Source: Paraburkholderia edwinii
GTDB lineage: Bacteria > Pseudomonadota > Gammaproteobacteria > Burkholderiales > Burkholderiaceae
Direction: 5' to 3'
DNA length: 64,000 bases
NCBI RefSeq assembly: GCF_019428685.1
Contig: NZ_CP080096.1
Coordinates: 1,364,001 to 1,428,000, forward strand
The notes beneath the pieces are model-generated. The model ran no database searches, was not told where the DNA came from, and was given only the letters and a program-made list of their open reading frames with translations. Positions 1-64,000 of this stretch are shown in pieces (within the stretch, counting starts at the first letter, position 1; each line of letters starts with the position of its first letter). Both the position numbers and the translations under genes were made by a program.

Positions 1-17
1 GGGCAGGGCGCGCGTCA

Positions 18-644
18 ATGCATGCATCAAACGGCGAGGGCGAGTTGGGAAAAATTCATATCTATCTGCTCGGCGCTCCCGATCCGCTTATGCCGGAGAA
101 GGAGCTGATCCTCTTCGACAAGGCGGGCTACACGGTCGCGGTGAGCCGGCTCGCCATCGACGACCTGCCGGCCTACACGCCCGCTCACGAGCGGCCCGAA
201 CTGCAGAGCATGCTGAGGCGGCTTGTGCCGCGCGACACGCTTGTCGTGCTCGAACTGCCGGCGCTCGGCTGCAATGCGCGCGACATACTCGCGACGCTGA
301 TGCACTGCCGCAAGTCGAAGATCGTCGTCAAATGTGTCGAAGTCGGTCATAGCGACCTCGCCGGGCTCCCCGAGCCCGCGGCGGTCAGGACGCTGCGCGC
401 GCTGGTGCGCCTCGATGCGGCTTGCCGTAGTTTGCGCAGCAGGGACAGTCTCGCGGCCGTTCGCGCCGCGGGCAAAACCACCGGCAGACCGCCGTCGCTG
501 TCCGATCAGCAGCGTCAGCGCGTGCTGCAGTCGCTCGGCAAGGGGCAGTCGGTCAGCGAGGTCGCGCGCCGGTTCAACACGTCGCGCCAGACCGTCTTGC
601 GGATCCGCTCGGATGGAGCGCGCGCCGCCGCCGGCGCAGCATGA
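18..644 (+). CDS. Serine-recombinase-like DNA-binding protein lacking catalytic residues
   Basis: This 208-residue protein has the layout of a small resolvase/invertase: an N-terminal alpha/beta domain and a C-terminal Hin-type helix-turn-helix (about residues 155-198, starting GRPPSLS and containing EVARRFNTSRQTVLRI). The segment PRDTLVVLELPALGCNARD lines up with the family's DTLVVxxLDRLGRS block. However, the usual YxRVSTxxQ nucleophile motif near the N-terminus is replaced by YLLGAPDPL, and the LDRLGR arginines are replaced by LPALGC. From family knowledge it should bind DNA but not recombine it, so a regulatory role is inferred. No inverted repeats or invertible segment were seen next to it. 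The start lies very near the window edge, so an upstream start outside the window cannot be excluded. Confidence 0.7.
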   Translation: MHASNGEGELGKIHIYLLGAPDPLMPEKELILFDKAGYTVAVSRLAIDDLPAYTPAHERPELQSMLRRLVPRDTLVVLELPALGCNARDILATLMHCRKSKIVVKCVEVGHSDLAGLPEPAAVRTLRALVRLDAACRSLRSRDSLAAVRAAGKTTGRPPSLSDQQRQRVLQSLGKGQSVSEVARRFNTSRQTVLRIRSDGARAAAGAA

Positions 645-795
645 AGCGGCGCGCATAGGGTGCGCACGCGGGTGTCCGAAAGCCATCCCTTAGGAACGCC
701 CATTCGATCCGCCGTGCGCTTACGATGGATGGACGTGCTAAAGCCGCATCGACGCGGATGTTCCGCATTGCGACGAATGGCACGAGGGACGGAAT

Positions 796-1497
796 ATGAC
801 TACAAAAGAATGCACTCGCGCGATCGCTTCGCCTTGCGAAGACGACGCGCGAAAGCCACGCGCGCCTGTTACCGCTCATGTGAACGCTCATCTGACCGAC
901 TTCCCCGCGGCGGCACCGGCCGGCATAAGCGCCAAGGCTTGCCGCGAGTTCGAAGCGTCGCTCGCGAAACTGCAGGCGGTTACCGAACAGATGCAGCATA
1001 CGGAAGACGCCGACGGCATCGATTCGATGGCTTTTGCGCGGGCGCTCGAAAGCTATCAGCGCGCAAGACTCGTCTGGCTATCGAACGAAATCATGCTGCG
1101 CAGCAGCGCGGTATGCATGCCGGTGCGTGTGCCGGCGCCTGAGCGCGTGCTTTCGCTTCACTGCGCCGAACCGGTCGCCGCGTCGTACGAGATTCTGCTG
1201 CGCATCAACGGCTATCCGGTCATGTCGCTCGATGAGCTGGGCGGGCTCGACGCGCTGCTCGATCATTTCGCGCCGCAGGCGGTGCTGCTCGATCTCGATG
1301 AACGCTTCGGCATGAAGTTCGCCTGCATCGTGCGTGCGCGGGAATGGCAACGGCAGCAGGACGGGTTGCGCGATATGCGGATTGTCGGGCTCGCGTCGCC
1401 GCGTCTCGCGCAGACGCACATTCCGCTGGTGGACATCATGATCGGCAAGCCCGCACAGCTCGGCGAGCTGGTCGATGCAATTCACGCTCATTACTAA
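796..1497 (+). CDS. Protein with a divergent receiver-like C-terminal domain
   Basis: A 233-residue soluble protein of unknown function. The C-terminal 100 residues resemble a response-regulator receiver: a hydrophobic strand ending in an acidic pair (AVLLDLDERFGMKF), a later strand RIVGLAS, and IGKPAQLGELVDAI, which matches the lysine-proline and last helix of receivers. The acidic cluster expected at the domain's start is not evident, so phosphorylation is doubtful. The N-terminal 100 residues have no recognisable domain and are predicted mainly helical. It lies between a recombinase-like gene and a canonical single-domain receiver, which supports a signalling role by inference. The ATG at 796 has only a weak upstream GGGA. 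Confidence 0.55.
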   Translation: MTTKECTRAIASPCEDDARKPRAPVTAHVNAHLTDFPAAAPAGISAKACREFEASLAKLQAVTEQMQHTEDADGIDSMAFARALESYQRARLVWLSNEIMLRSSAVCMPVRVPAPERVLSLHCAEPVAASYEILLRINGYPVMSLDELGGLDALLDHFAPQAVLLDLDERFGMKFACIVRAREWQRQQDGLRDMRIVGLASPRLAQTHIPLVDIMIGKPAQLGELVDAIHAHY

Positions 1498-1737
1498 CGT
1501 GGGTCGCGCGCGCCGCCCGGTCCTCCGGGCGCGGATGTACGAAACCCTTGCGTTATGGACATGAAACGACCCTTTACGTTAGTGCAGGGCTCTCATAATC
1601 TGGCACGAGGCTTAATCTGGTTCCTATGCGGTGCTGCGGCCTGGGACATGCTCTCGTCCGCCTGTCCTCGCGGCATAGCTTTTGAGCGGCCTTCGCGGCA
1701 CAGCTCCGAGGCGGCCCTATGCGGCCGCTCTTTTTTT
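1498..1737 (+). ncRNA. Candidate small RNA or regulated leader ending in an intrinsic terminator
   Basis: No convincing ORF lies in this stretch. A possible -10 box CATAAT sits at 1594-1599, with TTTACG at 1573-1578 (15-base spacer). The stretch ends in a terminator hairpin, GCGGCC at 1711-1716 and GGCCGC at 1723-1728, followed by seven Ts (1731-1737). The terminator lies only 12-21 bases before the start of the next gene. GAGCGGCC at 1684-1691 could instead pair with GGCCGCTC at 1723-1730, an arrangement like an antiterminator. This is inferred from sequence only. It may simply be the terminator of the upstream gene. Confidence 0.3.
1711..1737 (+). terminator. Rho-independent terminator just upstream of a receiver gene
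   Basis: A perfect 6-bp stem (GCGGCC/GGCCGC) with a 6-base loop is followed by a run of seven Ts on the plus strand. Confidence 0.6.
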
Positions 1738-1757
1738 GGCTGACGGGGATGAAGGGG

Positions 1758-2147
1758 ATGAAAATCCTGTTTGTCGACGACGACGCCGATACCTCATGGA
1801 CCTTTAGCGAGCTCGCGAAGCTCATGGGCCACGAGGCCGTGTCGGCCACCACCGGCGCGCAAGCCCTCGACGAAGCGCGCCGGCATTCGCCGGACCTGAT
1901 CTTCCTCGATGTGTTGCTCGGCAAGGACGACGGACGCGAAGTCTGTGCGTTGCTGCGCTGCGAGCCGACGCTTTCGCGGTGCGCGATCTTCGCGGTCACA
2001 GGTCTTCCGCATGCCCACGCGATTTGCGATCCGAAGCTGTTCGACGGCGTGTTGCTCAAGCCGGTCACGATCCAGTTGCTGGAAGAGGCGATCAATCATC
2101 GGTCGGTGCTGCAGCCTGTGCAGACGCGCGAGCCGGAAGTGCGCTGA
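1758..2147 (+). CDS. Single-domain response regulator (CheY-like receiver)
   Basis: The protein is essentially only a receiver domain (about 129 residues). It shows the acidic pocket VDDD at 7-9, phospho-acceptor Asp51 in LIFLDVLL, the switch threonine Thr81 in FAVTG, and the conserved Lys101 in LLKP. It has no output domain, so it probably acts by protein-protein contact in a phosphorelay or on a motility or cyclase target. The start at 1758 fits the family N-terminus (MKILFVDDD). The ATG at 1749 is also possible, and an ATG at 1719 lies inside the terminator hairpin and is unlikely. No cognate kinase is adjacent; the nearest histidine kinase starts at 4611. Confidence 0.85.
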   Translation: MKILFVDDDADTSWTFSELAKLMGHEAVSATTGAQALDEARRHSPDLIFLDVLLGKDDGREVCALLRCEPTLSRCAIFAVTGLPHAHAICDPKLFDGVLLKPVTIQLLEEAINHRSVLQPVQTREPEVR

Positions 2148-2180
2148 GGCTTGCCGTTTTCGTTGTGTTTTGTGCGTGGC

Positions 2181-2693
2181 TTAAGGTCGCCGCTTGGGTT
2201 CAGCCTGCAGCGTAACGATATTGACTATGCCTTGCCGCGCCATCTTGGCGTACGGGCAAATACGCTCCGTCGCGCGAACCAGTCGCTCGGCGATCTCGCA
2301 ATCGACGCCCGGCAAATGAATTTTGATGTCGGCGGTCAGCGTGTACATGCCGTCGACGGGATCGCGTCCGAACGTCACTGACACATCGACGGCCATGTGC
2401 GGAAGCGCGATGTCGTTTTTCGCGGCGATCAGCGCTAACGCGCCATGAAAACAGGCCGCGTACCCGGCTGCGAAAAGCTGCTCGGGATTCGTGCCGCCGC
2501 CCGGGCCGCCCATTGCTTCGGGCATGCGCAAGTCCAGTTCGAGATGGCCATCGTCCGAGCGAACGATGCCGGACGCGCGTCCGTGATCGGTTTCGCCCCC
2601 CGTTGCGCGAACGTTGGCCGTATAAATCCCCTCAAACCCGGCGCCGAAATACTTGTCGAGCATCGTTAATGGGGGAGAAGTCAGCTTGGTCAT
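2181..2693 (-). CDS. Organic hydroperoxide resistance protein, OsmC/Ohr family
   Basis: A 170-residue cytoplasmic thiol peroxidase that would reduce organic hydroperoxides using dihydrolipoyl or other small thiols. The two redox cysteines of the Ohr family are visible: one in the central helix (AAGYAACFHGALALIA) and one in ICPYAKMARQG, matching the Ohr CPYSxAT block. The family glycine motif near the N-terminus (ANVRATGGETDHGRASG) is also present. The protein is about 25 residues longer than typical Ohr at the N-terminus (MTKLTSPPLTMLDKYFG), so it could start later at the second Met, or be a long-N-terminus subtype. No adjacent MarR/OhrR regulator is present. The long 3' neighbours are signalling genes, so it is probably a single-gene unit. 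Confidence 0.85.
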   Translation of the reverse strand: MTKLTSPPLTMLDKYFGAGFEGIYTANVRATGGETDHGRASGIVRSDDGHLELDLRMPEAMGGPGGGTNPEQLFAAGYAACFHGALALIAAKNDIALPHMAVDVSVTFGRDPVDGMYTLTADIKIHLPGVDCEIAERLVRATERICPYAKMARQGIVNIVTLQAEPKRRP

Positions 2694-3046
2694 GGTGTCG
2701 ATCGGCTTTCCCGAACGGCGGCGCGCTGCGGTCTATGGAATGCCGCGTGCATGAATCGCCGTCGTCAAGGCCAAGCGTAGGCGCGTCGATCCGCATGTGG
2801 AAGGCGCGGGAAGGAACGCACGGTGTTGCTTTGAGGACAACAATGGGGGGCTGAGAAAGGCGGCGGCAAGCGCTGATGATCGGTAGAAAACGATCTGTAA
2901 GCATTCTGCGCGTTTCCGCGTGGGCCGATTGTTGTCGGCAAGGCAACATGATGAGCGCGCGTGCGGCGCTATAGCCGTTCGACATCCGTGTCTACGATTG
3001 GCCTCGCATCGTTGCGCATGCAACGTCTTTGCAGGCGCGCGACAGT

Positions 3047-3862
3047 TTATTTCGCGCCCGCCGCTTTTGCCTCGTGGCGGCAAATCACATCGTCGACATC
3101 GTCTTCTTCCACGGGTTCGCAAATAAAGAACCCCTGACCCTCGCTATCGGGCATGGTTCTAGCCCATGCGAACTGCTCTTCCGTTTCGAGCCCCGTCAAT
3201 ATGATTCGCTTGCCGTGGTTTTGCGCGAGGCGCACCAGCGTTTCCACCATGCGCTGCGATTCGCCATTCACTCCCACCTGCCTGATCAGCGAGCGATCGA
3301 ACTTCACCGTATCGACGGGCAATTGCTGCAGCAGCGTAAGAGAGTTGAACCCGGATCCAAAGTCGTCGAGTGCGACGCGCACGCCGACTGCCTGAATAGC
3401 GTGTATGACATCGATAAGCCAGTCGAGCCGGTCGGGGTGCACGACGCCGGTGAGTTCGATTTCAAAGCGGCCCGGGCTCACGCCGAACGAAGCAAACAGT
3501 GCCTTAAGGCGGCCCGGTAGATCCTTCCGGCCGAGTTCCGCGGCCGACAGGTTGATCGCGAGAGACAGGTGCTCGCGGCCATCCATTTTCCATCGCACGA
3601 GCGTTTGTACCGCACGTGAAATCAGCAGATCCGTAAATCTTCCCGCGAGGGACGAGTCTTCGACGACGGTGATGAAGTACGCAGGCTCGAGGACGCCGCT
3701 CGCCGGGTGCTGCCATCTGATCAGGTATTCGAAGCCGGACAGCCGGTTTTCCTGCAATCTCAGCTTCGGCTGTAGCACGAAGAAAAACTCGTTTTGGCCC
3801 AAGCCTCGTTCCGCATCGCTGACCAGGGTGAATGTGTTTTGTATTGGCGAAGTTTGTCGCAT
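3047..3862 (-). CDS. EAL-domain protein with altered catalytic residues
   Basis: A 271-residue stand-alone EAL domain, the cyclic-di-GMP phosphodiesterase fold. Seen: the signature as EYLIRW (Glu45), Asn104 in INLSA, Glu136 in IELTG, Asp166-Asp167 in DDFGSGFNSL, Lys187 in VKFDRSLI, and a GQGFF motif. Two positions that are glutamate in active enzymes differ. The ELTE motif ends in Gly139, and the glutamate of the AEGVET motif is Thr223 (LTGLET). From what is known of EAL enzymes these residues hold loop 6 and assist catalysis, so I infer weak or no phosphodiesterase activity. A role as a c-di-GMP receptor or protein-binding module is possible. There are no sensory domains or membrane segments. 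Confidence 0.85.
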   Translation of the reverse strand: MRQTSPIQNTFTLVSDAERGLGQNEFFFVLQPKLRLQENRLSGFEYLIRWQHPASGVLEPAYFITVVEDSSLAGRFTDLLISRAVQTLVRWKMDGREHLSLAINLSAAELGRKDLPGRLKALFASFGVSPGRFEIELTGVVHPDRLDWLIDVIHAIQAVGVRVALDDFGSGFNSLTLLQQLPVDTVKFDRSLIRQVGVNGESQRMVETLVRLAQNHGKRIILTGLETEEQFAWARTMPDSEGQGFFICEPVEEDDVDDVICRHEAKAAGAK

Positions 3863-4610
3863 TGGTGTTCCGCTTCATCTGATGCGGTTAAATTGCGCGG
3901 CGAACCGGGCATCGTCTCCTGGCACCCCGCACAGCGCGCGATTCTTTTCTATACAGAAGTCTATTTCTTGCAAGTCAAGGCGCGCATTTTGCAAAATTAT
4001 TTTAATAATTCGCCGCACTCCAACGACAACCTGCGGGTGTTCCCTGGCAATCCGATGGAGGTTGCGCGGAAAGCACCGATTCGCAATTAACGCAAATAAA
4101 CCGGAAAACAAGCATCGCAAGCGTTTGTCTAAAACGGTGCATACGATCCATTGGCTGGACGAAGCATTTTACATGGAAAATCGCCGAAAAAATCAATGTG
4201 GCCCGGCCGGATTTCTCCATCGACGCATGCAGTGGCCCATTCGTGACAATTGTTTACATTTGTAAGGTTCTGTATTCCGTATGGTACGTGCACTCGTCTA
4301 GACGACAGGGCGCGGCAAGTCATTTTTTCTGTTCGGCTCGGGAGGCGTATTGTGCCTGTAAGCATTGATCTTGAAAGGTTTTTGGGTGCTGGAGGTTCGC
4401 TGGGCCGTCGGGCGGTGAGTCTCGGGGACGACGCCCGGGAGGGCAGGCAACGCGCCGGTGACACGGATCTCGCTTATCATCCATGTCAAACAAAAGCAGG
4501 TGGTGCATTGCGACATGAATGATTTAACTTAAGACTTTAGAATATGTCCGCGATTTTAGAACGATGGAAAATTAAATTCGATATATTCTATTCTTACGTT
4601 TTCAGAATAA
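3863..4610. other. Intergenic region of about 750 bases, AT-richer than its surroundings
   Basis: This is the divergent region between the EAL gene and the sensor kinase. I see no ORF with coding character: the short frames at 4129-4522 on both strands look like chance. It holds two AT-rich palindromes: AATTATT-TT-AATAATT at 3995-4010 and TTACA-TT-TGTAA at 4254-4265. These could be operators or nucleoid-protein sites. The low GC could also reflect acquired DNA. Confidence 0.4.
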
Positions 4611-6383
4611 ATGGCAATAGAACGGATAAAGAAAAGGCTATGGAATTTGCGGACAAAGGCAAGCAGGCCAGGCTCCGATTTTTCGCACGAACAGTCAGGC
4701 GCTTCTGCATCAGCATCAATCGTCTGGCGTCCGAATCTGAAGCGTGAATGCTTCTGGCTCGTGGCTGTGCTGATGCTGTTGTGCGGGTGCGTTACGTGGC
4801 TTCATCTGTTTCATTGGGTGGACCTTGCGTTTCTGGATACCACGTCGCGTATCGTGCACCGGGTATCGGCGAGCAGGACGGTTCATCCTGTCGGCCACGC
4901 ATTGCAGCTGATGTTCAACGAAGGTGTCGTTCCGCTGCTATGCGTGCTGCTCTATCTGCTGAGCCCTCGCACCGGTCTTCTGATGTCCTTCATGTTTGCC
5001 GCGATGATGGTCGGCGGCTCGATGGCGATGTTGAAATACGAGCAACTGTTTCTGTCGCCTTGTGTGGGCATTTTTGCGTGTGCCGTCGCGTATCCGCTTT
5101 GGGCGTGGCGACGCCAGGAGGCGCTGCTCGGCTATCTGTCGATCGAAGCGGAAAAGGGTGCGAAAGAGCCGTCGCTGCCGGAAGAGCAGAGGCGCGTGAA
5201 ATTCTTCGACGATCCGGTGGAGCGGCGCTTAAACGCAGCGGCGTCGCTGTTCGACCGGGTTCGGCGGCATCGAGAGTTCATTTCCGAATGGGTCGACAGC
5301 CTTCCCGAGGCGACACTCGTGACCAACGCGGCCGGAGACGTCATCCTCGCGAATGAGCGCGTCAGCGCGCTATGTCAGCGTTCCGAATTGCGTATCGCGG
5401 AGCGCAGTTCGGTGGCGGGCCGGCCGGTATCCGATGTGCTGTTCGAGATCACCGCATCGCACCGCGCAATCGAGTTCGCGTCGCAAGCGCGTGCGCTCTT
5501 TGCGCTCTGGTCCAGCGACGACGATCCGCCCGCTTATAACGAGTCGATGTTCGCGCAAGGCATCGAGATCACGAACGCGCGAAACGGGCGTTCGCTGCTG
5601 ATCAAATGCGCGCAGATCAAGCCCTCCGAGGGACGCGATGGCGCGCTGATTTTCCATGTTGCCGACGTCTCGTCGGTGCGCATGGCCGAGCGTCAGCGCG
5701 ATACGGCGCTAAGGTTCCTGTCGCATGACATGCGTTCGCCCCAGGCCGCGATTCTGGCGCTCGTCGAGCAGATGCAACTGGCGCCGCCGCGCTTTACCGC
5801 GAGAGAATTCGCGACACTGGTCGGCCAGTACGCGACCTCCGCGCTCAACCTGGCCGACGATTTCCTCTTTCTCGCGCGCGCCGAAAGCTTGCCGCCGAAA
5901 TTGACCCAGGTTGATCCCGCGCTTGTGCTGGGGGACGCCATCGACGATCTGTGGCCCCAGGCCACGGCCAGATCGACGACGGTCAATCTCGCTGCGGAAC
6001 CGGGTAAGAGCACCATCGCGGATGTTCAGCTCTTGCGCCGCGCGTTTGCGAATCTGATCGGCAATGCGATCAAGTTCAGCCCGCGCTATTCGACCGTCGA
6101 TGTGCAATTGGCGGAATTGGACCGGCATCTGAAGATCTCGGTCATCGACCGTGGTGTCGGCATTCCCGAGCCTGAAAGAAAAGCGCTCTTTCAGGAATTC
6201 AGCCAGCTCGATGAAAAGTTCTCGAGGTCGGGGCACGGTTTAGGGCTCGCGTTCGTCAAGACTGTGGTCGACTCGCTTGGCGGCAAATTGCAGGTCGATT
6301 CGGCGCCCGGTCGCGGCACGACATTCATGGTTTTCTTGCCCAAATTGCTCAATGAGTTGAGCGATGAGCTAAACAACGGCTAG
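4611..6383 (+). CDS. Membrane sensor histidine kinase, CHASE2-type family without the CHASE2 domain
   Basis: A 590-residue kinase: N-terminal cytoplasmic stretch, a first membrane helix (about 47-67), three more helices (about 105-165) ending YPLWAWRRQEALLGYL, a PAS-like domain (about 224-350), then the kinase core. The kinase core has His372 in FLSHDMRSPQ, Asn485 in NLIGNAIKF, the G1 box DRGVGIP and G2 GHGLGLAFVK. The three-helix block with the PLWAWRR exit is typical of kinases with a large extracytoplasmic CHASE2 domain, but only about 40 residues separate helix 1 from helix 2, so that domain is essentially absent. It is followed 226 bases later by an OmpR-type regulator, the likely partner. 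The ATG at 4611 has a poor ribosome binding site, so the first 40 residues are uncertain. Confidence 0.85.
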   Translation: MAIERIKKRLWNLRTKASRPGSDFSHEQSGASASASIVWRPNLKRECFWLVAVLMLLCGCVTWLHLFHWVDLAFLDTTSRIVHRVSASRTVHPVGHALQLMFNEGVVPLLCVLLYLLSPRTGLLMSFMFAAMMVGGSMAMLKYEQLFLSPCVGIFACAVAYPLWAWRRQEALLGYLSIEAEKGAKEPSLPEEQRRVKFFDDPVERRLNAAASLFDRVRRHREFISEWVDSLPEATLVTNAAGDVILANERVSALCQRSELRIAERSSVAGRPVSDVLFEITASHRAIEFASQARALFALWSSDDDPPAYNESMFAQGIEITNARNGRSLLIKCAQIKPSEGRDGALIFHVADVSSVRMAERQRDTALRFLSHDMRSPQAAILALVEQMQLAPPRFTAREFATLVGQYATSALNLADDFLFLARAESLPPKLTQVDPALVLGDAIDDLWPQATARSTTVNLAAEPGKSTIADVQLLRRAFANLIGNAIKFSPRYSTVDVQLAELDRHLKISVIDRGVGIPEPERKALFQEFSQLDEKFSRSGHGLGLAFVKTVVDSLGGKLQVDSAPGRGTTFMVFLPKLLNELSDELNNG

Positions 6384-6529
6384 CCGGCTGCTCACTTTAC
6401 GCCGCGTAACCGTTAATTGTGATGCGACGCGCATTGAATGCGAAAGCCCTTCATCAAGTAGTTCACAAAAGTTCAAACATATTTATAGTGTGTATCCTAC
6501 GATCATTGCTTGTGTCGACATTGCCCGAT

Positions 6530-6545
6530 GCGCAAACGTTTGCGC
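6530..6545. promoter_or_regulatory. Perfect 16-bp palindrome, LacI/PurR-type operator candidate
   Basis: GCGCAAACGTTTGCGC reads the same on both strands. Its core CGCAAACGTTTGCG matches the form of PurR/LacI-family operators with a central CG. It lies 65-80 bases before the ATG of the response regulator, a usual operator position. No LacI-family gene is present in the window. Confidence 0.5.
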
Positions 6546-6609
6546 GATCGGCGAATGCTTGAACTGTATCCAGTCGGACATAAGAACGTCACAATGTACG
6601 GGGGCACAC

Positions 6610-7323
6610 ATGCGCATTCTGGTTGTCGAGGATGATCCCATTCAGGCGGAAGCCGTATCGACTGCGTTGAGTTCATTGAGCCACGTGGTCACGATTGTCG
6701 ACGACGGCGAGCGGGCGGTTCGCTGTTTGCGATCCGAACCGATCGACGCGGTGGTCCTCGATTGGCACTTGCCGCGCATGAGCGGCATTGAAGTGCTGCA
6801 TTGGATTCGCGCCCGCACGAACGTCCGCTATGGCGTGCTGTTTCTGACCAGCCGCGTTCACGAGGTCGATGTGGTCCGCGCGCTCGACGCGGGCGCCGAC
6901 GATTACATGGTCAAGCCGTTTCGCGCCGAAGAACTCGCTGCACGCGTCAATGCCTTATTGCGGCGCGTTGCGCGCTCGGCTGCGCGCGACGAACAGATCA
7001 GGGCAGGCGATTACGTGCTCGATCCGATCGAGCGCACCGTGACATTGCGCGGCGGCAGGATCGAGTTGACCACCAAGGAGTTTCAGCTCGTCGCGGCGCT
7101 ATTTACCAACCTCGGTAAGATTCTTTCGCGCGATCTGCTTGCAATGACCGCATGGGGCCGCGAGCTTAGCGTCGAATCGCGCTCGCTCGACACGCACATC
7201 TACCGGATCCGGCAAAAGCTCAAGCTCAGTCCTGAGAACGGCTTGCGCCTGTCTTCTATCTATACGCTCGGCTACCGGCTCGATCTCGCCAAAGCGCAGA
7301 TCGAAAGCGAATCCTGCGCTTAA
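6610..7323 (+). CDS. OmpR/PhoB-family response regulator
   Basis: A 237-residue two-domain regulator. The receiver (1-115) has VVEDD, phospho-acceptor Asp51 (VVLDWHLPRMSG), Thr80 and Lys102 (MVKPF). The C-terminal winged helix (about 130-232) has the OmpR recognition region SVESRSLDTHIYRIRQKL and the terminal YTLGYRL hairpin. The start at 6610 is chosen because the receiver begins MRILVVEDD there and GGGGG precedes it; an in-frame ATG at 6490 would add 40 residues unlike the family. It is the probable output of the kinase at 4611-6383, although the 226-base gap holds a 16-bp palindrome, so it may have its own promoter and a second input. Confidence 0.9.
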   Translation: MRILVVEDDPIQAEAVSTALSSLSHVVTIVDDGERAVRCLRSEPIDAVVLDWHLPRMSGIEVLHWIRARTNVRYGVLFLTSRVHEVDVVRALDAGADDYMVKPFRAEELAARVNALLRRVARSAARDEQIRAGDYVLDPIERTVTLRGGRIELTTKEFQLVAALFTNLGKILSRDLLAMTAWGRELSVESRSLDTHIYRIRQKLKLSPENGLRLSSIYTLGYRLDLAKAQIESESCA

Positions 7324-7664
7324 GCGCTTTCTGTTAAAGCATCGCATTCCACACTAAATAGAACAATCGGCCTCAATGAGGCCGAGGTATGCGCACGCCT
7401 GTCATCGCATGCAAGCGATGACGAATTCACGTTTTCCTAAAGTCTTTTCTGCTCATACCGTAAACATCTGGGTTTACGTTCCGGCCGTTGTTTTCGTCGA
7501 TTTTAAGTTCCTAAATTATAGGAATCGAGTAACGATATTTGGGTTTACACATCCGGGTGATCGCTGCACAATGCGGAGCAATTGAGGTCGCGGTCTTACA
7601 AGCATCAAACAATACGAACACGGGGTTTGACACAGCAGCATCAGCGAGAAAGGGGAGGCCACCC
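7324..7664. promoter_or_regulatory. Intergenic regulatory region before an MHS transporter
   Basis: No gene is seen. Contents: a hairpin TCGGCCTC-AAT-GAGGCCGA at 7367-7385, probably ending the response-regulator transcript although it lacks a T-run; a palindrome CGTAAAC-N6-GTTTACG at 7459-7478; a second palindrome TTCCTA-N5-TAGGAA at 7508-7524; and a repeat of the half-site GGGTTTAC at 7541-7548 (first copy 7470-7477). The last three are candidate operator elements for the transporter at 7665. Confidence 0.45.
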
Positions 7665-8987
7665 ATGCAGGCGCAGTCCAGATCCGAACCGTGGGCAAGA
7701 ACGATCTTCCGCGTCACGAGCGGAAACTTTCTGGAGATGTACGACTTCTCCGTCTACGGCTTTTACGCGGTGTCCATTGCGCACGCACTGTTTCCGCGCG
7801 GTAACGAATTCGTTTCGCTGTTGCTGTCGCTCGCTACCTTCGGCGTCGGTTTTCTGATGCGGCCCATCGGCGCGCTCGTACTCGGCGGATATATCGATCG
7901 CAAAGGACGGCGCAAGGGTTTGTTGCTGACGCTCGGTCTCATGTCGATCGGCATGCTGATGATTACCTGCGTGCCCGGTTACTCGACGATCGGCATCGCG
8001 GCGCCGATCATCGTGGTGTGCGGACGCCTGTTGCAAGGCTTTTCCGCCGGCGCGGAACTGGGTGGAGTGTCGGTCTATCTCGCCGAGATCGCGCCGCCGA
8101 AGCGCCGCGGGTTCTTCGTCAGCTGGCAGTCTGCTAGCCAGCAACTGGCAGTTGTTTTCGCGGCCGTGCTCGGTGTTGCGCTTAGATGGCAGTTGTCGCC
8201 GGAGCAAATGGATTCGTGGGGCTGGCGCATTCCGTTCGTGATCGGCTGCCTGATCATTCCGGTGCTGTTCTCGATGCGCCGCCGTTTACGCGAGACCGAA
8301 GCATTCGAGGCGCGCAAAACGACGCCTTCGCCGCGGCAGATCGTTCAATCGCTGCGCGATCATCGCCGCACGATCGGCGGCGCGGTCATGCTGGTTACGA
8401 TGACCGCGGTGATGTTCAACCTGATCACCGCCTATACGCCGACGTACGGGCAGAGCGTGCTGAAGCTGCCCGCGATGGATACGTTCCTCGTGACGATGGC
8501 AGTCGGCCTGACAAACTTCGCGATGCTACCGATTATCGGCGCGCTGTCCGACAAGATCGGCCGCCGCGCCGTGCTGACCGCATGTGCGGCGCTCGTTATC
8601 CTTACCGCTTATCCGGCGATGTACTGGCTCGTGCAGGCGCCGAGCTTCGCACGGCTGATGACTGTCGAAGTCTGGTATGCCCTGATCTACGGCTCGTATC
8701 AGGGCGGCATGGTCGTTGCGCTGACCGAGATCATGCCGGCCCATATTCGCAGCACCGGGTTTTCGTTAGTGTGGAGCGTTGCGCAGGCGGTGTTCGGCGG
8801 TTTCACACCGGTCATCTGCACGATGCTGATTCATGTGAGCGGAAACAACGCGGTGCCGGCGGTGTGGCTCAGTTGCGCGGCGGCGGTTGCACTGATTGCA
8901 ACGTTCAGGATGTTTCCGAAAGCCGTGGAAGCGCACGATACGCCCGGCGTGAGCTTTGAAGAGGGGCTGTCGCAACATCATTCGTAA
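7665..8987 (+). CDS. MFS transporter, metabolite:H+ symporter (MHS) type, probably for tri/dicarboxylates
   Basis: A 440-residue inner-membrane protein with about 12 hydrophobic segments. MHS-family marks are visible: GNFLEMYDFSVYGFYA at the first helix, the loop 2-3 motif GGYIDRKGRRKGLLLTL, and GRLLQGFSAGAELGG in helix 4-5. This pattern is closest to citrate/tricarballylate proton symporters, so import of a carboxylate is inferred and the substrate is not proven. The start at 7665 has a strong AGGGGAGG site; an upstream in-frame start at 7539 would precede that site. The nearest regulator, the LysR gene at 9031-9924, lies convergent to it and appears to belong with the dioxygenase gene instead. 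Confidence 0.85.
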   Translation: MQAQSRSEPWARTIFRVTSGNFLEMYDFSVYGFYAVSIAHALFPRGNEFVSLLLSLATFGVGFLMRPIGALVLGGYIDRKGRRKGLLLTLGLMSIGMLMITCVPGYSTIGIAAPIIVVCGRLLQGFSAGAELGGVSVYLAEIAPPKRRGFFVSWQSASQQLAVVFAAVLGVALRWQLSPEQMDSWGWRIPFVIGCLIIPVLFSMRRRLRETEAFEARKTTPSPRQIVQSLRDHRRTIGGAVMLVTMTAVMFNLITAYTPTYGQSVLKLPAMDTFLVTMAVGLTNFAMLPIIGALSDKIGRRAVLTACAALVILTAYPAMYWLVQAPSFARLMTVEVWYALIYGSYQGGMVVALTEIMPAHIRSTGFSLVWSVAQAVFGGFTPVICTMLIHVSGNNAVPAVWLSCAAAVALIATFRMFPKAVEAHDTPGVSFEEGLSQHHS

Positions 8988-9030
8988 GTACTACGCGCGG
9001 TCGTTATGCGATTGCGCGCGCACCAGACGC

Positions 9031-9924
9031 TTATCGGCCACGATTGGCAAACTCGCTGATTTCCGTAGCCAATGCGGCGGTCGCGCTCGTGAGCGGATTG
9101 GGCGTGCTCGTGCGGTATAGCGCGACGAATTCGACAGGCTTGATATCGGGCGTGGTGTCGAGCACGGTCAGCATACCCGCTGCGATTTCCGCAGCGTACG
9201 AGCGGCGCGGAAGCAGACTCACGCCCAGCCCCGCCAGCGTCAGGTCGCCGAGCACGCGCACCGTATTGCACGAAATGACAGGTTTATATTCGGCGCCGCC
9301 TTCGCGGAACCAGCGCTCGATCACAGGCGCGTGATGCGATTGCGACGACAGGCCGAGAACCGGCCATCGCGCGAGATCGACCGGCGTCATACGTTCGGTC
9401 GGCACGTTAAGCGCGCTCGGGGCGATCCAGACGAATTCATCGTATCCGAGCGGAACCGATGAGGTGCCCGCTTCGTCGATCGGCCCCGTGACGATCGCGA
9501 GTTCGATTTCACCGTCGCGCAGTTTATCGACGAGCGCTGCCGTTAGCGCGATATCGAGCACGACCGTGACGCCCGGGTAGCGATCGCGTACCGCGGCCAT
9601 CAGTTTCGGCAGCCACGTTTGCGCGACGAGGCCCACTACGCCCATTCTGATCGTGCCGGTCAGGGCCTGCGCATCGCCGATCTGATGTCGCACGCGTGCG
9701 GCCAGCGCGACGATTTCCTGGGCTGGTTTTAGCAGCTCCTGGCCCTTCGGCGTGAGCCGGGCACGATGCGACGAACGATCGAACAGAGTCACGCCGAGCG
9801 AACGTTCGAGTGCGCCGATGCGCGCGGAAATGGTCGACTGGGTTGCGGAGAGCGCGTCGGCGGCGCCCGCGAAACTACCCGTTTCGACAATGCGGATCAG
9901 GGTTTCGAGCTGTCGGATATCCAT
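9031..9924 (-). CDS. LysR-family transcriptional regulator
   Basis: A 297-residue regulator with the LysR winged helix at 1-60 (RQLETLIRIVETGSFAGAADALSATQSTISARIGALE, written here as its span 4-40) and a periplasmic-binding-protein-like effector domain (about 90-290). It is transcribed divergently from the dioxygenase gene at 10060 with a 135-base shared region, the classic arrangement for a LysR activator of its neighbour. The shared region holds a palindrome at 9953-9969. The effector is unknown. Confidence 0.9.
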   Translation of the reverse strand: MDIRQLETLIRIVETGSFAGAADALSATQSTISARIGALERSLGVTLFDRSSHRARLTPKGQELLKPAQEIVALAARVRHQIGDAQALTGTIRMGVVGLVAQTWLPKLMAAVRDRYPGVTVVLDIALTAALVDKLRDGEIELAIVTGPIDEAGTSSVPLGYDEFVWIAPSALNVPTERMTPVDLARWPVLGLSSQSHHAPVIERWFREGGAEYKPVISCNTVRVLGDLTLAGLGVSLLPRRSYAAEIAAGMLTVLDTTPDIKPVEFVALYRTSTPNPLTSATAALATEISEFANRGR

Positions 9925-9952
9925 AGGCGGAAGGTGTGGAGTTCGTAGCGTT

Positions 9953-9969
9953 CATCGAGTTTTTCGATG
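9953..9969. promoter_or_regulatory. Candidate LysR operator
   Basis: An interrupted palindrome CATCGA-N5-TCGATG lies between the divergent LysR and dioxygenase genes, about 90 bases before the dioxygenase start, where LysR activators usually bind. Confidence 0.45.
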
Positions 9970-10059
9970 TGGCCTGATCGAAATATATCGCTATTCGGCG
10001 GCACGCAAAAACCCTAGAGTTTCCATGCCGTACAGACAACTTCGTAGAGGAGCGGGTGG

Positions 10060-11097
10060 ATGGACCAGAGGGTGAACCATAACGTGGCCCGCGGCGTGTC
10101 GATACTCGAAGAGGGGACCGCGCCGGGCAAAAAGGACATCAGAACGACGCCGTTTAACGGCCCGATCGCATGGACCGGCGAAAGCCTCGATCCGAACGAC
10201 GGCATGATCGGCATCGACGCCGAATGCCTGCGCGAACTCGACGGGCTCGTCGAGATCTTGAATGCGAATCCGATGCAGACCGCGCTGCTCGACGCGGCGG
10301 AATTCGATCTGCCGGCGTGCCGGCGGATGATGCAGCACGCGAAGGAGACGCTCGAAGCGGGCCCCGGCTTCGTGATTATCGACAAGCTGCCGGTGAAAGA
10401 ATACGGCGTACAGGCATCGCAAGCCGTGTACTGGATTCTGTCGCAGCTCGTTGCAAGGCCGGTTGCGCAGAGCTGGGACGGCAAGATGATCTACGACGTG
10501 ACCGATCTTGGCAAGCCGCCTGGCAATGGCGTGCGCCCCGATATTACGAATGCCGAACAGAATTTCCACACCGACAACAGCTACAACCTGTATCCGCCCG
10601 ACTACGTTGCATTGCTGTGTCTGCAACCTGCGATGGAAGGCGGCGTGAGCAGCATCGTCAGCTTCTATACGGTGTACAACGAAATGCTCAAGCGCAGTCC
10701 GCATCTGTTGTCGCGGCTTTATCAGCCTTATCTGTTCGATCGCCAGCGCGAACATGCGCCCGGCGACGCACCGGTGATCAGCCATCCGCTGTTTCAGGCC
10801 GACGGCGAGCACCTGCTTTGCCGTCTCTCGCATCGTCACGTCGTGAACGGTTATGCAATGGCCGGCGTGGCGATGGACGAGGAAACGTCGGAAGCGCTCG
10901 AAGTGCTCGAACAGACGATGCGCGAGCCGCAGCTGTGCAGGGAGTTTTTCTTCGAGCCGGGGCAGATCCAGATTGTCGATAACAAGCGCTGCGGACACCG
11001 CCGCACCGCATTCGTCGATTATCCGGAGCCCGAACGCAAGCGGCATCTCGTGCGTTTGTGGCTGCGTGATGAAGGCCGCCGCTTTTATAACGGGTGA
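10060..11097 (+). CDS. TauD/TfdA-type Fe(II)/2-oxoglutarate-dependent dioxygenase
   Basis: A 345-residue cytoplasmic oxygenase. The iron ligands are visible as His170-x-Asp172 (NFHTDNS) and distal His313 (RCGHRRTAF), with a C-terminal arginine in the strand KRHLVRLWLR that would bind the 2-oxoglutarate carboxylate. The family oxidises unactivated C-H bonds, often cleaving taurine, aryloxyacids, quaternary amines or similar. The substrate here is not predictable. It is divergent from a LysR regulator and followed by a strong terminator, so it is a single-gene transcript. The spacing of the two iron-ligand motifs (about 140 residues) is normal for the family. Confidence 0.85.
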   Translation: MDQRVNHNVARGVSILEEGTAPGKKDIRTTPFNGPIAWTGESLDPNDGMIGIDAECLRELDGLVEILNANPMQTALLDAAEFDLPACRRMMQHAKETLEAGPGFVIIDKLPVKEYGVQASQAVYWILSQLVARPVAQSWDGKMIYDVTDLGKPPGNGVRPDITNAEQNFHTDNSYNLYPPDYVALLCLQPAMEGGVSSIVSFYTVYNEMLKRSPHLLSRLYQPYLFDRQREHAPGDAPVISHPLFQADGEHLLCRLSHRHVVNGYAMAGVAMDEETSEALEVLEQTMREPQLCREFFFEPGQIQIVDNKRCGHRRTAFVDYPEPERKRHLVRLWLRDEGRRFYNG

Positions 11098-11134
11098 AAG
11101 CAGTGGGCCAGCCGTGAGAGGTAACGTTGGATAG

Positions 11135-11166
11135 AAAAGGGGAATCTCGCGATTCCCCTTTTTTTT
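11135..11166. terminator. Bidirectional intrinsic terminator
   Basis: The stem AAAAGGGGAAT/ATTCCCCTTTT is followed by more Ts on the plus strand and preceded by an A-rich stretch, so it can work in both directions. It lies between the convergent dioxygenase (ends 11097) and chemoreceptor (ends 11212). Confidence 0.8.
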
Positions 11167-11211
11167 GTGCTTGCAAAGCTTCGATGCGGCTTAAGCTTTG
11201 AGTCATGTATC

Positions 11212-12774
11212 TTAGGCCGCCGTCAATGCTCCGCTTCCCACGCGAAACACGTTGACCGCTTCTCTCAAACTGCGCGCCTGTTCTTCCATCGATTGTGCAG
11301 CGGCGGCGGCCTGTTCGACCATCGCGGCGTTTTGCTGCGTCGTTTCATCCATCTGCGCGATGGCGATGTTGACCTGCTCGATACCCTGCGTCTGTTCCGA
11401 CGACGCGGCCGAGATTTCGCCGATGATGTCCGTCACATGCCGCACCGCTTTCATGATCGAGTCGATGGTTTCGCCCGCGCGTTCAGCAAGACCGCGGCCC
11501 GATTCGATTTCCTGCACCGACGCTTCGATCAGCGCCTTGATTTCTTTCGCGGCGTCCGCGCTGCGCTGCGCGAGGCTGCGCACTTCACCGGCGACCACCG
11601 CGAAGCCGCGGCCGTCCTCGCCGGCGCGCGCGGCTTCCACGGCGGCATTGAGCGCGAGAATATTCGTCTGGAACGCAATGCCTTCGATTACCGAAATGAT
11701 TTCGACGATACGCGTCGAACTCGATGCAATGCTTTGCATGCGGTCCACGACCTGATGCACGACTTCGCCGCCTTCGCCTGCGATATGCGAGGCGTTCGCG
11801 GCCATCTGGTTCGCTTGCCGCGCATTGTCCGCATTCTGTTTGACCGTGGCGGTGAGCTGTTCCATGCTGGCCGCCGTCTCGCTTAGCGAACTGGCCTGTT
11901 CCTCGGTGCGCGAAGACAGGTCCTGATTGCCGGCAGAAATCTGCTGCGCAGCCACTGTAATCGTTTCGGCGCCGCCGCGGATGCGCGCGATCGTATCGAT
12001 CAGCCGTTGCTGCATGTTATGCAGCGCGAACAGCATGCTTTGCTTATCGTTGGCGCGCAGGTTCAGCGCGCTCGTCAGGTCGCCGCTCGCAATCGTTTCC
12101 GCGATTTCGACTGCATACGACGGCTCGCCGCCGAGGCTGCGCTCCACGTTGCGGATGATCATCACCATCGCAAGCGAGATCAGGCCGCCGACCACGAGCA
12201 CGACGATCAGGTAGTTACGCAGGTTTGCGTAGAACGCGCTGTCGATGTCGTTCACGTAGACGCCGGAAGTCAGATACAAGTCCCACGGTGCAAAGCGCTT
12301 GACGAACGCGATCTTGGTCGCAATGCCGTCGTTAAGCCGACCCTCATACTGAACGAAGCCTTGGCCTTTTTCCTGCGCAAGCTTGATCATCTCAAGCCAG
12401 AACAGCTTGCCGTTGGGATCCTTGTAGTTGGTCACATCGCGATTGCGCATGTCGGCAAGCACCGGATGCATGATCACCGTCGGATGCGAATCGCAGATGA
12501 TGATGTAGCCGTTATTCGGGTAGCGCATCGCACTGATTCGGGCGAGGGCTTCCGCGCGTGCCTGTTCGACCGGCATTTTGTGTTCGTCGGCGAGTTTCGC
12601 GTACTGGTCCGCTACGCCGTACGCGGCTTCGACGACGTTTTGCACCGCCCCTTGCCGTTCCAGAAGCATCGTATTGCGTGATTCGCGTGCGGCCCAACCG
12701 CCCAGGATGAGGAGACCCAACCAGGTTACGACGAGCGCCATCCATAATTTTGTGTTTACGCTGAGACGGCTCAA
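11212..12774 (-). CDS. Methyl-accepting chemotaxis protein with a single-Cache sensor
   Basis: About 520 residues: first membrane helix near 10-30, an extracytoplasmic single Cache domain (about 35-185, with [20 protein letters not shown] typical of sCache_2), second helix (about 190-212), a HAMP region, and the long helical signalling domain. The signalling tip [22 protein letters not shown], given here as its span near residues 360-382, contains the invariant chemoreceptor hairpin. It would bind a small ligand outside the inner membrane and control CheA. No C-terminal NWETF-type tether is present (it ends [12 protein letters not shown]). The TTG at 12774 is chosen because AAGGAG lies six bases before it. 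No ATG is available upstream. sCache_2 receptors often sense short organic acids, so ligand inference is weak. Confidence 0.88.
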
Positions 12775-13451
12775 TTGCAACTCCTTGAGAGGCACGCATT
12801 TAAAGCGTGAGGTGAAAATCAAAGTCGTTCTTTTCAGCTAACGGAGGGAAGGGCGAGGTAATGAATAAGGGTTAACGCTTATTCGGTGATGTTTATCTCG
12901 ATGTCTGACTTTTAATTGTCATTTTGGGCAAATCGATTGGCTCGAATTCCTGAATGTCAGGAATCGCATGGTTTTTTTTTGCGACCGGCACGGATGGCGA
13001 TGGCGCGGTTTATCTTCCGCGGGCGTGACGAAGCATCGCAGGGGCCTTCCGATTTCGGGACACCCCGTCGTTTTGTAGCGGTTTGCGTGGGCTTCGGAAT
13101 TGTTTCGTGAAACGAGATTCTGAAATGTCGGCGAAAGCTCATGTCGAGCCCAGTCGGTTGCTCGTCAGTCCGCGTCGCGACGGGCTATGACCCTTGATCG
13201 GCGCGCCTTTCGCCCGAATTGTGCAGGGCCCGTACCTGCCAGGCCGCACTCGCCCGACTTTGTTGGTATCGCACGGGCATCGACGGCAACCGCTCGTGTA
13301 ACCAATAAGAAACGCTTTGACAAGTTACATCACGTGGCTATCATGAACTTCACAGGTTGACCTGATTGCGTGGCTTGAGTGGTTATGTATGAAGGTCGGT
13401 TAGCGAGTTAATTCGACGTTTCGACGTTTCAACGGGTGATAGGAGAGTGAA
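12775..13451. promoter_or_regulatory. Non-coding region with a sigma-70 promoter for the MDR gene
   Basis: No gene is seen in this roughly 680-base region. A good promoter is visible: TTGACA at 13317-13322 and TATCAT at 13339-13344 with a 16-base spacer, directed towards the gene at 13452. The rest shows no clear structure. Confidence 0.55.
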
Positions 13452-14429
13452 GTGAAGGCGATCGTTCTGAATGGTTTTGGTGGTCTGGAAGCGCTGGTGT
13501 ACAAGGACATTCCGAAGCCCGAGCCTGAGAAAGGAACCGTCGTTATCAGGATCAAGGCGTTCGGCATCAACCATGCCGAGATGCATATGCGCCGCGGCGA
13601 ATGGGCGGAAGCGGCGCCGGTCAGTGGGATCGAATGTGTGGGTATTGTGGAGTCGTGCCCCGGCGGCGAGTTCGCGGTAGGTGCGAAGGTCGCGACAATG
13701 ATGGGTGGGCTTGGCCGTACGGTCAACGGCAGCTACGCGGAGTACACGCGGGCACGGGTGAGCAATGTGACGCCGATCGAATCGAACCTGTCGTGGGCTG
13801 AGCTTGCTGCGATTCCGCAGTCGTATGCCACGTCGTGGACCACGTTATTTCGCAATCTGAAGATTCAGCGCGGGCAGACAATTGTGATTCGCGGCGCGTC
13901 GTCGGCGCTTGGTATCGCCGCAGTCAACCTTGCGGTCAATGCGGGTGTAAAGGTGATCGGCACGACGTCGAAGGAGTCGAGCTTCGAACAACTGAAGGCC
14001 CATGGCGTGAGCCGTTGCGAACTCGAACGGCCGGATCTGTCGAAACATATCGCGGAGCGCAAGCAGATCGACGCCGTGCTCGATCTGGTCGGCAACAGCA
14101 CGATGCTCGATTCGCTGAATATGGTGCGCCGCGACGGCAAAGTGTGTCTGGCCGGCTGGCTCGGCGGGCTTGCGCCGATTGCCGATTTCAATCCGCTGCT
14201 GCAAATGCCGAGCGGCGTCGATCTGACTTTCTTCGGCAGCTTTGTGTTCGGCGAGCCCGGTTTTCCGTTTTCGGAAGTGCCGCTGCAAGCGATCGCGGCC
14301 GATATCGAGGCGGGGAAATTTTCGGCCAAGCCATGGCGCGTGTTCCGCTTCGACGAAGTGCCGGAGACGCACCGGATCATGGAAGCCGGCGAGGCACGGG
14401 GCAAGATGGTCGTAGTGCACGACGAGTGA
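13452..14429 (+). CDS. Zinc-free medium-chain dehydrogenase/reductase (quinone-oxidoreductase-like)
   Basis: A 325-residue NAD(P)H-dependent oxidoreductase of the MDR superfamily. It has the GroES-like N-terminal domain (GINHAEMHMRRGEW) and a Rossmann domain with a variant nucleotide loop (VIRGASSALGIAAVNLAV). The Cys/His residues that bind catalytic and structural zinc in alcohol dehydrogenases are missing, which places it with quinone or enoyl reductases. The start is a GTG at 13452 with AGGAG six bases upstream. It stands alone between a chemoreceptor and a LysR gene that is transcribed towards it, so its substrate is unknown. Confidence 0.85.
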   Translation: MKAIVLNGFGGLEALVYKDIPKPEPEKGTVVIRIKAFGINHAEMHMRRGEWAEAAPVSGIECVGIVESCPGGEFAVGAKVATMMGGLGRTVNGSYAEYTRARVSNVTPIESNLSWAELAAIPQSYATSWTTLFRNLKIQRGQTIVIRGASSALGIAAVNLAVNAGVKVIGTTSKESSFEQLKAHGVSRCELERPDLSKHIAERKQIDAVLDLVGNSTMLDSLNMVRRDGKVCLAGWLGGLAPIADFNPLLQMPSGVDLTFFGSFVFGEPGFPFSEVPLQAIAADIEAGKFSAKPWRVFRFDEVPETHRIMEAGEARGKMVVVHDE

Positions 14430-14444
14430 TCGGCGCGCCGGTTG

Positions 14445-15335
14445 CTAGCGCCGGTGATGCGCCTCCAGCAGCAGCTCGAGGAACATCTCGGCGCTGCGCG
14501 TGAGCGGCCGCGCTTCTTCGACGATCGCGCAAAAGGGCATCGGATAGGATGGCGAATCAGGCAGCACGTCGAATTCGTAGCGCGGCGAGAGCCGCGCCGC
14601 GTAGTGTTCGGGCAACAAACCCACCGATTGACCAGACGCGACCATCATCGCGATCGCTTCCAGACCGCTTGCCTCCATGCCTTGCCTGAATCCGTGATTC
14701 ACAAGGGCGTCTTCAACGAACGGATGCGGCCGGTACGCGAGCGGCAACGCACGCGTGTCGCCGCCTGCACGAATCTCGCCGACGGCGGCCGGACAATAGA
14801 ACACGCGATGCGTCTCCGTGAACAGCGGGTAATGGCGAAACGTACGCATTTGCCGGTACGCACCGCGAATTGCGATCTGCACACGCCGCTCGGCCAGTGC
14901 GGCACCAAGATCGCTGAAGGTCATCACCGACAACGACGGCCGCACGAGTGGCGCAACGCGCTGCAACTCGGCGAGCGCCTCGGGAATATGGCAATTCTCA
15001 TGAGTCAGCACGTGCTCGGAGGTGCCGAGCAGCAGCGGCCCCGATAGCACGCCGCGCACGGCATCGACTTCGGGCTTGATGCGCTCTAGCGATTCGAGGG
15101 CCTGCAACGCGACGCGCAGCGCGACCGTGCCGCTTTCCGTCAGCTGGAAGCCGCCTGGCCCGCGCTCGCATAGCTTGACGCCCAGGCGCGCTTCGACGTC
15201 GTTGATGTGTCGGCTGATCGACGCTTTCGACATAGCCAGCGCGCGTTCGGCCGCGCTGAATCCACTGGCCTGCGCGGCGGCGCAAAACACGCGAAGCGAG
15301 CGCAAGTCACGCTCGGTCAGGTCCATCTTCTTCAT
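14445..15335 (-). CDS. LysR-family transcriptional regulator
   Basis: A 296-residue LysR protein: helix-turn-helix at about 8-66 (SMSKASISRHINDVE-type recognition helix, with RALAMSKASISRHIND visible) and an effector domain to the C-terminus. It is divergent from the importer and ureohydrolase operon starting at 15458 with 122 bases between them, so it is probably that operon's regulator. The coinducer may be the imported guanidino compound or amino acid, which is an inference. Confidence 0.88.
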   Translation of the reverse strand: MKKMDLTERDLRSLRVFCAAAQASGFSAAERALAMSKASISRHINDVEARLGVKLCERGPGGFQLTESGTVALRVALQALESLERIKPEVDAVRGVLSGPLLLGTSEHVLTHENCHIPEALAELQRVAPLVRPSLSVMTFSDLGAALAERRVQIAIRGAYRQMRTFRHYPLFTETHRVFYCPAAVGEIRAGGDTRALPLAYRPHPFVEDALVNHGFRQGMEASGLEAIAMMVASGQSVGLLPEHYAARLSPRYEFDVLPDSPSYPMPFCAIVEEARPLTRSAEMFLELLLEAHHRR

Positions 15336-15388
15336 TGCGCAGGGACGCGAAAGGTTTTGGTTTTCGGAACCATAGCAGCGAAAAAATG

Positions 15389-15400
15389 GTTTTCCAAAAC
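15389..15400. promoter_or_regulatory. Candidate LysR-binding inverted repeat
   Basis: GTTTT-CC-AAAAC lies within an AT-rich stretch (15355-15410) between the divergent LysR and substrate-binding-protein genes. Confidence 0.35.
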
Positions 15401-15457
15401 ATTTTTGACTGCCTACATTGGGTTCACCAACGATCCGCCACGACCTCGGGGAACACC

Positions 15458-16306
15458 ATGCTCTCGCTCGACCGACGCAAATTTCTGACCGTAGCGGGCG
15501 GTGTGTCGCTCGCGCTCGTCTTGCCGTCTTTCGCCTTCGCCGAGGGTGGCACGCTCGACGATATCCGCAAGCGGGGCAAGTTGACCGTGGGCACGGAGGC
15601 TGCCTACGAACCTTTCGAGTTCGTCGAGAACGGCCAGGTGGTCGGCTATGGCCACGATATCCTCGAGTACATGGCGGGCAAGCTCGGCGTGTCGCTCAAT
15701 CAGGTCAACCTGCCGTTCCAGGGCTTGCTGCCGGGCCTGATGGCGCACAAGTTCGACTTTGTCGCGACGAGCGTCGGCATCAATGCGGAACGCGCGAGGC
15801 GCTTTGCCTTTTCGGAGCCGGTCGGTGTCGTGGATACCGTGCTTGTCGTGCGCTCGAACGACACGCACATCAACAAGGCCGACGATGTCGCAGGGCATGT
15901 GGTCGGCACGCAGATGGGCTCGTCGTCGCAGCCTGTCGCGCAGGCATTCGATACACAACTGAAAGCGAAGGGCGCGGGCTACGCGGATATGAAACTGTTT
16001 CAGGCCTATCCGGACGTGATGGTCGCGCTGTCGAATAAAACGCTCGATGTCGGCATCATGCCGTCGAATATTGTCGCGGTGATGATGAAGCGCGAGCCCG
16101 GCCAGTATCGCGTGATTGGCAAGATCGGCGAGCCAAAGATGCTCGCCTGGGTCGCGCATCCGCAGGACAAGGAAGTTCGCGCGTTTATCAATACGTCGCT
16201 GAACCAGCTCGAGCAGAATGGCCAGCTCGCGCAGATGCAGAAGAAGTGGTTCGGCTACACGATGAATCTGCCGACCAGCGGTTATCTGCCTGAAGGCGCG
16301 GTCTAA
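15458..16306 (+). CDS. Polar amino-acid-type ABC transporter substrate-binding protein
   Basis: A 282-residue periplasmic protein of SBP family 3 (the His/Gln/Arg-binding type). The N-terminus has a twin-arginine pattern DRRKFL followed by a hydrophobic stretch ending SFAFAEGG, so Tat export is possible. The mature start RKRGKLTVGTEAAYEPFEFVE is typical of the family (only its position, about 38-58, matters). It is the first gene of an operon with two matching permeases, a ureohydrolase and a RidA protein, which suggests it binds a cationic or guanidino amino acid. The start at 15458 is supported by the signal peptide. Confidence 0.9.
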   Translation: MLSLDRRKFLTVAGGVSLALVLPSFAFAEGGTLDDIRKRGKLTVGTEAAYEPFEFVENGQVVGYGHDILEYMAGKLGVSLNQVNLPFQGLLPGLMAHKFDFVATSVGINAERARRFAFSEPVGVVDTVLVVRSNDTHINKADDVAGHVVGTQMGSSSQPVAQAFDTQLKAKGAGYADMKLFQAYPDVMVALSNKTLDVGIMPSNIVAVMMKREPGQYRVIGKIGEPKMLAWVAHPQDKEVRAFINTSLNQLEQNGQLAQMQKKWFGYTMNLPTSGYLPEGAV

Positions 16307-16320
16307 AGCGGGTACGCAGC

Positions 16321-17004
16321 GTGTTCGGGATCAGTAAGGCACTCGCGGCGACGGTTGCGCCATTCGCTCGCGATTTCGCGCAAGGCGCGGCGACCACAGT
16401 GATAGCCAGCGTCGTCGCGTTCGCGATCGGCATCGCGATCGGCTCCTTGCTGCTGGTGCTAAGACAGCATGGCGGCCGGCTCTGCGCGGCATGCGTGGTC
16501 GTTTACGTGAGCGTGATTCGCGGCACGCCGGCGCTCATTCAGATGCTGATCGCCTACTACGTCCTGCCTGCGATGCTGAATATCTCGATCGCGCCGCTGA
16601 CAGCCGGCATTCTCGCGCTTGCCTTGAATACGGCGGCCTACGTGTCTGAAATCCTGCGCGGCGCACTCAACACGCTTGGACATGGCCAGGTGCCCGCAGC
16701 GCGCGCGCTCGGTATGAATGCGCTGCAGGTGTGGCGCTACATCGTGTTTCCACAGCTGTTCTATCGCTCGATTCCGCCGTTGACCAGCGAATTCACGATG
16801 CTGCTCAAAGCCTCTTCGCTGATGTCGATTATCGCGGTGCACGATCTTGCCACCGTCGCGCGCGACGCGACATTGCAAACGAACCTGCCGCTGCAGCTCT
16901 TTTCGCTGACGGCCGCGCTCTATTTCACCATCCTGTTCGTCGCGTCGTCGGCGTCGCGCCGGATCGAGCGGCACTTCGCGAGAGGTTTGCCTCATGGCTA
17001 TTGA
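16321..17004 (+). CDS. Amino-acid ABC transporter permease 1 (HisM/GlnP family)
   Basis: A 227-residue membrane protein with about five helices and the permease contact loop (EILRGALNTLGHGQVPAARALGM region, near residues 104-126) that docks to the ATPase. It starts with GTG at 16321, 14 bases after the binding-protein gene, and its end overlaps the next permease by 11 bases, so the two are translationally coupled. Confidence 0.88.
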   Translation: MFGISKALAATVAPFARDFAQGAATTVIASVVAFAIGIAIGSLLLVLRQHGGRLCAACVVVYVSVIRGTPALIQMLIAYYVLPAMLNISIAPLTAGILALALNTAAYVSEILRGALNTLGHGQVPAARALGMNALQVWRYIVFPQLFYRSIPPLTSEFTMLLKASSLMSIIAVHDLATVARDATLQTNLPLQLFSLTAALYFTILFVASSASRRIERHFARGLPHGY

Positions 17005-17656
17005 TCTTGCGGTCGCCGAATCGTGCGTGCCGCCGCTGCTCAAAGGGCTCGCGGTCACCGCGCAGGTCTGCGCGCTCGGCATTCCGCTCGGCATCGTGGC
17101 CGGCACGCTCGCCGCGTATTGCCGGTCGGCGCCGTGGGGCGCGCTGCGCGCGCTCGCGTTCGCCTACGTCGAGATGGTGCGCAACGTGCCGTTCCTGATT
17201 CTCGTCTACCTGGCCTTTTTCGGCTTGCCGAAGCTGGGCGTCATGCTGTCCGCGTTTGCGATTGGAGTCGCGGCGACCGCGTTCTACACGGGCGGCTACT
17301 TCTGCGAAATTCTGCGCGCGGCCTGGGCGAGCCTGCCGCGTGGGCAATGGCAGGCAGGTCTCTCGCTTGGACTCTCTGGCGTGCAGATCCAGCGCTATAT
17401 CGTGCTGCCGCAGATATTCGGATTCCTTGCACCCGCGACGACGAGCCTCACGATCATGATGTTCAAGGACTCGTCGGTGTTCTCCGTGATGAGCCTCGCG
17501 GAACTCACTTACCAGAGCAATCTGCTGACCGCGGACACCTTCGCCTATGTCGAAGTGCTCGGTACCACCGCGCTGATCTACTGGGGGTGCAGCGTGCTGC
17601 TCGACATCGCGGGCCAATGGTCCGAACGCTACGCGACACGCTATCGGCGCGTCTGA
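16994..17656 (+). CDS. Amino-acid ABC transporter permease 2 (HisQ/GlnP family)
   Basis: A 220-residue membrane protein paralogous to the preceding one, with the docking loop EILRAAWASLPRGQWQAG. It overlaps the upstream permease gene. No ATP-binding subunit is encoded in this operon: the next gene is a ureohydrolase. The pair must therefore borrow a GlnQ/HisP-type ATPase encoded elsewhere, or the gene has been lost. Confidence 0.88.
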   Translation: MAIDLAVAESCVPPLLKGLAVTAQVCALGIPLGIVAGTLAAYCRSAPWGALRALAFAYVEMVRNVPFLILVYLAFFGLPKLGVMLSAFAIGVAATAFYTGGYFCEILRAAWASLPRGQWQAGLSLGLSGVQIQRYIVLPQIFGFLAPATTSLTIMMFKDSSVFSVMSLAELTYQSNLLTADTFAYVEVLGTTALIYWGCSVLLDIAGQWSERYATRYRRV

Positions 17657-17716
17657 ACGCCGGTCGACATTCGAAGAATCCCCCTCCCGTTCCTTTTGAC
17701 ACGCTGGAGTTTCCCG

Positions 17717-18697
17717 ATGACACGACCACCACTTGTTGCGCCGCTTACCGTGCCGCCGAAGACCGGACACAAGACGCTGCTCTACTCCGAGCTCGCACTC
17801 GATCTCGACCATCTCGAAGCCGATATTGCCGTGCTCGGCATGCCGTATGGCGCCGCGTATTCGGCGGCCGATTTCACGAACGACCAGACCCGCGCACCGG
17901 CGGCGATTCGTGCGGCGACCGATCGTGTCGTGCGATCGCCGGGCCACTACGACTTCGATATCGACGGTCCGCTGCTGCAGGAGCGCGACGATATCCGCTT
18001 TGTCGACTGCGGTGACGTGATTGCCGACCTCGCGGCGCCCGGCAGCCACTATCAACGCGTCGAGGCCGCGGTGCGCAAGATTCTCGCGGCGGGCGCGCTG
18101 CCGATCGTGATGGGCGGCGACCACGGCATTACGACGCCGGTGCTGCGCGCATTCGATAGCCTCGCGCCGATCACACTCGTGCATGTCGACGCGCATCTCG
18201 ACTGGCGCGACGAAGTGAACGGCGTGCGCGATGGGCTGTCGAGCCCGATTCGCCGTGCCTCCGAGATGGCGCACGTCGATCGCATCGTGCAAATCGGACT
18301 GCGTGCGCAGGGCAGCGGCCGCCCCGAGGAATTGCGTGCGGCCCGTGCATACGGCTCGGAACTCGTGACCGCTTACGAGTTGCATGAAGTGGGGATGGAC
18401 GCCGTGCTCGCGCGAATTCCCGACGGCGGCAACTACTATCTGACGATCGACGCCGACGGTCTCGACCCGTCGGTGATGCCGGCCGTGGCGGGTCCCGCGC
18501 CCGGCGGCGTGACCTTCGTGCAGGCGCGCAAGCTGATTCACGGTCTCGTGAAGAAGGGGCGCGTGGTCGGCATGGATATCGTCGAAATTCAGCCGGAAAA
18601 AGACGTGAACCAGATTTCGTGCATCACCGCGGGCCGGCTGATTCTGAACCTGATCGGCAGCGCGATCCGTGCCGGCTATTTCGACAAAGGGCGTTGA
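17717..18697 (+). CDS. Ureohydrolase (agmatinase/guanidino-acid hydrolase family)
   Basis: A 326-residue binuclear manganese hydrolase that splits a guanidino compound into urea and an amine. All metal ligands are present: His136 (GGDHG), Asp158, His160 and Asp162 (VDAHLD), Asp245 and Asp247 (TIDADGLDP). Agmatine, guanidinobutyrate and guanidinopropionate hydrolases share these motifs, so substrate is not resolved. It lies behind an amino-acid-type importer and in front of a RidA gene, which supports import and hydrolysis of a guanidino acid as nitrogen source. The start at 17717 follows a CTGGAG site. Confidence 0.9.
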   Translation: MTRPPLVAPLTVPPKTGHKTLLYSELALDLDHLEADIAVLGMPYGAAYSAADFTNDQTRAPAAIRAATDRVVRSPGHYDFDIDGPLLQERDDIRFVDCGDVIADLAAPGSHYQRVEAAVRKILAAGALPIVMGGDHGITTPVLRAFDSLAPITLVHVDAHLDWRDEVNGVRDGLSSPIRRASEMAHVDRIVQIGLRAQGSGRPEELRAARAYGSELVTAYELHEVGMDAVLARIPDGGNYYLTIDADGLDPSVMPAVAGPAPGGVTFVQARKLIHGLVKKGRVVGMDIVEIQPEKDVNQISCITAGRLILNLIGSAIRAGYFDKGR

Positions 18698-18700
18698 CTC

Positions 18701-19108
18701 ATGGAACATATCCGCATCCGCCCGTTCAATACGCGCGACACGTATCCCGAGCAACGGCTCGACAATGACCTCGCTCAAGCGGTCGTGGCCGGCAAGATGG
18801 TTTTTCTGCGCGGCCAGATCGGGCAGGATCTCGATACGCGCCAATCGGTCGGTATCGGCGATGCGGCCGCACAGGCCGAGAAGGCGATGTCGAACGTCAA
18901 GATGCTGCTCGAGGAAGCCGGCAGCAAACTCGAGGATATCTGCAAGATTACGATCTATCTGACCGATGTTCGTTATCGCGAAGCCGTGTATCGCGTCGTC
19001 GGCCGCTGGCTCAAGGGCGTGCACGCGGTGTCGACGGGGCTGACCGTGACCGCGCTTGCGCGGCCCGAGTGGGTGGTCGAAATCGATGTGATCGCGGTCA
19101 AGCCTTAG
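18701..19108 (+). CDS. RidA-family (YjgF/YER057c/UK114) protein
   Basis: A 135-residue protein with the RidA core: FLRGQIGQDL near the N-terminus and the middle segment NVKMLLEEAGSKLEDICKI (about 66-84) followed by TIYLTD and a basic position, then RPEWVVEIDVIAV at the end. RidA deaminates reactive enamine/imine intermediates made by PLP enzymes and oxidases. It follows the ureohydrolase by three bases, so it is probably co-transcribed and clears reactive products of the imported compound's amine. The second half departs from canonical RidA, so the exact subfamily is unclear. Confidence 0.85.
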   Translation: MEHIRIRPFNTRDTYPEQRLDNDLAQAVVAGKMVFLRGQIGQDLDTRQSVGIGDAAAQAEKAMSNVKMLLEEAGSKLEDICKITIYLTDVRYREAVYRVVGRWLKGVHAVSTGLTVTALARPEWVVEIDVIAVKP

Positions 19109-19431
19109 GCAAGCGCTGCTTCATCGAATGCACGCCCGAATGCACTTCCTTCACGCACGCTCGAAGGGAACGCTGCACCAAATCATGGCTTGTCCGAATC
19201 ACGTTGGATCACGCGGGATGACGCGAGCGGCTCCGTTCGAGTCGCTCGCGTGCATGGTCGACGCCTGCTGATCGTTGCCCGGTGTGGCTTCACGCTGCCT
19301 TGCGCAAAGCCCGGCACGAAAGCTGCAATCTCCCTGTCTGAACTTGTATCCAAGATTGAACGCAAGATGCGCGCGATCGTCCACGCGGCCGTCCATGCCG
19401 CGGCCAACCACGACAGACAGGAATCCAGACC
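19109..19431. promoter_or_regulatory. Promoter region of the BMP-importer operon
   Basis: No credible gene is seen in these 323 bases. A frame at 19190-19435 has no family resemblance and ends on the operon start. A near-palindrome CTTG-TATC-CAAG at 19343-19354 could be an operator for the GntR regulator encoded at the operon's end. Confidence 0.35.
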
Positions 19432-20529
19432 ATGACCCATCGCCGCGACTTCATCAAACGGATCGGAGCGTTCGCGCTCGGCAGCGCACTGCCGTTCGAC
19501 GCGGCGTTCGCCGCCGGCAATCTGACCGTCGGCGTGATCTATGTCGGCGCGCGCGGCGACTATGGCTATAACCAGGCACAGGCGCAAGCCACTGCGGTAA
19601 TCAGGAAGCTGCCGAACGTCAAGGTAGTCGAAGAAGAAAACGTGCCTGAAACCGTGGCCGTTCAGAAGACGATGGAAGCGATGATCGAGCAGGACGGCGC
19701 GACGCTGATCTTCGCGACGTCGTTCGGTTACTTCGATCCGCATGTGCTGAAGATAGCCGCGAAATATCCGAAGGTGCGCTTCGCGCATTGCGGCGGGCTG
19801 TGGAAGAGCGGCGATCCGGCCAATATCACGAGCTATTTCGGCTACATCGACGAGTGCCAGTATCTGAACGGCGTGGTGGCCGGCCATGCGAGCAAGACGA
19901 AGAAGCTTGGTTTTGTCGCGGCCAAACCGATTCCACAGGTGCTGCGCAATATCAATGCGTTTACGCTCGGCGCGCAATCGGTCGATCCGTCGATCACGAC
20001 GCATGTGATCTTCACCGGTGACTGGTCGATGCCGATCAAGGAGGCCGAGGCCACCAATAGCCTCGTCGATCAGGGGTGCGATGTGATCACCTGCCATGTC
20101 GATGGCCCGAAGGTGGTGGTCGAAACGGCGGAGAAGCGCGGCGCGATGAGCTGCGGCTATCACGCAAGCCAGGCGCCGCTCGCGCCGAAAGGGTATCTGA
20201 CTGGCGCGGAATGGGACTGGGCGACGCCCTTCAGGACCATCGTCGCGTCCGCGCAAAACGGGCAGCCGCAACAGAATCTGATGCGCGGCGGCCTCAAGGA
20301 AGGCTTTGTGAAGATGTCGCCGTACGGCGCGAAGGTCGGCGCCGATGCGCGCGCGAACGCCGACTCGGTGAAGGCGAAGATGGTGGCCGGCGCTTACCCG
20401 ATCTTCAAGGGGCCGATCAAGGACAACAAAGGCGCGAGCGTGATCGCGGCGGGCGTCACGCATCCGCAAACCGATATCGCGCTCGAAAGCATGAACTATC
20501 TCGTCTCGGGTGTCGTGGGGCAGATCTGA
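19432..20529 (+). CDS. BMP-family ABC transporter substrate-binding protein
   Basis: A 365-residue periplasmic binding protein of the BMP/PnrA family (Bmp, Med, nucleoside and related binders). The N-terminus has a twin-arginine pattern HRRDFIKRIG then a hydrophobic stretch ending FDAAFAAG, and the mature protein starts NLTVGVIYVGARGDYGYNQAQ (about 29-49), the family hallmark. No lipobox cysteine is present, so it is soluble. It opens an operon with two permeases, a two-domain ATPase and several amidohydrolases. Purine nucleosides are the known ligands of characterised members, but the neighbouring enzymes suggest a urea-type or amide ligand here. Confidence 0.9.
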   Translation: MTHRRDFIKRIGAFALGSALPFDAAFAAGNLTVGVIYVGARGDYGYNQAQAQATAVIRKLPNVKVVEEENVPETVAVQKTMEAMIEQDGATLIFATSFGYFDPHVLKIAAKYPKVRFAHCGGLWKSGDPANITSYFGYIDECQYLNGVVAGHASKTKKLGFVAAKPIPQVLRNINAFTLGAQSVDPSITTHVIFTGDWSMPIKEAEATNSLVDQGCDVITCHVDGPKVVVETAEKRGAMSCGYHASQAPLAPKGYLTGAEWDWATPFRTIVASAQNGQPQQNLMRGGLKEGFVKMSPYGAKVGADARANADSVKAKMVAGAYPIFKGPIKDNKGASVIAAGVTHPQTDIALESMNYLVSGVVGQI

Positions 20530-20572
20530 TCGTCGCGGCCGTTGCATTCAACGTCCCACGCAAGGAGTGACG

Positions 20573-21715
20573 ATGCGTTCCGATGTTTCAACCAGTGTGA
20601 GCGCGCACGGCAGCGGCGCAAGGCTCATGCTCGGCATGCTGCCGGGTGTGCCGACGTTGTGCGCGGTTGGGTGCACGCTGCTGCTGTTTTCGCTGTTCCT
20701 GCTCGTGCAGGGGCAGCCGGCCGCGCAAGCGCTAGGGCTGATCGGCGAGGGCGCGTTCGGCTCGTGGTTCGCATGGCAGAACACGCTGCTGCGGGCCGCG
20801 CCGCTCATGCTCACTGCGCTGTGCGTGGCATTGCCGGCGCAGGTGGGGCTGATCGTGATCGGCGGCGAAGGCGCGCTGGCGCTTGGCGGCCTCGCGGCGG
20901 CAGTCGCCGCGCAGGCCGTGCCGCATGGGTTGCCGTGGTTCGTCGCGCTGCCCCTGGTGGCCGTGGCCGGCATGGCCGCCGGCGGGGTCTGGATCGGCGC
21001 GGTAGGCGCGCTGCGCCAGTGGCGGGGCGTCAACGAGACAATCAGCAGCCTTCTGATGTCGTACATCGCGATCGCGCTGTTCAAACAACTGGTCGAAGGA
21101 CCGCTGCGCGATCCGGCAAGCCTGAACAAGCCTTCGACGCCGCCGCTGCCCGATGCTCTCGCGATCGGCTCGATGCCCGGCCTCGATGTGCATTGGGGGC
21201 TGTTCTGGGGTGTGCTCGCGTGCATTGCGGCCTGGATCTTCGTGCGCCATAGCACGCACGGTTTCGCCATGCGCGTCGCCGGCGGCAACTTTCGCGCGGC
21301 GCGGCTCGTCGGCTTGCCCGTGAACCGGCTTGCGTTTGCTGCCTGTGTGATGGGTGGCGCGGCCGCGGGCCTCGCCGGGATGTTCGAGGTCGCGGCGGTG
21401 CAGGGCAGCGCAAACGCATCGCTGCTCGCGGGCTACGGCTACGCGGGTATTCTCGTCGCCTTTGCCGCACGGCAGAATCCGCTCGCGATCGTGCTGTGCG
21501 CCGTGCTCGTAGGCGGGATCGAAGCGAGCGGCAGTTTGCTGCAGCGCCGTCTCGGTCTGCCCGATGCGACCACGCTCTTTCTGCAAGGTCTGCTGTTCGC
21601 CAATCTGCTCGCCTGGGAGGCCTTCGGGGTGCGCCTCGCGGCGTGGCGCACGAAACTGCAAGCGGCCGCGCGTGCCGGCGAAGCGGGTGTGCAAATGGAG
21701 CGTACTCATGCCTGA
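20573..21715 (+). CDS. BMP-type ABC transporter permease 1
   Basis: A 380-residue membrane protein of the branched-chain/nucleoside permease superfamily (BPD_transp_2 type), with about nine hydrophobic helices and the IVIGGEGALALGGLAAAVAA motif region near residues 97-116. It pairs with the smaller permease that follows with an eight-base overlap. The start at 20573 has AAGGAG upstream. Together they form the membrane channel of the importer. Confidence 0.88.
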   Translation: MRSDVSTSVSAHGSGARLMLGMLPGVPTLCAVGCTLLLFSLFLLVQGQPAAQALGLIGEGAFGSWFAWQNTLLRAAPLMLTALCVALPAQVGLIVIGGEGALALGGLAAAVAAQAVPHGLPWFVALPLVAVAGMAAGGVWIGAVGALRQWRGVNETISSLLMSYIAIALFKQLVEGPLRDPASLNKPSTPPLPDALAIGSMPGLDVHWGLFWGVLACIAAWIFVRHSTHGFAMRVAGGNFRAARLVGLPVNRLAFAACVMGGAAAGLAGMFEVAAVQGSANASLLAGYGYAGILVAFAARQNPLAIVLCAVLVGGIEASGSLLQRRLGLPDATTLFLQGLLFANLLAWEAFGVRLAAWRTKLQAAARAGEAGVQMERTHA

Positions 21716-22634
21716 TCCGCATTCGACCTTTGCCGTGCTCGCCCTGTCGCTTATTGCGGGCGCGATCCGCGTCAGCACGCCGTATCTGTTCGTCAGTCTC
21801 GGCGAATGCCTGACCGAGAAGGGCGGCCGTGTGAATCTCGGTCTGGAAGGCATTCTGGTATCGGGTGCGATGACCGGTTACGCCGCGTCGTTTCTGTCCG
21901 GTTCGCCGTGGGCCGGCGTGCTCGCCGCCGGCGGCGCGGGGCTGTTGCTCGGCTGCCTGCACGGCCTCGTCTGTTCCTTGCCGCGCGTGTCGGATATCGC
22001 TTTCGGCATCGCATTGATGCTGATCGGAACCGGCCTTGCGTTCTATCTCGGCAAGCCCTTTATCGAGCCGCAGGCACCGATGCTCGCGTCGCTGCATCTC
22101 GGCGACGCGTTCGCATCGCCTCAGGTGCGCGAGGCCTTGCACGTGAATCCGCTGTTTGCGATCGGCGTCGTGCTCGCCTTCGCCTTGCAATGGGGCTTGC
22201 GCCATACGCGCTGGGGCGTGGTGCTGCGCCTCGTCGGCGAAAACGCGGAGAGCGCGCGTGCGATGGGCTATCCGATTACGCGCGTGCGCGTTGCGGCGAC
22301 CGCGGTCGGCGGCATGTTCGCGGGCGTCGGCGGTGCGTATCTGTCGCTCGTCTATCCGGGCAGCTGGAACGAAGGTCTGTCGAGCGGGCAGGGATTGATG
22401 GCGGTGGCCCTCGTGATTTTTGCGCGCTGGAGACCGCTGGCGTGCCTGTGGGCCGCGCTGCTGTTCGGCGCTGCGGGCGCGCTCGGGCCCGCGCTGCAGG
22501 CGGTCGGTGTGACGAGCGGCTACTACCTCTTCAATGCCGCGCCTTATCTGCTGACGCTCGTCATCATGATCGTCAATTGCAGGCCCGATCGCACGCTCGC
22601 CGGCGCGCCGGGCGAACTGAGCCTGACGCGATAG
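21708..22634 (+). CDS. BMP-type ABC transporter permease 2
   Basis: A 308-residue membrane protein, second permease of the importer, with the family motif [17 protein letters not shown] (about 41-57) and a long helical core. The gene overlaps the upstream permease and is followed by the cysteine hydrolase gene before the ATPase gene, which shows that the hydrolase was inserted inside the transporter set. Confidence 0.88.
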
Positions 22635-22687
22635 CGCGCCAATGCGTTGCGCGCCGATTGCCATACCACCCGCAAGAGAGTTCGACC

Positions 22688-23380
22688 ATGACACGTTTCA
22701 TCGAAGCCCGTCCCTATCCGTGGCCTTACGACGGCGCGCTGCGCGCCGATAACACCGCGCTCGTGATCATCGACATGCAGACGGATTTTTGCGGCATCGG
22801 CGGCTATGTCGACAAGATGGGCTACGACCTGTCGCTCACGCGCGCGCCGATCGCGCCGATCAGGTCTGTGCTTCGGCTGATGCGCGAACTCGGCTTCACG
22901 ATCATCCACACGCGCGAAGGGCATCGCCCCGATCTGTCGGACCTGCCCGCGAACAAGCGCTGGCGCAGCCGCCGGGCGGGCACGAACGGCATCGGTATCG
23001 GCGACGATGGGCCATGCGGACGCATTCTCGTGCGCGGCGAACCCGGCTGGGAAATCATCGACGAACTTGCGCCGCTGCCGGGCGAAATTGTCATCGACAA
23101 GCCCGGCAAGGGCTCCTTCTGCGCGACCGATCTCGAACTGATTCTGCGCACGCGCGGCATTGCGAATCTTGTGCTGACCGGCATTACGACCGACGTTTGC
23201 GTGCATACGACGATGCGCGAGGCGAACGATCGCGGCTTCGAATGCATGGTGCTCGCCGATTGTTGCGGCGCGACCGATGCGGGCAATCACGACGCGGCGC
23301 TGAACATGATCCTGATGCAGGGCGGTGTGTTCGGCACGGTCTCGGATTCATCGGCGTTGCTTGCGGCGCTCGGGAGCTGA
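22688..23380 (+). CDS. Isochorismatase-family cysteine hydrolase, probable biuret amidohydrolase
   Basis: A 230-residue hydrolase with the family triad Asp29 (VIIDMQTDF), Lys138 (IDKPGKG) and Cys171 ([15 protein letters not shown]). The N-terminus ([17 protein letters not shown]), the [11 protein letters not shown] segment and the region around the triad closely match my recollection of the characterised Rhizobium biuret hydrolase BiuH, with Asp, Lys and Cys at the equivalent positions. BiuH splits biuret into allophanate and ammonia. I did not run an alignment, so the identity is an inference. It sits between the second permease and the ATPase gene of a BMP-type importer, so import and hydrolysis of the same compound is likely. 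No allophanate hydrolase is encoded in the window. Confidence 0.7.
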
Positions 23381-23382
23381 TC

Positions 23383-24990
23383 ATGTCGACGGCTGCGCGC
23401 GCACTCGGTATCGAAGTGCTGAACGCGACGAAGCGGTTCGGCGCCTTCCGCGCGCTCGACGGCGTATCGCTGAAGGTGCGGCCCGGCACGATCCACGCGC
23501 TGCTTGGCGAGAACGGCGCGGGCAAGAGCACGCTCGTCAAGGGACTGGTCGGTTATGGCGTGCTCGACGACGGCGAGATTCTCGCGGACGACCGTCAGGT
23601 GCACATTGCGTCGCCGCGCGACGCGCGGGCGCTCGGTATCGGCATGGTGTATCAGCATTTCACGCTTGCCGCGGGGCTATCGGTCGAGGAGAATCTGCTG
23701 CTTGCGCGTGGGCGCGTGCCGTGGCGCATCGACTGGGCCGCGGAGCGCGCGGCGCTCCAGACGTTTCTGCGCGGCATGCCGTTCCGTTTGCGGCTCGACG
23801 CGTCCGTTGCAGGGCTCGCGGCTGGCGAAAAGCAGAAGCTCGAAATATTGAAGCAGCTCTATCTGCGCCAGCGCTTCCTGATTCTCGACGAACCGACTTC
23901 CGTGCTGACGCCGCAGGAGGCCGACGAGGTGCTCGGTCTGATGCGCGAACTGACCGCACGCGGCGAATTGACTGTGCTGATGATCACGCACAAGTTTCGC
24001 GAAGTGGATGCCTATGCGAACGACGTGACGGTGCTGCGCAAGGGACGCTGGGTCGGCACGAGCGCGGTGCGCGATACCGATCGCGACCGGCTGGCCGCGT
24101 GGATGATGGGCGAGGAGCGCGCGGGCGATCCGCGCGCGGCTGCGGAGCTGAATGCGCGTCGGCTGCCGCGCCGCGCCGTGGCGGCGGACGCGCCGCTCCA
24201 GCTCGAACTGCGTGAGCTGAGCGTGGGCGACGATCGCGGCCATCGCGCGGTGCGCGAGGTGTCGATTGCGGTACGCGCGGGCGAGATTCTCGGCATTGCG
24301 GGCGTGTCGGGCAACGGCCAGAAGGAACTGATCGAGGCGCTCGTCGGGCAGCGCCGCGCTGAAGCAGGCGATATGCGCGTAAAAGGTGAGCCATATCGCG
24401 CCACGCGCGAAGCGATGACGCGCCTGCGTGTGTTCGCGCTGCCGGAAGAGCCGTTGCGCAATGCGTGCGTGGCGGGCATGAGCGTCGCCGAGAATCTCGC
24501 GTTGCGCGAGTTCGACCGGGCGCCGTTCAAGCGCGCCGGCTGGCGGCTCGACCGCCGCGCGCTGCGGGCGCGTGCGCAGAAACTGATCGCCGAATTCAAT
24601 GTGCGGCCGCCGGCGCCCGAGCGCGCAATCGGCACCTTGTCGGGCGGTAACGTGCAACGCGCAGTGCTCGCGCGCGAGTTCGGCCAGCCGGTCGACGTGC
24701 TGATCGTGGCGAACCCGGTTTTCGGCCTCGATTTCGCATCGGTCGCCGATATTCACGCGCGCATTCTGACCGCGCGCGATGCGGGGGCGGCGGTATTGCT
24801 CGTCAGCGAAGATCTCGACGAACTGCTCGAGCTCGCGGACCGCATCGCGGTGATGGCCGATGGCCGTATCGTGTTCGAAACGGCCGCGGAACAGGCCGAC
24901 AGGGTGTTGCTCGGCCGTCATATGGCGGGGCACGTCGACGCGAGCGAACAACACAGGAAAGTGACGGCTCCCGTGCATGCGGGTATCTGA
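23383..24990 (+). CDS. BMP-type ABC transporter ATP-binding protein (two ABC domains)
   Basis: A 535-residue protein with two fused ATPase domains like sugar and nucleoside importers. Domain 1: Walker A GENGAGKST, signature AAGEKQKLEIL and Walker B LILDEPTSVLT. Domain 2 (from about 260): Walker A degenerate (GVSGNGQKE), signature LSGGNVQRAVLAREF, Walker B LIVANPVFGLD. The degenerate second site is normal for this subfamily. The gene starts two bases after the cysteine hydrolase stop, so they are coupled. Confidence 0.9.
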   Translation: MSTAARALGIEVLNATKRFGAFRALDGVSLKVRPGTIHALLGENGAGKSTLVKGLVGYGVLDDGEILADDRQVHIASPRDARALGIGMVYQHFTLAAGLSVEENLLLARGRVPWRIDWAAERAALQTFLRGMPFRLRLDASVAGLAAGEKQKLEILKQLYLRQRFLILDEPTSVLTPQEADEVLGLMRELTARGELTVLMITHKFREVDAYANDVTVLRKGRWVGTSAVRDTDRDRLAAWMMGEERAGDPRAAAELNARRLPRRAVAADAPLQLELRELSVGDDRGHRAVREVSIAVRAGEILGIAGVSGNGQKELIEALVGQRRAEAGDMRVKGEPYRATREAMTRLRVFALPEEPLRNACVAGMSVAENLALREFDRAPFKRAGWRLDRRALRARAQKLIAEFNVRPPAPERAIGTLSGGNVQRAVLAREFGQPVDVLIVANPVFGLDFASVADIHARILTARDAGAAVLLVSEDLDELLELADRIAVMADGRIVFETAAEQADRVLLGRHMAGHVDASEQHRKVTAPVHAGI

Positions 24991-25009
24991 CAAAGGAGAG
25001 AGGACAGCA

Positions 25010-26020
25010 ATGAGTTCAAGCGGATTGGGCGGATTGAACAGGTCACCGAATGGAATTGTGGTTGGCCTCGTGCAGTTGCAGAACCCCGATGTCGAGACGC
25101 CGGCGCAACTCGCGGCGCAAACGCAGCGGATTGTCGAACTGGTGGGCAAGGCACGGCGCAACAACCCGGCGATGGATCTCGTGGTGTTTCCCGAATACGC
25201 GCTGCACGGGCTGTCGATGCGCACCGACGACGCGATCATGTGCAGCCTCGACGGCCCTGAAGTGGCGGCATTCAAGGCTGCCTGTATCGAGCATCGCATC
25301 TGGGGCTGCTTTTCGATCATGGAGCGCAATCCGGGCGGGAATCCGTATAACAGCGGTATCGTGATCGATAGCGAGGGTGCCGTGCAGCTCTACTATCGAA
25401 AGCTGCATCCATGGGTGCCCGTCGAGCCCTGGGAACCCGGCGATCTCGGCGTGCCGGTCTGCAAGGGGCCGAACGGCGCGATGCTGTCGCTGATCATTTG
25501 CCACGATGGGATGTTTCCCGAAATGGCGCGCGAAGCCGCATACAAAGGCGCGGAAATCATCCTGCGCACGGCTGGCTACACGGCGCCGATCCGTCATGCA
25601 TGGCGCGTGACGAACCAGGCCAATGCATTCCAGAATCTCGCGCAGACGGCGAGCGTGTGTTTGTGCGGCAGCGACGGCACCTTCGATTCGATGGGCGAAG
25701 GCATGTTCTGCGATTTCGACGGCACCGTGATGGTCGACGGCAGCCACCGTCCCGACGAGATCATCACCTGCGAAATGCGGCCCGATCTTATACGCGAGGC
25801 ACGCGTTCACTGGGGCGTGGAAAACAACATCTATCAGCTCGGCCATCGCGGCTACGTTGCGGTGAAGGGCGGGGCGCGCGATTGTCCCTATACGTTCATG
25901 CAGGATCTCGTGCGCGGCGAATACCGGTTACCGTGGGAGCAGGACGTGCGCGTCACGGACGGCACGTCGTGCGGTTTTCCGGCGCCCGAGCGGCATTACC
26001 GCAACGGATCGCGAGGCTGA
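25010..26020 (+). CDS. amiF: Formamidase
   Basis: A 336-residue nitrilase-superfamily amidase whose N-terminus (SGLGGLNRSPNGIVVGLVQLQ region) and C-terminus (VTDGTSCGFPAPERHY) match AmiF formamidases closely. The catalytic triad is visible: Glu62 (VVFPEYALHG), Lys131 (YYRKLHPW) and Cys164 (IICHDGMFPEMARE). AmiF hydrolyses formamide to formate and ammonia. A strong AAAGGAGAG site precedes the ATG at 25010. It is part of the importer operon, 19 bases after the ATPase gene, so it is co-expressed with the cysteine hydrolases. Formamide could be the end product of the pathway, or AmiF may act on a related short amide. Confidence 0.9.
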   Translation: MSSSGLGGLNRSPNGIVVGLVQLQNPDVETPAQLAAQTQRIVELVGKARRNNPAMDLVVFPEYALHGLSMRTDDAIMCSLDGPEVAAFKAACIEHRIWGCFSIMERNPGGNPYNSGIVIDSEGAVQLYYRKLHPWVPVEPWEPGDLGVPVCKGPNGAMLSLIICHDGMFPEMAREAAYKGAEIILRTAGYTAPIRHAWRVTNQANAFQNLAQTASVCLCGSDGTFDSMGEGMFCDFDGTVMVDGSHRPDEIITCEMRPDLIREARVHWGVENNIYQLGHRGYVAVKGGARDCPYTFMQDLVRGEYRLPWEQDVRVTDGTSCGFPAPERHYRNGSRG

Positions 26021-26023
26021 GCG

Positions 26024-26683
26024 ATGCAAACCGTGAGCGGCGCGCAACCGTTTCCATTTCATTTCGATTCGCGCCACACCGCGCTGGTTGTGATCGACAT
26101 GCAGCGCGACTTTATCGAGCCGGGCGGTTTCGGCGAGGCGCTCGGCAACGACGTGTCGCTGCTCGCCGCGATTGTGCCGACGGTCGCGGTGTTGCTCGAG
26201 CATGCGCGTGCAGAGGGCTGGCTCGTCGTGCACACGCGCGAGTCGCACGCGGCGGATTTGTCCGATTGTCCGCCGGCCAAGCGTGCGCGCGGCAAACCGC
26301 TTGCCCGCATCGGAGATCAGGGGCCGATGGGCCGCATCCTCGTGCGTGGAGAGCCGGGCAACGCGATCGTCGATGCGCTCGCGCCGGCCGCCGGCGAGAT
26401 CGTGATCGACAAGCCGGGTAAAGGCGCGTTTTACGCGACACGTCTGGCGGAGGAACTGGCGCTGCGTTCGATCACACACCTGATCTTCGCCGGTGTGACG
26501 ACCGAAGTCTGCGTGCAGACGACGATGCGCGAAGCGAACGACCGCGGCTACGAATGCCTGCTGATCGAAGATGCGACGGCGAGCTACATTCCGGCGTTCA
26601 GGGACGCGACGCTTGCGATGGTGCGTTCGCAGGGAGCGATCGTCGGCTGGACAGCGACGTTGGCGAGCTTGATGGAGGCATGA
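26024..26683 (+). CDS. Second isochorismatase-family cysteine hydrolase
   Basis: A 219-residue paralogue of the hydrolase at 22688, with triad Asp25 (VVIDMQRDF), Lys130 (IDKPGKG) and Cys163 ([20 protein letters not shown]). It keeps the same PGKG and MREANDRG blocks but has a different N-terminus ([15 protein letters not shown]) and lacks the aromatic PYPWPY block. A triuret hydrolase of this fold (TrtA) is reported to act upstream of biuret hydrolase; given the neighbouring BiuH-like gene, TrtA-type activity is one possibility, inferred from context only. A ureide or N-carbamoyl amide is equally open. It starts four bases after the formamidase stop. Confidence 0.75.
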
Positions 26684-26685
26684 GG

Positions 26686-27096
26686 ATGGCGGTTTCGATG
26701 AGCGAGTTAAATCGTCCGGACGTGGTTGCGCAGGTTACGGCGGCGTTCGATGCCTATGAGCGTGCATTGGTCGACAACGATATCGCGACCATGAACGCGT
26801 TGTTCTGGAGTACGCCTCAAACCGTGCGCTACGGCATTGCCGAGGTGCAGCACGGCGGCGAAGCGATCCAGCGCTGGCGGGAGACATGTGAGCCCGTGCC
26901 GCGCTCCCGACGCCTTCATCGCACGGTCGTGACAACGTACGGCAACGATCACGCGACGGTGAGCACGGAATTCACCAGCGACGCGACGCCGCTGCTCGGG
27001 CGGCAGATGCAGACATGGGTGCGGTTCGACACGGGCGGCGCGTTCGGCGGCTGGACCATCGTCGCCGCCCATGTCAGCCTGATCGATGTGCATTGA
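26686..27096 (+). CDS. AtzH/HpxZ-like protein (DUF3225, SnoaL-like fold)
   Basis: A 136-residue protein with a cystatin/SnoaL-type pattern: N-terminal helix RPDVVAQVTAAFDAYERALV (about 9-28), a strand-rich middle and the closing WTIVAAHVSLID. It resembles AtzH, the stabilising subunit associated with the 1-carboxybiuret hydrolase AtzE, and HpxZ of oxalurate catabolism. It overlaps the second hydrolase gene in the sense that the previous stop codon is at 26681-26683; ATG at 26686 is chosen because GGAGG lies seven bases before it, although an ATG at 26680 (ATGA overlap) also exists. The usual AtzE or AtzG partners are not in the window. Confidence 0.7.
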   Translation: MAVSMSELNRPDVVAQVTAAFDAYERALVDNDIATMNALFWSTPQTVRYGIAEVQHGGEAIQRWRETCEPVPRSRRLHRTVVTTYGNDHATVSTEFTSDATPLLGRQMQTWVRFDTGGAFGGWTIVAAHVSLIDVH

Positions 27097-27114
27097 CGCG
27101 ATGCGGTCCGGCTT

Positions 27115-27882
27115 ATGAATGGCTGTGCGCACATGGCTGAGGTAACCGGCTTTCCTATGCTTGCCGATGATGGGCAGTGCGCGACGGAGAAGGCCGCGTC
27201 CCGTGCGAATCCACTCGCTGAGGAGGTCTATCAGCGGCTCAAGCACGACGTCTTCAGTTTCAGGCTCTTTCCCGGCGACCGTTTCTCGGAGAACGATATC
27301 GCGCAATACTATGGCGTGTCGCGCACACCGATGCGTGATGCGCTGTTCCGTCTCGCTCGCGAAGGCTACCTCGAAGTGGGATTCCGGCGCGGATGGAAAG
27401 TGGCCGCGGTCGATTTCGACCGGCTCGATCAGCTTTACGACCTGCGTATCGTGCTCGAAGCCGCCTCGCTCGAGCGGCTGGCGATGAATGCGGCGGCCCA
27501 TCCGGTGCTTGGCGAACTCGAACGGATTTGGTGCGTTGCCGAACCGGAGCGCAATAGCGATGCAGTCGATATGTTCAGGATGGACGAGCAATTTCACCGC
27601 GGGCTTGTCAGCGCCGCGGGCAATCTCGAGATGCTGCGCGTCCATGACGAAGTAACCGAGCGCATCCGCATCGTGCGGCGCCTGGATTTTTTGAAGCCGC
27701 ACCGCACCGCCGCCACGTATGACGAGCATGCGGCGATTCTTCACCTGATCGAGCGCGGCAAACAGACCGAGGCACGCATCATGCTGAGTGCGCATATCAC
27801 TCAAAGCAAGCTCGAAGTGCGCAAGATCACGTTGTCCATGCTGATTTCGGCGCGAGACAGCAAGTTGCCGTTCGTTACGTAG
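27115..27882 (+). CDS. GntR-family regulator, FCD subclass
   Basis: A 255-residue regulator: winged helix at about 25-95 (FRLFPGDRFSENDIAQYYGVSRTPMRDALFRLA, shown by position only) and an FCD effector domain (about 100-230) with the metal-binding histidines of that fold visible around DEQFHRGL and DEHAAILHL. It follows the AtzH-like gene by 18 bases on the same strand, so it is likely the local repressor of the importer operon. Two starts exist, ATG 27115 and ATG 27133. Confidence 0.88.
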   Translation: MNGCAHMAEVTGFPMLADDGQCATEKAASRANPLAEEVYQRLKHDVFSFRLFPGDRFSENDIAQYYGVSRTPMRDALFRLAREGYLEVGFRRGWKVAAVDFDRLDQLYDLRIVLEAASLERLAMNAAAHPVLGELERIWCVAEPERNSDAVDMFRMDEQFHRGLVSAAGNLEMLRVHDEVTERIRIVRRLDFLKPHRTAATYDEHAAILHLIERGKQTEARIMLSAHITQSKLEVRKITLSMLISARDSKLPFVT

Positions 27883-28035
27883 CGAACGGTGTTGCCATAC
27901 TGGCCGACACCTCGGCGGTGTTATTCTTTCGGAATCGGCCGACTATCGGGGTCGAATCGGTGCCAGCCGCCGCGAGGCGGGCTGGTGTTGCCGCCTGGAA
28001 CTGGCGCGCTCGCGCCGGCTCATGAGGAGAAGCCC

Positions 28036-28968
28036 ATGCCTGCGCGCTCGATCGCATCGCTTTCTCTGTCTTTCGGTCTCGTTTCAATTCCCGTCAAGCT
28101 CTACTCCGCCACGGAGAGTTCGGCGGACGTGCGTTTCAATCTGCTCGCGCCGGACGGTTCGCGAGTCAAGCAGCAGTACATTTCGGAAGCGAGCGGCCAG
28201 ATCGTCGAGCGCGGCGCGATGAACAAGGGCTACGAGTTCGAAAAGGACCGATTCGTCGTATTTACCGCGGACGAGTTAAAGGCACTCGAGGATAGCGCGA
28301 GCCACATGGTGGAGATCGTTGCTTTCATTCCTGAAAAGTCCGTCGATCCCCTTTACTACGACAAGGCGTATTTCATTGCGCCCGATAAGCGCGGCGGCAA
28401 GCCCTATAGTTTGCTGCAGCAGGCGCTACTCGAAAGCCAGCGCGGCGCGCTGGCGAAATGGGCGTCGAAGGGCAAGACACACATCGTGCTGATCCGCCCG
28501 ACGCAGGACGGCCTTATTTTTCAGCAATTGCTGTTTGCCGACGAAGTGCGCTCCCTTGCTGATTTGCATATCGAGCACGTACCGGTGTCCGCGGCGGAAC
28601 TCAAGCTTGCGCTGCAGATTATCGAGCAGGGCACCGAAGATCAGTATGACCCGAGCGCCTACGAGAACGAAGAGAAGAAGCGTATTCTCGCCGCGATCGA
28701 CCGCAAGATCGAGGGCAAGGAGATCGTGTCGAACGAACCCGTGGAGAGCGAGTCCAGCGGGCAGGTGATCGACCTGATGGAAGCCTTGCGCGCGAGCCTG
28801 TCGAAGGGCAGCGGAGCGCGGCAAAAGCCCGCCGCGCGTAAGGCGGCGGAAGAAGCTGAGGTTACCGAAATGCCGGCGCCGCGCGCGAGGAAGCCCGCAC
28901 AGCGCGCGGCGAAAGCACCCGCCGCGGCGCCTGCTTCTGCTCCTGCCAAGGTCCGCGCTCGCAAGTGA
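28036..28968 (+). CDS. ku: Ku DNA end-binding protein (bacterial NHEJ)
   Basis: A 310-residue Ku homodimer subunit that binds double-strand ends and recruits LigD. The Ku core runs from about 5 to 250: SIASLSLSFGLVSIPVKLYSA near the start (positions 5-25), then the strand LLAPDGSRVKQQY and the C-terminal core SYENEEKKRILAAIDRKIEG region near 215-235. It ends in a lysine-, alanine- and arginine-rich tail (about 255-310), typical of bacterial Ku proteins and probably helping DNA binding. The start at 28036 has AGGAG upstream; the earlier in-frame codons at 27889 precede it. The gene ends by overlapping the start of the next gene. No LigD gene is present in the window. Confidence 0.95.
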   Translation: MPARSIASLSLSFGLVSIPVKLYSATESSADVRFNLLAPDGSRVKQQYISEASGQIVERGAMNKGYEFEKDRFVVFTADELKALEDSASHMVEIVAFIPEKSVDPLYYDKAYFIAPDKRGGKPYSLLQQALLESQRGALAKWASKGKTHIVLIRPTQDGLIFQQLLFADEVRSLADLHIEHVPVSAAELKLALQIIEQGTEDQYDPSAYENEEKKRILAAIDRKIEGKEIVSNEPVESESSGQVIDLMEALRASLSKGSGARQKPAARKAAEEAEVTEMPAPRARKPAQRAAKAPAAAPASAPAKVRARK

Positions 28969-29807
28969 AGCAGAAGAACAATCGCCACGACATCTCGGTA
29001 CGCAAGCTGCAGTCGTTGCTGGGAGTATCGCGCACCGTACTCGCGGGCCTGATCGACGAGGGCTTCGTCACGCCGGCGCGCGGGCCGCGCAACGAATTGC
29101 GCTTTACGTTTCAGGATGTCGTGCTGCTGCGTACCGCATTTCAGTTGCGCTCGGCGCGGATTTCCTCGCGCAAGATTCTTGCGGCGCTCTCGCGCTTGCG
29201 CGCGCAACTCCCCGATGAAATTCCGCTTTCCGGCATACGCGTGAGCGCGCTCGGCAACACGATCATGGTCAGGACCGGCCCATCGCAGTGGGATGCGAAT
29301 ACTGGGCAGCTCGCGTTCGATTTCGAGGTTGCCGATATTAAAGGCGATGTGGTTTTTCTCGACGCATCGCCAGCCAGGAAAGATGCTCGCGCGCAGGCGC
29401 ATGAGTGGTATGCGCTTGCAGATCAACTTGCCGCCGACGGTGAGGCCGGCGAGGCAGAGCAGGCTTACCGCAAGGCGCTGGCAGTTTCGCCTTTACCGTT
29501 TTACGGCGCTTACGTCGACCTCGGTGCGCTGCTGTGTGAAGACGAGGGGCGTTGCAAGGATGCCTTAGTCGTCTTTGACGAAGCGATCGGGCATTTTCCT
29601 GAAGATGCCGTTCTCCACTTCAATCGGGCGGTCGCGCTTGAACTGCTTGGGCGGTTGACGGATGCCGAGCAAAGTTACGCACGGTGTCTCGAGATCAATC
29701 CGAGTTATGCCGATGCGCATCACAATCTTGCGCTGGTCAAGGAGCAGCTTGGCGATAAGCAAGGGCTGGTTCGGCATATGAGTGCTTACCGGAAGCTGAG
29801 TAGCTGA
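28965..29807 (+). CDS. MerR-like helix-turn-helix protein with TPR repeats
   Basis: A 280-residue protein: an N-terminal MerR-type winged helix (about 8-70: VRKLQSLLGVSRTVLAGLI then the wing FTFQDVVLLRTA), a middle beta-rich domain (about 80-135), and three tetratricopeptide repeats (about 140-265: AYVDLGALL, AVLHFNRAVALELLGR, ADAHHNLALVKEQLGD). It begins with GTG inside the Ku stop (GTGA overlap at 28965), so its translation is probably coupled to Ku. This pairing suggests a role in regulating or assisting end joining, which is an inference. Confidence 0.8.
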   Translation: MKQKNNRHDISVRKLQSLLGVSRTVLAGLIDEGFVTPARGPRNELRFTFQDVVLLRTAFQLRSARISSRKILAALSRLRAQLPDEIPLSGIRVSALGNTIMVRTGPSQWDANTGQLAFDFEVADIKGDVVFLDASPARKDARAQAHEWYALADQLAADGEAGEAEQAYRKALAVSPLPFYGAYVDLGALLCEDEGRCKDALVVFDEAIGHFPEDAVLHFNRAVALELLGRLTDAEQSYARCLEINPSYADAHHNLALVKEQLGDKQGLVRHMSAYRKLSS

Positions 29808-29986
29808 TCTCCGACGCGGGCGTGCGATTCCTACAGGCGTCTTCCTGCCTCATTCCCTGCCGCAACGCATTGCAGAAATTCCTGCACTTCAAATCAGCGC
29901 GTTCGTAGATTCAAAACCCGCTTCTCTGGATATGTTTGACGTACCTGTTCACCACAGGGATATCGAACAATGAATCTGGAGAGCTT

Positions 29987-32452
29987 ATGGTTGACCGAGG
30001 GTGGCTAAATCGCGCGTGCCTGCGCGTTGCACATGTGCTGGCTGTGGGTTTGATCGTTGCGTTTGCAACGGATGCGCATGCCGGTTCAGGCGATGCATCG
30101 TGTTTCGGGCTCTATTCGCAGTCGCGCGCCGTGCCTGGCACACGGGGATGCTCGATCAGCGTTGCCGGCGGCACGCCCGGCGGAATGGGCAACTATAGCT
30201 GCATCAACAGACTCGATCTGATCGACAGCTATTGCGCGACGCCTTCGACGCCACCGCCCGAGGCAAGCTGTCCGGTTGCCGACCCTGTGTATCCGGCGAC
30301 CGGCGTGACGACGGTCAGTGAGACCGATTTCGTCAGTGGCGGCGACTTGCCGCTCGTGTTCAAGCGGACCTATCGCTCCGCGCCGTTCACCCGAACCGAT
30401 TCAGGTTTCGGCACCAACTGGTTTCACAACTGGCAGCGTCAACTGGACGTCGCCAAGGCGAGCGGCGCTTCCGCGCAGGTGATTGCGTATCGCGACGATG
30501 GCTCGAAGCTGATTTTCGTCAAGGACGCGGGGCAGTGGAAAGCGAGCGGCGGCATGCCGTTCACGCTTACGCAAAGCGCGTCGGACTGGACCATCACCGA
30601 TCTGACGAGCGATACGCGCGAAACGTATTCGGCGGCAGGTGTGCTGCAAATGGTGCGCACGCACGAGCGGCGTGTCATTTCGTTGACGTATAGCGATGCG
30701 AATACGCCGGCTGTGGTTGCGCCAGCGCCAGGCTTGCTGATTACCGTTACCGAGCATGCGGAGGACTCGGTTCCGTATATGGACCTCGTGCTGCGCTTTG
30801 CGTACGACACGAAGTCGCGCATCGTGCAGATGACCGACCCCACCGGCGCAGTGACGCGATACGGCTACGACCAGCACGACAACCTCGTTTCAGTGACCTG
30901 GCCTGATGGCTATGTGCGGCGCTTTGCTTACGAGAACGCGGCGTTCTGGACCTTGCTGACGGGCGTGATCGACGAAACGGGCTCGCGTATCGCGACGTGG
31001 GACTACGACGCTAAGGGCAGAGCGGTCTCGGTTAGCCATCCCGATACGACGCGCAATGTCCAGTTCGTTTATGGCGACGGCAAGACGACGGTTACCGACA
31101 GCCGCCGCAGCACGACGTTGAGCTTTGCCCCCATAGGCGGCGTGCAGCGTCCGATTGGCAGCAACTCTTCAGCGGGTTCGACCAGCACGACGTGGGATGC
31201 GTCGGGGAATCTGCTGACCGACAGGGCCGCGGACGGCAGCGATACCGAGTTCGCGTATGACCCGGCCGGGCGGCCAGTGCGTTCCGTGCGGCGCAATGGA
31301 GCAGGCACGCAGATTACGTCGATGCGCTACGCGGACGGGGTTAGCTTGCGTCCGTCGATGGTGGCGATGCCGGGCAAGGTTCGCGCTTTTGTCTACGACG
31401 ACGCGGGAAATCCGACCGGCGTTAGTGAGCTGACGACCGATGATCCGACTGGTGCGCGCGGATTCGATGCGTCGACTGCGGGTGGTCAGAAGCGCACGTA
31501 TGGGATGACGTACGACTCGTTCAATCACCTGAAGACCTTGCAGGTGTACGCGAATGGCGTGTTGAGCGAGGACTGGCATCTGACTACGGATGCGAGCGGT
31601 AATAGCCGGAGTTGGAGCGACGCGGTTAGTGGGCGGGACGTCGGCATTTACCTCAGAGATGCGGCGCATCGGCCACTTAACCTTTCGGGGCAAGGTATCG
31701 ATGTCACGGTCGGCTATGACGCGCGTGGGCGTGTCAGTCGATTCTGGTACACGGAGCTGGCGACACGGAACAACGGTTATGTGCAACGGCGTTTGACGGT
31801 GAGCTATGTGCATTCGCCGGATGGGCGCGTGGTGTCGCGCACCGGTACCGTCAGGACGGATAGCGGCGCGGAAGTGCCGATCAGCAGCAGTGAGATCGAT
31901 GTTTGGCTCGACAACTATGAAGCAGGGGTGATACCTGCGGGTCCTGCAGGTGGCGCACTGTCACTATTGCTGAAGGGGCTGATGGCGCTACCGGAGCAAG
32001 GGCTGGAGGATGTGTGTGTCGAGTGCTGGATCTCACCAGGGATAAGATGGGCGGCGGGGGCGGTTAATTGGGGGATGTCGGTTGTCGGACGCGCTGGCGG
32101 GGAGTGCGCGACCACACCGGCGGTCATCGATCAGCTCTCGGCTGCGGCCAACGAGATGCATGCAGCAGGTCAGTTGATTAGCAAGGCGGGAAGAGGCGTA
32201 ACAAAGCATCCCGACTATTTCGGCTTTAAGTCTGCGGAAGAAGTGCGCCAAGTGTATCGAACTAGTGAGCAACTCAATGAGTTTGCGGGAAGCCAAGTCA
32301 TCGAGATATTGAAGAAAGGCGCGCGAACCGAAGGAGACGGGGGGCCTACCGGCCAAGGTTGGGTTACCTATACGAAGCCCGACGGCGTAGCAGCAAGTTG
32401 GACCAGGAATGGCGAATTTATTGGCTTTAGAGGAAACCAGCGAGGACGGTGA
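29987..32452 (+). CDS. Exported Rhs-repeat protein with a variable C-terminal toxin-like domain
   Basis: A protein of about 821 residues. A Sec signal peptide (about 1-32, ending DAHA) is followed by a cysteine-containing N-terminal domain, a DUF6531-like block (YPATGVTTVSETDFVSGG, about 98-115), and a string of YD/Rhs repeats (for example YGYDQHDNLVSVTWPDG and TEFAYDPAGRPVRS). The conserved DPxG core that precedes Rhs C-terminal toxins is not seen. From about residue 645 a low-GC variable region begins, ending with a GWVTYTKPDG...RNGEFIGF module that may be a nuclease-type toxin. The start at 29987 is chosen for the signal peptide and a GGAGAG site; an ATG at 29936 is also in frame. The next gene starts one base after its stop. 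Confidence 0.85.
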   Translation: MVDRGWLNRACLRVAHVLAVGLIVAFATDAHAGSGDASCFGLYSQSRAVPGTRGCSISVAGGTPGGMGNYSCINRLDLIDSYCATPSTPPPEASCPVADPVYPATGVTTVSETDFVSGGDLPLVFKRTYRSAPFTRTDSGFGTNWFHNWQRQLDVAKASGASAQVIAYRDDGSKLIFVKDAGQWKASGGMPFTLTQSASDWTITDLTSDTRETYSAAGVLQMVRTHERRVISLTYSDANTPAVVAPAPGLLITVTEHAEDSVPYMDLVLRFAYDTKSRIVQMTDPTGAVTRYGYDQHDNLVSVTWPDGYVRRFAYENAAFWTLLTGVIDETGSRIATWDYDAKGRAVSVSHPDTTRNVQFVYGDGKTTVTDSRRSTTLSFAPIGGVQRPIGSNSSAGSTSTTWDASGNLLTDRAADGSDTEFAYDPAGRPVRSVRRNGAGTQITSMRYADGVSLRPSMVAMPGKVRAFVYDDAGNPTGVSELTTDDPTGARGFDASTAGGQKRTYGMTYDSFNHLKTLQVYANGVLSEDWHLTTDASGNSRSWSDAVSGRDVGIYLRDAAHRPLNLSGQGIDVTVGYDARGRVSRFWYTELATRNNGYVQRRLTVSYVHSPDGRVVSRTGTVRTDSGAEVPISSSEIDVWLDNYEAGVIPAGPAGGALSLLLKGLMALPEQGLEDVCVECWISPGIRWAAGAVNWGMSVVGRAGGECATTPAVIDQLSAAANEMHAAGQLISKAGRGVTKHPDYFGFKSAEEVRQVYRTSEQLNEFAGSQVIEILKKGARTEGDGGPTGQGWVTYTKPDGVAASWTRNGEFIGFRGNQRGR

Positions 32453-32453
32453 C

Positions 32454-32720
32454 ATGGGAAAACTGGTATTTGAGCAGATTGATGACGTTCGCGCCGCTCA
32501 TCCGTATTTGTTCGTCTATTTGCTTGGGGATCAACAGACTTTCCAGGTTGGTCGAGGACATCCGTTCATGCAAATCGAGGTGACGCGAGAACAGAAGTTG
32601 TCGTTTAACTTCTATCCGATTGACCAGGAGATTGCGCTTACTCAAGAGCATTGGGAGAAGGTTCTTGCAGTTGCTCGTGAATTTCTTGAAGAGACACTTC
32701 AGAGCGGAGACGATTGGTGA
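32454..32720 (+). CDS. Candidate immunity protein 1 for the Rhs C-terminal domain
   Basis: An 88-residue acidic soluble protein (pI inferred low from its residue mix). It starts one base after the Rhs stop codon, the position expected of a cognate immunity gene. No family name is assigned. It is clearly paralogous to the next gene: both start with a K-L-x-F block, carry AAHPY in the first 20 residues, and end with LTxExWE plus (N/S)GD(D/E)W. The GC content is lower than the Rhs core, consistent with an exchanged toxin cassette. Confidence 0.75.
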   Translation: MGKLVFEQIDDVRAAHPYLFVYLLGDQQTFQVGRGHPFMQIEVTREQKLSFNFYPIDQEIALTQEHWEKVLAVAREFLEETLQSGDDW

Positions 32721-32784
32721 ATTCGTCGACACACCGAGGAACGCTCGTCGATCGCAAACTTGCCGCGTGAATGGATGAGGGGAA

Positions 32785-33051
32785 GTGACCAAACTAGCAT
32801 TCGATTTATTAAGTGATGTACATGCCGCGCATCCGTACATCTTGGTAGGCTTACTTGAAGACGATGAGCCACGCCTGCCAAGCGTCTTTGACCCGTTCAT
32901 GGAAGTGTCAGTCGAGAAGGACAAGACTTTGCTGCTGACTATCAACCAGGGAAAGAAGTTCGTGGCACTCACGATTGAGCAATGGGAGGAGATCGCTCAG
33001 GAAGCACGTAAGTACCATGCCGAAATACTGGCGAATGGCGACGAGTGGTGA
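32785..33051 (+). CDS. Candidate immunity protein 2 (paralogue)
   Basis: An 88-residue paralogue of the preceding gene with GTG start (32785) behind GAGGGGAA. Shared positions include AAHPY, an acidic middle and ALTIEQWEE...NGDEW at the end. The sequence between the two genes has no ORF. It may protect against a related toxin variant or be a duplicated copy retained after toxin exchange. Confidence 0.75.
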   Translation: MTKLAFDLLSDVHAAHPYILVGLLEDDEPRLPSVFDPFMEVSVEKDKTLLLTINQGKKFVALTIEQWEEIAQEARKYHAEILANGDEW

Positions 33052-33110
33052 CTCTCGGGTACGCCAATCGATAGCCGGGCTCGTGAAGCGCGCTGAGCCC
33101 GGCGGCGTGG

Positions 33111-33260
33111 CGCATATACCGCGAATCGAACTTACCGCCGCCAACGCTATTGGAGTAGGCCGATTGACCGGCCTCGCTAACCGTCGAGCAATGGGACGCC
33201 ATGGCGAGGCACGCGAAAAGCTATCACGAAAAAATCCTGTCAGGCGACATAGACTGTTAG
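33111..33260 (+). pseudogene. Decayed third immunity copy
   Basis: The 3' end (33186-33260) reads EQWDAMARHAKSYHEKILSGDIDC and stops at TAG, matching the ends of the two immunity genes (EQWEEIAQEARKYHAEILANGDEW in copy 2). Just upstream, the bases CCGATTGACC at 33160-33169 match the copy-1 codons for PID. Between them a net loss of about four bases breaks the frame, and a TGA at 33165 lies in the C-terminal frame. The 5' part is less clear. No start is recognisable, so this is a remnant. Confidence 0.6.
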
Positions 33261-33527
33261 CGACACTTCCGACGCCCCACGTACCAACCCGCCTTTATAA
33301 AATCTTTTCAAAAACCCCCCAACTCTTTTGATGCTCCGCCTAAGTAACCTGCATAGAATCGTCGGGCTGCAGGTGCCTAAGCGGACCTCACGCAAAGGAG
33401 GGCCCACTCTCGTGGTCGTACGGGCGGCCTTTCGTTGAACACGCTTGTCAAATAAGCCGAGCGTTATCCGGACATCCTGAGGTATCCGGGGCTACGCGCG
33501 CCCGGCTTCATTTCTGTTGGGGATTGA
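33261..33527. promoter_or_regulatory. Region before the porin gene
   Basis: No gene is seen. A ribosome-binding-like AAGGAGGG sits at 33397-33405 without an adjacent start codon. The porin start is the GTG at 33528. Confidence 0.3.
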
Positions 33528-34661
33528 GTGAAAAAGAAAATTATCGGCGCAGCTGCTTTGTCCGTCTTTGCCGTGGCGGCTCATGCGCAAAGCAGCGTCA
33601 CGCTTTATGGTTTGATCGACACCGGTATCGTCTATACGAATAACCAGGGCGGCAAGAGCGCGTGGCAGGAACAAAGCAGCATGCTGTCGAACGAAGTCTG
33701 GGGCCTCAAAGGCAGCGAAGACCTCGGCAACAACCTGCATGCGATCTTCCGCCTCGAAAACGGCTTCAATATCCAGAACGGCAAGACCACGTACTCGAAT
33801 ACGATCTTCGGCCGTCAAGCCTACGTCGGTCTTCAGCACGACCAGTACGGCACGCTGACGCTCGGCCGCCAGTACGACCCCGTCGTCGACACGCTCGGCC
33901 CGATCGCGCTCGCCAACAACGGCGACGGCAACAACCTCGCCGCGCACCCGTTCGATAACGACAACGTCGACGACTCGTTCTACATCGACAACTCTGTCAA
34001 ATATGTAAGCCCGACCTTCCACGGGCTGACCGGTGAAGCACTGTACGGCTTCAGCAACACCGCCGGCGGCTTCTCGGATAACCGCGCATACAGCTTCGGC
34101 CTGACCTACAGCATCGGTCCGATCAACCTCGCCGCGGCTTATTTGCAGCTCAATAACGGTTCGCTTAACGGTACCGGCGCAGTGTCGAGCAACGACTTCG
34201 TCAATTTCCCCGCTGCACGTCAGCGGGTGATGGGCGTGGGCGGCAACTATACGATCGGACCGGCCGTCGTTGGCCTGCTGTGGACGCATACGCTGTTCGA
34301 CAATACGCAGCCCGGCGCGAATTCGGTGATCCAGCAACCGTTCGATACGCTGCACTTCGATAACTACGAAGTCAACGTGCACTACGCGGTAACGCCGGTA
34401 ATTTCGCTCGCCGGCGCCTACACGTTCACGCAAGGCGCGTTTAGCGGTGCGACCGGCTCGGCCGATCCGAAATGGCATCAGGTGACGCTGATGGCCGATT
34501 ACTCGCTCAGCAAGCGCACGGATGTCTATGTGGAAGGTGTCTACCAGCATGCGTACGGTGCGGAAGGTTCGGCGTTTGAAGGTGCATTTATCAATGGCCT
34601 CGCGCAATCTTCAACCGGCAACCAGGTTGCGGCGACCATCGGTATGCGCACGCGCTTCTAA
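33528..34661 (+). CDS. Burkholderia-type outer-membrane porin
   Basis: A 377-residue general porin: a signal peptide (about 1-20, ending AHA) then the mature start QSSVTLYGLIDTGI typical of the Gram-negative porin family. The long strand-loop pattern with many aromatic girdle residues and a C-terminal phenylalanine (TRF) marks a beta barrel. The loop regions carry asparagine- and acid-rich stretches (for example NDNVDDSFYID). It starts with GTG at 33528 and is monocistronic. Confidence 0.92.
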   Translation: MKKKIIGAAALSVFAVAAHAQSSVTLYGLIDTGIVYTNNQGGKSAWQEQSSMLSNEVWGLKGSEDLGNNLHAIFRLENGFNIQNGKTTYSNTIFGRQAYVGLQHDQYGTLTLGRQYDPVVDTLGPIALANNGDGNNLAAHPFDNDNVDDSFYIDNSVKYVSPTFHGLTGEALYGFSNTAGGFSDNRAYSFGLTYSIGPINLAAAYLQLNNGSLNGTGAVSSNDFVNFPAARQRVMGVGGNYTIGPAVVGLLWTHTLFDNTQPGANSVIQQPFDTLHFDNYEVNVHYAVTPVISLAGAYTFTQGAFSGATGSADPKWHQVTLMADYSLSKRTDVYVEGVYQHAYGAEGSAFEGAFINGLAQSSTGNQVAATIGMRTRF

Positions 34662-34665
34662 AACC

Positions 34666-34703
34666 CCGAGCGCCGGCAGCCTTAAGGGACGCCGCGCGCT
34701 CGG
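34666..34703. terminator. Possible terminator shared by the porin and the IclR operon
   Basis: CCGAGCGC at 34666-34673 can pair with GCGCTCGG at 34696-34703, a long loop between. Only a weak T-run follows, so this is tentative. Confidence 0.3.
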
Positions 34704-34714
34704 CTTGCGCGTCT

Positions 34715-35509
34715 TTACTTTTGCCGGCTGCGCGCCTTCTTGCTGTCGATCAATGCAAGCGCGGCGCGCAGCGGTTCTGCGTCGCCGCCGAGCAACTCGC
34801 TTGCTTTGATCGACGACTCGAGCATCGACACGCGCATGCCTTTGAGCAAAGCCTCGTCGACGCGCGGGAGCGGTCCCGCTAGCGTAAATGAGCCCGCGAG
34901 CGGTTGAGCGGCTGAAAACACCGGCGTGGAAATGCCGGCTGTTTCGCTATCGCGCTCGCCGATCGAAATGTAATAACCCTCGCGGCGAATCCGCTCGTAT
35001 AGCTCGCCACGGGCGCCGCTGAAGGCATTCAGCACGCGCCCGCCCGAACCTTTTTCCATCGGCAGCACATCGCCTTCGCGAACGTGGTCGCGAATCGTAT
35101 GCGTCGTATCGACGCGATGCAGGCACACGCGCAAATCCTGCCGCCGCACATAGAACGACACGCTTTCGTTGCATTCGTCGCGCAGCGCACGCATCAGCGG
35201 CAAGACCACATCGGCCAGTTGCAGGCCGCGCTGATAGAGCGCGCCAAGCTGCAAAGCGGCAGGACCGATCAGATAGCGTCCGTCTTCGGAGCGCAACAAC
35301 ATACGATGATGCGTCAGCGACGCGATCAGCCGCAGAATCGTGCTCTTGTAGAGGCCGGTTCGCGCCGCCAGTTCGGCAAGCGAAAGGCCCTTGTCGTCGG
35401 GGCGGAACGCGAACAGGATGGCAAATGCGCGATCGAGCGCGGCGACGCCGTCGGGGGAAGTCGAGGGCGCCGCTGTTGCATCGTCGGACACGCGACTGGA
35501 AGAAGCCAT
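34715..35509 (-). CDS. IclR-family transcriptional regulator
   Basis: A 264-residue regulator: winged helix at about 20-85 (LSLAELAARTGLYKSTILRLIASL by position) and the IclR effector domain to the C-terminus, which binds small ligands. It is the last gene of a minus-strand catabolic operon, 31 bases after the lactonase gene. A candidate operator with three half-sites lies upstream of the operon's first gene. Confidence 0.9.
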   Translation of the reverse strand: MASSSRVSDDATAAPSTSPDGVAALDRAFAILFAFRPDDKGLSLAELAARTGLYKSTILRLIASLTHHRMLLRSEDGRYLIGPAALQLGALYQRGLQLADVVLPLMRALRDECNESVSFYVRRQDLRVCLHRVDTTHTIRDHVREGDVLPMEKGSGGRVLNAFSGARGELYERIRREGYYISIGERDSETAGISTPVFSAAQPLAGSFTLAGPLPRVDEALLKGMRVSMLESSIKASELLGGDAEPLRAALALIDSKKARSRQK

Positions 35510-35540
35510 GAGTAGCGAAAGAAACGGTAACGGCGCAATT

Positions 35541-36473
35541 CTACGCCGGCCCGGTGGCTGCGATACGTCCGGACGCGCCGCGCGCGTCCCATTCCGCGCG
35601 CAATACCGAGCCGGTGCTCGAATCGGTGATGAACAGTGTGCGCTGTTCCGGGCCGCCGAACGTCACATTCGTAATCGTGCGCCCAGCGCACGATTCGATT
35701 TTCGCAAGCGGCTCGCCGTGCGGATTCAGTACGAACACCGCGCCGAGCGAGGCATGCGCGACGAACAGATTGCCGTCCGCGTCCATCGTCAGGCCATCGG
35801 GACCACTGGTGCCATAGAATTGCGCGAACCGGCCGACTTTGCTCGTGCTGCCATCCGGCAGCAGCGGCAGGCGCCAGACCGCGTTATCGCGCGTCATCGC
35901 AACGAACAGCACTTTTTCCTTACCGTCGAGCACGAGTCCGTTCGGGCTCGGGCCATTGTCGATCAGACAGTCGAGGCGTCCGTCGGCGGTCAAGCGAAAC
36001 ACGCGTCCGGTCGGATCGTGCAGGCCCGTTTGCCCCTGGTCCGTGAAATAGATGTCGCCGTTGCGCGCGACAATCAGATCGTTGACGCCCTTGAAGCGCT
36101 CGCTATTGCGTCGCGCCAGCAACGGCTGCACTTCGCCTTGCCTGGGGTCGAGCTTCATCACGCCGTTTTTATAGTCGGCAATGATCAGCTGATGCTGCGG
36201 ATGCCACGCCAGTCCGTTCGGCTCGCCGTCGTAAGCGGCAATCACGCGCCATTCCAGCGACGGCGTGATCTGGAAAATGCGGCCATGCGGAATATCGACG
36301 ATATACAGGTTACCGTGCGGATCGAAGCACGGACCTTCGATAAAGCAGTCGACCGGCTCGCCGCCCTTGTTCGCACGGGACCATTCCGATACCACGCCGT
36401 GTTTGCGCAGCGCATCCGGCATGGCGGTATGCACTTCCGTCTTTATGACGGGCGGGACCGGATTCCAGCTCAT
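35541..36473 (-). CDS. SMP-30/gluconolactonase-family protein
   Basis: A 310-residue beta-propeller lactonase. Metal ligands of the family are visible as Glu in FIEGPCFD, Asn in KGVNDLIV and Asp in SGPDGLTMD. It would open a sugar-derived or other lactone using a divalent metal. The start at 36473 forms an ATGA overlap with the citryl-CoA lyase-like gene. A longer frame to 36578 reads through that upstream gene and is a shadow. Confidence 0.88.
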   Translation of the reverse strand: MSWNPVPPVIKTEVHTAMPDALRKHGVVSEWSRANKGGEPVDCFIEGPCFDPHGNLYIVDIPHGRIFQITPSLEWRVIAAYDGEPNGLAWHPQHQLIIADYKNGVMKLDPRQGEVQPLLARRNSERFKGVNDLIVARNGDIYFTDQGQTGLHDPTGRVFRLTADGRLDCLIDNGPSPNGLVLDGKEKVLFVAMTRDNAVWRLPLLPDGSTSKVGRFAQFYGTSGPDGLTMDADGNLFVAHASLGAVFVLNPHGEPLAKIESCAGRTITNVTFGGPEQRTLFITDSSTGSVLRAEWDARGASGRIAATGPA

Positions 36474-37306
36474 TGCGTCTCTCCGTCGAAGTGGCGCTCG
36501 GGCGCGCCCGTGTATCGATACGGCATCTGGCGCGGCATCGGCCCCTTGTTGCGCTCGGCGCGGCCGCGCTGTTCCCATGCATGCGACAGAATGCCGACCG
36601 CGCGCGACAGGCAGAAAATGCCGCGCGCAAGTTCGGGCTCAAAGCCGAGTTCCGCGTAGATCACGCCGGTCGCGCCATCGATATTCATCGGAATCGTGCG
36701 GCCTTTGCGCGCCCGGAGCAAGGCTTCGATGGCGCGTCCGATCGTAGCGTAGCGACCGGAAACGACCTTGTCCGCAGCCGCTTCGTCGACGAGATGCAGC
36801 AGGCGGCCCGCACGCGGATCGATCGGATGAAAGCGGTGACCGAAGCCCGGCAGGTATTTGCCATGCGAGGCGTTAAACGCGTCGACTTCCGTTTCGACGG
36901 CTTCTGCAAGCGTCGCGCCTTGCGCCTGGGCGCGCTCGATCGCATGGAAAAGTTCGACGGCCTGCTGCCCGGCGCCGCCGTGAACGTCGTCGAGTGTATT
37001 GAGCGCGGACGCCATCGCGCCATTCAACGGCAGCCCGCAACTGACGGCCATCCGCGAAATGGCAATCGACGGCGCATGCGGGCCATGATCGACCGACGCG
37101 ACAAGCGCCGCTTCAAGCAGACGCGCCTCGCCGTCGCTGGGCAATTCGCCGCGCAGCATGAGCCAGATCATTTGCGGAAAGCCGATCGTGCCGATCAGTT
37201 CCTGAATCGGGTAGCCGCGAATCTTGATCGAGCCCGGATGAATATCGACGATCGACGTGCTCCAGTAATCGGCGGCGAGTGTGGCGAAATCCTGCGGAGA
37301 AGTCAT
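36470..37306 (-). CDS. Citryl-CoA lyase / citrate-synthase-fold protein
   Basis: A 278-residue member of the citrate synthase superfamily without the usual N-terminal part. It keeps catalytic-type motifs: VDHGPHAPS near residue 75, and LPGFGHRFHPIDPRAGRL around 150. This matches citryl-CoA lyases, which cleave a 3-carboxy-3-hydroxyacyl-CoA into a 2-oxoacid and acetyl-CoA. With a CoA-transferase and an MFS transporter upstream in the same operon it could be the cleavage step for an imported hydroxy di/tricarboxylate. The exact substrate is not identified. Confidence 0.75.
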   Translation of the reverse strand: MTSPQDFATLAADYWSTSIVDIHPGSIKIRGYPIQELIGTIGFPQMIWLMLRGELPSDGEARLLEAALVASVDHGPHAPSIAISRMAVSCGLPLNGAMASALNTLDDVHGGAGQQAVELFHAIERAQAQGATLAEAVETEVDAFNASHGKYLPGFGHRFHPIDPRAGRLLHLVDEAAADKVVSGRYATIGRAIEALLRARKGRTIPMNIDGATGVIYAELGFEPELARGIFCLSRAVGILSHAWEQRGRAERNKGPMPRQMPYRYTGAPERHFDGETQ

Positions 37307-37334
37307 AACGGATAATCCCTCGACGATGCGTTGT

Positions 37335-38792
37335 TCAGCGGTTGATGTCTTCGAGCGCGAGCCCTTTCGTGCGCGGCCCCATGATGCCGATCAGCAGCAT
37401 CACGAACACCATGCATCCGGTGATCATGTAAAACACGCCCGTCGCGCCGAATTCACGCAGGCAGAACGCAACGATAAAGCCGGAAAAAATCGCGCTCAGG
37501 CGGCTCCACGAGTAAACGAAGCCGATGGCGCGTGCGCGGACCTCGGTCGGATAGAGCTCCGATTGATATGTCTGGAACGAGTAGGTCAGCACAGTGAGCG
37601 CGAGGTTCATGCAAAAGCCGAATACGATCAGCCCCACGGTGCCGGTCTGATTGGCGAATGCGAGACCGAATGCAGCCGCCACGCCGGATGCACCGACAAG
37701 GCTCCATTTGCGCTCGATACGATCGGCAAAGAAGAAGAACAGCGCGGGGCCGAGCGGCAGCGCGATCGACATCAGGAACGAGTACTGCAAGCTGTGGACG
37801 AGGCCGATGCCTTTGCTTGTCAGCAGCGACGGCACCCAGTTGCTGAACCCGTAGAAGCCGATCACCTGGACCGCGTTGAACAGCGACATCATGATCGTGC
37901 GCTTCAGATACGGTGCTTTGAGGATGTCGCGAAAGCGCCGCTCGACAGTGGGGGCCGCGTGTTCGTATGGCGCAGGCGTCGGCAATGCGCGGCCGTACTG
38001 ACGCTCGACGACCTGTTCGATCTGCATGGTGACGCGTTCCGCTTCGGCGAGACGGCCGCGTGTAACGAGCCAGCGCGGGCTCTCGGGAATGCCGAGGCGA
38101 ATGATCCAGATCAGCGCCGCGCCGATTGCGCCCGCGAGCACGACCCAGCGCCAGCCGTCGAAGCCGAACGGCCGCTGCGGCACCAGCCACCACGACATCA
38201 GCGCGACGATCGGCACCGCGAGGTAAGGCACGACCTGGGTGATCGCGAATGCGCGGCCACGCAGGTTCTTAGGCATCAATTCCGCAACATACGTGTTGAT
38301 CGTCACCATTTCGATGCCGAGGCCAATGCCGGCTAGCAAGCGGAACAGGTTGACTTCAAAAGCACTGTGCTGGAATGCCATCAGCACGCTTGCGGCCGTA
38401 TAGCCGAGAAGCGCAATAACGAATATCTTGCGGCGTCCAAAACGATCGGCGAGGAAGCCGAGCCCCATCGTGCCGATAAAAAGCCCGATAAACGTTGCCG
38501 CAACGAATGCGGCGATGCTGTTCATCGCGAAGATCGACGTCGACGTCTTCACGAACAGGCCGCTTTCGGTCAGGCCCGGCGCGATATAGCCGGTCATGAA
38601 CAGATCGTAGAACTCGAAGCTGCCGCCAAGCGACAGCAGGAACACGATGGTCCAGATATGGCGCGTGGCGGGCAGCCGGTCGAGGCGGGCGACGATATCG
38701 CGCGCCACGCTGTCGCGGTCCGATTCGGCGCGCACGCTCGAAGCGGTTCGTGCGGGCTCGGGAATGGCGTCCGCGGTCAATGTCTGTTTCAT
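37335..38792 (-). CDS. MFS transporter (sugar/acid porter type)
   Basis: A 485-residue membrane protein with about 12 helices. The motif GFLADRFGRRKIFVIALLG after helix 2 and the PESPRWLVTRGR motif in the central loop are typical of the MFS sugar/aromatic-acid porters. Helix 1 begins GGSFEFYDLFMTGY. The start at 38792 gives a normal N-terminal loop; a longer frame to 39410 overlaps the CoA-transferase gene and is a shadow. It probably imports the operon's substrate. Confidence 0.88.
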   Translation of the reverse strand: MKQTLTADAIPEPARTASSVRAESDRDSVARDIVARLDRLPATRHIWTIVFLLSLGGSFEFYDLFMTGYIAPGLTESGLFVKTSTSIFAMNSIAAFVAATFIGLFIGTMGLGFLADRFGRRKIFVIALLGYTAASVLMAFQHSAFEVNLFRLLAGIGLGIEMVTINTYVAELMPKNLRGRAFAITQVVPYLAVPIVALMSWWLVPQRPFGFDGWRWVVLAGAIGAALIWIIRLGIPESPRWLVTRGRLAEAERVTMQIEQVVERQYGRALPTPAPYEHAAPTVERRFRDILKAPYLKRTIMMSLFNAVQVIGFYGFSNWVPSLLTSKGIGLVHSLQYSFLMSIALPLGPALFFFFADRIERKWSLVGASGVAAAFGLAFANQTGTVGLIVFGFCMNLALTVLTYSFQTYQSELYPTEVRARAIGFVYSWSRLSAIFSGFIVAFCLREFGATGVFYMITGCMVFVMLLIGIMGPRTKGLALEDINR

Positions 38793-38836
38793 GTCTGCCT
38801 CTAGTCTCCGGTCGGTTTTTTGTTGGCGTGCGATGC

Positions 38837-40048
38837 TCAGATCGCGCCTTCGTTTTTCAGCTGCGCGATCGCATCGGCGTCGAAACCCAACTGCTGCAGA
38901 TGCGTCTGCGTATGCTCCGACAAGTAGGGCGCGCGTCTGGCGGGACCGCCTTCGACCGTCTCGCCCCGCGCATCGAGAAAGCGATAGCCGGCGCGCGTGA
39001 CGCGCTGCACGCGTTCGCCATCGGGTAACGCGTGGATGAATTCCCGGCCGGCGATTTGCGGCTGCGATACGGCTTCGGGCACGCTTAGCACGAGTCCCGC
39101 CGGCACACCGGCGGCGGTCAGACGCGCGTCCCAATTGGCCGCACTGTCGGTACGCAGCGCGATTTCGATTTCTTGCTTCAGTTCCGCGCGATGGCGCTTG
39201 CGCGTGTCGCGCTCGCGAAAGCGCTCGTCTTGCGCGAGTTCGGGCCGGCCGATCACGTTGCATAGGGCGACAAACTGTTTCGTTTCGTTCGCGGCAATGT
39301 TGAGCTTGCCGTCGCCGCAGTCGAAGGTGCCCGACGGCGCGGCCGTGAAGTTTTCGTTGCCCATCGGCTTTGGTTCGACGCCCGCGTTCAGGTAGTTCGA
39401 GACGACCCAACCCATCGTCGACAGCGACGCTTCGAGCATCGACACATCGACGATGCGTCCCTCGCCCGTGCGCTGCGCCGCGAAAACGGCTGCGCAGATT
39501 GCAAGCGCCGCGCTGATGCCGCCGACCGTATCGGTGACCGGATAGCCGACGCGCAGCGGCGCCGAATCGGCATCGCCGGTGACGCTCATCGCGCCCGACA
39601 TGCCCTGGATAATCTGATCGTAAGCAGGACGATGCGCGAGCGGCCCGTCGCAGCCAAAGCCGGAAATCGCGCAGTAAACGAGGCGCGGATTCAGTTCAAG
39701 CAGCGACTTCGCGCCCAGACCAAGGCGATCCATCACGCCGGGCCGGTAGTTTTCGACAAGCACGTCGGCGTCGCGCACGAGCTTGCGCAGGATGTCCTTC
39801 GCCGCATCGTGCTTCAGATTCAGCGTGATCGATTCCTTGCCCGCGTTGACGGCGACGAACGACGCGCCCATGTTGCGCGCAGACGCGCCCGGGTCCGCGC
39901 CCAGACGACGCGCGAGGTCGCCGCCGTCGGGGTTTTCGATCTTGATCACATGGGCGCCGAGCAACGCCAGCTGATAGGTGCAGAAAGGTCCGGACAGGAC
40001 ATTCGACAGGTCCAGTACGCGGATGCCCGAGAGAGGGAGGGCGGTCAT
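38837..40048 (-). CDS. CaiB/BaiF-type (class III) CoA-transferase
   Basis: A 403-residue CoA-transferase that moves CoA between carboxylic acids. The catalytic Asp144 is visible in HRPAYDQIIQGMSG, with the family N-terminus LPLSGIRVLDLSNVLSGPFCTYQLALLGA (about 4-32) and VENYRPGVMDRLGLG. First gene of the minus-strand operon, so it likely activates the imported acid to a CoA thioester before the lyase step. An operator candidate lies at 40078-40103, directly upstream. Confidence 0.9.
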   Translation of the reverse strand: MTALPLSGIRVLDLSNVLSGPFCTYQLALLGAHVIKIENPDGGDLARRLGADPGASARNMGASFVAVNAGKESITLNLKHDAAKDILRKLVRDADVLVENYRPGVMDRLGLGAKSLLELNPRLVYCAISGFGCDGPLAHRPAYDQIIQGMSGAMSVTGDADSAPLRVGYPVTDTVGGISAALAICAAVFAAQRTGEGRIVDVSMLEASLSTMGWVVSNYLNAGVEPKPMGNENFTAAPSGTFDCGDGKLNIAANETKQFVALCNVIGRPELAQDERFRERDTRKRHRAELKQEIEIALRTDSAANWDARLTAAGVPAGLVLSVPEAVSQPQIAGREFIHALPDGERVQRVTRAGYRFLDARGETVEGGPARRAPYLSEHTQTHLQQLGFDADAIAQLKNEGAI

Positions 40049-40077
40049 TGCAGCGAAATCCTCGAGGCTATTTGACG

Positions 40078-40103
40078 TTCTGTTAGACAGAATGACGTTC
40101 TGT
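40078..40103. promoter_or_regulatory. Triple half-site operator candidate for the IclR regulator
   Basis: TTCTGT-TAG-ACAGAA at 40078-40092 is a perfect palindrome, and a third TTCTGT at 40098-40103 repeats the first half-site exactly 20 bases (two helical turns) downstream, within an 11-base direct repeat TGACGTTCTGT (40073-40083 and 40093-40103). This palindrome-plus-direct-repeat layout resembles the operators of PcaU/PobR-type IclR proteins. It lies 25-55 bases before the CoA-transferase start. Confidence 0.6.
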
Positions 40104-40198
40104 AATTGCGTTGGTTGAATCGTAGGTCGCGCGCGGGCCTCGCAGAATCCGGGATTACCCGTATTTGCGGTGGCATGCTGAAGGGACGGGATAGAGAT

Positions 40199-40228
40199 GA
40201 AAAAAGGCCGCGTACGCGACGCGGCCTT
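40199..40228 (-). terminator. Intrinsic terminator of the aldehyde dehydrogenase operon
   Basis: On the minus strand the stem AAGGCCGCGT/ACGCGGCCTT (40204-40213 with 40219-40228) is followed by TTTTTT. It lies about 25 bases after the aldehyde dehydrogenase stop codon. Confidence 0.75.
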
Positions 40229-40252
40229 CGAGGACTTCAGTAGATCAGCGCT

Positions 40253-41830
40253 TCAAGCCTTTGAAAGCTCGCCGTCGGTGACGCGCCACAAGCCGAGCGG
40301 ATTGTCGTACTTCAACGCTTCCGGCAACAGCTCATCCGGAAAGCCTTGATAACTGACGGGCCGCAAAAAGCGCTCGATTGCGCTCATGCCGACAGAAGTA
40401 AAGCGGCTATCGGACGTTGCAGGAAACGGTCCGCCATGAATCGACGCGTACGACACCTCTTGCGGATGCGAAAACGCATTGATCACGATGCGCCCCGTGC
40501 GGCGTTCCAGTATCGGCAGCAGGCGTGCGGCAAGCGAATGATCGTCTCTATCGATCTGCATCGTTGCCGAAAGCTGCCCGCGGAACTGCTTTGCGATGGC
40601 GATCAGTTGCTCCGCATCTTTCACACGCACGAGCAATGCGGCCGGGCCGAATACTTCTTCGGATAGCGAAGCTTCCTCAAGCATGCGCGCGCCGTCCACT
40701 TCGAAGAGGAACGATTGTCCGTCCCACTCGCCCTGCGGCTTGCCGCCTTCCGCGATGCGCTCGGCGCCGGCGTCGCGTTGCCGTTCGACGTTATTTCCAT
40801 ACGCGGTCGCGATGCCCGGCGTCAGCATCGTGCGCGCCACCATCGCGTCGACACGCGCGATCATCGCCTGCTTCAGCGCCTGATAGCCGGGGCCGTCGAT
40901 CGCAAGCAGGATCGCGGGCTTCAGGCAAGCTTGCCCGACCGTGACAAGCATGCGTTCGGTAAAACCGTCGCCGATCGCACCGCCACGCGCCGCGAGCGCG
41001 GACGGAAGCACGAAAGTCGGATTGACGCTCGTCATTTCCGTGAAGACCGGGATCGGGTCCGGACGTTGTTGCGCGCGCCGGAATAGCGCCATGCCGCCGG
41101 CTTCGGAGCCCGTGAACGTGACGCCCTTGATCAGCGGATGATCGACGAGTGCTTCGCCGATTTCGTTGCCGCCGCCGCGGACCATCGAAAATACGCCTTC
41201 GTGAAGGCCCGAATCTTTGACGGCCTGTTGAATGACGCGCGCCTGCAGTTCCGATGCGCCAGGATGCGCGTTGTGCGCCTTCAGGATAACGGGCGCGCCG
41301 GCGGCAAGCGCCGACGCGGTATCGCCGCCCGCGACCGAGTACGAAATCGGAAAGTTGCTCGCGCCGAAGATCGCGACAGGGCCGAGCGCGATCTTTTGCA
41401 TGCGGTGATCCATGCGCGCGCGTGGCTGACGTTCCGGCTGCGCAGGGTCGATCGTTGCGTTGCGAAAGCGTCCTTGACGCACGACCGTCGCGAACTGCCG
41501 GAACTGCGTGGCCGCTTTCGCGGTTTCGGCTTCGAGTTGCGCGACGGGCAGCCCTGTTTCGAGTGAAGCGCGCTGTGCGAGCTCGGACTGAATCGCGTCG
41601 AGTCCCTCGGCGATGCGTTCGAGAAATGCAGCACGTTCAGCAAGACTCGTATGGTTGTAGCTGTCGAATGCGTCGTCGGCAAGACGCGCCGCGCTATCGA
41701 CTTCGGCTGCGCCGCCAAACGCGAACGACGGCTCGAGTTCCGCGTTCGTTGCGGGGTTCAGCGCCTTCATCGTGCCGGCCGTGGCGGCCACTTCCTGTGT
41801 GCCGATTAGCAGATTGCCAGTGAGTGTCAT
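40253..41830 (-). CDS. Aldehyde dehydrogenase, 2,5-dioxovalerate dehydrogenase-like
   Basis: A 525-residue NAD(P)-dependent dehydrogenase. Catalytic Cys302 is visible in VGQACLKPA and Glu265 in FTEMTSVNP, with the cofactor motif TFTGSEAGG around 239. The sequence matches the group oxidising alpha-ketoglutaric semialdehyde (sugar acid and hydroxyproline catabolism). It is followed by a cysteine hydrolase gene 18 bases upstream on the same strand, so the two may form one transcript. Substrate assignment is by resemblance only. Confidence 0.88.
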   Translation of the reverse strand: MTLTGNLLIGTQEVAATAGTMKALNPATNAELEPSFAFGGAAEVDSAARLADDAFDSYNHTSLAERAAFLERIAEGLDAIQSELAQRASLETGLPVAQLEAETAKAATQFRQFATVVRQGRFRNATIDPAQPERQPRARMDHRMQKIALGPVAIFGASNFPISYSVAGGDTASALAAGAPVILKAHNAHPGASELQARVIQQAVKDSGLHEGVFSMVRGGGNEIGEALVDHPLIKGVTFTGSEAGGMALFRRAQQRPDPIPVFTEMTSVNPTFVLPSALAARGGAIGDGFTERMLVTVGQACLKPAILLAIDGPGYQALKQAMIARVDAMVARTMLTPGIATAYGNNVERQRDAGAERIAEGGKPQGEWDGQSFLFEVDGARMLEEASLSEEVFGPAALLVRVKDAEQLIAIAKQFRGQLSATMQIDRDDHSLAARLLPILERRTGRIVINAFSHPQEVSYASIHGGPFPATSDSRFTSVGMSAIERFLRPVSYQGFPDELLPEALKYDNPLGLWRVTDGELSKA

Positions 41831-41848
41831 GTTCGATCTCCTGGCGAA

Positions 41849-42508
41849 TCACGCTGAACGCGAGGAAGAAAGCGGGGAAGAAAGCGGCGAAGGCAGCGCA
41901 GCGAGCAGCTCAGCCGTCGTGAGAATTTCATGCGCGAAGGTCGGGCCGTTCAGTTCGTGCGCGGCGTGCATCATGTCGTGCGTGAACGCAGCGGTGGCAT
42001 CGCGTACGAGCGTAACGTGGTAACCGAGCTCCATCGCGAAGCGGCTCGTCGATTCGATGCAGGTATTCGCGAGCAGGCCGACCGCGATCACATGCGTCAC
42101 GCCTTGTTGCTTGAGCTGGAAATCGAGGTCGGTATTCGCAAAGCCGCTTTGCGCCCAATGCTCGTGAATGATGATGTCGCCTTGGTGCGGCACGAAATCC
42201 GGATGCCATTCACCGCCCCACGTGCCTTTCTCGAACGTGTGACGCTTCTGGATGAGCCGCTGCGTCGGGTTCGGATGATCCCAGTTCTCGTAGTCGCCCG
42301 GTTGCCAGCGACGATGCGGCACATAGAACACCTGAATGTCCGCCTTGCGCGCGGCAGCGACGATGGCGCGCAGGTTATCGAGCAGCCCAACTTCTTTGGC
42401 AATCGACTCGATCATCGGAAATATCTTGCCGCCATGCGACAGGAAGTCGTTATACGGATCCACCAGCAGCAGACCGGTGCGCTCCGCGCGATACACAGTG
42501 CCAGCCAT
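41849..42508 (-). CDS. Third isochorismatase-family hydrolase, lysine-less subfamily
   Basis: A 219-residue protein with the family core: Asp17 in LLLVDPYND and Cys150 in LLANTCIESTSRFAMELGYH region. At the usual lysine position it reads IIIHEHWAQSGF, with Glu116 instead of lysine. From family knowledge the lysine completes the catalytic triad, so it may use a different mechanism or be inactive as an amidase. It is divergent from an HxlR regulator and upstream of the aldehyde dehydrogenase, which suggests a redox- or aldehyde-related role. Confidence 0.75.
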   Translation of the reverse strand: MAGTVYRAERTGLLLVDPYNDFLSHGGKIFPMIESIAKEVGLLDNLRAIVAAARKADIQVFYVPHRRWQPGDYENWDHPNPTQRLIQKRHTFEKGTWGGEWHPDFVPHQGDIIIHEHWAQSGFANTDLDFQLKQQGVTHVIAVGLLANTCIESTSRFAMELGYHVTLVRDATAAFTHDMMHAAHELNGPTFAHEILTTAELLAALPSPLSSPLSSSRSA

Positions 42509-42627
42509 TTCGATTCTCCTTTCGGAAAGTGTGCGAACAGGTACACGTCTCGCAGTCGGCGCCGGGCTGCTTCAGTTCTGACGAATCCGTGACGTCTCAC
42601 GTATCGTGACGGTGATGGCAATTTATC

Positions 42628-42646
42628 ACTATGAAAATCATATGGT
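42628..42646. promoter_or_regulatory. HxlR-type operator candidate 1
   Basis: ACTATGAAAATCATATGGT, an imperfect inverted repeat in the divergent region. It shares the ACTATGAAA start with the site at 42763, which suggests one regulator binds both. Confidence 0.45.
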
Positions 42647-42762
42647 CAAGCGTGATGCGGGTTTCGAGGCACGGAGGAAGGCGAGCAGAGGGCGCCATGC
42701 ATTGTGGTCGGAGGCCCGTCCGGCCGTCTTCTCCGTATGCACGAACGCGAGATCAATGTGTT

Positions 42763-42779
42763 ACTATGAAATTAATAGT
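42763..42779. promoter_or_regulatory. HxlR-type operator candidate 2
   Basis: ACTAT-GAAATTA-ATAGT, a perfect-arm inverted repeat immediately upstream of the HxlR gene (start 42798). It fits autoregulation. Confidence 0.5.
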
Positions 42780-42797
42780 TTCGGTGGGAGAAAGATT

Positions 42798-43307
42798 GTG
42801 GCGCGCGTCGCAGTAGAGAATCCGGACACCGTATGCCCGGTCGCACGGTCGCTCGATATCGTTGGGGACAAGTGGACGGTGCTGGTGCTCAGGGAGTTGT
42901 ATATGGGCGTATCGCGGTTCGAGGAGTTGCAGATTCAAACCGAAGCGACGCCGCAAATGCTGGCGGGGCGTTTAAAGGCGCTCGAGGCGAATGGAATGAT
43001 CGAACGGCATCCGTACAACGAAAAACCGTTGCGCTACGAATATCGTTTGACGCGGAAAGGCTGGGCGTTTTATCCGGTCATCTACGCGCTGCGCGCGTGG
43101 GGCGAGGGATGGTGCAAGGATGAAAGCGAGGGCGTGGCGGTGCGATTTATTCATCGCGAGTGCGGCGCCGACGTCGGGCTTGCGAATGTGTGCCCGAATT
43201 GCGGCGCACCGGTCGCGCGCGACGATCTGCAGCCCGTTGTGAGCAGCCATTACGCAAAAGAGCGTGAAGAACGGCGCGCTGCGTTTAAAGACAGGCAGCA
43301 AGGTTGA
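42798..43307 (+). CDS. HxlR-family transcriptional regulator
   Basis: A 169-residue winged-helix regulator with CPVARSLDIVGDKWTVLVLREL (about 12-33) and the HxlR core RFEELQIQTEATPQMLAGRLKALEANGMIER (about 40-70). The N-terminal cysteine in VCPVA is a typical redox-sensing position. The C-terminal third carries a CxxC-type pair (NVCPNCGAPV), possibly metal-binding. The start is a GTG at 42798 with GGGAGAAAGA upstream; the longer frame to 42606 has no ribosome binding site and would run through the operator. It is divergent from the cysteine hydrolase gene. Confidence 0.85.
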   Translation: MARVAVENPDTVCPVARSLDIVGDKWTVLVLRELYMGVSRFEELQIQTEATPQMLAGRLKALEANGMIERHPYNEKPLRYEYRLTRKGWAFYPVIYALRAWGEGWCKDESEGVAVRFIHRECGADVGLANVCPNCGAPVARDDLQPVVSSHYAKEREERRAAFKDRQQG

Positions 43308-43371
43308 GGGCGGCGAGCCGAAATGACTTGCTCGGGATCGCCCGTGGCGTGCTCGCGCCCGAATACGGGCC

Positions 43372-44415
43372 TTATCGCGCCGCGCGTCGTCCGCCTGCAA
43401 TCATCACCACCGCAATGATCAGCAGTCCATAAGCGACCGACCTTACACCGGCGCCCGCGCCGACCGCGTTGAGGATTGCGTTGCTCAGAAAAAGAAACAT
43501 CGATGCGCCCCAGACGCCCGCGACAGTCGCCTTGCCGCCGGTGACGAGCGTGCCGCCGATCACGACGACGGCGATCGAGATCAGCATGTACTCGACGCCC
43601 ATATCGAGCGCCGCGCCCCCTGAAACCGCGGCAAGCAGCAGCCCCGTCAACGCGGCGAGCGTGGCGGATAGCAGATACGTCATGCAGCGCACGCGTTCGA
43701 CTTTCACGCCGGCAAGCCAGGCCGCGCGCTCGTTCTGGCCGAGCGCCGAGAGGCCGCGGCCGAATACCGTTCGATGCAGCAGCACCGCAAGCAGGGCGGA
43801 AAGCACCAGCGCGAGCCAGGTGATATTCGGTAGCCCGAAGAAGTGCCCATTCGCGAACGCCTGCAACGCGGGCGGGGGAGGCGGCATGTCGCGGCTTTGC
43901 GTAATTGCGACGGACTGCACGATAAAGCTCGACGACAGCGTCGCGATAATCGGCGGAATCCGCAGCATGCGGATCAACAGATAGTTCGCGAGACCGACGA
44001 AGATGCCGACCGCCAACGCGACGGCAATGCCCACGATAACCAGCTCGTTGTCGCTCTTCATCAACTGCACGCCGACCACGCCGCTTAGCGCGATAGCGGA
44101 GGGCATCGACAGATCGACGTTGCCGGGGCCGGCGGTGATGACGATCATCTGCCCGAGGCCGACGAAGACCATGAAGATGGCGAACACGAGCGCGGTCTGC
44201 ACCACATTGCCCGCAATCGAGAAGCTGAATACGCCGACCGTGACGAGCCACACGAGCACGGCGCCGACGACCGACCATAGCCAGGGCGCCTCCATGGAAG
44301 CGAGGCGCGAGGCGGACGCTGCAGCGCCGCTTTCGTCAGGCCGCTCGCGCACGTGCGGCGACGGCTCGCTCGCGGGTTCGGCGTTGCGATGGCTCGTTTC
44401 ATGCGTGTCGCTCAT
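43372..44415 (-). CDS. Sugar ABC transporter permease 2 (RbsC/XylH family)
   Basis: A 347-residue membrane protein of the monosaccharide permease family with about nine helices, GPGNVDLSMPSAIALSGVVGVQ at the family's glycine motif and a C-terminal AAR tail. The ATG at 44415 forms an ATGA overlap with permease 1, so both permeases are translationally coupled. The extra N-terminus (about 1-50) is proline- and acid-rich and unusual. Confidence 0.88.
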   Translation of the reverse strand: MSDTHETSHRNAEPASEPSPHVRERPDESGAAASASRLASMEAPWLWSVVGAVLVWLVTVGVFSFSIAGNVVQTALVFAIFMVFVGLGQMIVITAGPGNVDLSMPSAIALSGVVGVQLMKSDNELVIVGIAVALAVGIFVGLANYLLIRMLRIPPIIATLSSSFIVQSVAITQSRDMPPPPPALQAFANGHFFGLPNITWLALVLSALLAVLLHRTVFGRGLSALGQNERAAWLAGVKVERVRCMTYLLSATLAALTGLLLAAVSGGAALDMGVEYMLISIAVVVIGGTLVTGGKATVAGVWGASMFLFLSNAILNAVGAGAGVRSVAYGLLIIAVVMIAGGRRAAR

Positions 44416-45356
44416 TGCACGCCTCCACGCTGACGCTGCTGAAGCAGGACACGCAGCGATAGCACGATGATCAGGATCGCGCCTTGCGCGCCGACCTGCC
44501 AGTCCGGCGACACGTTGAGAAACGCGAGAAACGATGCGGCAAGCGTCAGTGTGACGGCGCCGAGCACCGCGCCGATCACCGATACGCGGCCGCCGACGAA
44601 CTCGCCGCCGCCGAGAATCACGGCCGCAATCGAGAGCAGCGTATAGCGCAGCGCGAGATTCGCGTCGGCGGAAGTCGTGAGCCCCAGCAGACACAGGCCC
44701 GACAGCACGCCGAACAGCGCAGCGACGCCGTAGAGCGTCGCCTTGCTGCGCACCAGCGACCAGCCGAAGCGCCGCATCGCGCGTGGATTGCCGCCGCCGC
44801 CGCGCAGGCGCACGCCGGCCGATGATCGCATCAGCAACAGATGGCCGAGCACGGCGATCAGCGTCGACCAGACGATCGGCGCAGCGATAAACGGCGTCTG
44901 ATACGTCATGGTGGAGGTGAGCCACGCCGGACTCGCGCCGCCCGGCGACGGCAGCAGCAGCACCGCGAGGCCGTTCCAGACGAACGAGAGTCCGAGCGTC
45001 ACGACGATCGACGGAATCTGCCGTATTTCGACGAGCGCGCCCACCACCGCATACAGCAGCACGCAGCCCGCGAGCGCGGCGATGCCGACCAGAGGCCGGC
45101 TTTCCAGAAGCGTCGCGCCGATGCACGCAACGAGACTCACGAAAGGCCCGATCGACAGGTCGAGGTCATTGGTCGTGATGATCGCGAGCTGCGCCAGCGT
45201 CGCGAGCACGAGCGGCACCGCGAGGTTCAACAGCAGGCCGATGCCGAAGTAGCTGAACGTGGTCGGCTGCAGAATGAAAATCGGCAACAGCACCGCGACC
45301 AGCGAAAAAGCCGGGAGCAGCGCGCGCAGACGTGCGCGATCGAGTGTCCCGTTCAT
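44412..45356 (-). CDS. Sugar ABC transporter permease 1 (RbsC family)
   Basis: A 314-residue permease with the family motif ITTNDLDLSIGPFVSLVAC (about 60-78) and about nine membrane helices. It overlaps the ATPase gene start region and the second permease by four bases each. Confidence 0.88.
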   Translation of the reverse strand: MNGTLDRARLRALLPAFSLVAVLLPIFILQPTTFSYFGIGLLLNLAVPLVLATLAQLAIITTNDLDLSIGPFVSLVACIGATLLESRPLVGIAALAGCVLLYAVVGALVEIRQIPSIVVTLGLSFVWNGLAVLLLPSPGGASPAWLTSTMTYQTPFIAAPIVWSTLIAVLGHLLLMRSSAGVRLRGGGGNPRAMRRFGWSLVRSKATLYGVAALFGVLSGLCLLGLTTSADANLALRYTLLSIAAVILGGGEFVGGRVSVIGAVLGAVTLTLAASFLAFLNVSPDWQVGAQGAILIIVLSLRVLLQQRQRGGVQ

Positions 45357-46867
45357 GCGCGCGCCTCCATGAAGCTCGCTGCCAGCAGCGCTTGTTCATT
45401 GCATTCGTGCGCGAGCAGCATGCGCGTGATGCCGCCCGCGCGAAACACGTAGGTGCGGTCGCAGTACGCGAATTCGTCGTTCTCGGTCGTGTACCAGATG
45501 AAGGTGCGTCCGCGTGCGGCCTCGTTGCGCACCAGCTGATAGATGTCGCGCTTCGTGCCGATATCGACGCCGCGCGTCGGGTCGTCCATCAGAATCAGTT
45601 GCGCGTCGGATGCGAGCGCGCGGGCGAACAGCACCTTCTGCTGATTTCCGCCGGACAACGAAAGAATATTCGCGCGCAGCGGCGCTCCGCGAATGCCGAT
45701 TCGTTCGCGCCATGTCTCGGCGATGCGGCCTGACGCGCGGCGGTCGATCAGCTTCGTTAGCGTGGGGGCTCGCATAGGGCCGTCGCCGTCGCGCTTGCCG
45801 AGCAGCCAGCGGATGTCGAGATTCTGCGCAATCGACCATAGCGGGAAGATGCCGTCGCGCGCCCGGTCGCCCGCGACAAACGCGATGCGTTCGCGGCTTT
45901 TCGTCGCCGCCTCGTAGACGGCCAGCAAGGCTTCGCTTTGCCCTTGGCCCGCCAGGCCCGCAAACCCGATTACCTCGCCACGCGGCGCATCGATCTGCAC
46001 GCGCCGGCTTTTACCGAAGGTCCAGTGATAGGCGGTATCGCCTTGCACCGTTTCGCGCGCCACACGCGTCTCGCCCGATGGTTCCGCTTCGACGTCGACG
46101 TGCTGCCCCATTGCGCGAATGATTGCGTCCTGCGTGACCGCTTCGCGCGGCAGCACGGCGGCCACCTGGCCATCCCGCATCACGAGCACGCGATGCGCGG
46201 TTTGTGCGATTTCGCCGAGCATATGGCTGATCAGGATCGTTGCGATGCCGCGCTGGCCTGCATCCCCGATATAGGTCAGCAATTGCCCCGCCGTGTGCGC
46301 ATCGAGGCTCGACGTTGGCTCGTCGAGAATCACGAGCTTGACCGGATCGCGAGTCATCGTGAATGCGCGCGCGATTTCCACCATCTGCCGTTGCGTGAGC
46401 GTCAGGTCGGCGATCAGTTCGTGGCCCTTGATGCCATGACCGGGAAAGATGGCGTCGAGCTGTTCCCGCATCAGACGCGTCGCGCGCCTTCGCCAGTTGC
46501 CGCCGCGCAATTCCGGATGGACGACCGCCATGTTCTCCGCCACGCTCAGATTCGCGCACAGCGACAGTTCCTGAAACACACAGCGCACGCCGGCTTCGCG
46601 TGCGGCGTTCGGGTCGTACTGGCGAGCGGGGCGCCCGTTGACGGTGATGGTTCCTTGCTCAGGCGCGAACACGCCGGTGAGCACGGCCATCAGCGTCGAT
46701 TTGCCCGCGCCGTTGTGGCCGGCAATGCCGACGCACTCGCCGGCGCGGAAATCGAAGCTGATATCGGCCAGCGCCTTGACGCGCCCGAATGTCTTGCCGA
46801 TGCCATCAAGGCCGATCAGCACGTTCGCGTAATCGCGCGTGCTCTCCGTTACAGCTTGATCGTTCAA
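45353..46867 (-). CDS. Sugar ABC transporter ATP-binding protein (two ABC domains)
   Basis: A 504-residue ATPase of the RbsA/MglA group. Domain 1 has Walker A AGHNGAGKST, signature LTLTQRQMVEI and Walker B LVILDEPTSSLD. Domain 2 (from about 260) keeps the signature LSGGNQQKVLFARALAS and Walker B LILMDDPTRGVD but its Walker A is degenerate (GLAGQGQSE), normal for the group. The substrate is probably a pentose or hexose, judged only by family. Confidence 0.9.
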   Translation of the reverse strand: MNDQAVTESTRDYANVLIGLDGIGKTFGRVKALADISFDFRAGECVGIAGHNGAGKSTLMAVLTGVFAPEQGTITVNGRPARQYDPNAAREAGVRCVFQELSLCANLSVAENMAVVHPELRGGNWRRRATRLMREQLDAIFPGHGIKGHELIADLTLTQRQMVEIARAFTMTRDPVKLVILDEPTSSLDAHTAGQLLTYIGDAGQRGIATILISHMLGEIAQTAHRVLVMRDGQVAAVLPREAVTQDAIIRAMGQHVDVEAEPSGETRVARETVQGDTAYHWTFGKSRRVQIDAPRGEVIGFAGLAGQGQSEALLAVYEAATKSRERIAFVAGDRARDGIFPLWSIAQNLDIRWLLGKRDGDGPMRAPTLTKLIDRRASGRIAETWRERIGIRGAPLRANILSLSGGNQQKVLFARALASDAQLILMDDPTRGVDIGTKRDIYQLVRNEAARGRTFIWYTTENDEFAYCDRTYVFRAGGITRMLLAHECNEQALLAASFMEARA

Positions 46868-46939
46868 AGCCGGACCTCTGCAGGTTGCGGCGCCGCGTCG
46901 CCGGGCGCGCGGCGCGTCTCGTCGAAACGGGATTGCCGG

Positions 46940-47965
46940 TTACTTGGCGTCGACGACCTTGATCACTTCGTCGCGCGTATAGAGCTTGTTCGCGAGGCCG
47001 CCTTGCGGCGTTTTCGCGAGCACCGAATCGAGCTGGTCCGCATCGACCTGCAGCAGCGGCATCTGGATATCGTGCGGCAGCTTTTTGCCCGCGAGCAGTT
47101 GCTGCGCCACCCAGAACGCGAACGTGGAGCAGCCGGGCGGAATCGTGACGGAGAGCGTGTCGTAGCTGCTGCTCTTGCGCTGTTCGGCCCACCAGGCGAG
47201 CTCTTCCTGGCGATTGCCGAGGATGATGATCGGTGTGGGCCGGCCGGCGGCCTTGATGGCGTTGGCCGCGCCGAATCCATCGCCGCCTTGCGCGACGACG
47301 CCGTCGATCTTCGGCAGCGTCGGCAAAATACCGGCTACCTGTTTCTGCGCGACGGTCTGCGTCCAGTCGCCGTGCACCGAGCCGACGACCTTCAAACCCG
47401 GATACTTCTTGAGTTCATCGGTGATGCCGCGATGGATTTCATCGTCGACGGAGACGCCCGCGAGTCCACGGATTTCAAGCAGATTACCCTTACCGTTCAG
47501 GCGCTTCGCCATATAGTCGACCTGCATCGAGCCGAGCTTGTGAAAGTCGACCGCGATCCGGTACGCGCACGGCTCGGTTGCGATGCCATCGAATGTGACG
47601 ACCGTCACACCCGCGCCGCACGCCTGCTTGATCACACCGTTCAGCGCGGTGGGGGATGCAGCGTCGATGACGATTGCCTTGTAGCCCTGCAGGATCAGGT
47701 TCTGGATCTGCTGCGCCTGTTCCGTTGCCTGATTTTCCGCTGTGGTGAAGGTCGGCGCCGCTGCAACGACGCCCGATTTCACGGCCGGGTCGGCGGTCTC
47801 GGTCCAGCTTTTGAGCATCGTCTGCCGCCAGCTGTTGCCTGCATAATTGTTCGAAAGCGCGACCTTGGCCGACGAGGTATTGCCGGACGCCACCTGGGCA
47901 GAGGCGCTGCCGGCCGATGCGGCGATGCAAACTCCGAGCACTGCTGAAGTGAAAAGCAAACGCAC
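46940..47965 (-). CDS. Sugar ABC transporter substrate-binding protein
   Basis: A 341-residue periplasmic protein of the ribose/xylose-binding (Peripla_BP_4) type. Signal peptide VRLLFTSAVLGVCIAASAGSASA (about 1-23) with a good AxA cleavage site. The start is a GTG at 47965 with AAAGGAG upstream; a frame to 48004 lacks such a site. First gene of the operon, transcribed with the ATPase and permeases downstream. The ligand is not identifiable. Confidence 0.88.
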   Translation of the reverse strand: MRLLFTSAVLGVCIAASAGSASAQVASGNTSSAKVALSNNYAGNSWRQTMLKSWTETADPAVKSGVVAAAPTFTTAENQATEQAQQIQNLILQGYKAIVIDAASPTALNGVIKQACGAGVTVVTFDGIATEPCAYRIAVDFHKLGSMQVDYMAKRLNGKGNLLEIRGLAGVSVDDEIHRGITDELKKYPGLKVVGSVHGDWTQTVAQKQVAGILPTLPKIDGVVAQGGDGFGAANAIKAAGRPTPIIILGNRQEELAWWAEQRKSSSYDTLSVTIPPGCSTFAFWVAQQLLAGKKLPHDIQMPLLQVDADQLDSVLAKTPQGGLANKLYTRDEVIKVVDAK

Positions 47966-48330
47966 TTGTTTGTCTCCTTTATGTATTAGTCGGAACACGT
48001 GCATTACTTGACGCCGCCGCCATGCGGCAGCGTCGCTGCTTAAGGCGGCCTTCGAGGGTGCCGGACCATTTGCAGCGGTTAGTTAATATACTCGTTGGCG
48101 CAATGCGTGGGCGCTTTTTTGTGCACCGTCGGAAATTTCCCCGTGACGTGCCGGGCGGCTGTGTCGGGTGGCTTAAGGAAGAGAAATACGTTTGTAATAG
48201 TGGACGTATTGTTGGCCCTAGTTAACCTTAGGGCTGACCACTATTTGAACAAATCGGCGGCGCGACCAATGGATACGTTTTCGAATGCCATTGCGCCGCG
48301 CGTTGTCACACGTTATCGGGCGTGATCGCC
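47966..48330. promoter_or_regulatory. Promoter region of the sugar-importer operon with nested inverted repeats
   Basis: No gene. An outer pair AATAGTGG (48196-48203) and CCACTATT (48238-48245) encloses an inner pair GCCCTA (48215-48220) and TAGGGC (48229-48234). The nested layout could be an operator for a LacI- or GntR-type regulator, or form an RNA hairpin in the leader. No regulator gene for the operon is present in the window. Confidence 0.45.
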
Positions 48331-49206
48331 TTACGTTTGCGGCGACAGCTTGTCTTGCGTGCGCGTCTCGAAGTCGGAGGCGTCGTGACGCTCGTGCAAT
48401 TGCGTGGAAGGATCGCCGGAGATCCGGTTGACCATGCGTCCGCGCTGCACGGCCGGGCGCTTGTCGATCGCATCGGCCCAGCGCTGCACGTGCTGATAGT
48501 CGCTTGCCGAAAGGAATTCGGCCGCATCGTAAAGCCGGTTTTTAACGAGGCCGCCATACCAAGGCCAGATCGCGATATCGGCAATCGTGTATTCGCTGCC
48601 GGCCACGTATTCGTTATCGGCGAGGCGTTTGTCGAGCACGTCGAGCAGGCGCTTGGTTTCCATGGTGAAGCGGTCGATAGCGTATTCCATCTTCGATGGC
48701 GCATACGCATAGAAATGGCCGAATCCGCCGCCCACATACGGCGCACTGCCCATCTGCCAGAACAGCCACGACACGCATTCGGCACGTTTGGCAGGGTCTT
48801 TCGGCAGAAACTCGCCGAACTTCTCGGCGAGATACAGCACGATCGCGCCGGACTCGAACACCCGCACGGGCGCCGGGCCGCTGCGATCGACGAGCGCCGG
48901 AATTTTCGAGTTCGGATTGATATCGACAAAGCCGCTGCCGAACTGATCGCTGTTGTTGATTCTGATGAGCCACGCATCGTACTCGGCGCCGCGATGACCT
49001 CGCGCAAGCAGTTCTTCGAGCATCACCGTGACCTTGACGCCATTCGGTGTGCCTTGCGAATAAAGCTGCAGCGGATGCTTGCCGACGGGCAACGGCTTGT
49101 CGTGCGTCGGCCCGGAGACGGGGCGATTGATGCTGGCGAACTGGCCGCCGTTTTCCTTGGACCATGTCCAGACTTTCGGCGGTTCGTACTCGGATGAGGG
49201 GGGCAT
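48331..49206 (-). CDS. yghU: Glutathione S-transferase, YghU-like
   Basis: A 291-residue GST with an extra N-terminal arm (PKVWTWSKENGGQFASINRPVSG) typical of the YghU/Ure2p-like group. The glutathione-binding half ends in SKIPALVD plus FESGAIVLYLAEK, and the alpha-helical C-terminal domain follows. The group reduces organic hydroperoxides and disulfide-linked glutathione. It is transcribed towards, and ends close to, the sugar-importer promoter region. Confidence 0.85.
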   Translation of the reverse strand: MPPSSEYEPPKVWTWSKENGGQFASINRPVSGPTHDKPLPVGKHPLQLYSQGTPNGVKVTVMLEELLARGHRGAEYDAWLIRINNSDQFGSGFVDINPNSKIPALVDRSGPAPVRVFESGAIVLYLAEKFGEFLPKDPAKRAECVSWLFWQMGSAPYVGGGFGHFYAYAPSKMEYAIDRFTMETKRLLDVLDKRLADNEYVAGSEYTIADIAIWPWYGGLVKNRLYDAAEFLSASDYQHVQRWADAIDKRPAVQRGRMVNRISGDPSTQLHERHDASDFETRTQDKLSPQT

Positions 49207-49368
49207 TGTTTAAAGTCTCCTTACTATTCCCGGAATGCGGGTATGTCGATCAAGCTTAGCAAATCGCCGCATAACGCGCTGAAAGCCAATAAGGCGCGAA
49301 CGGGATCTACTCGCGTGAACCTGCCCGCGGACCGGGGCCCGCATGGCTCGAGCGTCACGCCTTAAACG

Positions 49369-50043
49369 TCACGCCTTGCGCCGATAGCGCAGCCACACCA
49401 CGTCGTTATCGAGGCGCTCGACGGAATCGAGCCGCAGATACGCAGGCTTTTTCCATTTATCCATCGACACTTCGAACGAAGAGGTATGTGCTTCACGTCC
49501 GTCGACGAGCGGAATGACCAGCACGCTGACTTCATCGACGAGCCCCGCATTGACGAATGCGCCGCACACATGGCCTCCGCCTTCGACAATCAGCTTGCGT
49601 ATCTTCAGCTCGCGCTCGAGCGTATCGACGACGCGCTTCAGTTCGATATCGTCGCGGCCGCCGAACAGATACGATGCGCCGATCGATTGCAGGTGCGCGA
49701 GGTAATCGTCGTTCACGTTTTCAGAAAGCACTTCCACGATATGCGAATCGAGCGCAGTGTCGCTTTTCCACGCAACGCGTCCATTTGGATCGATCGAAAT
49801 CGCGTATTGGCTTGCATCGCGCCGGGCAAAACGGTCGGTGCGTGCGATCGCCTGCTTTGCGACACCATGGGGATAATCGTCGCCGTGCGATATTTCCTGC
49901 ATCGTTACGCGGCCGCAGACCCACGCGTCGGCCTTGAAGCTTGCAGCAGTTTCTTCGTAGCAGGGGATGGCGAAATCGAGGTGCCAGCCATCGGTAAGAC
50001 TGCGGCCGTCGAGCGACGACATCATGTGACAGACGATATGCAT
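49369..50043 (-). CDS. RibD C-terminal-domain (dihydrofolate-reductase-like) protein
   Basis: A 224-residue oxidoreductase with the RibD_C/DHFR fold: MMSSLDGRSLTDGWHLDF near the start and LIVEGGGHVCGAFVNAGLVDEVSV (about 150-173) in the nucleotide-binding half, typical of stand-alone RibD_C enzymes that reduce pyrimidines or related compounds with NADPH. The start at 50043 has GGAG upstream; an ATG at 50067 is also possible. It is divergent from a TetR regulator. Confidence 0.85.
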   Translation of the reverse strand: MHIVCHMMSSLDGRSLTDGWHLDFAIPCYEETAASFKADAWVCGRVTMQEISHGDDYPHGVAKQAIARTDRFARRDASQYAISIDPNGRVAWKSDTALDSHIVEVLSENVNDDYLAHLQSIGASYLFGGRDDIELKRVVDTLERELKIRKLIVEGGGHVCGAFVNAGLVDEVSVLVIPLVDGREAHTSSFEVSMDKWKKPAYLRLDSVERLDNDVVWLRYRRKA

Positions 50044-50133
50044 GGTTGCTCCAGAAAAGCCGTTCAATGCGGAATTCAGATACGGGAGATCAAAACAGAA
50101 CCATGCTGCGCAATTACTATGCCGCGCCGATTG

Positions 50134-50149
50134 GATGGTATATATAATC
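50134..50149. promoter_or_regulatory. TetR operator / divergent promoter candidate
   Basis: GATGGTATATATAATC is a partly symmetric site (12 of 16 positions match) with TATAAT at 50143-50148 inside it, between the divergent RibD_C-type and TetR genes. Confidence 0.4.
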
Positions 50150-50200
50150 TAAGCAACCGGGTGCATTGAGAACCTGGATTTTGTTTGGAGATAGCAGGCA

Positions 50201-50770
50201 ATGAGAAAGTCAAGACTGGAGACCGCTGAAACGCGGCAGCGGATCGTCGAAGCCGCGTCGAGCAAGTTCCGTTTGCAGGGCATCGGCAGCACGGGGCTTG
50301 CGGACTTCATGGGCGAAGCCGGGCTCACGCACGGCGGCTTTTACAAGCACTTTTCATCGAAGGATCAGGTCGTTCAGGAATCGGTTGCGCTCGCGGCCGA
50401 TGCGCTGCAGGAAACGCTCGAATCCGCAGTGGCCTGCACGCCCGCGAATCGCGGCGTCAAGGCGATCGTCGATCGCTATCTGTCGCCCGAGCATCTTGAG
50501 AACGTCGTCGACGGTTGTCCGTTCGTCGCGCTATCGGGAGAACTCGCGCGCGGCACTGAAGAGGTTCGTCAGATTACAACGCATTCGCTTGTCGACCTCG
50601 CCGAACTGATCGCTTCCCAGTTACCTGATATGCCGTCGGCGGCGGCGCGAAAGAAAGCCTGGGTGATGCTGTCGACCATGATCGGCGCGATGAGCGTCGC
50701 ACGCATGGTCAACGATGAGGCGCTGTCCGCATCGATTTTGCGCGAGGCGCGCAAGTCGCTGATTTCTTGA
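50201..50770 (+). CDS. TetR-family transcriptional regulator
   Basis: A 189-residue regulator with the TetR helix-turn-helix at about 10-55 (GLADFMGEAGLTHGGFYKHFSSKD by position) and a helical effector domain. It probably controls the divergent RibD_C-type gene, and may also act on the RND operon, although another regulator of that operon has not been identified. Confidence 0.88.
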   Translation: MRKSRLETAETRQRIVEAASSKFRLQGIGSTGLADFMGEAGLTHGGFYKHFSSKDQVVQESVALAADALQETLESAVACTPANRGVKAIVDRYLSPEHLENVVDGCPFVALSGELARGTEEVRQITTHSLVDLAELIASQLPDMPSAAARKKAWVMLSTMIGAMSVARMVNDEALSASILREARKSLIS

Positions 50771-50781
50771 AGCCTATGTAA

Positions 50782-50809
50782 ATGGGGCTTCGAACATTCG
50801 AAGCCCCAT
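50782..50809. terminator. Perfect hairpin between convergent genes
   Basis: ATGGGGCTTCGAA (50782-50794) pairs with TTCGAAGCCCCAT (50797-50809) across a two-base centre, a 13-bp stem. There is no long T-run on either side. It lies between the convergent TetR and outer-membrane-factor genes, so it is probably a bidirectional terminator. Confidence 0.55.
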
Positions 50810-50837
50810 GGCTAAAACATTGAATATGCGCCGATGG

Positions 50838-52409
50838 TCAATGCGCGGGGTCGGCCTTTTTAGCGCCGTCGCCGCTCGCGAGTTGTGGCACCGCATCGAC
50901 CTTCCAGCCACCGCCGAGCGCACGGAACGTCGTCACGGCAGCGCGTGCCGCATCGGCTCGCGTGCCGTCGAGGTCGTCGCGCGCGAACAGCAATTCGCGG
51001 TCGGCATCGAGCACATCGGTCAGCGTGATCGCGCCGGCCTTGTAAGCGCGTTCGGAAAGATCGCGCGACTTCTGCAGCGCCGCGACTTCGTCTTCGAGTT
51101 CATGACGGCGCGCTTCGGTCTGCGTGAGCGTGGTGAACGCGTTTTCGACGTCTTCCGCCGCCTTTAGCACCGTTTGACGATACTGCGCGAGCGCTTGCGC
51201 ATTCGAGCCGCGCGCGTCGGCAACCTCGGCGTCGACCTTGCCGAAGTCGAACAGGCGCCAGCGCAAACCGCCGGTGATCGCAGGCTGGAATGCGCGCGAC
51301 GTGAACAGATCGCCTGACGTAATGCTGTCGACGCCTAGCAATCCGGAGATCGAGATCTTCGGGTAGTAGTCCGACAGCGCGGCGCCGATCCGTTCATTCG
51401 AAGCGGCAAGCCGCCGTTCCGCGGCGATCACGTCGGGCCGGCGGCGCAGCACGTCGAGCGGTTGGCTGCTGTCGTCGATCGACGGAATAGCGGGAATCTC
51501 GCCGGGCTGCGACAGTTCCTTCGCATAGGTGCCGGGTTGCGCACCCATCAGCACGTCGAGACGGTTCAGCTGCGCTTCGAGCTGGATACGCAGCGTCGGC
51601 ACGATGGTTCTGGCCTGCTTCAACAGCGCGTCGGCCTGCGCGATTTCGCGTTCGGTCGCCGAGCCCGCGCGACGCCGCACACGCACGAGTTCGAGCAGAC
51701 GCGTATCGGTGTCGATCTGATCTTGCGCGACCGCGAGGCGAGCCTGGAAGCCGCGAATCTGCATATACGCATCAGCGGCATCGGCTGCGACCGTCACGCG
51801 TGTGCCGAGCTGATCGGCCTCGGCCGCTTGCGCCTCGTTGCGCGCGGCCGCGGCATCGCGCCGCAAGCCGCCGAACAGATCGATTTCCCAACTGGCCGCG
51901 GCGCCGACCGTGTACTCGCGCTGATCGCGCGAGTAGCCGGGGAACGTCTTCGCGAGCGAGCCGAACGGGCTGACCGTGCTTTGATGTTCGATCGACGCCG
52001 CCGCGTCGAGGTCCACCGTTGGCAGCAGTTGCGCGCCTGCCGCCGACGCGGCCGCGCGAGCCTGCTGCACGCGTGCGATCGAGGCCGCGAGATCGAGGTT
52101 TTCCGCCAGCGCTCGCTGGACAATCGTGACAAGCATCGGATCGTTGAAGCCAGTCCACCAGGTATCGAGCGGCGGGGCCGGGGTTTTCGCCTGCTGGTCG
52201 GTCTCGATCCGGTTATGGAACGGCGCGAGGTTTTCGGTCGGCTTCACGTAGTCCGGCCCAACGGCGCAGCCCGCTAGCGCCGCGGCGAGAATCAGCGCGG
52301 GTGCGATGCCGACGGTACGGCCGAGCCGGACACGCGCCGGCGACGATGATTCGGAGCCCGTCGTTTCCAAAGCGTGCGACGGCCTCGCATCAGAGAAATC
52401 GAAAGCCAT
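50838..52409 (-). CDS. RND efflux outer-membrane lipoprotein (NodT/OprM family)
   Basis: A 523-residue outer-membrane channel with a lipobox LAGC at about 46-49 (lipid-anchored Cys), preceded by a positively charged arm and hydrophobic stretch, and two OEP repeats forming the trimer barrel and helical tunnel. The ATG at 52409 overlaps the RND pump stop (ATGA). It completes the tripartite pump with the two upstream genes. Confidence 0.9.
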   Translation of the reverse strand: MAFDFSDARPSHALETTGSESSSPARVRLGRTVGIAPALILAAALAGCAVGPDYVKPTENLAPFHNRIETDQQAKTPAPPLDTWWTGFNDPMLVTIVQRALAENLDLAASIARVQQARAAASAAGAQLLPTVDLDAAASIEHQSTVSPFGSLAKTFPGYSRDQREYTVGAAASWEIDLFGGLRRDAAAARNEAQAAEADQLGTRVTVAADAADAYMQIRGFQARLAVAQDQIDTDTRLLELVRVRRRAGSATEREIAQADALLKQARTIVPTLRIQLEAQLNRLDVLMGAQPGTYAKELSQPGEIPAIPSIDDSSQPLDVLRRRPDVIAAERRLAASNERIGAALSDYYPKISISGLLGVDSITSGDLFTSRAFQPAITGGLRWRLFDFGKVDAEVADARGSNAQALAQYRQTVLKAAEDVENAFTTLTQTEARRHELEDEVAALQKSRDLSERAYKAGAITLTDVLDADRELLFARDDLDGTRADAARAAVTTFRALGGGWKVDAVPQLASGDGAKKADPAH

Positions 52410-55400
52410 CACGTGCGCTCCTTGCGGCCGAATTTGCGAATAAAGACATAAAACGCCGGGGTGAACAGCAGGCCGAATCCGGTCACGCCGAGCATGCCGA
52501 ACAGCACGGCGGTGCCCAGCGACTGGCGCATTTCGGCGCCCGCGCCGGTGGCGAACGCAAGCGGCGCGACGCCGAGAATAAACGCAAACGACGTCATCAG
52601 AATCGGCCGCAAGCGAGTGCGCGCCGCATGCACGGCAGCATTCACCGCGGTATCGCCTTCGTCCTGCTTCTGCCGCGCGAACTCGACGATCAGAATCGCG
52701 TTCTTTGCCGCCAGGCCGACCAGCACGACGAAGCCGATCTGCGCGAGGATATCGATCGGCATGCCGCGAATCGCAAGGCCCGTTACCGACGCGAGAATGC
52801 ACATCGGCACGATCAGCACGATCGAAAGCGGCAGTTTCCAGCTTTCGTACTGAGCCACGAGCACGAGGAACACGAACAGCGCAGCGGCGCCGAACACCAG
52901 CAGCGTCGGCGTGCCGCGCTGTTGCTGCTGGTACGCGAGTTCGGTCCATTCGAAGCCGATGCCTTGCGGCAGCACCTGATGCGCGAGCTCTTCCATCCGG
53001 CGCAAGGCGGAGCCGGTTGCGACACCCGGTGCGGCCACGCCTTGCACTTCCGCGGCGGGGTAGAGGTTGTAGCGCGGCACGCGGTACGGAATCGTGCGCG
53101 TTTCCATCTTCGCGACCGTGCCGATCGGCACCATTTCGCCCGCCTGGTTGCGCGCCTTCAGCCGCGTGATGTCCGGCGCGTCGCGCCGGTACTGGCCGTC
53201 GCCCTGCACAATCACCTCATACGTGCGGCCCAGATAATTGAAGTCATTCACATACTGCGAGCCGAGATACACCTGTAACGTGGAGAACACGTCGGTCGGC
53301 GTAAGGCCGACTTTTTCGGCCTTCACGCGGTCGATATCGGCGAATACCGACGGCGACCCGGCGTTGAACAGCGTGAATACGCCTGCGAAATCGGGGTCCT
53401 TGTTCGCCGCGGCGACGAGGTCCTTGGCCGCATGCACGAGTGCGTCGGGACCAAGCCCCGCGCGGTCTTCGAGCATCATCTTGAAGCCGCCCGCATTGCC
53501 GATGCCCTGCACGGGCGGCGGCGGAATCGTCAGCACATAGGCATCCTTGATGACCGACAGGCGCTTGCGCAGATCCGCGAGCACCTTGTCCGCGGTCAGG
53601 CCCGGGATTTCGTGGTTATAGAGCGACGGCAATCCGGAAAAGATCGTTCCCGAATTCGAGGCAACCGTCAGCGTCGTCGCATCGAGGCCAACGAACGGTG
53701 CGACGTGCTCGATCCCGCGCGTCGAGAGAATGATGTCCGTCGCGCTGCGCACCACCTTCTCGGTGCGTTCGAGCGATGCACCAGGCGGCAATTGCACGAC
53801 CGTAATCAGATAGCCCTGGTCCTGCTCGGGAATAAAGCCGGTCGGCGTGTGCGCGAACTCGAGCGCCGCGATGCCGATCAACGCGACGTAGATCGCGAGC
53901 ATCACCGTGAGGCCGCGGACGAGGCGGCGCGTGAGTTTGCCGTAGCCGAACGAGAGCCTCTCGAAGCCGTGATTGAAGCGAGTAAAACCCGCTTGCATCA
54001 GCCTCAAAGCAAAGTTGCCGCGGTGCTCGACATCGCTTCCCTGCGGAGCATGCTGCTTGAACAGCACCGCGCAAAGGGCAGGGCTTAAGGTCAGCGAGAC
54101 GAAGCACGAAATCACCGTCGATGCGGCGATCGTCACCGCAAACTGCCGGAAAAATAGCCCCGAAATGCCGCTCAGGAAGGCGGACGGTACGAACACCGCG
54201 CACAGCGTCAGCGCGATCGACAACAGCGCGCCGCCCACTTCATCCATGGTGCGGTGCGCGGCTTCGGTTGGCGACATGCCCGCGTGCATATTGCGCTCGA
54301 CGTTTTCGACGACCACGATCGCATCGTCGACGACGATACCCACCGCTAGCACAAGCCCGAATAGCGAGAGGTTATTGAGCGAAATGCCGAACGTCGCGAG
54401 CACGATAAACGAGCCGAGCAACGAAACCGGAATCGCGACCACCGGAATGATCGTCGCGCGCCAGTTCTGCAGAAACACGAACACCACGCCCACCACGAGC
54501 AGGATCGCGACGAAGATCGTGATCACCACTTCGTGTACGGACTTGCCGATAAAGATCGTCGGGTCGTAGATGATCTTGTACTCGACGCCGGGCGGGAAGT
54601 CTTTGCTCAGGCCGCGCATCGTCGACAGCACTTCTTCCTCGACCGCGAGCGAATTCGCGCCCGGTTCGGCGTAGATCAGCATCGTGGCCGCCTGGTTGCG
54701 GTCCATGAATGCGGTCGAGCCGTAGTCCGCCGCGCCGACTTCGACACGGGCGATATCGCGGATACGCGTCACGCGCCCCTGCGGGTCCGACTTGACGACG
54801 ATGTCGCCGAACTCGTCGGGCGTCGACAGGCGGCCGAGCGCTTCGACGTTGATCTGGTAGGCCGCGTCGGTCTTCGTGGGCGGCTGATTCAGCACACCGG
54901 CCGACACCTGAAGGTTTTGCGCGCGCAGTGCGGCGAGCACTTCGCCTGCGGTCAGATTGCTCGCGGCGACCTTGTCGGGGTCGACCCAGATACGCATCGC
55001 GTACTCGCGGCCGCCGATAAACTGCACGTCGCCGACGCCTTGCAGGCGCGCAAGTTCGTCCTTCACGTGCAGCGTCGCGTAGTTCGACAGATACAGCGTG
55101 TCGCGCGTCTTGTCGGGCGAATCGAGGTGCACCGCGAGCAGAATGCTCGGCGTCGATTTTCTGACCTGCACGCCGAGGCGCTGCACGTCGTCAGGCAGGC
55201 GCGGCAGCGCATCCTGCACGCGGTTCTGCGTGAGCATCTGCGCAACGTTCAGATCGGTGCCGATGCGAAACGTCACGGTCACGGTCAGCTTGCCGTCGCC
55301 GGTCGACTGACTGCTCATATAGAGCATGTTTTCGACACCGTTGATCTGCTGCTCAAGCGGTGTCGCAACCGTTCGCGCGATCGTCTCGGCCGACGCGCCG

Positions 55401-55555
55401 GGGTAAGTCGTCGTCACCTGCACGGTAGGCGGAACGATCTCCGGATACTGCGCAACCGGCAACACGAACATTGCGCCTAAGCCGATCAGGGTCAGGAAGG
55501 CGCTGACCACCGTCGCAAAGCGCGGGCGGTCGATAAAGAAATGGGCAATACGCAT
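52409..55555 (-). CDS. RND multidrug efflux pump, HAE-1 family (MexF/OqxB-like)
   Basis: A 1048-residue inner-membrane proton antiporter. The N-terminus RIAHFFIDRPRFA, twelve membrane segments, and the proton-relay aspartates in GIVVDDAIVVVENVERNMH are visible. The length and start match the MexF/OqxB branch, which exports chloramphenicol, quinolones and similar drugs in other species. Substrate here is not determined. It is overlapped by the outer-membrane-factor gene downstream. Confidence 0.92.
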   Translation of the reverse strand: MRIAHFFIDRPRFATVVSAFLTLIGLGAMFVLPVAQYPEIVPPTVQVTTTYPGASAETIARTVATPLEQQINGVENMLYMSSQSTGDGKLTVTVTFRIGTDLNVAQMLTQNRVQDALPRLPDDVQRLGVQVRKSTPSILLAVHLDSPDKTRDTLYLSNYATLHVKDELARLQGVGDVQFIGGREYAMRIWVDPDKVAASNLTAGEVLAALRAQNLQVSAGVLNQPPTKTDAAYQINVEALGRLSTPDEFGDIVVKSDPQGRVTRIRDIARVEVGAADYGSTAFMDRNQAATMLIYAEPGANSLAVEEEVLSTMRGLSKDFPPGVEYKIIYDPTIFIGKSVHEVVITIFVAILLVVGVVFVFLQNWRATIIPVVAIPVSLLGSFIVLATFGISLNNLSLFGLVLAVGIVVDDAIVVVENVERNMHAGMSPTEAAHRTMDEVGGALLSIALTLCAVFVPSAFLSGISGLFFRQFAVTIAASTVISCFVSLTLSPALCAVLFKQHAPQGSDVEHRGNFALRLMQAGFTRFNHGFERLSFGYGKLTRRLVRGLTVMLAIYVALIGIAALEFAHTPTGFIPEQDQGYLITVVQLPPGASLERTEKVVRSATDIILSTRGIEHVAPFVGLDATTLTVASNSGTIFSGLPSLYNHEIPGLTADKVLADLRKRLSVIKDAYVLTIPPPPVQGIGNAGGFKMMLEDRAGLGPDALVHAAKDLVAAANKDPDFAGVFTLFNAGSPSVFADIDRVKAEKVGLTPTDVFSTLQVYLGSQYVNDFNYLGRTYEVIVQGDGQYRRDAPDITRLKARNQAGEMVPIGTVAKMETRTIPYRVPRYNLYPAAEVQGVAAPGVATGSALRRMEELAHQVLPQGIGFEWTELAYQQQQRGTPTLLVFGAAALFVFLVLVAQYESWKLPLSIVLIVPMCILASVTGLAIRGMPIDILAQIGFVVLVGLAAKNAILIVEFARQKQDEGDTAVNAAVHAARTRLRPILMTSFAFILGVAPLAFATGAGAEMRQSLGTAVLFGMLGVTGFGLLFTPAFYVFIRKFGRKERT

Positions 55556-55573
55556 GGCTTCGTCCGGTCCTGG

Positions 55574-56824
55574 TCAGTCCTGCTTGGCCGTATAACGAAG
55601 CGTGCTGTCACGCGTCGCCACTTTAGCGCCGGGCGCGGCGAAGGGCAGTCCGTCGATAATCACGCGGTCGTCGGCACTCAAGCCCGAGCGGATCACACGC
55701 AGACCGCCGCGCATATCGCCCACCTGTACCTGTTTCGGTACGACGGTGCCGTCGGCGGCGACCGTCAGCACGATATGTTCGGACTGGTCGGGCAACACGG
55801 ACGCGTCGGGAATCAGCAGCGTCGGCACGGGCCGCGCAACGGCGAGACGCACGCGTGAGAATTCGCCGGGCGTGAGACGCAGGTCCGGGTTGGCCACCGT
55901 CGCTCGCGCATGGATCGTGCCGCTCGAGCGGTCGAGCACGTTATCGACGAAGTCGAGCGTGCCTTGCCGCGTCAGCACGCTGTCGTTGCCGTTGCCTGAG
56001 GTCAATTCGACCTTGTTTGCAAGCGGGCTTCTCAGATCGCTGCGATAGTGCGAAAACGTCTGGTAATCGGCCTCGCTCATGTCGAAATCGAGGTAGATCG
56101 GATCCAGCGACACGATCGTCGCCAGCAGCGTGGTCGGGCTCGTCGCCGCGCGGCTGCCGGCAATCAGATTGCCGATCGAAACGAGGTGCCGGCCGATGCG
56201 GCCCGTAAACGGCGCGCTGATCCGGCAATGGTCGAGATCGAAGCGCGCGTCGCGAATCTGCGCTTGCGCATCGTCGATCGCGGCTTGTGCGCCGTTCAGG
56301 TCGGACGTGCGTTGCTGCACGTTTTCGACCGTGCCTGCGTCGTTGTGCTCGAGTTCCTGGGCGCGGCGCAGCTCCTGGTCTGCGAGCACTCGCTTCGCCG
56401 TCGCGTTCTCGAGTTGAGCTTTAGCCTGCGCCAGCCTGATTTCATACGGCACCGGGTCGATCGAGAACAGCAGATCGCCCTTGTGAACGATGTCGCCGTC
56501 CTTGAAGTAAATACCCGTTAGCGTGCCGCCGACCTGCGCGCGCAACTCAACCTGATCGACCGCTGAGAATTGCCCGAGAAAGCCAAGGCGCGTATCGAGG
56601 TTCTCGACGAGCGGCTTGCTCACCGTCACTTGCGGCGGCGCGGCGGGCTTTGCATTGGCAACCAGCGCGTTGGCCTCGCGGTGCTGGTAAAACCACCAGC
56701 CGCCGCCGATCACCGCCATCACGACGAGCACCCCAGCCCAGCTTTTAACCGGCGATCGCCTGCGTGTACGCAGCGCATCGCGCTTTTTGACTTGACCGTC
56801 TTGCAGTTCCGTTTCCGTATCCAC
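55574..56824 (-). CDS. RND efflux periplasmic adaptor (membrane fusion protein)
   Basis: A 416-residue adaptor: cytoplasmic arm, one membrane helix (about 30-48), a barrel-sandwich hybrid and hairpin (about 80-180) and a C-terminal beta-barrel plus membrane-proximal domain. RRAQELEHNDAGTVENVQQRTSDLN marks the coiled-coil hairpin. First gene of the efflux operon, 19 bases before the pump gene. No adjacent regulator gene of its own was identified. Confidence 0.9.
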   Translation of the reverse strand: MDTETELQDGQVKKRDALRTRRRSPVKSWAGVLVVMAVIGGGWWFYQHREANALVANAKPAAPPQVTVSKPLVENLDTRLGFLGQFSAVDQVELRAQVGGTLTGIYFKDGDIVHKGDLLFSIDPVPYEIRLAQAKAQLENATAKRVLADQELRRAQELEHNDAGTVENVQQRTSDLNGAQAAIDDAQAQIRDARFDLDHCRISAPFTGRIGRHLVSIGNLIAGSRAATSPTTLLATIVSLDPIYLDFDMSEADYQTFSHYRSDLRSPLANKVELTSGNGNDSVLTRQGTLDFVDNVLDRSSGTIHARATVANPDLRLTPGEFSRVRLAVARPVPTLLIPDASVLPDQSEHIVLTVAADGTVVPKQVQVGDMRGGLRVIRSGLSADDRVIIDGLPFAAPGAKVATRDSTLRYTAKQD

Positions 56825-57383
56825 TTGCAGGCATCCCAGACTTGTTTGACGTGCGATATGAAATCGTGTTTCTTATAGATGTCGAATACACGCTAAGGGC
56901 GTAAAAGATTGCATGTAGCATCTAAATGGTCAAGTCAAAAGCAATTGAGAAAGGCGATGGTGTCGCTTGCGGGGCGGGCAGACGCCTGTCCGGCGTGCGT
57001 TTGCGCGATTGTTCAGGCTTGCCGGTAAGTGAATTCAGGCACACCAGGTATATCGGTGCGGGGTGATGCGCTAATCTTTGCCGTGCAGCAGAAGGACGGC
57101 TCCCTCCATACCTCGGCCTTTTGTTGTTGCGTTTGTTTGTCGCTTTGTAGACTACGCACGAGCCTCGCTCGTGCGTTTTTTTTGAGCATTTTCCGGTCCG
57201 TTTTAAAGCGGGGACGCCTTGCGGGGCTTCGGTTGCGGTGAGATTTCACCCCAATGAAACCAAATCGGGCTATCCTGAGCATTGTTGCTCAAAGTCGAAC
57301 GCTCACCATTGCGCCCATCCGGTGCGCAATTCCCTCCCATTCGAATCATTCGAAGGCGTCGACCAGCCCTCGCAGGAGCCGTC
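56825..57383. other. Intergenic region with an orphan plus-strand terminator
   Basis: The divergent region between the efflux operon (minus) and the VOC gene (plus). The frame at 57029-57241 shows no family resemblance and runs through the terminator. A strong terminator at 57154-57183 faces plus-strand transcription although no plus-strand gene precedes it here, so an unseen small transcript may end there. Confidence 0.4.
57154..57183 (+). terminator. Strong intrinsic terminator with no upstream gene
   Basis: The stem ACGCACGAGC/GCTCGTGCGT with a three-base loop is followed by eight Ts on the plus strand (57176-57183). The minus strand has no T-run. Confidence 0.75.
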
Positions 57384-57803
57384 ATGCTCGCTTTGGAAGT
57401 CGTTTCGCTGCCGGTTGCCGATGTCGACCGTGCGCTTGCGTTCTATACGCAGAAGGTCGGCTTCAGGCTCGATGTCGACTACCATCCCACGCCCACGTTC
57501 CGGGTAGTTCAGCTCACGCCGCCGGGCTCATCGTGTTCGGTGCAACTGGTTACGGCCGATTCCGCCGCGCGCGTGCGTAACCTGTACCTGGTCACGACCG
57601 ACCTCGCGGCCGAGCGCGCTGCGCTGATCGAGCGCGGCGTAGCGGTCGGCGAGTTCCGTCACAAGGCGCCGATCGATACGTGGGAAGGTGGCTTTAGCGC
57701 CGGGCTCGACGCGCAGCGTCGCGACTATGCGAGCTTTGCCGACTTCGAAGACCCGGATGGCAACACATGGACGCTGCAGGAGCGCGGTTACCGCGCGCCC
57801 TGA
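57384..57803 (+). CDS. VOC-superfamily (glyoxalase-fold) protein
   Basis: A 139-residue metalloprotein-fold protein with the vicinal-oxygen-chelate pattern: a first beta-alpha-beta-beta-beta unit starting LEVVSLPVADVDRALAFY and a second ending DFEDPDGNTWTLQE. The glutamate and histidine ligands are not clearly complete, so dioxygenase, lyase or antibiotic-resistance activity cannot be chosen. It starts at 57384 behind CAGGAG and is one base upstream of the ECF sigma factor gene, so the two are co-transcribed. Confidence 0.85.
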   Translation: MLALEVVSLPVADVDRALAFYTQKVGFRLDVDYHPTPTFRVVQLTPPGSSCSVQLVTADSAARVRNLYLVTTDLAAERAALIERGVAVGEFRHKAPIDTWEGGFSAGLDAQRRDYASFADFEDPDGNTWTLQERGYRAP

Positions 57804-57804
57804 T

Positions 57805-58713
57805 ATGGAAGATAGCCTCAACGTCTTTAACCAGCTTCGCCCGCGCTTGCAGAAAATGGCGTACCGGATGCTCGGGTCGGTCGCCGAAGCCGAAGATATC
57901 GTGCAGGAAGTCTGGCTACGCTGGCATGTGGCGTCTCACGACACGATCGACAATGCGGAAGCTTGGCTTGTTGCCGTGACGACGCGCATGTCGATCGATC
58001 GCTTGCGCGAGGCGAAAATCCAGCGCGAACACTACACGGGAATCTGGCTGCCCGAACCGCTGCTGACCGAATCGCCGGTGACGCCCGAGGAGGTCAAGGA
58101 ACGCGCCGACGATGTGTCCGTTGCGTTTCTGTTGCTGCTCGAACGGCTTACCCCGGAGGCACGCGCGGCGTTTCTGCTGCGCGAGGTGCTCGATGTCGAC
58201 TATGACGAGGTAGCCGAAGTAATCGGCAAGACGGAAGCGGCGTGCCGGCAACTCGTCAGCCGCGCAAAAGCGCAGTTGCGCGATGAGCGGCCGCGTTACG
58301 AGGTATCGCGCGACACGCATCGGCGTTTGCTGCAGAGCTTTACGCTCGCCATCGAGCGCGGCGACTTCGCCGGTATTCATGCGCTGCTCGCGGAAGAAGC
58401 GAGTCTGTACGGCGATGGCGGTGGCAAGGTGTCGAGCTTTCCGGAGCCGATGCGCGGCGGCAAGCGCATTGCGCAGCTCTTTTATGCGTCGTCACTGCGT
58501 TTCCAGAGCGAGGTTCGCTTCAGGCTTGTCGAGCTCAACGATCAGTGGGCGCTGTTGCGTTACCTCGACGGCCAGCTCGAGTCGGCGATGTCGTTCGAAA
58601 CGGACGGCAACCGGATTGTCCGTATGCTCATTCAGCGCAATCCCGACAAGCTCTCATTTATTGCAAAAGCGCACGGTACGCCGCCCGAGCGCTTTGCTGC
58701 CTCCCACGCTTAA
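57805..58713 (+). CDS. ECF41-group sigma factor with a SnoaL-like C-terminal extension
   Basis: A 302-residue extracytoplasmic-function sigma factor. Region 2 lies at about 10-75, then the group hallmark WLPEPL (81-86) in the linker, region 4 (about 105-160), and a C-terminal SnoaL-like domain with DGGGK (204-208) and NPDKL (279-283). Those three motifs define ECF41, whose C-terminal domain holds the sigma factor in check without an anti-sigma factor. The gene begins one base after the VOC gene. The AhpD-like gene that follows matches the usual ECF41 neighbourhood. Confidence 0.92.
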   Translation: MEDSLNVFNQLRPRLQKMAYRMLGSVAEAEDIVQEVWLRWHVASHDTIDNAEAWLVAVTTRMSIDRLREAKIQREHYTGIWLPEPLLTESPVTPEEVKERADDVSVAFLLLLERLTPEARAAFLLREVLDVDYDEVAEVIGKTEAACRQLVSRAKAQLRDERPRYEVSRDTHRRLLQSFTLAIERGDFAGIHALLAEEASLYGDGGGKVSSFPEPMRGGKRIAQLFYASSLRFQSEVRFRLVELNDQWALLRYLDGQLESAMSFETDGNRIVRMLIQRNPDKLSFIAKAHGTPPERFAASHA

Positions 58714-58904
58714 TCGCAACGCCGCATTGATGTGCGGTTGATACCTGATTGGTGCTCTGAGGGCAACGCTGTGAGTCCAATCGTCTATCTACCGCCGTGC
58801 GCGCCGCAAACCTACCATGGCCTCTTTCCGTCCGCCGCCACGCGTCACGCGCGTGGCGCGCCAGGACTCGTCGATGCACATTTTTATCATCGTGAGGTTA
58901 GGCC

Positions 58905-59384
58905 ATGTCCCAGCGCATCAACTATATTCAACAATCACCCGCTCTATTCAAGAAGTTCCTCGATTTCAGCATGCAGCTGAAGGATAGCGGCATCGAGCAG
59001 GCGACTCTCGACTTCGTCTCGCTGCGTGCGTCGCAAATGAATGGCTGCGGCTTTTGCTGCGACATGCACACGAAGGAAGCGCGCATTCACGGTGAGCGCG
59101 AGCTGCGACTTCACCATGTCGCGATCTGGCGCGAATCGACGCTCTTTTCGCCGCGTGAGCGCGCCGCGCTTGCATGGACCGAGGTACTGACGAAGCTGCC
59201 CGAGCACGGCGTGCCCGACGAGATCTACGAGCGCGTGCGCGGCCAGTTCTCCGAGAAGGAGTTGTCGGATCTGACTTATGCAGTGATGGCGATTAATGGC
59301 TGGAACCGCGCGAACGTCGCCTTCAGAACGGTGCCGGGTTCGTCGGACAAGACATTCGGTCTCGACAAGGCGAATCTCGCCTGA
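58905..59384 (+). CDS. AhpD-like carboxymuconolactone decarboxylase-family protein
   Basis: A 159-residue protein with the AhpD-type CxxC in NGCGFCCDMH and the following helix, giving peroxidase-type thiol activity by family knowledge. It matches the target genes commonly found next to ECF41 sigma factors. GAGG lies 10 bases before the ATG. It is separated from the sigma gene by 191 bases, so it may have its own ECF41-dependent promoter, though no clear TGTCACA/CGTC pair was seen just upstream. Confidence 0.88.
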   Translation: MSQRINYIQQSPALFKKFLDFSMQLKDSGIEQATLDFVSLRASQMNGCGFCCDMHTKEARIHGERELRLHHVAIWRESTLFSPRERAALAWTEVLTKLPEHGVPDEIYERVRGQFSEKELSDLTYAVMAINGWNRANVAFRTVPGSSDKTFGLDKANLA

Positions 59385-59510
59385 GCACGGTCACGCGGTT
59401 TTTCTCTGTTGTCCTGTCGTTGTTCCATCTTGATCCGCTTTTGATCCGCGTTATTGATCTGTATTTATCGCTGGCCCGCAATTGCGGGCCGCATCCTTTG
59501 GGAGCCCATC

Positions 59511-59918
59511 ATGTTCCGCTCGAAAATCACTGCGATGGCTTTGATCACCCTCGCCGCATGGTCCGCGGGCACCGCGAGCGCCGCGGCGCCCGAGGCAATC
59601 GTCACACCGCTGATGACGCAGCCGCTTGCCGACTATCCGGGCAAGGAGGGGCTCATGATCATGGTCGAATATCCGCCCGGGTCGGTTGACCCGGTGCACC
59701 GTCACAACGCGCATGCGTTTGTCTATGTGCTCGAAGGGTCGATCGTGATGCAACTGAAGGGTGGCAAGGAAGTGACGTTGAAGCCTGGCCAGACCTTCTA
59801 CGAAGGGCCGAACGACGTCCACACTGTGGGACGCAACGCAAGCCAGACGCAGCCTGCGAAATTTATCGTGCTGCTGCTGAAAGACAAAGGCGCGCCAGTG
59901 CTCGTACCTGAGAAGTAA
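59511..59918 (+). CDS. Exported small cupin-domain protein
   Basis: A 135-residue protein with a signal peptide (about 1-24, ending ASAAAPEA) and a single cupin core: VDPVHRHNAHAFVYVLEGSIVM (about 58-79, with the two histidines and glutamate-like positions of the metal site) and GPNDVHTVGRNAS as the second motif. The histidines suggest a metal centre, for isomerase, oxygenase or sensor activity. It lies downstream of the ECF41/AhpD genes and may belong to the same response. Confidence 0.85.
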   Translation: MFRSKITAMALITLAAWSAGTASAAAPEAIVTPLMTQPLADYPGKEGLMIMVEYPPGSVDPVHRHNAHAFVYVLEGSIVMQLKGGKEVTLKPGQTFYEGPNDVHTVGRNASQTQPAKFIVLLLKDKGAPVLVPEK

Positions 59919-59965
59919 ATCCGGGGCCGCATAGGCAGGTGCCCGAAGAAAAATAATGGCGGCCG

Positions 59966-59992
59966 TGTCACAAACGGCCGCGCTCATCCGTC
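59966..59992 (+). promoter_or_regulatory. ECF41-type promoter candidate
   Basis: TGTCACA (59966-59972) and CGTC (59989-59992) are separated by 16 bases. They match the reported ECF41 -35 and -10 boxes. The pair lies in front of the LysR gene at 60026, and is about 1.3 kb after the ECF41 gene. The TGTCACA box also falls in the loop side of a hairpin (59959-59981), so coincidence is possible. Confidence 0.5.
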
Positions 59993-60025
59993 TAGTCGGG
60001 TGTGGACCCAACTATTTGCGCCTCC

Positions 60026-61066
60026 ATGTCAGACTACGCCCTCCGCCGATCCGTTAGCGGCGCCGACGATCCGTTTGCCAGCAGTTTCGCAACCAGCTAT
60101 GCCGGCGTCGTATCTTTTCTTGCCGTTGCCGATGAAGGGAGTTTCGCCCGAGCCGGGGATCGCCTCGGCATCGGGCGCTCATCGGTCAGCCGCAATGTGC
60201 AAAAGCTCGAAGCGCAGCTCGATACGCGCCTGTTCCTTCGCACGACGCGCAGCACGTCGCTGACACGCGAGGGCGAGCTGTTCTACGAGAACTGCCGGCC
60301 AGGCGTCGAGCGCATCGTGCAGGCGCTCGACGAGATGCGCGAGTTGCGCAGCGGGCCGCCGCGCGGGCAACTGCGTATCTGCTCGGCGCCCGGGTTCGGC
60401 CGCAAGATTGTCGCGCCGCTGCTGCGCGGGTTTCACGCGCAATTTCCGGGCATCACGCTCGAGCTGCTGCTTAACGATCGCCCGTCGGACTTCACCGGCG
60501 ATCGCATCGACGTCTCGTTTCGCGACGGGCGCATGGAAGACAGCGAAATCGTCGCGCGTCAGCTGATACCGATGCAAATGCTTGTATGCGCGTCGCGCGA
60601 CTATGCGCGCGTGCATGGCTTGCCGCGCAGCGTCGATGAACTGGCCGGGCACGGCTGCATCAACTTCCGGACCGCGTCGGGCCGCGTCAAGGAGTGGGAA
60701 TTCAAGGTGGACGGGATCGCGCAACGGCGCCTGCCGGTTGCGCGCCATACGTTCAACGACGCCGACCTGATGCTGCAATCGGTGCTTGACGGGCAGGGCA
60801 TTGCGCAGCTGCCCGCTTATCAGGTGTGCGATCTGCTTCGAGACGGGCGCCTTGTCAGCTGTCTTGCGCAGTATGTGCCGGACGACGGCGGCCACTATAT
60901 CTGCTACCTGAGCCGCAAGCATCTGCCCGCGAGAATTCGTGTGTTCGTCGACTACATGATCGAGCATACGAGGCGGCTCGATCTCGATTGCCTGACCACG
61001 ATGCCCGTGCAGCGGCAGACGGTCGCCGATGCTTGCGACGACGGGAGAATGATCGATGCAGCCTAA
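60026..61066 (+). CDS. LysR-family transcriptional regulator
   Basis: A 346-residue LysR protein with the helix-turn-helix at about 30-75 (GDRLGIGRSSVSRNVQKLEAQL by position) and a full effector domain. ATG 60026 is preferred; a GTG at 60002 would add eight residues but overlaps the predicted ECF41 start-site region. Its target is not obvious; the acetaldehyde dehydrogenase/aldolase operon lies 600 bases downstream. The gene overlaps the next ORF slightly. Confidence 0.85.
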   Translation: MSDYALRRSVSGADDPFASSFATSYAGVVSFLAVADEGSFARAGDRLGIGRSSVSRNVQKLEAQLDTRLFLRTTRSTSLTREGELFYENCRPGVERIVQALDEMRELRSGPPRGQLRICSAPGFGRKIVAPLLRGFHAQFPGITLELLLNDRPSDFTGDRIDVSFRDGRMEDSEIVARQLIPMQMLVCASRDYARVHGLPRSVDELAGHGCINFRTASGRVKEWEFKVDGIAQRRLPVARHTFNDADLMLQSVLDGQGIAQLPAYQVCDLLRDGRLVSCLAQYVPDDGGHYICYLSRKHLPARIRVFVDYMIEHTRRLDLDCLTTMPVQRQTVADACDDGRMIDAA

Positions 61067-61508
61067 GGCATACGATCGGCGCGATCGGGCAAATGAAATG
61101 AAGCGCATCGACCCGTGGTCGCACATTATTAAAGGATTGCGCGGCCATCCCACCGATATCGGCCACGCGATTCGCAAGGCATCCTTTGCATCGCACGATT
61201 TCGACGAGCCGTTGCCGTGCGCCATCGCCAATGTCGTGTCGATCCGCCGTATCGAACGGCAGACTGAATCGACCATACTCGTTTCATGGAGCGATCCGAC
61301 GCTTGGCCGGTATCAGGACCAAACGTGGCGCGCGGGCTTTGCGCGCACCGCCGGTGTGTGCGGTCTGACCGGCATGCCGGTACGCCGCGGCGACCCGGTG
61401 TTCAGGCCTGTCGTACGCGGCGGGTTCCGGCCGTTAAACGCATTCGACATGATTCTGGCCGACACCTTGCTGCGCACGAATGTGCGCATGGCCGATCCGT
61501 TTGCTTAG
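61056..61508 (+). CDS. DUF3331-like protein
   Basis: A 150-residue protein of unknown function with a conserved C-terminal core: WSDPTLGRYQDQTW followed by GVCGLTGMPVRRGDPVFRP (about 111-128), which resembles DUF3331 proteins common in Burkholderia. The two cysteines and the CxxTG-like motif may bind a metal. The ATG at 61056 overlaps the LysR stop by 11 bases; another start at 61098 is possible. Confidence 0.65.
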   Translation: MQPKAYDRRDRANEMKRIDPWSHIIKGLRGHPTDIGHAIRKASFASHDFDEPLPCAIANVVSIRRIERQTESTILVSWSDPTLGRYQDQTWRAGFARTAGVCGLTGMPVRRGDPVFRPVVRGGFRPLNAFDMILADTLLRTNVRMADPFA

Positions 61509-61664
61509 CGCATATCGCGCCACCATCGCTTAGCATGCCTCTAGCATTCGCGCAGTTCACAATAGTTGACAGATGCGCGATACGAAAAAAGTGATCATCA
61601 CCACGTCGACTATCGATCGTCGCAATGAGTCCGCTTGCGACGGGTTCATTATCGGGGGCGTGCT
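61509..61664. promoter_or_regulatory. Leader of the aldolase operon
   Basis: A 156-base non-coding stretch upstream of the acetaldehyde dehydrogenase gene. GGGGGCG at 61654-61660 serves as its ribosome binding site. No clear promoter boxes were recognised. Confidence 0.3.
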
Positions 61665-62549
61665 ATGCATGATCAGCGAACATCGGTTGCCATCATCGGT
61701 TCTGGAACGATCGGCACCGATCTGATGTGTAAGGTTATCGAATCGGAAGTCCTTAGCCTTGCGTTTGTCGTTGGGCGCGATGCAAACAGCAAGGGTCTTG
61801 CGATTGCCAAAGAGCGTCATGTCGAGACTTCAGCGGAAGGCATCGATTTTCTAAAAGAAAACGCAGACGCTTTCGATATCGTGTTCGACGCAACGTCGGC
61901 CTATGCGCACGCACAGAACAACAGCTTCTTCTCAGCCGCGGCCAAGTTCGCGATCGATCTGACGCCGGCCCGCATCGGCGCGATCTGCGTGCCTTCGATC
62001 AATCTCGGCGACGTTGGGCAGCAGCAGAACATCAACCTCATTACGTGCGGCGGCCAGGCGAGCTTGCCGCTAGTTCATGCGCTAAGAAATACCACCAAAC
62101 GCATTGATTACATCGAAGTCGTGTCGACGATTGCGGCCGCTAGCGCCGGCCTCGCCACGCGCGAAAACATCAACCAGTATCTGCTCACCACCGAACATGC
62201 GCTGGCGCGCTTTAGCGGCGCGCCGGAGGTCAAGGCGATTCTGAATATCAATCCGGCCGAACCGGGCGTCTCGATGCAAACGACGATTTACGCCTATGCG
62301 TCGTTCGACGATTTCGGCGCGATCGAACTCGAGATAGAACGGGCGGCCGATGCGGTTCGCGAATACGTTCCCGGCTTTGAAATCGTGCTGAAGCCCGTGC
62401 TCGATGCGGGCAGGATCACCGTCAGCGTGACGGTGCGCGGCAGCGGTCATTATCTGCCGCAATACGCGGGCAATCTCGACATCATCAATTGTGCGGCGAT
62501 TGCGGTCGCAAAGAGCCGGCACGAACATATCGCGAGCAAAAGATCATGA
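61665..62549 (+). CDS. Acetaldehyde dehydrogenase (acylating)
   Basis: A 294-residue enzyme of the BphJ/DmpF/MhpF type that converts acetaldehyde to acetyl-CoA. The catalytic Cys128 is visible in NLITCGGQAS, after a Rossmann start VAIIGSGTIGTDL and a DATSAYAHAQN loop. The sequence is full length. It forms a channelling complex with the aldolase encoded immediately downstream (ATGA overlap at 62546), as in meta-cleavage pathways of aromatics and phenols. Confidence 0.92.
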   Translation: MHDQRTSVAIIGSGTIGTDLMCKVIESEVLSLAFVVGRDANSKGLAIAKERHVETSAEGIDFLKENADAFDIVFDATSAYAHAQNNSFFSAAAKFAIDLTPARIGAICVPSINLGDVGQQQNINLITCGGQASLPLVHALRNTTKRIDYIEVVSTIAAASAGLATRENINQYLLTTEHALARFSGAPEVKAILNINPAEPGVSMQTTIYAYASFDDFGAIELEIERAADAVREYVPGFEIVLKPVLDAGRITVSVTVRGSGHYLPQYAGNLDIINCAAIAVAKSRHEHIASKRS

Positions 62550-63571
62550 CGAACACCATCATTCTGAGCGACGCAAGCTTGCGCGACGGCAACCACGCCG
62601 TTCGCCATCAATTGACGGCGCAGCAGATTGCGAGCTATGCAAGAGCCGCCGACGAAGCCGGTATCGATATCGTCGAAGTCGGTCACGGCAACGGCCTGGG
62701 CGCATCGTCATGCCTGCTCGGCAAGGCCACCAGCACCGATACGGAGATGCTGGCCGCGGCGCGTGCAAACCTGCGGCGCTCGAAGCTTAGCGTGCACTTC
62801 ATTCCGGGCTTTGCGAAGACGACCGATATCGAGCGCGCGCTCGAGGTGGGCGTGGACGTGTTCCGCATCGCGTCGCATTGCACCGAAGCGAACATCACGC
62901 GCCAGTACATCGAGCACGCCAAGCAGGCGGGAAAAACCGCGTACGGCGTGCTGATGATGTCGCATATGGCGGATGCCGCAGAACTGCTGAGGCAGGCGAA
63001 GCTGATGCAATCGTATGGCGCCGATGCGATCGTCTTGATGGACAGTGCGGGCTTTTCGACGCCGGGCGACGTCGCGGAAAAGGTCGGGCGGCTCGTCGAG
63101 CATCTTTCGGTGGCGGTCGGCTATCACGCGCACAACAATCTCGGGCTCGCCGTGGCGAATTCGATCGTTGCCGTGCAATGCGGCGCGACGATGCTCGATG
63201 CCTGCGTGCGCGGCTTCGGCGCGGGCGCGGGCAACACACAGCTCGAAGCGCTTGTTGCCGTGCTCGAACGATACGGTTACGCGACGCGCACCGACTTCGC
63301 CCGCACGGCGGTGCTTGCCAAGGTGACCGAGTCGTTCCTGCCGGTGCGCACGCCGCATATTCCGATCGCGAACATCACGACGGGCGTCTACGGTCTTTTC
63401 TCCGGCTTTGTGCCGCATATCGAGCGCCTCGCGACCGAACTGAAAATCGATGCGTTCGAGCTGTGCGCGCGGCTTGCGGCGCGCAAGCTCGTCGCAGGGC
63501 AGGAGGACACCATCGTCGAAGAGGCGCACCGCCTTGCGGCCGAAATGAATGTCACGCGCGTGGCCGCATAA
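62546..63571 (+). CDS. 4-hydroxy-2-oxovalerate aldolase
   Basis: A 341-residue Mn-dependent class II aldolase of the BphI/DmpG/MhpE group. It has ASLRDGNH near the start (Asp14 of the RDG motif and His17), and the metal histidines in YHAHNN (His194, His196). It splits 4-hydroxy-2-oxovalerate to pyruvate and acetaldehyde, which is passed to the acetaldehyde dehydrogenase. The gene overlaps the upstream dehydrogenase by an ATGA. The earlier steps of a meta-cleavage pathway (dioxygenase, hydrolase, hydratase) are not encoded in the window. Confidence 0.92.
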   Translation: MTNTIILSDASLRDGNHAVRHQLTAQQIASYARAADEAGIDIVEVGHGNGLGASSCLLGKATSTDTEMLAAARANLRRSKLSVHFIPGFAKTTDIERALEVGVDVFRIASHCTEANITRQYIEHAKQAGKTAYGVLMMSHMADAAELLRQAKLMQSYGADAIVLMDSAGFSTPGDVAEKVGRLVEHLSVAVGYHAHNNLGLAVANSIVAVQCGATMLDACVRGFGAGAGNTQLEALVAVLERYGYATRTDFARTAVLAKVTESFLPVRTPHIPIANITTGVYGLFSGFVPHIERLATELKIDAFELCARLAARKLVAGQEDTIVEEAHRLAAEMNVTRVAA

Positions 63572-63592
63572 ATCAAAACAAGGAGACACACG

Positions 63593-63973
63593 ATGATCAA
63601 GAAAAACGCCGCATCGCATCACATCTGGACCGATCTTCAGGCGAAGCGACTTGACCCGAAGATCATGCAGGAGATCATTCAGGGTAACGACATGATGCTG
63701 TCGCGGCTGACGCTCAAAGCCGGGGCGCAGGTCAGCCGGCATTCGCATCCAAATGAGCAGTTCACCTGCATTCTCGAAGGCGCGCTGGAGTTCAGGCTCG
63801 GCGAAGACCTCGAACAGTCGGCTACGGTCAGAGCCGGTGAAGTGCTGCATATTCCGGCCAACGTGCCGCATAGCGCGTTCGCGCTCGAAGACACGATCGA
63901 TCTCGACATCTTCACGCCGCCGCGCGAGGACTGGATGAAGCCGGGCGGCGAAGACTACTTCAGGAAGGGCTAA
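63593..63973 (+). CDS. Small cupin-domain protein
   Basis: A 126-residue cupin with VSRHSHPNEQFTCILEGALEF (about 47-67) and HIPANVPHSAFALED (about 85-99), with a metal-binding histidine set. It starts 21 bases after the aldolase stop and ends before the next start. Cupins in such operons are often enzyme or binding partners of catabolic intermediates, but function here is unknown. Confidence 0.85.
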   Translation: MIKKNAASHHIWTDLQAKRLDPKIMQEIIQGNDMMLSRLTLKAGAQVSRHSHPNEQFTCILEGALEFRLGEDLEQSATVRAGEVLHIPANVPHSAFALEDTIDLDIFTPPREDWMKPGGEDYFRKG

Positions 63974-63975
63974 TC

Positions 63976-64000
63976 GTGGAACAGGAAAAGCCTGGTAACG
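63976..64000 (+). CDS. Start of a further gene, truncated by the window end
   Basis: A GTG at 63976 follows AGGAAGGG and reads MEQEKPGN to the window end. It begins two bases after the cupin stop, so the operon continues. No identification is possible. Confidence 0.4.

Follow-up and report, generated by a model that had tools for sequence, protein, structure and literature searches.

A putative operon for the import and degradation of triuret and biuret, with a linked formamidase-like gene, in Paraburkholderia edwinii

The genes described here lie on the forward strand of a 64-kb window (the whole stretch of DNA that was analysed). Every gene named in a preliminary description of this DNA is an open frame where that description placed it, and its picture of a BMP-type importer interleaved with catabolic genes and followed by a GntR gene agrees with the coordinates and with the expected family matches, including the position of the first hydrolase gene (22688-23380) between the permease 2 and ATPase genes. 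The features are as follows.

19312..19326, + strand: weak sigma-54-like site, putative, CGGCACGAAAGCTGC (8 of 10 consensus letters; 120 bases upstream of the first gene)
19432..20529, + strand: BMP/PnrA-family substrate-binding protein of the importer, AtzT-like (Bmp PF02608; 6pi5, E 8e-58)
20573..21715, + strand: ABC permease 1 (BPD_transp_2 PF02653; start at the ATG at 20573)
21708..22634, + strand: ABC permease 2 (BPD_transp_2 PF02653; ATG start inferred at 21708, so that the frame overlaps that of permease 1 by a few bases)
22688..23380, + strand: predicted biuret hydrolase BiuH (Isochorismatase PF00857; NF050097; 6azo; residues)
23383..24990, + strand: ABC ATPase of the importer with two nucleotide-binding domains (two ABC_tran stretches)
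25010..26020, + strand: predicted AmiF-family formamidase of a biuret-operon subfamily (NF009803; catalytic residues; loop)
26024..26683, + strand: predicted triuret hydrolase TrtA (Isochorismatase PF00857; 6xix/6xj4, E 1e-93; residues)
26686..27096, + strand: AtzH-like protein (DUF3225/HpxZ), proposed carboxybiuret decarboxylase of TrtB type (PF11533; 2owp)
27115..27882, + strand: GntR-FCD regulator, the final gene of the cluster (PF00392 and PF07729)

Judged by sequence, the product of 22688-23380 is biuret hydrolase BiuH, as had been proposed: it scores 409.1 bits against the NCBIfam BiuH profile NF050097 (cut-off 370), is 75.2% identical to the R. leguminosarum enzyme (6azo), and carries the triad D29/K138/C171 together with the BiuH specificity residues, with 11 of 11 reference positions identical (D36, F41, Y47, Y53, K142, K145, D173, C175, T200, Q215 and V218, where T200 is the position aligned here to TrtA Y187). 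The biuret/triuret route suggested earlier is also supported. The second hydrolase (26024-26683), left open previously, can now be named; by the same kind of comparison it is triuret hydrolase TrtA. Its best PDB match is TrtA (6xix/6xj4), with 71.0% identity to the Herbaspirillum enzyme (6xix) versus 47.9% to BiuH (6azo), and it falls under the BiuH cut-off (257.3 versus 370 bits). Its triad is D25/K130/C163, and all 13 TrtA reference positions (D24, K129, C162, F29, F35, N41, E72, K132, A134, E160, Y187, Q202 and I205) are identical, with F36, N42, A135, E161, Y188 and I206 of the protein matching TrtA and differing from BiuH. At the six published positions that separate the families, each of the two proteins carries its own family's letter, and a Gln common to BiuH and TrtA is kept in both. 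The roles of these residues follow the accessible parts of PMC7948467 and PMC5806882, the former also identifying the 6xix/6xj4 structures as TrtA. When aligned, both proteins group with the biuret/triuret families, neither being placed with a non-biuret family; RutB, nicotinamidase and N-carbamoylsarcosine amidase score far lower.

The arrangement of these genes is not a matter of chance. Among the best 80 loci of a longer list retrieved with the TrtA protein, 58 hold the full chain of BMP protein, permease 1, permease 2, BiuH, ATPase and TrtA; 16 more are interrupted by the end of the retrieved stretch, and six (L077, L093, L098, L110, L115 and L120) have TrtA without the BiuH-importer chain. 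The chain is present in all 19 other TrtA loci retrieved from the same genus, so that the proposed transporter-hydrolase linkage is conserved in relatives.

Much of this system has precedent. A TrtA-BiuH-AtzF pathway from triuret through carboxybiuret and biuret to allophanate and ammonia is published (PMC7948467, consulted text), and Herbaspirillum sp. BH-1 and R. leguminosarum 3841, with TrtA-TrtB-BiuH-AtzF, share with the window the same two hydrolases and their diagnostic residues. In ammonia-oxidising bacteria, trtA, biuH, trtB and atzF occur together with bmpA-nupABC, an importer of the same BMP type (PMC12625717, in the portion available). In two relatives from Herbaspirillum, L075 and L109, the genes from BMP to GntR run in the same order as in the window, without AmiF. 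Relative to the published triuret/biuret clusters, the window operon lacks AtzF and has an additional gene, AmiF, placed between those for the ATPase and TrtA. With Pseudomonas sp. ADP (atzDGEHF and atzRSTUVW; PMC6219798 and PMC6834077, as far as their text was available) it shares the AtzH family and an AtzT-like binding protein, whereas it has a BiuH route in place of AtzEG, no AtzE above the cut-off and no AtzD match. Cyanuric acid as entry substrate was considered on this last point: AtzD gives no match in the genome, but 14 control genomes are equally silent, so absence is not shown. The combination had been put forward as undescribed; its core pathway and the linkage of a BMP importer with trtB proved to be in print (accessible text of PMC7948467 and PMC12625717), while AmiF as a recurrent partner of the biuret/triuret operon, and as the subfamily described below, was not found in the published literature searched, the partnership being the less expected part.

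Taken together, these genes very probably form a nitrogen-scavenging operon that imports and degrades triuret and biuret. The BMP importer would take up both compounds. TrtA, as shown for a relative, would convert triuret to carboxybiuret with release of one terminal ammonia; the AtzH-like protein would accelerate decarboxylation of carboxybiuret to biuret (a reaction that is also spontaneous); and BiuH, again as shown for a relative, would yield allophanate and ammonia. AmiF, an optional member, would turn formamide, most simply entering alongside, into ammonia and formate, and the GntR protein is likely to be the local regulator.

Allophanate hydrolase had been noted as missing from the window, and indeed no candidate in the 64 kb passes the cut-off. 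The genome's only AtzF above the cut-off (748.9 bits) is on another contig (C1), in an operon that also holds a 1208-aa carboxylase and a Guanidine-I riboswitch; urease alpha is also present (986.6 bits). Allophanate would be hydrolysed by the enzyme of this guanidine-riboswitch operon or decay to urea for urease. AtzF lies directly upstream of the BMP gene in 16 of 19 same-genus relatives. With no AtzF in the operon here, and the one copy that passes the cut-off placed under a guanidine riboswitch, it is uncertain whether cells given triuret alone would be supplied with the last enzyme; triuret catabolism in this strain probably leans on the allophanate hydrolase of the guanidine-controlled operon.

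Two readings that would draw the operon toward other substrates concern the AtzH-like protein and the importer. Characterised TrtB is reportedly a carboxybiuret decarboxylase, and the 26686-27096 protein is probably of this type. It matches PF11533 (162.7 bits), HpxZ NF033625 (150.5 bits, cut-off 135) and 2owp (Bxe_B1374; E 8e-63), and in the Herbaspirillum L109 cluster the AtzH-like gene is the sole TrtB candidate seen. AtzH residues Y22, R46, R63, R73, Q106 and Q108 are kept, with R66 replaced by C and R96 by S, so that three of the five arginines of the pocket (R46, R63, R66, R73, R96) are retained. That it is instead a true AtzH acting on 1,3-dicarboxyurea is quite unlikely: retention of Y22 and R46 fits that activity, and R66 and R96 are not among the five variants described as impaired in the available text of PMC6219798, but dicarboxyurea requires AtzE, for which the genome has no match above the cut-off (best 363.8 versus 425.75 bits), and all 23 AtzH-like proteins from loci with an AtzE match have Arg at residue 66, as against none of 48 from loci without one. 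This split, which runs through all 71 loci, is a testable point. For the importer, the nearest solved relative of the 19432 protein is AtzT (6pi5), which binds guanine best (K_D 0.11 uM; PMC6834077, consulted portion), and the aromatic sandwich Y45/W194 with S97/F98 is kept (4 of 7 ligand residues). These likenesses, together with the NCBIfam name of the AtzH-like protein (HpxZ, "oxalurate catabolism protein"), are what can be said for a reading, akin to the earlier suggestion of an imported purine-derived ureide, in which the importer carries purines and the enzymes act on a ureide derived from them. We consider this very improbable: the other three positions of the AtzT ligand site are substituted (E165>Q, N218>H, N220>D), no operon gene matches a purine-ring enzyme, and both hydrolases carry the residues that go with biuret and triuret. 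The binding protein is better described as AtzT-related, with a specificity that is likely to differ from that of AtzT. NCBIfam "B6 transporter" names can be set aside for the importer, all four proteins scoring below cut-off (50-423 versus 400-670 bits).

The formamidase invites a further alternative. The 25010-26020 protein scores 557.6 bits against NF009803 (cut-off 406) and keeps the catalytic E60, K133 and C166 with W137, E141, D168 and Y192; its catalytic residues are identical to those of 2dyu and 5g3o, which we take to be AmiF of H. pylori and B. cereus. Its loop reads RTAGYTAPIR versus RISGYSTQV in four canonical enzymes, and at 45 positions (three of them gaps) at least 95% of the 68 subfamily members share a state that differs from that of the canonical enzymes, here represented by only four sequences. 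On these comparisons the operon-linked AmiF is a distinct subfamily with an intact catalytic centre and an altered active-site loop, which may act on formamide or on a formyl-urea. It lies inside the biuret/triuret operon in 27 of 34 sampled AmiF genomes and adjacent in five more; the near-constant association in sampled Proteobacteria is itself a testable point. In principle the operon could mainly serve a formylated urea such as formylurea or formylbiuret, which oxidised purines or ring-opened triazines might supply, although we regard this as unlikely. In the chemistry suggested, BiuH or TrtA would deaminate the compound to formylcarbamate, leaving formamide upon CO2 loss, or AmiF would deformylate it directly. 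Formylurea is the second-best substrate tested for TrtA (0.3% of triuret; Table 2 in the accessible text of PMC7948467), and the tight linkage of a distinct AmiF subfamily, which in this genus has probably returned to the operon at a new position, is in keeping with such a role. Against it, 0.3% is a small activity in enzymes tuned to triuret and biuret, AmiF is absent from 13 of 20 same-genus operons, one plasmid carries an 89% identical AmiF within an ordinary cluster of amide/amidase genes, as fits plain formamide, and formylurea appeared in the literature searched only in PMC7948467. A joint proposal, that the AmiF subfamily completes a formylurea/formylbiuret route and Arg66 marks a switch in the AtzH family, dicarboxyurea being the substrate where AtzE is present and carboxybiuret where it is absent, is rather doubtful. 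If true, the operon would scavenge oxidised purine and triazine fragments, with triuret and biuret passing through TrtA, TrtB and BiuH and formyl-ureas through BiuH/TrtA and AmiF. Scavenging of triuret and biuret, with AmiF as an accessory, is the reading we favour.

Some neighbouring observations may be added. On a Klebsiella plasmid (L206), a formamidase 45% identical to the window's AmiF, with the canonical loop type, lies beside urtABCDE, an importer unrelated to the BMP type. The fmdA formamidase presumably belongs to an enzyme family other than AmiF. In the available text of PMC13209695 it too stands beside the urea transporter urtABCDE; in both cases a formamidase accompanies an importer of a urea-type compound. 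A 5-formyl-THF cyclo-ligase-like gene neighbours four loci, the family match being weak (22.5 versus 84.9 bits). In Rhizobium, a cupin gene after TrtA was considered as TrtB; no AtzH-like gene is listed there, in a gene table that is incomplete.

Regulation is likely to involve the 27115 protein, which matches PF00392 and PF07729 (GntR and FCD); each of the 19 same-genus loci likewise has a GntR match after the operon. A search for a shared 10-mer operator upstream of 30 operons found the commonest 10-mer in only 10, and no Rfam match at gathering score was seen for a riboswitch in the window. The putative site at 19312..19326 was scored against what we take to be the sigma-54 consensus; 5.5% of 200 shuffles reach its score, 12 of the 80 upstream regions that were scored contain a perfect site, and the same site as in the window is found in a close relative (L134).

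The genes lie where the preliminary description placed them, all on one strand, tightly packed from the BMP-type binding protein through permease 1, permease 2, hydrolase 1, ATPase, AmiF-like, hydrolase 2 and AtzH-like to GntR, on C2 (NZ_CP080096.1), one of the two contigs of an 8.3 Mb genome.

19432..27882, + strand, whole operon, BMP to GntR
22688..23380, + strand, hydrolase 1, biuret hydrolase (BiuH)
25010..26020, + strand, formamidase-like AmiF
26024..26683, + strand, hydrolase 2, triuret hydrolase (TrtA)
26686..27096, + strand, AtzH-like protein

At 409.1 bits, hydrolase 1 exceeds the curated cut-off for biuret hydrolase (370), and it shares 75.2% identity with R. leguminosarum BiuH (6azo); hydrolase 2 stays under that cut-off (257.3 bits), and its best solved relative (6xix/6xj4, 71.0% identity) is described in PMC7948467 as the Herbaspirillum triuret hydrolase TrtA. 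Six positions differ between TrtA and BiuH (PMC7948467); in alignment, hydrolase 2 agrees with TrtA at every one of them (F35, N41, A134, E160, Y187, I205) and hydrolase 1 with BiuH at every one (Y47, Y53, the Ser after GKG, D173, T200, V218). The Gln common to both families is present in both. A third isochorismatase-family gene of the window (41951-42478, - strand; 114 bits) lies outside the operon.

TrtA converts triuret to carboxybiuret and ammonia, carboxybiuret loses CO2 to give biuret (half-life ~20 min), and BiuH and then the allophanate hydrolase AtzF are placed downstream (PMC7948467). Ammonia-oxidising bacteria carry trtA, biuH, trtB (carboxybiuret decarboxylase), atzF and bmpA-nupABC together, with gntR among the genes of the synteny figure (PMC12625717). 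The supposition that this combination had not been described is thus wrong for the core, since these papers describe the TrtA-BiuH-AtzF pathway and the importer linkage, respectively. For biuret hydrolase together with formamidase, a search that left most subscription journals outside found no paper; formamidase was in none of the matches listed for broader pathway terms, and the available passages on allophanate hydrolase with formamidase do not describe the present operon. The link between AmiF and the operon may already be in print elsewhere.

Among the best 80 TrtA loci of named genomes in the matches listed, 58 have the complete BMP-perm1-perm2-BiuH-ATPase-TrtA chain; by manual reading, 16 are truncated where the fetched stretch ends and 6 have TrtA without the chain. 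These six (L077, L093, L098, L110, L115, L120), some of which adjoin other BMP-type importers or AtzE-AtzH pairs, indicate that TrtA can function in different contexts. Paraburkholderia supplies the three best named relatives of the TrtA gene among the matches listed; in a draw of 58 genomes from the genus, 20 have TrtA at ≥79% identity, and the gene set, whose recurrence in relatives the preliminary description had proposed to check, is present in all 19 besides the window's.

AmiF is optional, being present in 25 of the 58 complete loci (from the best 80 among the matches listed), in the permease 2/BiuH gap in 24 and the ATPase/TrtA gap in one; 7 of the 20 genus operons have it, always in the ATPase/TrtA gap. 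Taken from AmiF to operon, the linkage is strong. AmiF occurs in 7 of 58 genomes of the genus draw (in the operon in 7), 17 of 399 of the order draw (16, the exception being G342) and 15 of 398 of the phylum draw (9, with 5 beside it and the exception G547). Pooled, and with four genomes common to the order and phylum draws and the window's genome common to all three, these are 34 distinct AmiF genomes, with the gene in the operon in 27, beside it in 5 and elsewhere in 2. The five lie 0.4-5.4 kb before a BMP-perm-perm cluster, with BiuH seen in four (the fetched stretch of G724 ends before the BiuH site); in G488, opposite-strand frames intervene, so AmiF and cluster are not one transcript there. 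Enzymes like the canonical AmiFs 2dyu and 5g3o (335 and 382 bits) should pass the E-value limits (1e-80, 1e-90, 1e-70), but the 45% identical type may be marginal for the order draw. Three findings speak against the linkage. In a plasmid collection, 368 of 493 matching AmiF records, mostly Klebsiella, show less than 60% identity, and the one such Klebsiella record inspected adjoins urtABCDE; a P. aromaticivorans plasmid carries an 89% identical AmiF within an amidase cluster. One operon (L195, G176, 5299-14156) has AtzF, BiuH, AmiF, AtzH-like and GntR with no TrtA between AmiF and AtzH-like, and TrtA was not found in that genome at 1e-75, though AmiF is kept.

In a tree of 68 subfamily AmiFs (three not in the operon) and 4 canonical ones, Paraburkholderia AmiFs group with the pBN4 and G176 copies in a single clade (support 1.0), nested among operon AmiFs of other Betaproteobacteria. 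In the operon tree, Paraburkholderia operons, most lacking AmiF, stand beside Cupriavidus and Herbaspirillum operons without it, and also beside P. luteola and Enterobacter plasmid operons with AmiF at the usual site. Set against each other, the two placements suggest that AmiF probably re-entered the Paraburkholderia operon at a new site; some nodes have low support, and possibly an ancestral copy moved within the operon instead. E60, K133, C166, W137, D168 and Y192 are invariant in the 68 AmiFs, E141 is in 67 and R197 in all. The loop reads RTAGYTAPIR in all or nearly all of them versus RISGYSTQV in the four canonical sequences; its P and basic residue resemble those in GYMYPAK of aliphatic amidase, and the altered loop therefore does not necessarily imply a new substrate. 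The simplest role would be hydrolysis of formamide that enters the cell in nitrogen shortage, as PMC13209695 suggests for a formamidase beside urtABCDE. A bolder proposal would be formyl-ureas, because formylurea was the second-best TrtA substrate tested (PMC7948467).

Sigma-54 promoters have the consensus TGGCAC-N5-TTGC, which is perfect in 12 of the 80 upstream regions that were scored; at -120, the window matches 8 of the 10 letters, a score reached by 5.5% of shuffles. Nitrogen control of the operon would be plausible.

AtzF, directly before BMP in 16 of 19 same-genus relatives, is missing there in the window, its closest relative (L134), L149 and L150. The next enzyme is indeed outside the window: in the rest of the genome, the only AtzF above cut-off (748.9 bits) is on the other contig (L153, G000:C1:3320588-3334417), adjoining a 1208-aa carboxylase, two further related frames and another ABC importer. 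With its Guanidine-I riboswitch (75.4 bits), this is presumably a guanidine carboxylase operon. Urease is present in the genome, so urea from decayed allophanate could be used as well. A separate block before the window's operon (14445-19108) has LysR, a polar amino acid-type binding protein, two permeases, an agmatinase-family enzyme (156.2 bits, slightly under the cut-off of 174.3) and a RidA-family protein; L134 has the same block at the site of AtzF in the 16 relatives.

For AtzH of Pseudomonas ADP, the proposed substrate is 1,3-dicarboxyurea made by AtzE, and Y22 and R46 matter for activity (PMC6219798). The window's protein shares Y22, R46, R63, R73, Q106 and Q108 with it, whereas its residues 66 and 96 are Cys and Ser. 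The locus set comprises 71 AtzH-like proteins, counting the window's and the few from loci with an incomplete operon. An AtzE match in the locus (≥50% identity to the L101 protein, itself 698.8 bits as AtzE against a cut-off of 425.75) accompanies each of the 23 with Arg66 and none of the 48 others; Fisher's test gives 4e-19, no real probability since the sequences are related. Inside an Arg66/AtzE clade, where node support is mixed, lie four Variovorax-type proteins that have Leu66 and come from loci without AtzE, so at least two changes at residue 66 look separate. The split is read as a dicarboxyurea type versus a carboxybiuret type, since carboxybiuret has one fewer carboxylate. The AtzH variants reported as impaired in the available part of PMC6219798 do not include R66, which speaks against this reading. 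The Herbaspirillum L109 cluster shows no TrtB candidate besides its AtzH-like gene.

On a Rhizobium sp. SU303 plasmid (L197, 5784-14348), the operon also has atzD (cyanuric acid hydrolase) and, after TrtA, a cupin gene, another candidate carboxybiuret enzyme; AtzH-like is not among its listed genes. Four loci (L111, L067, L090, L122) have a 5-formyltetrahydrofolate cyclo-ligase-like gene near TrtA, the one scored being a weak family match (22.5 against 84.9 bits). Enterobacter cloacae plasmid pENT-784, from a sink drain (L198, 4037-13660), carries a complete AtzF-BMP-perm-perm-AmiF-BiuH-ATPase-TrtA-GntR operon with transposase genes on both sides, and AmiF and TrtA matches of the same scores occur on other Enterobacteriaceae plasmids too.
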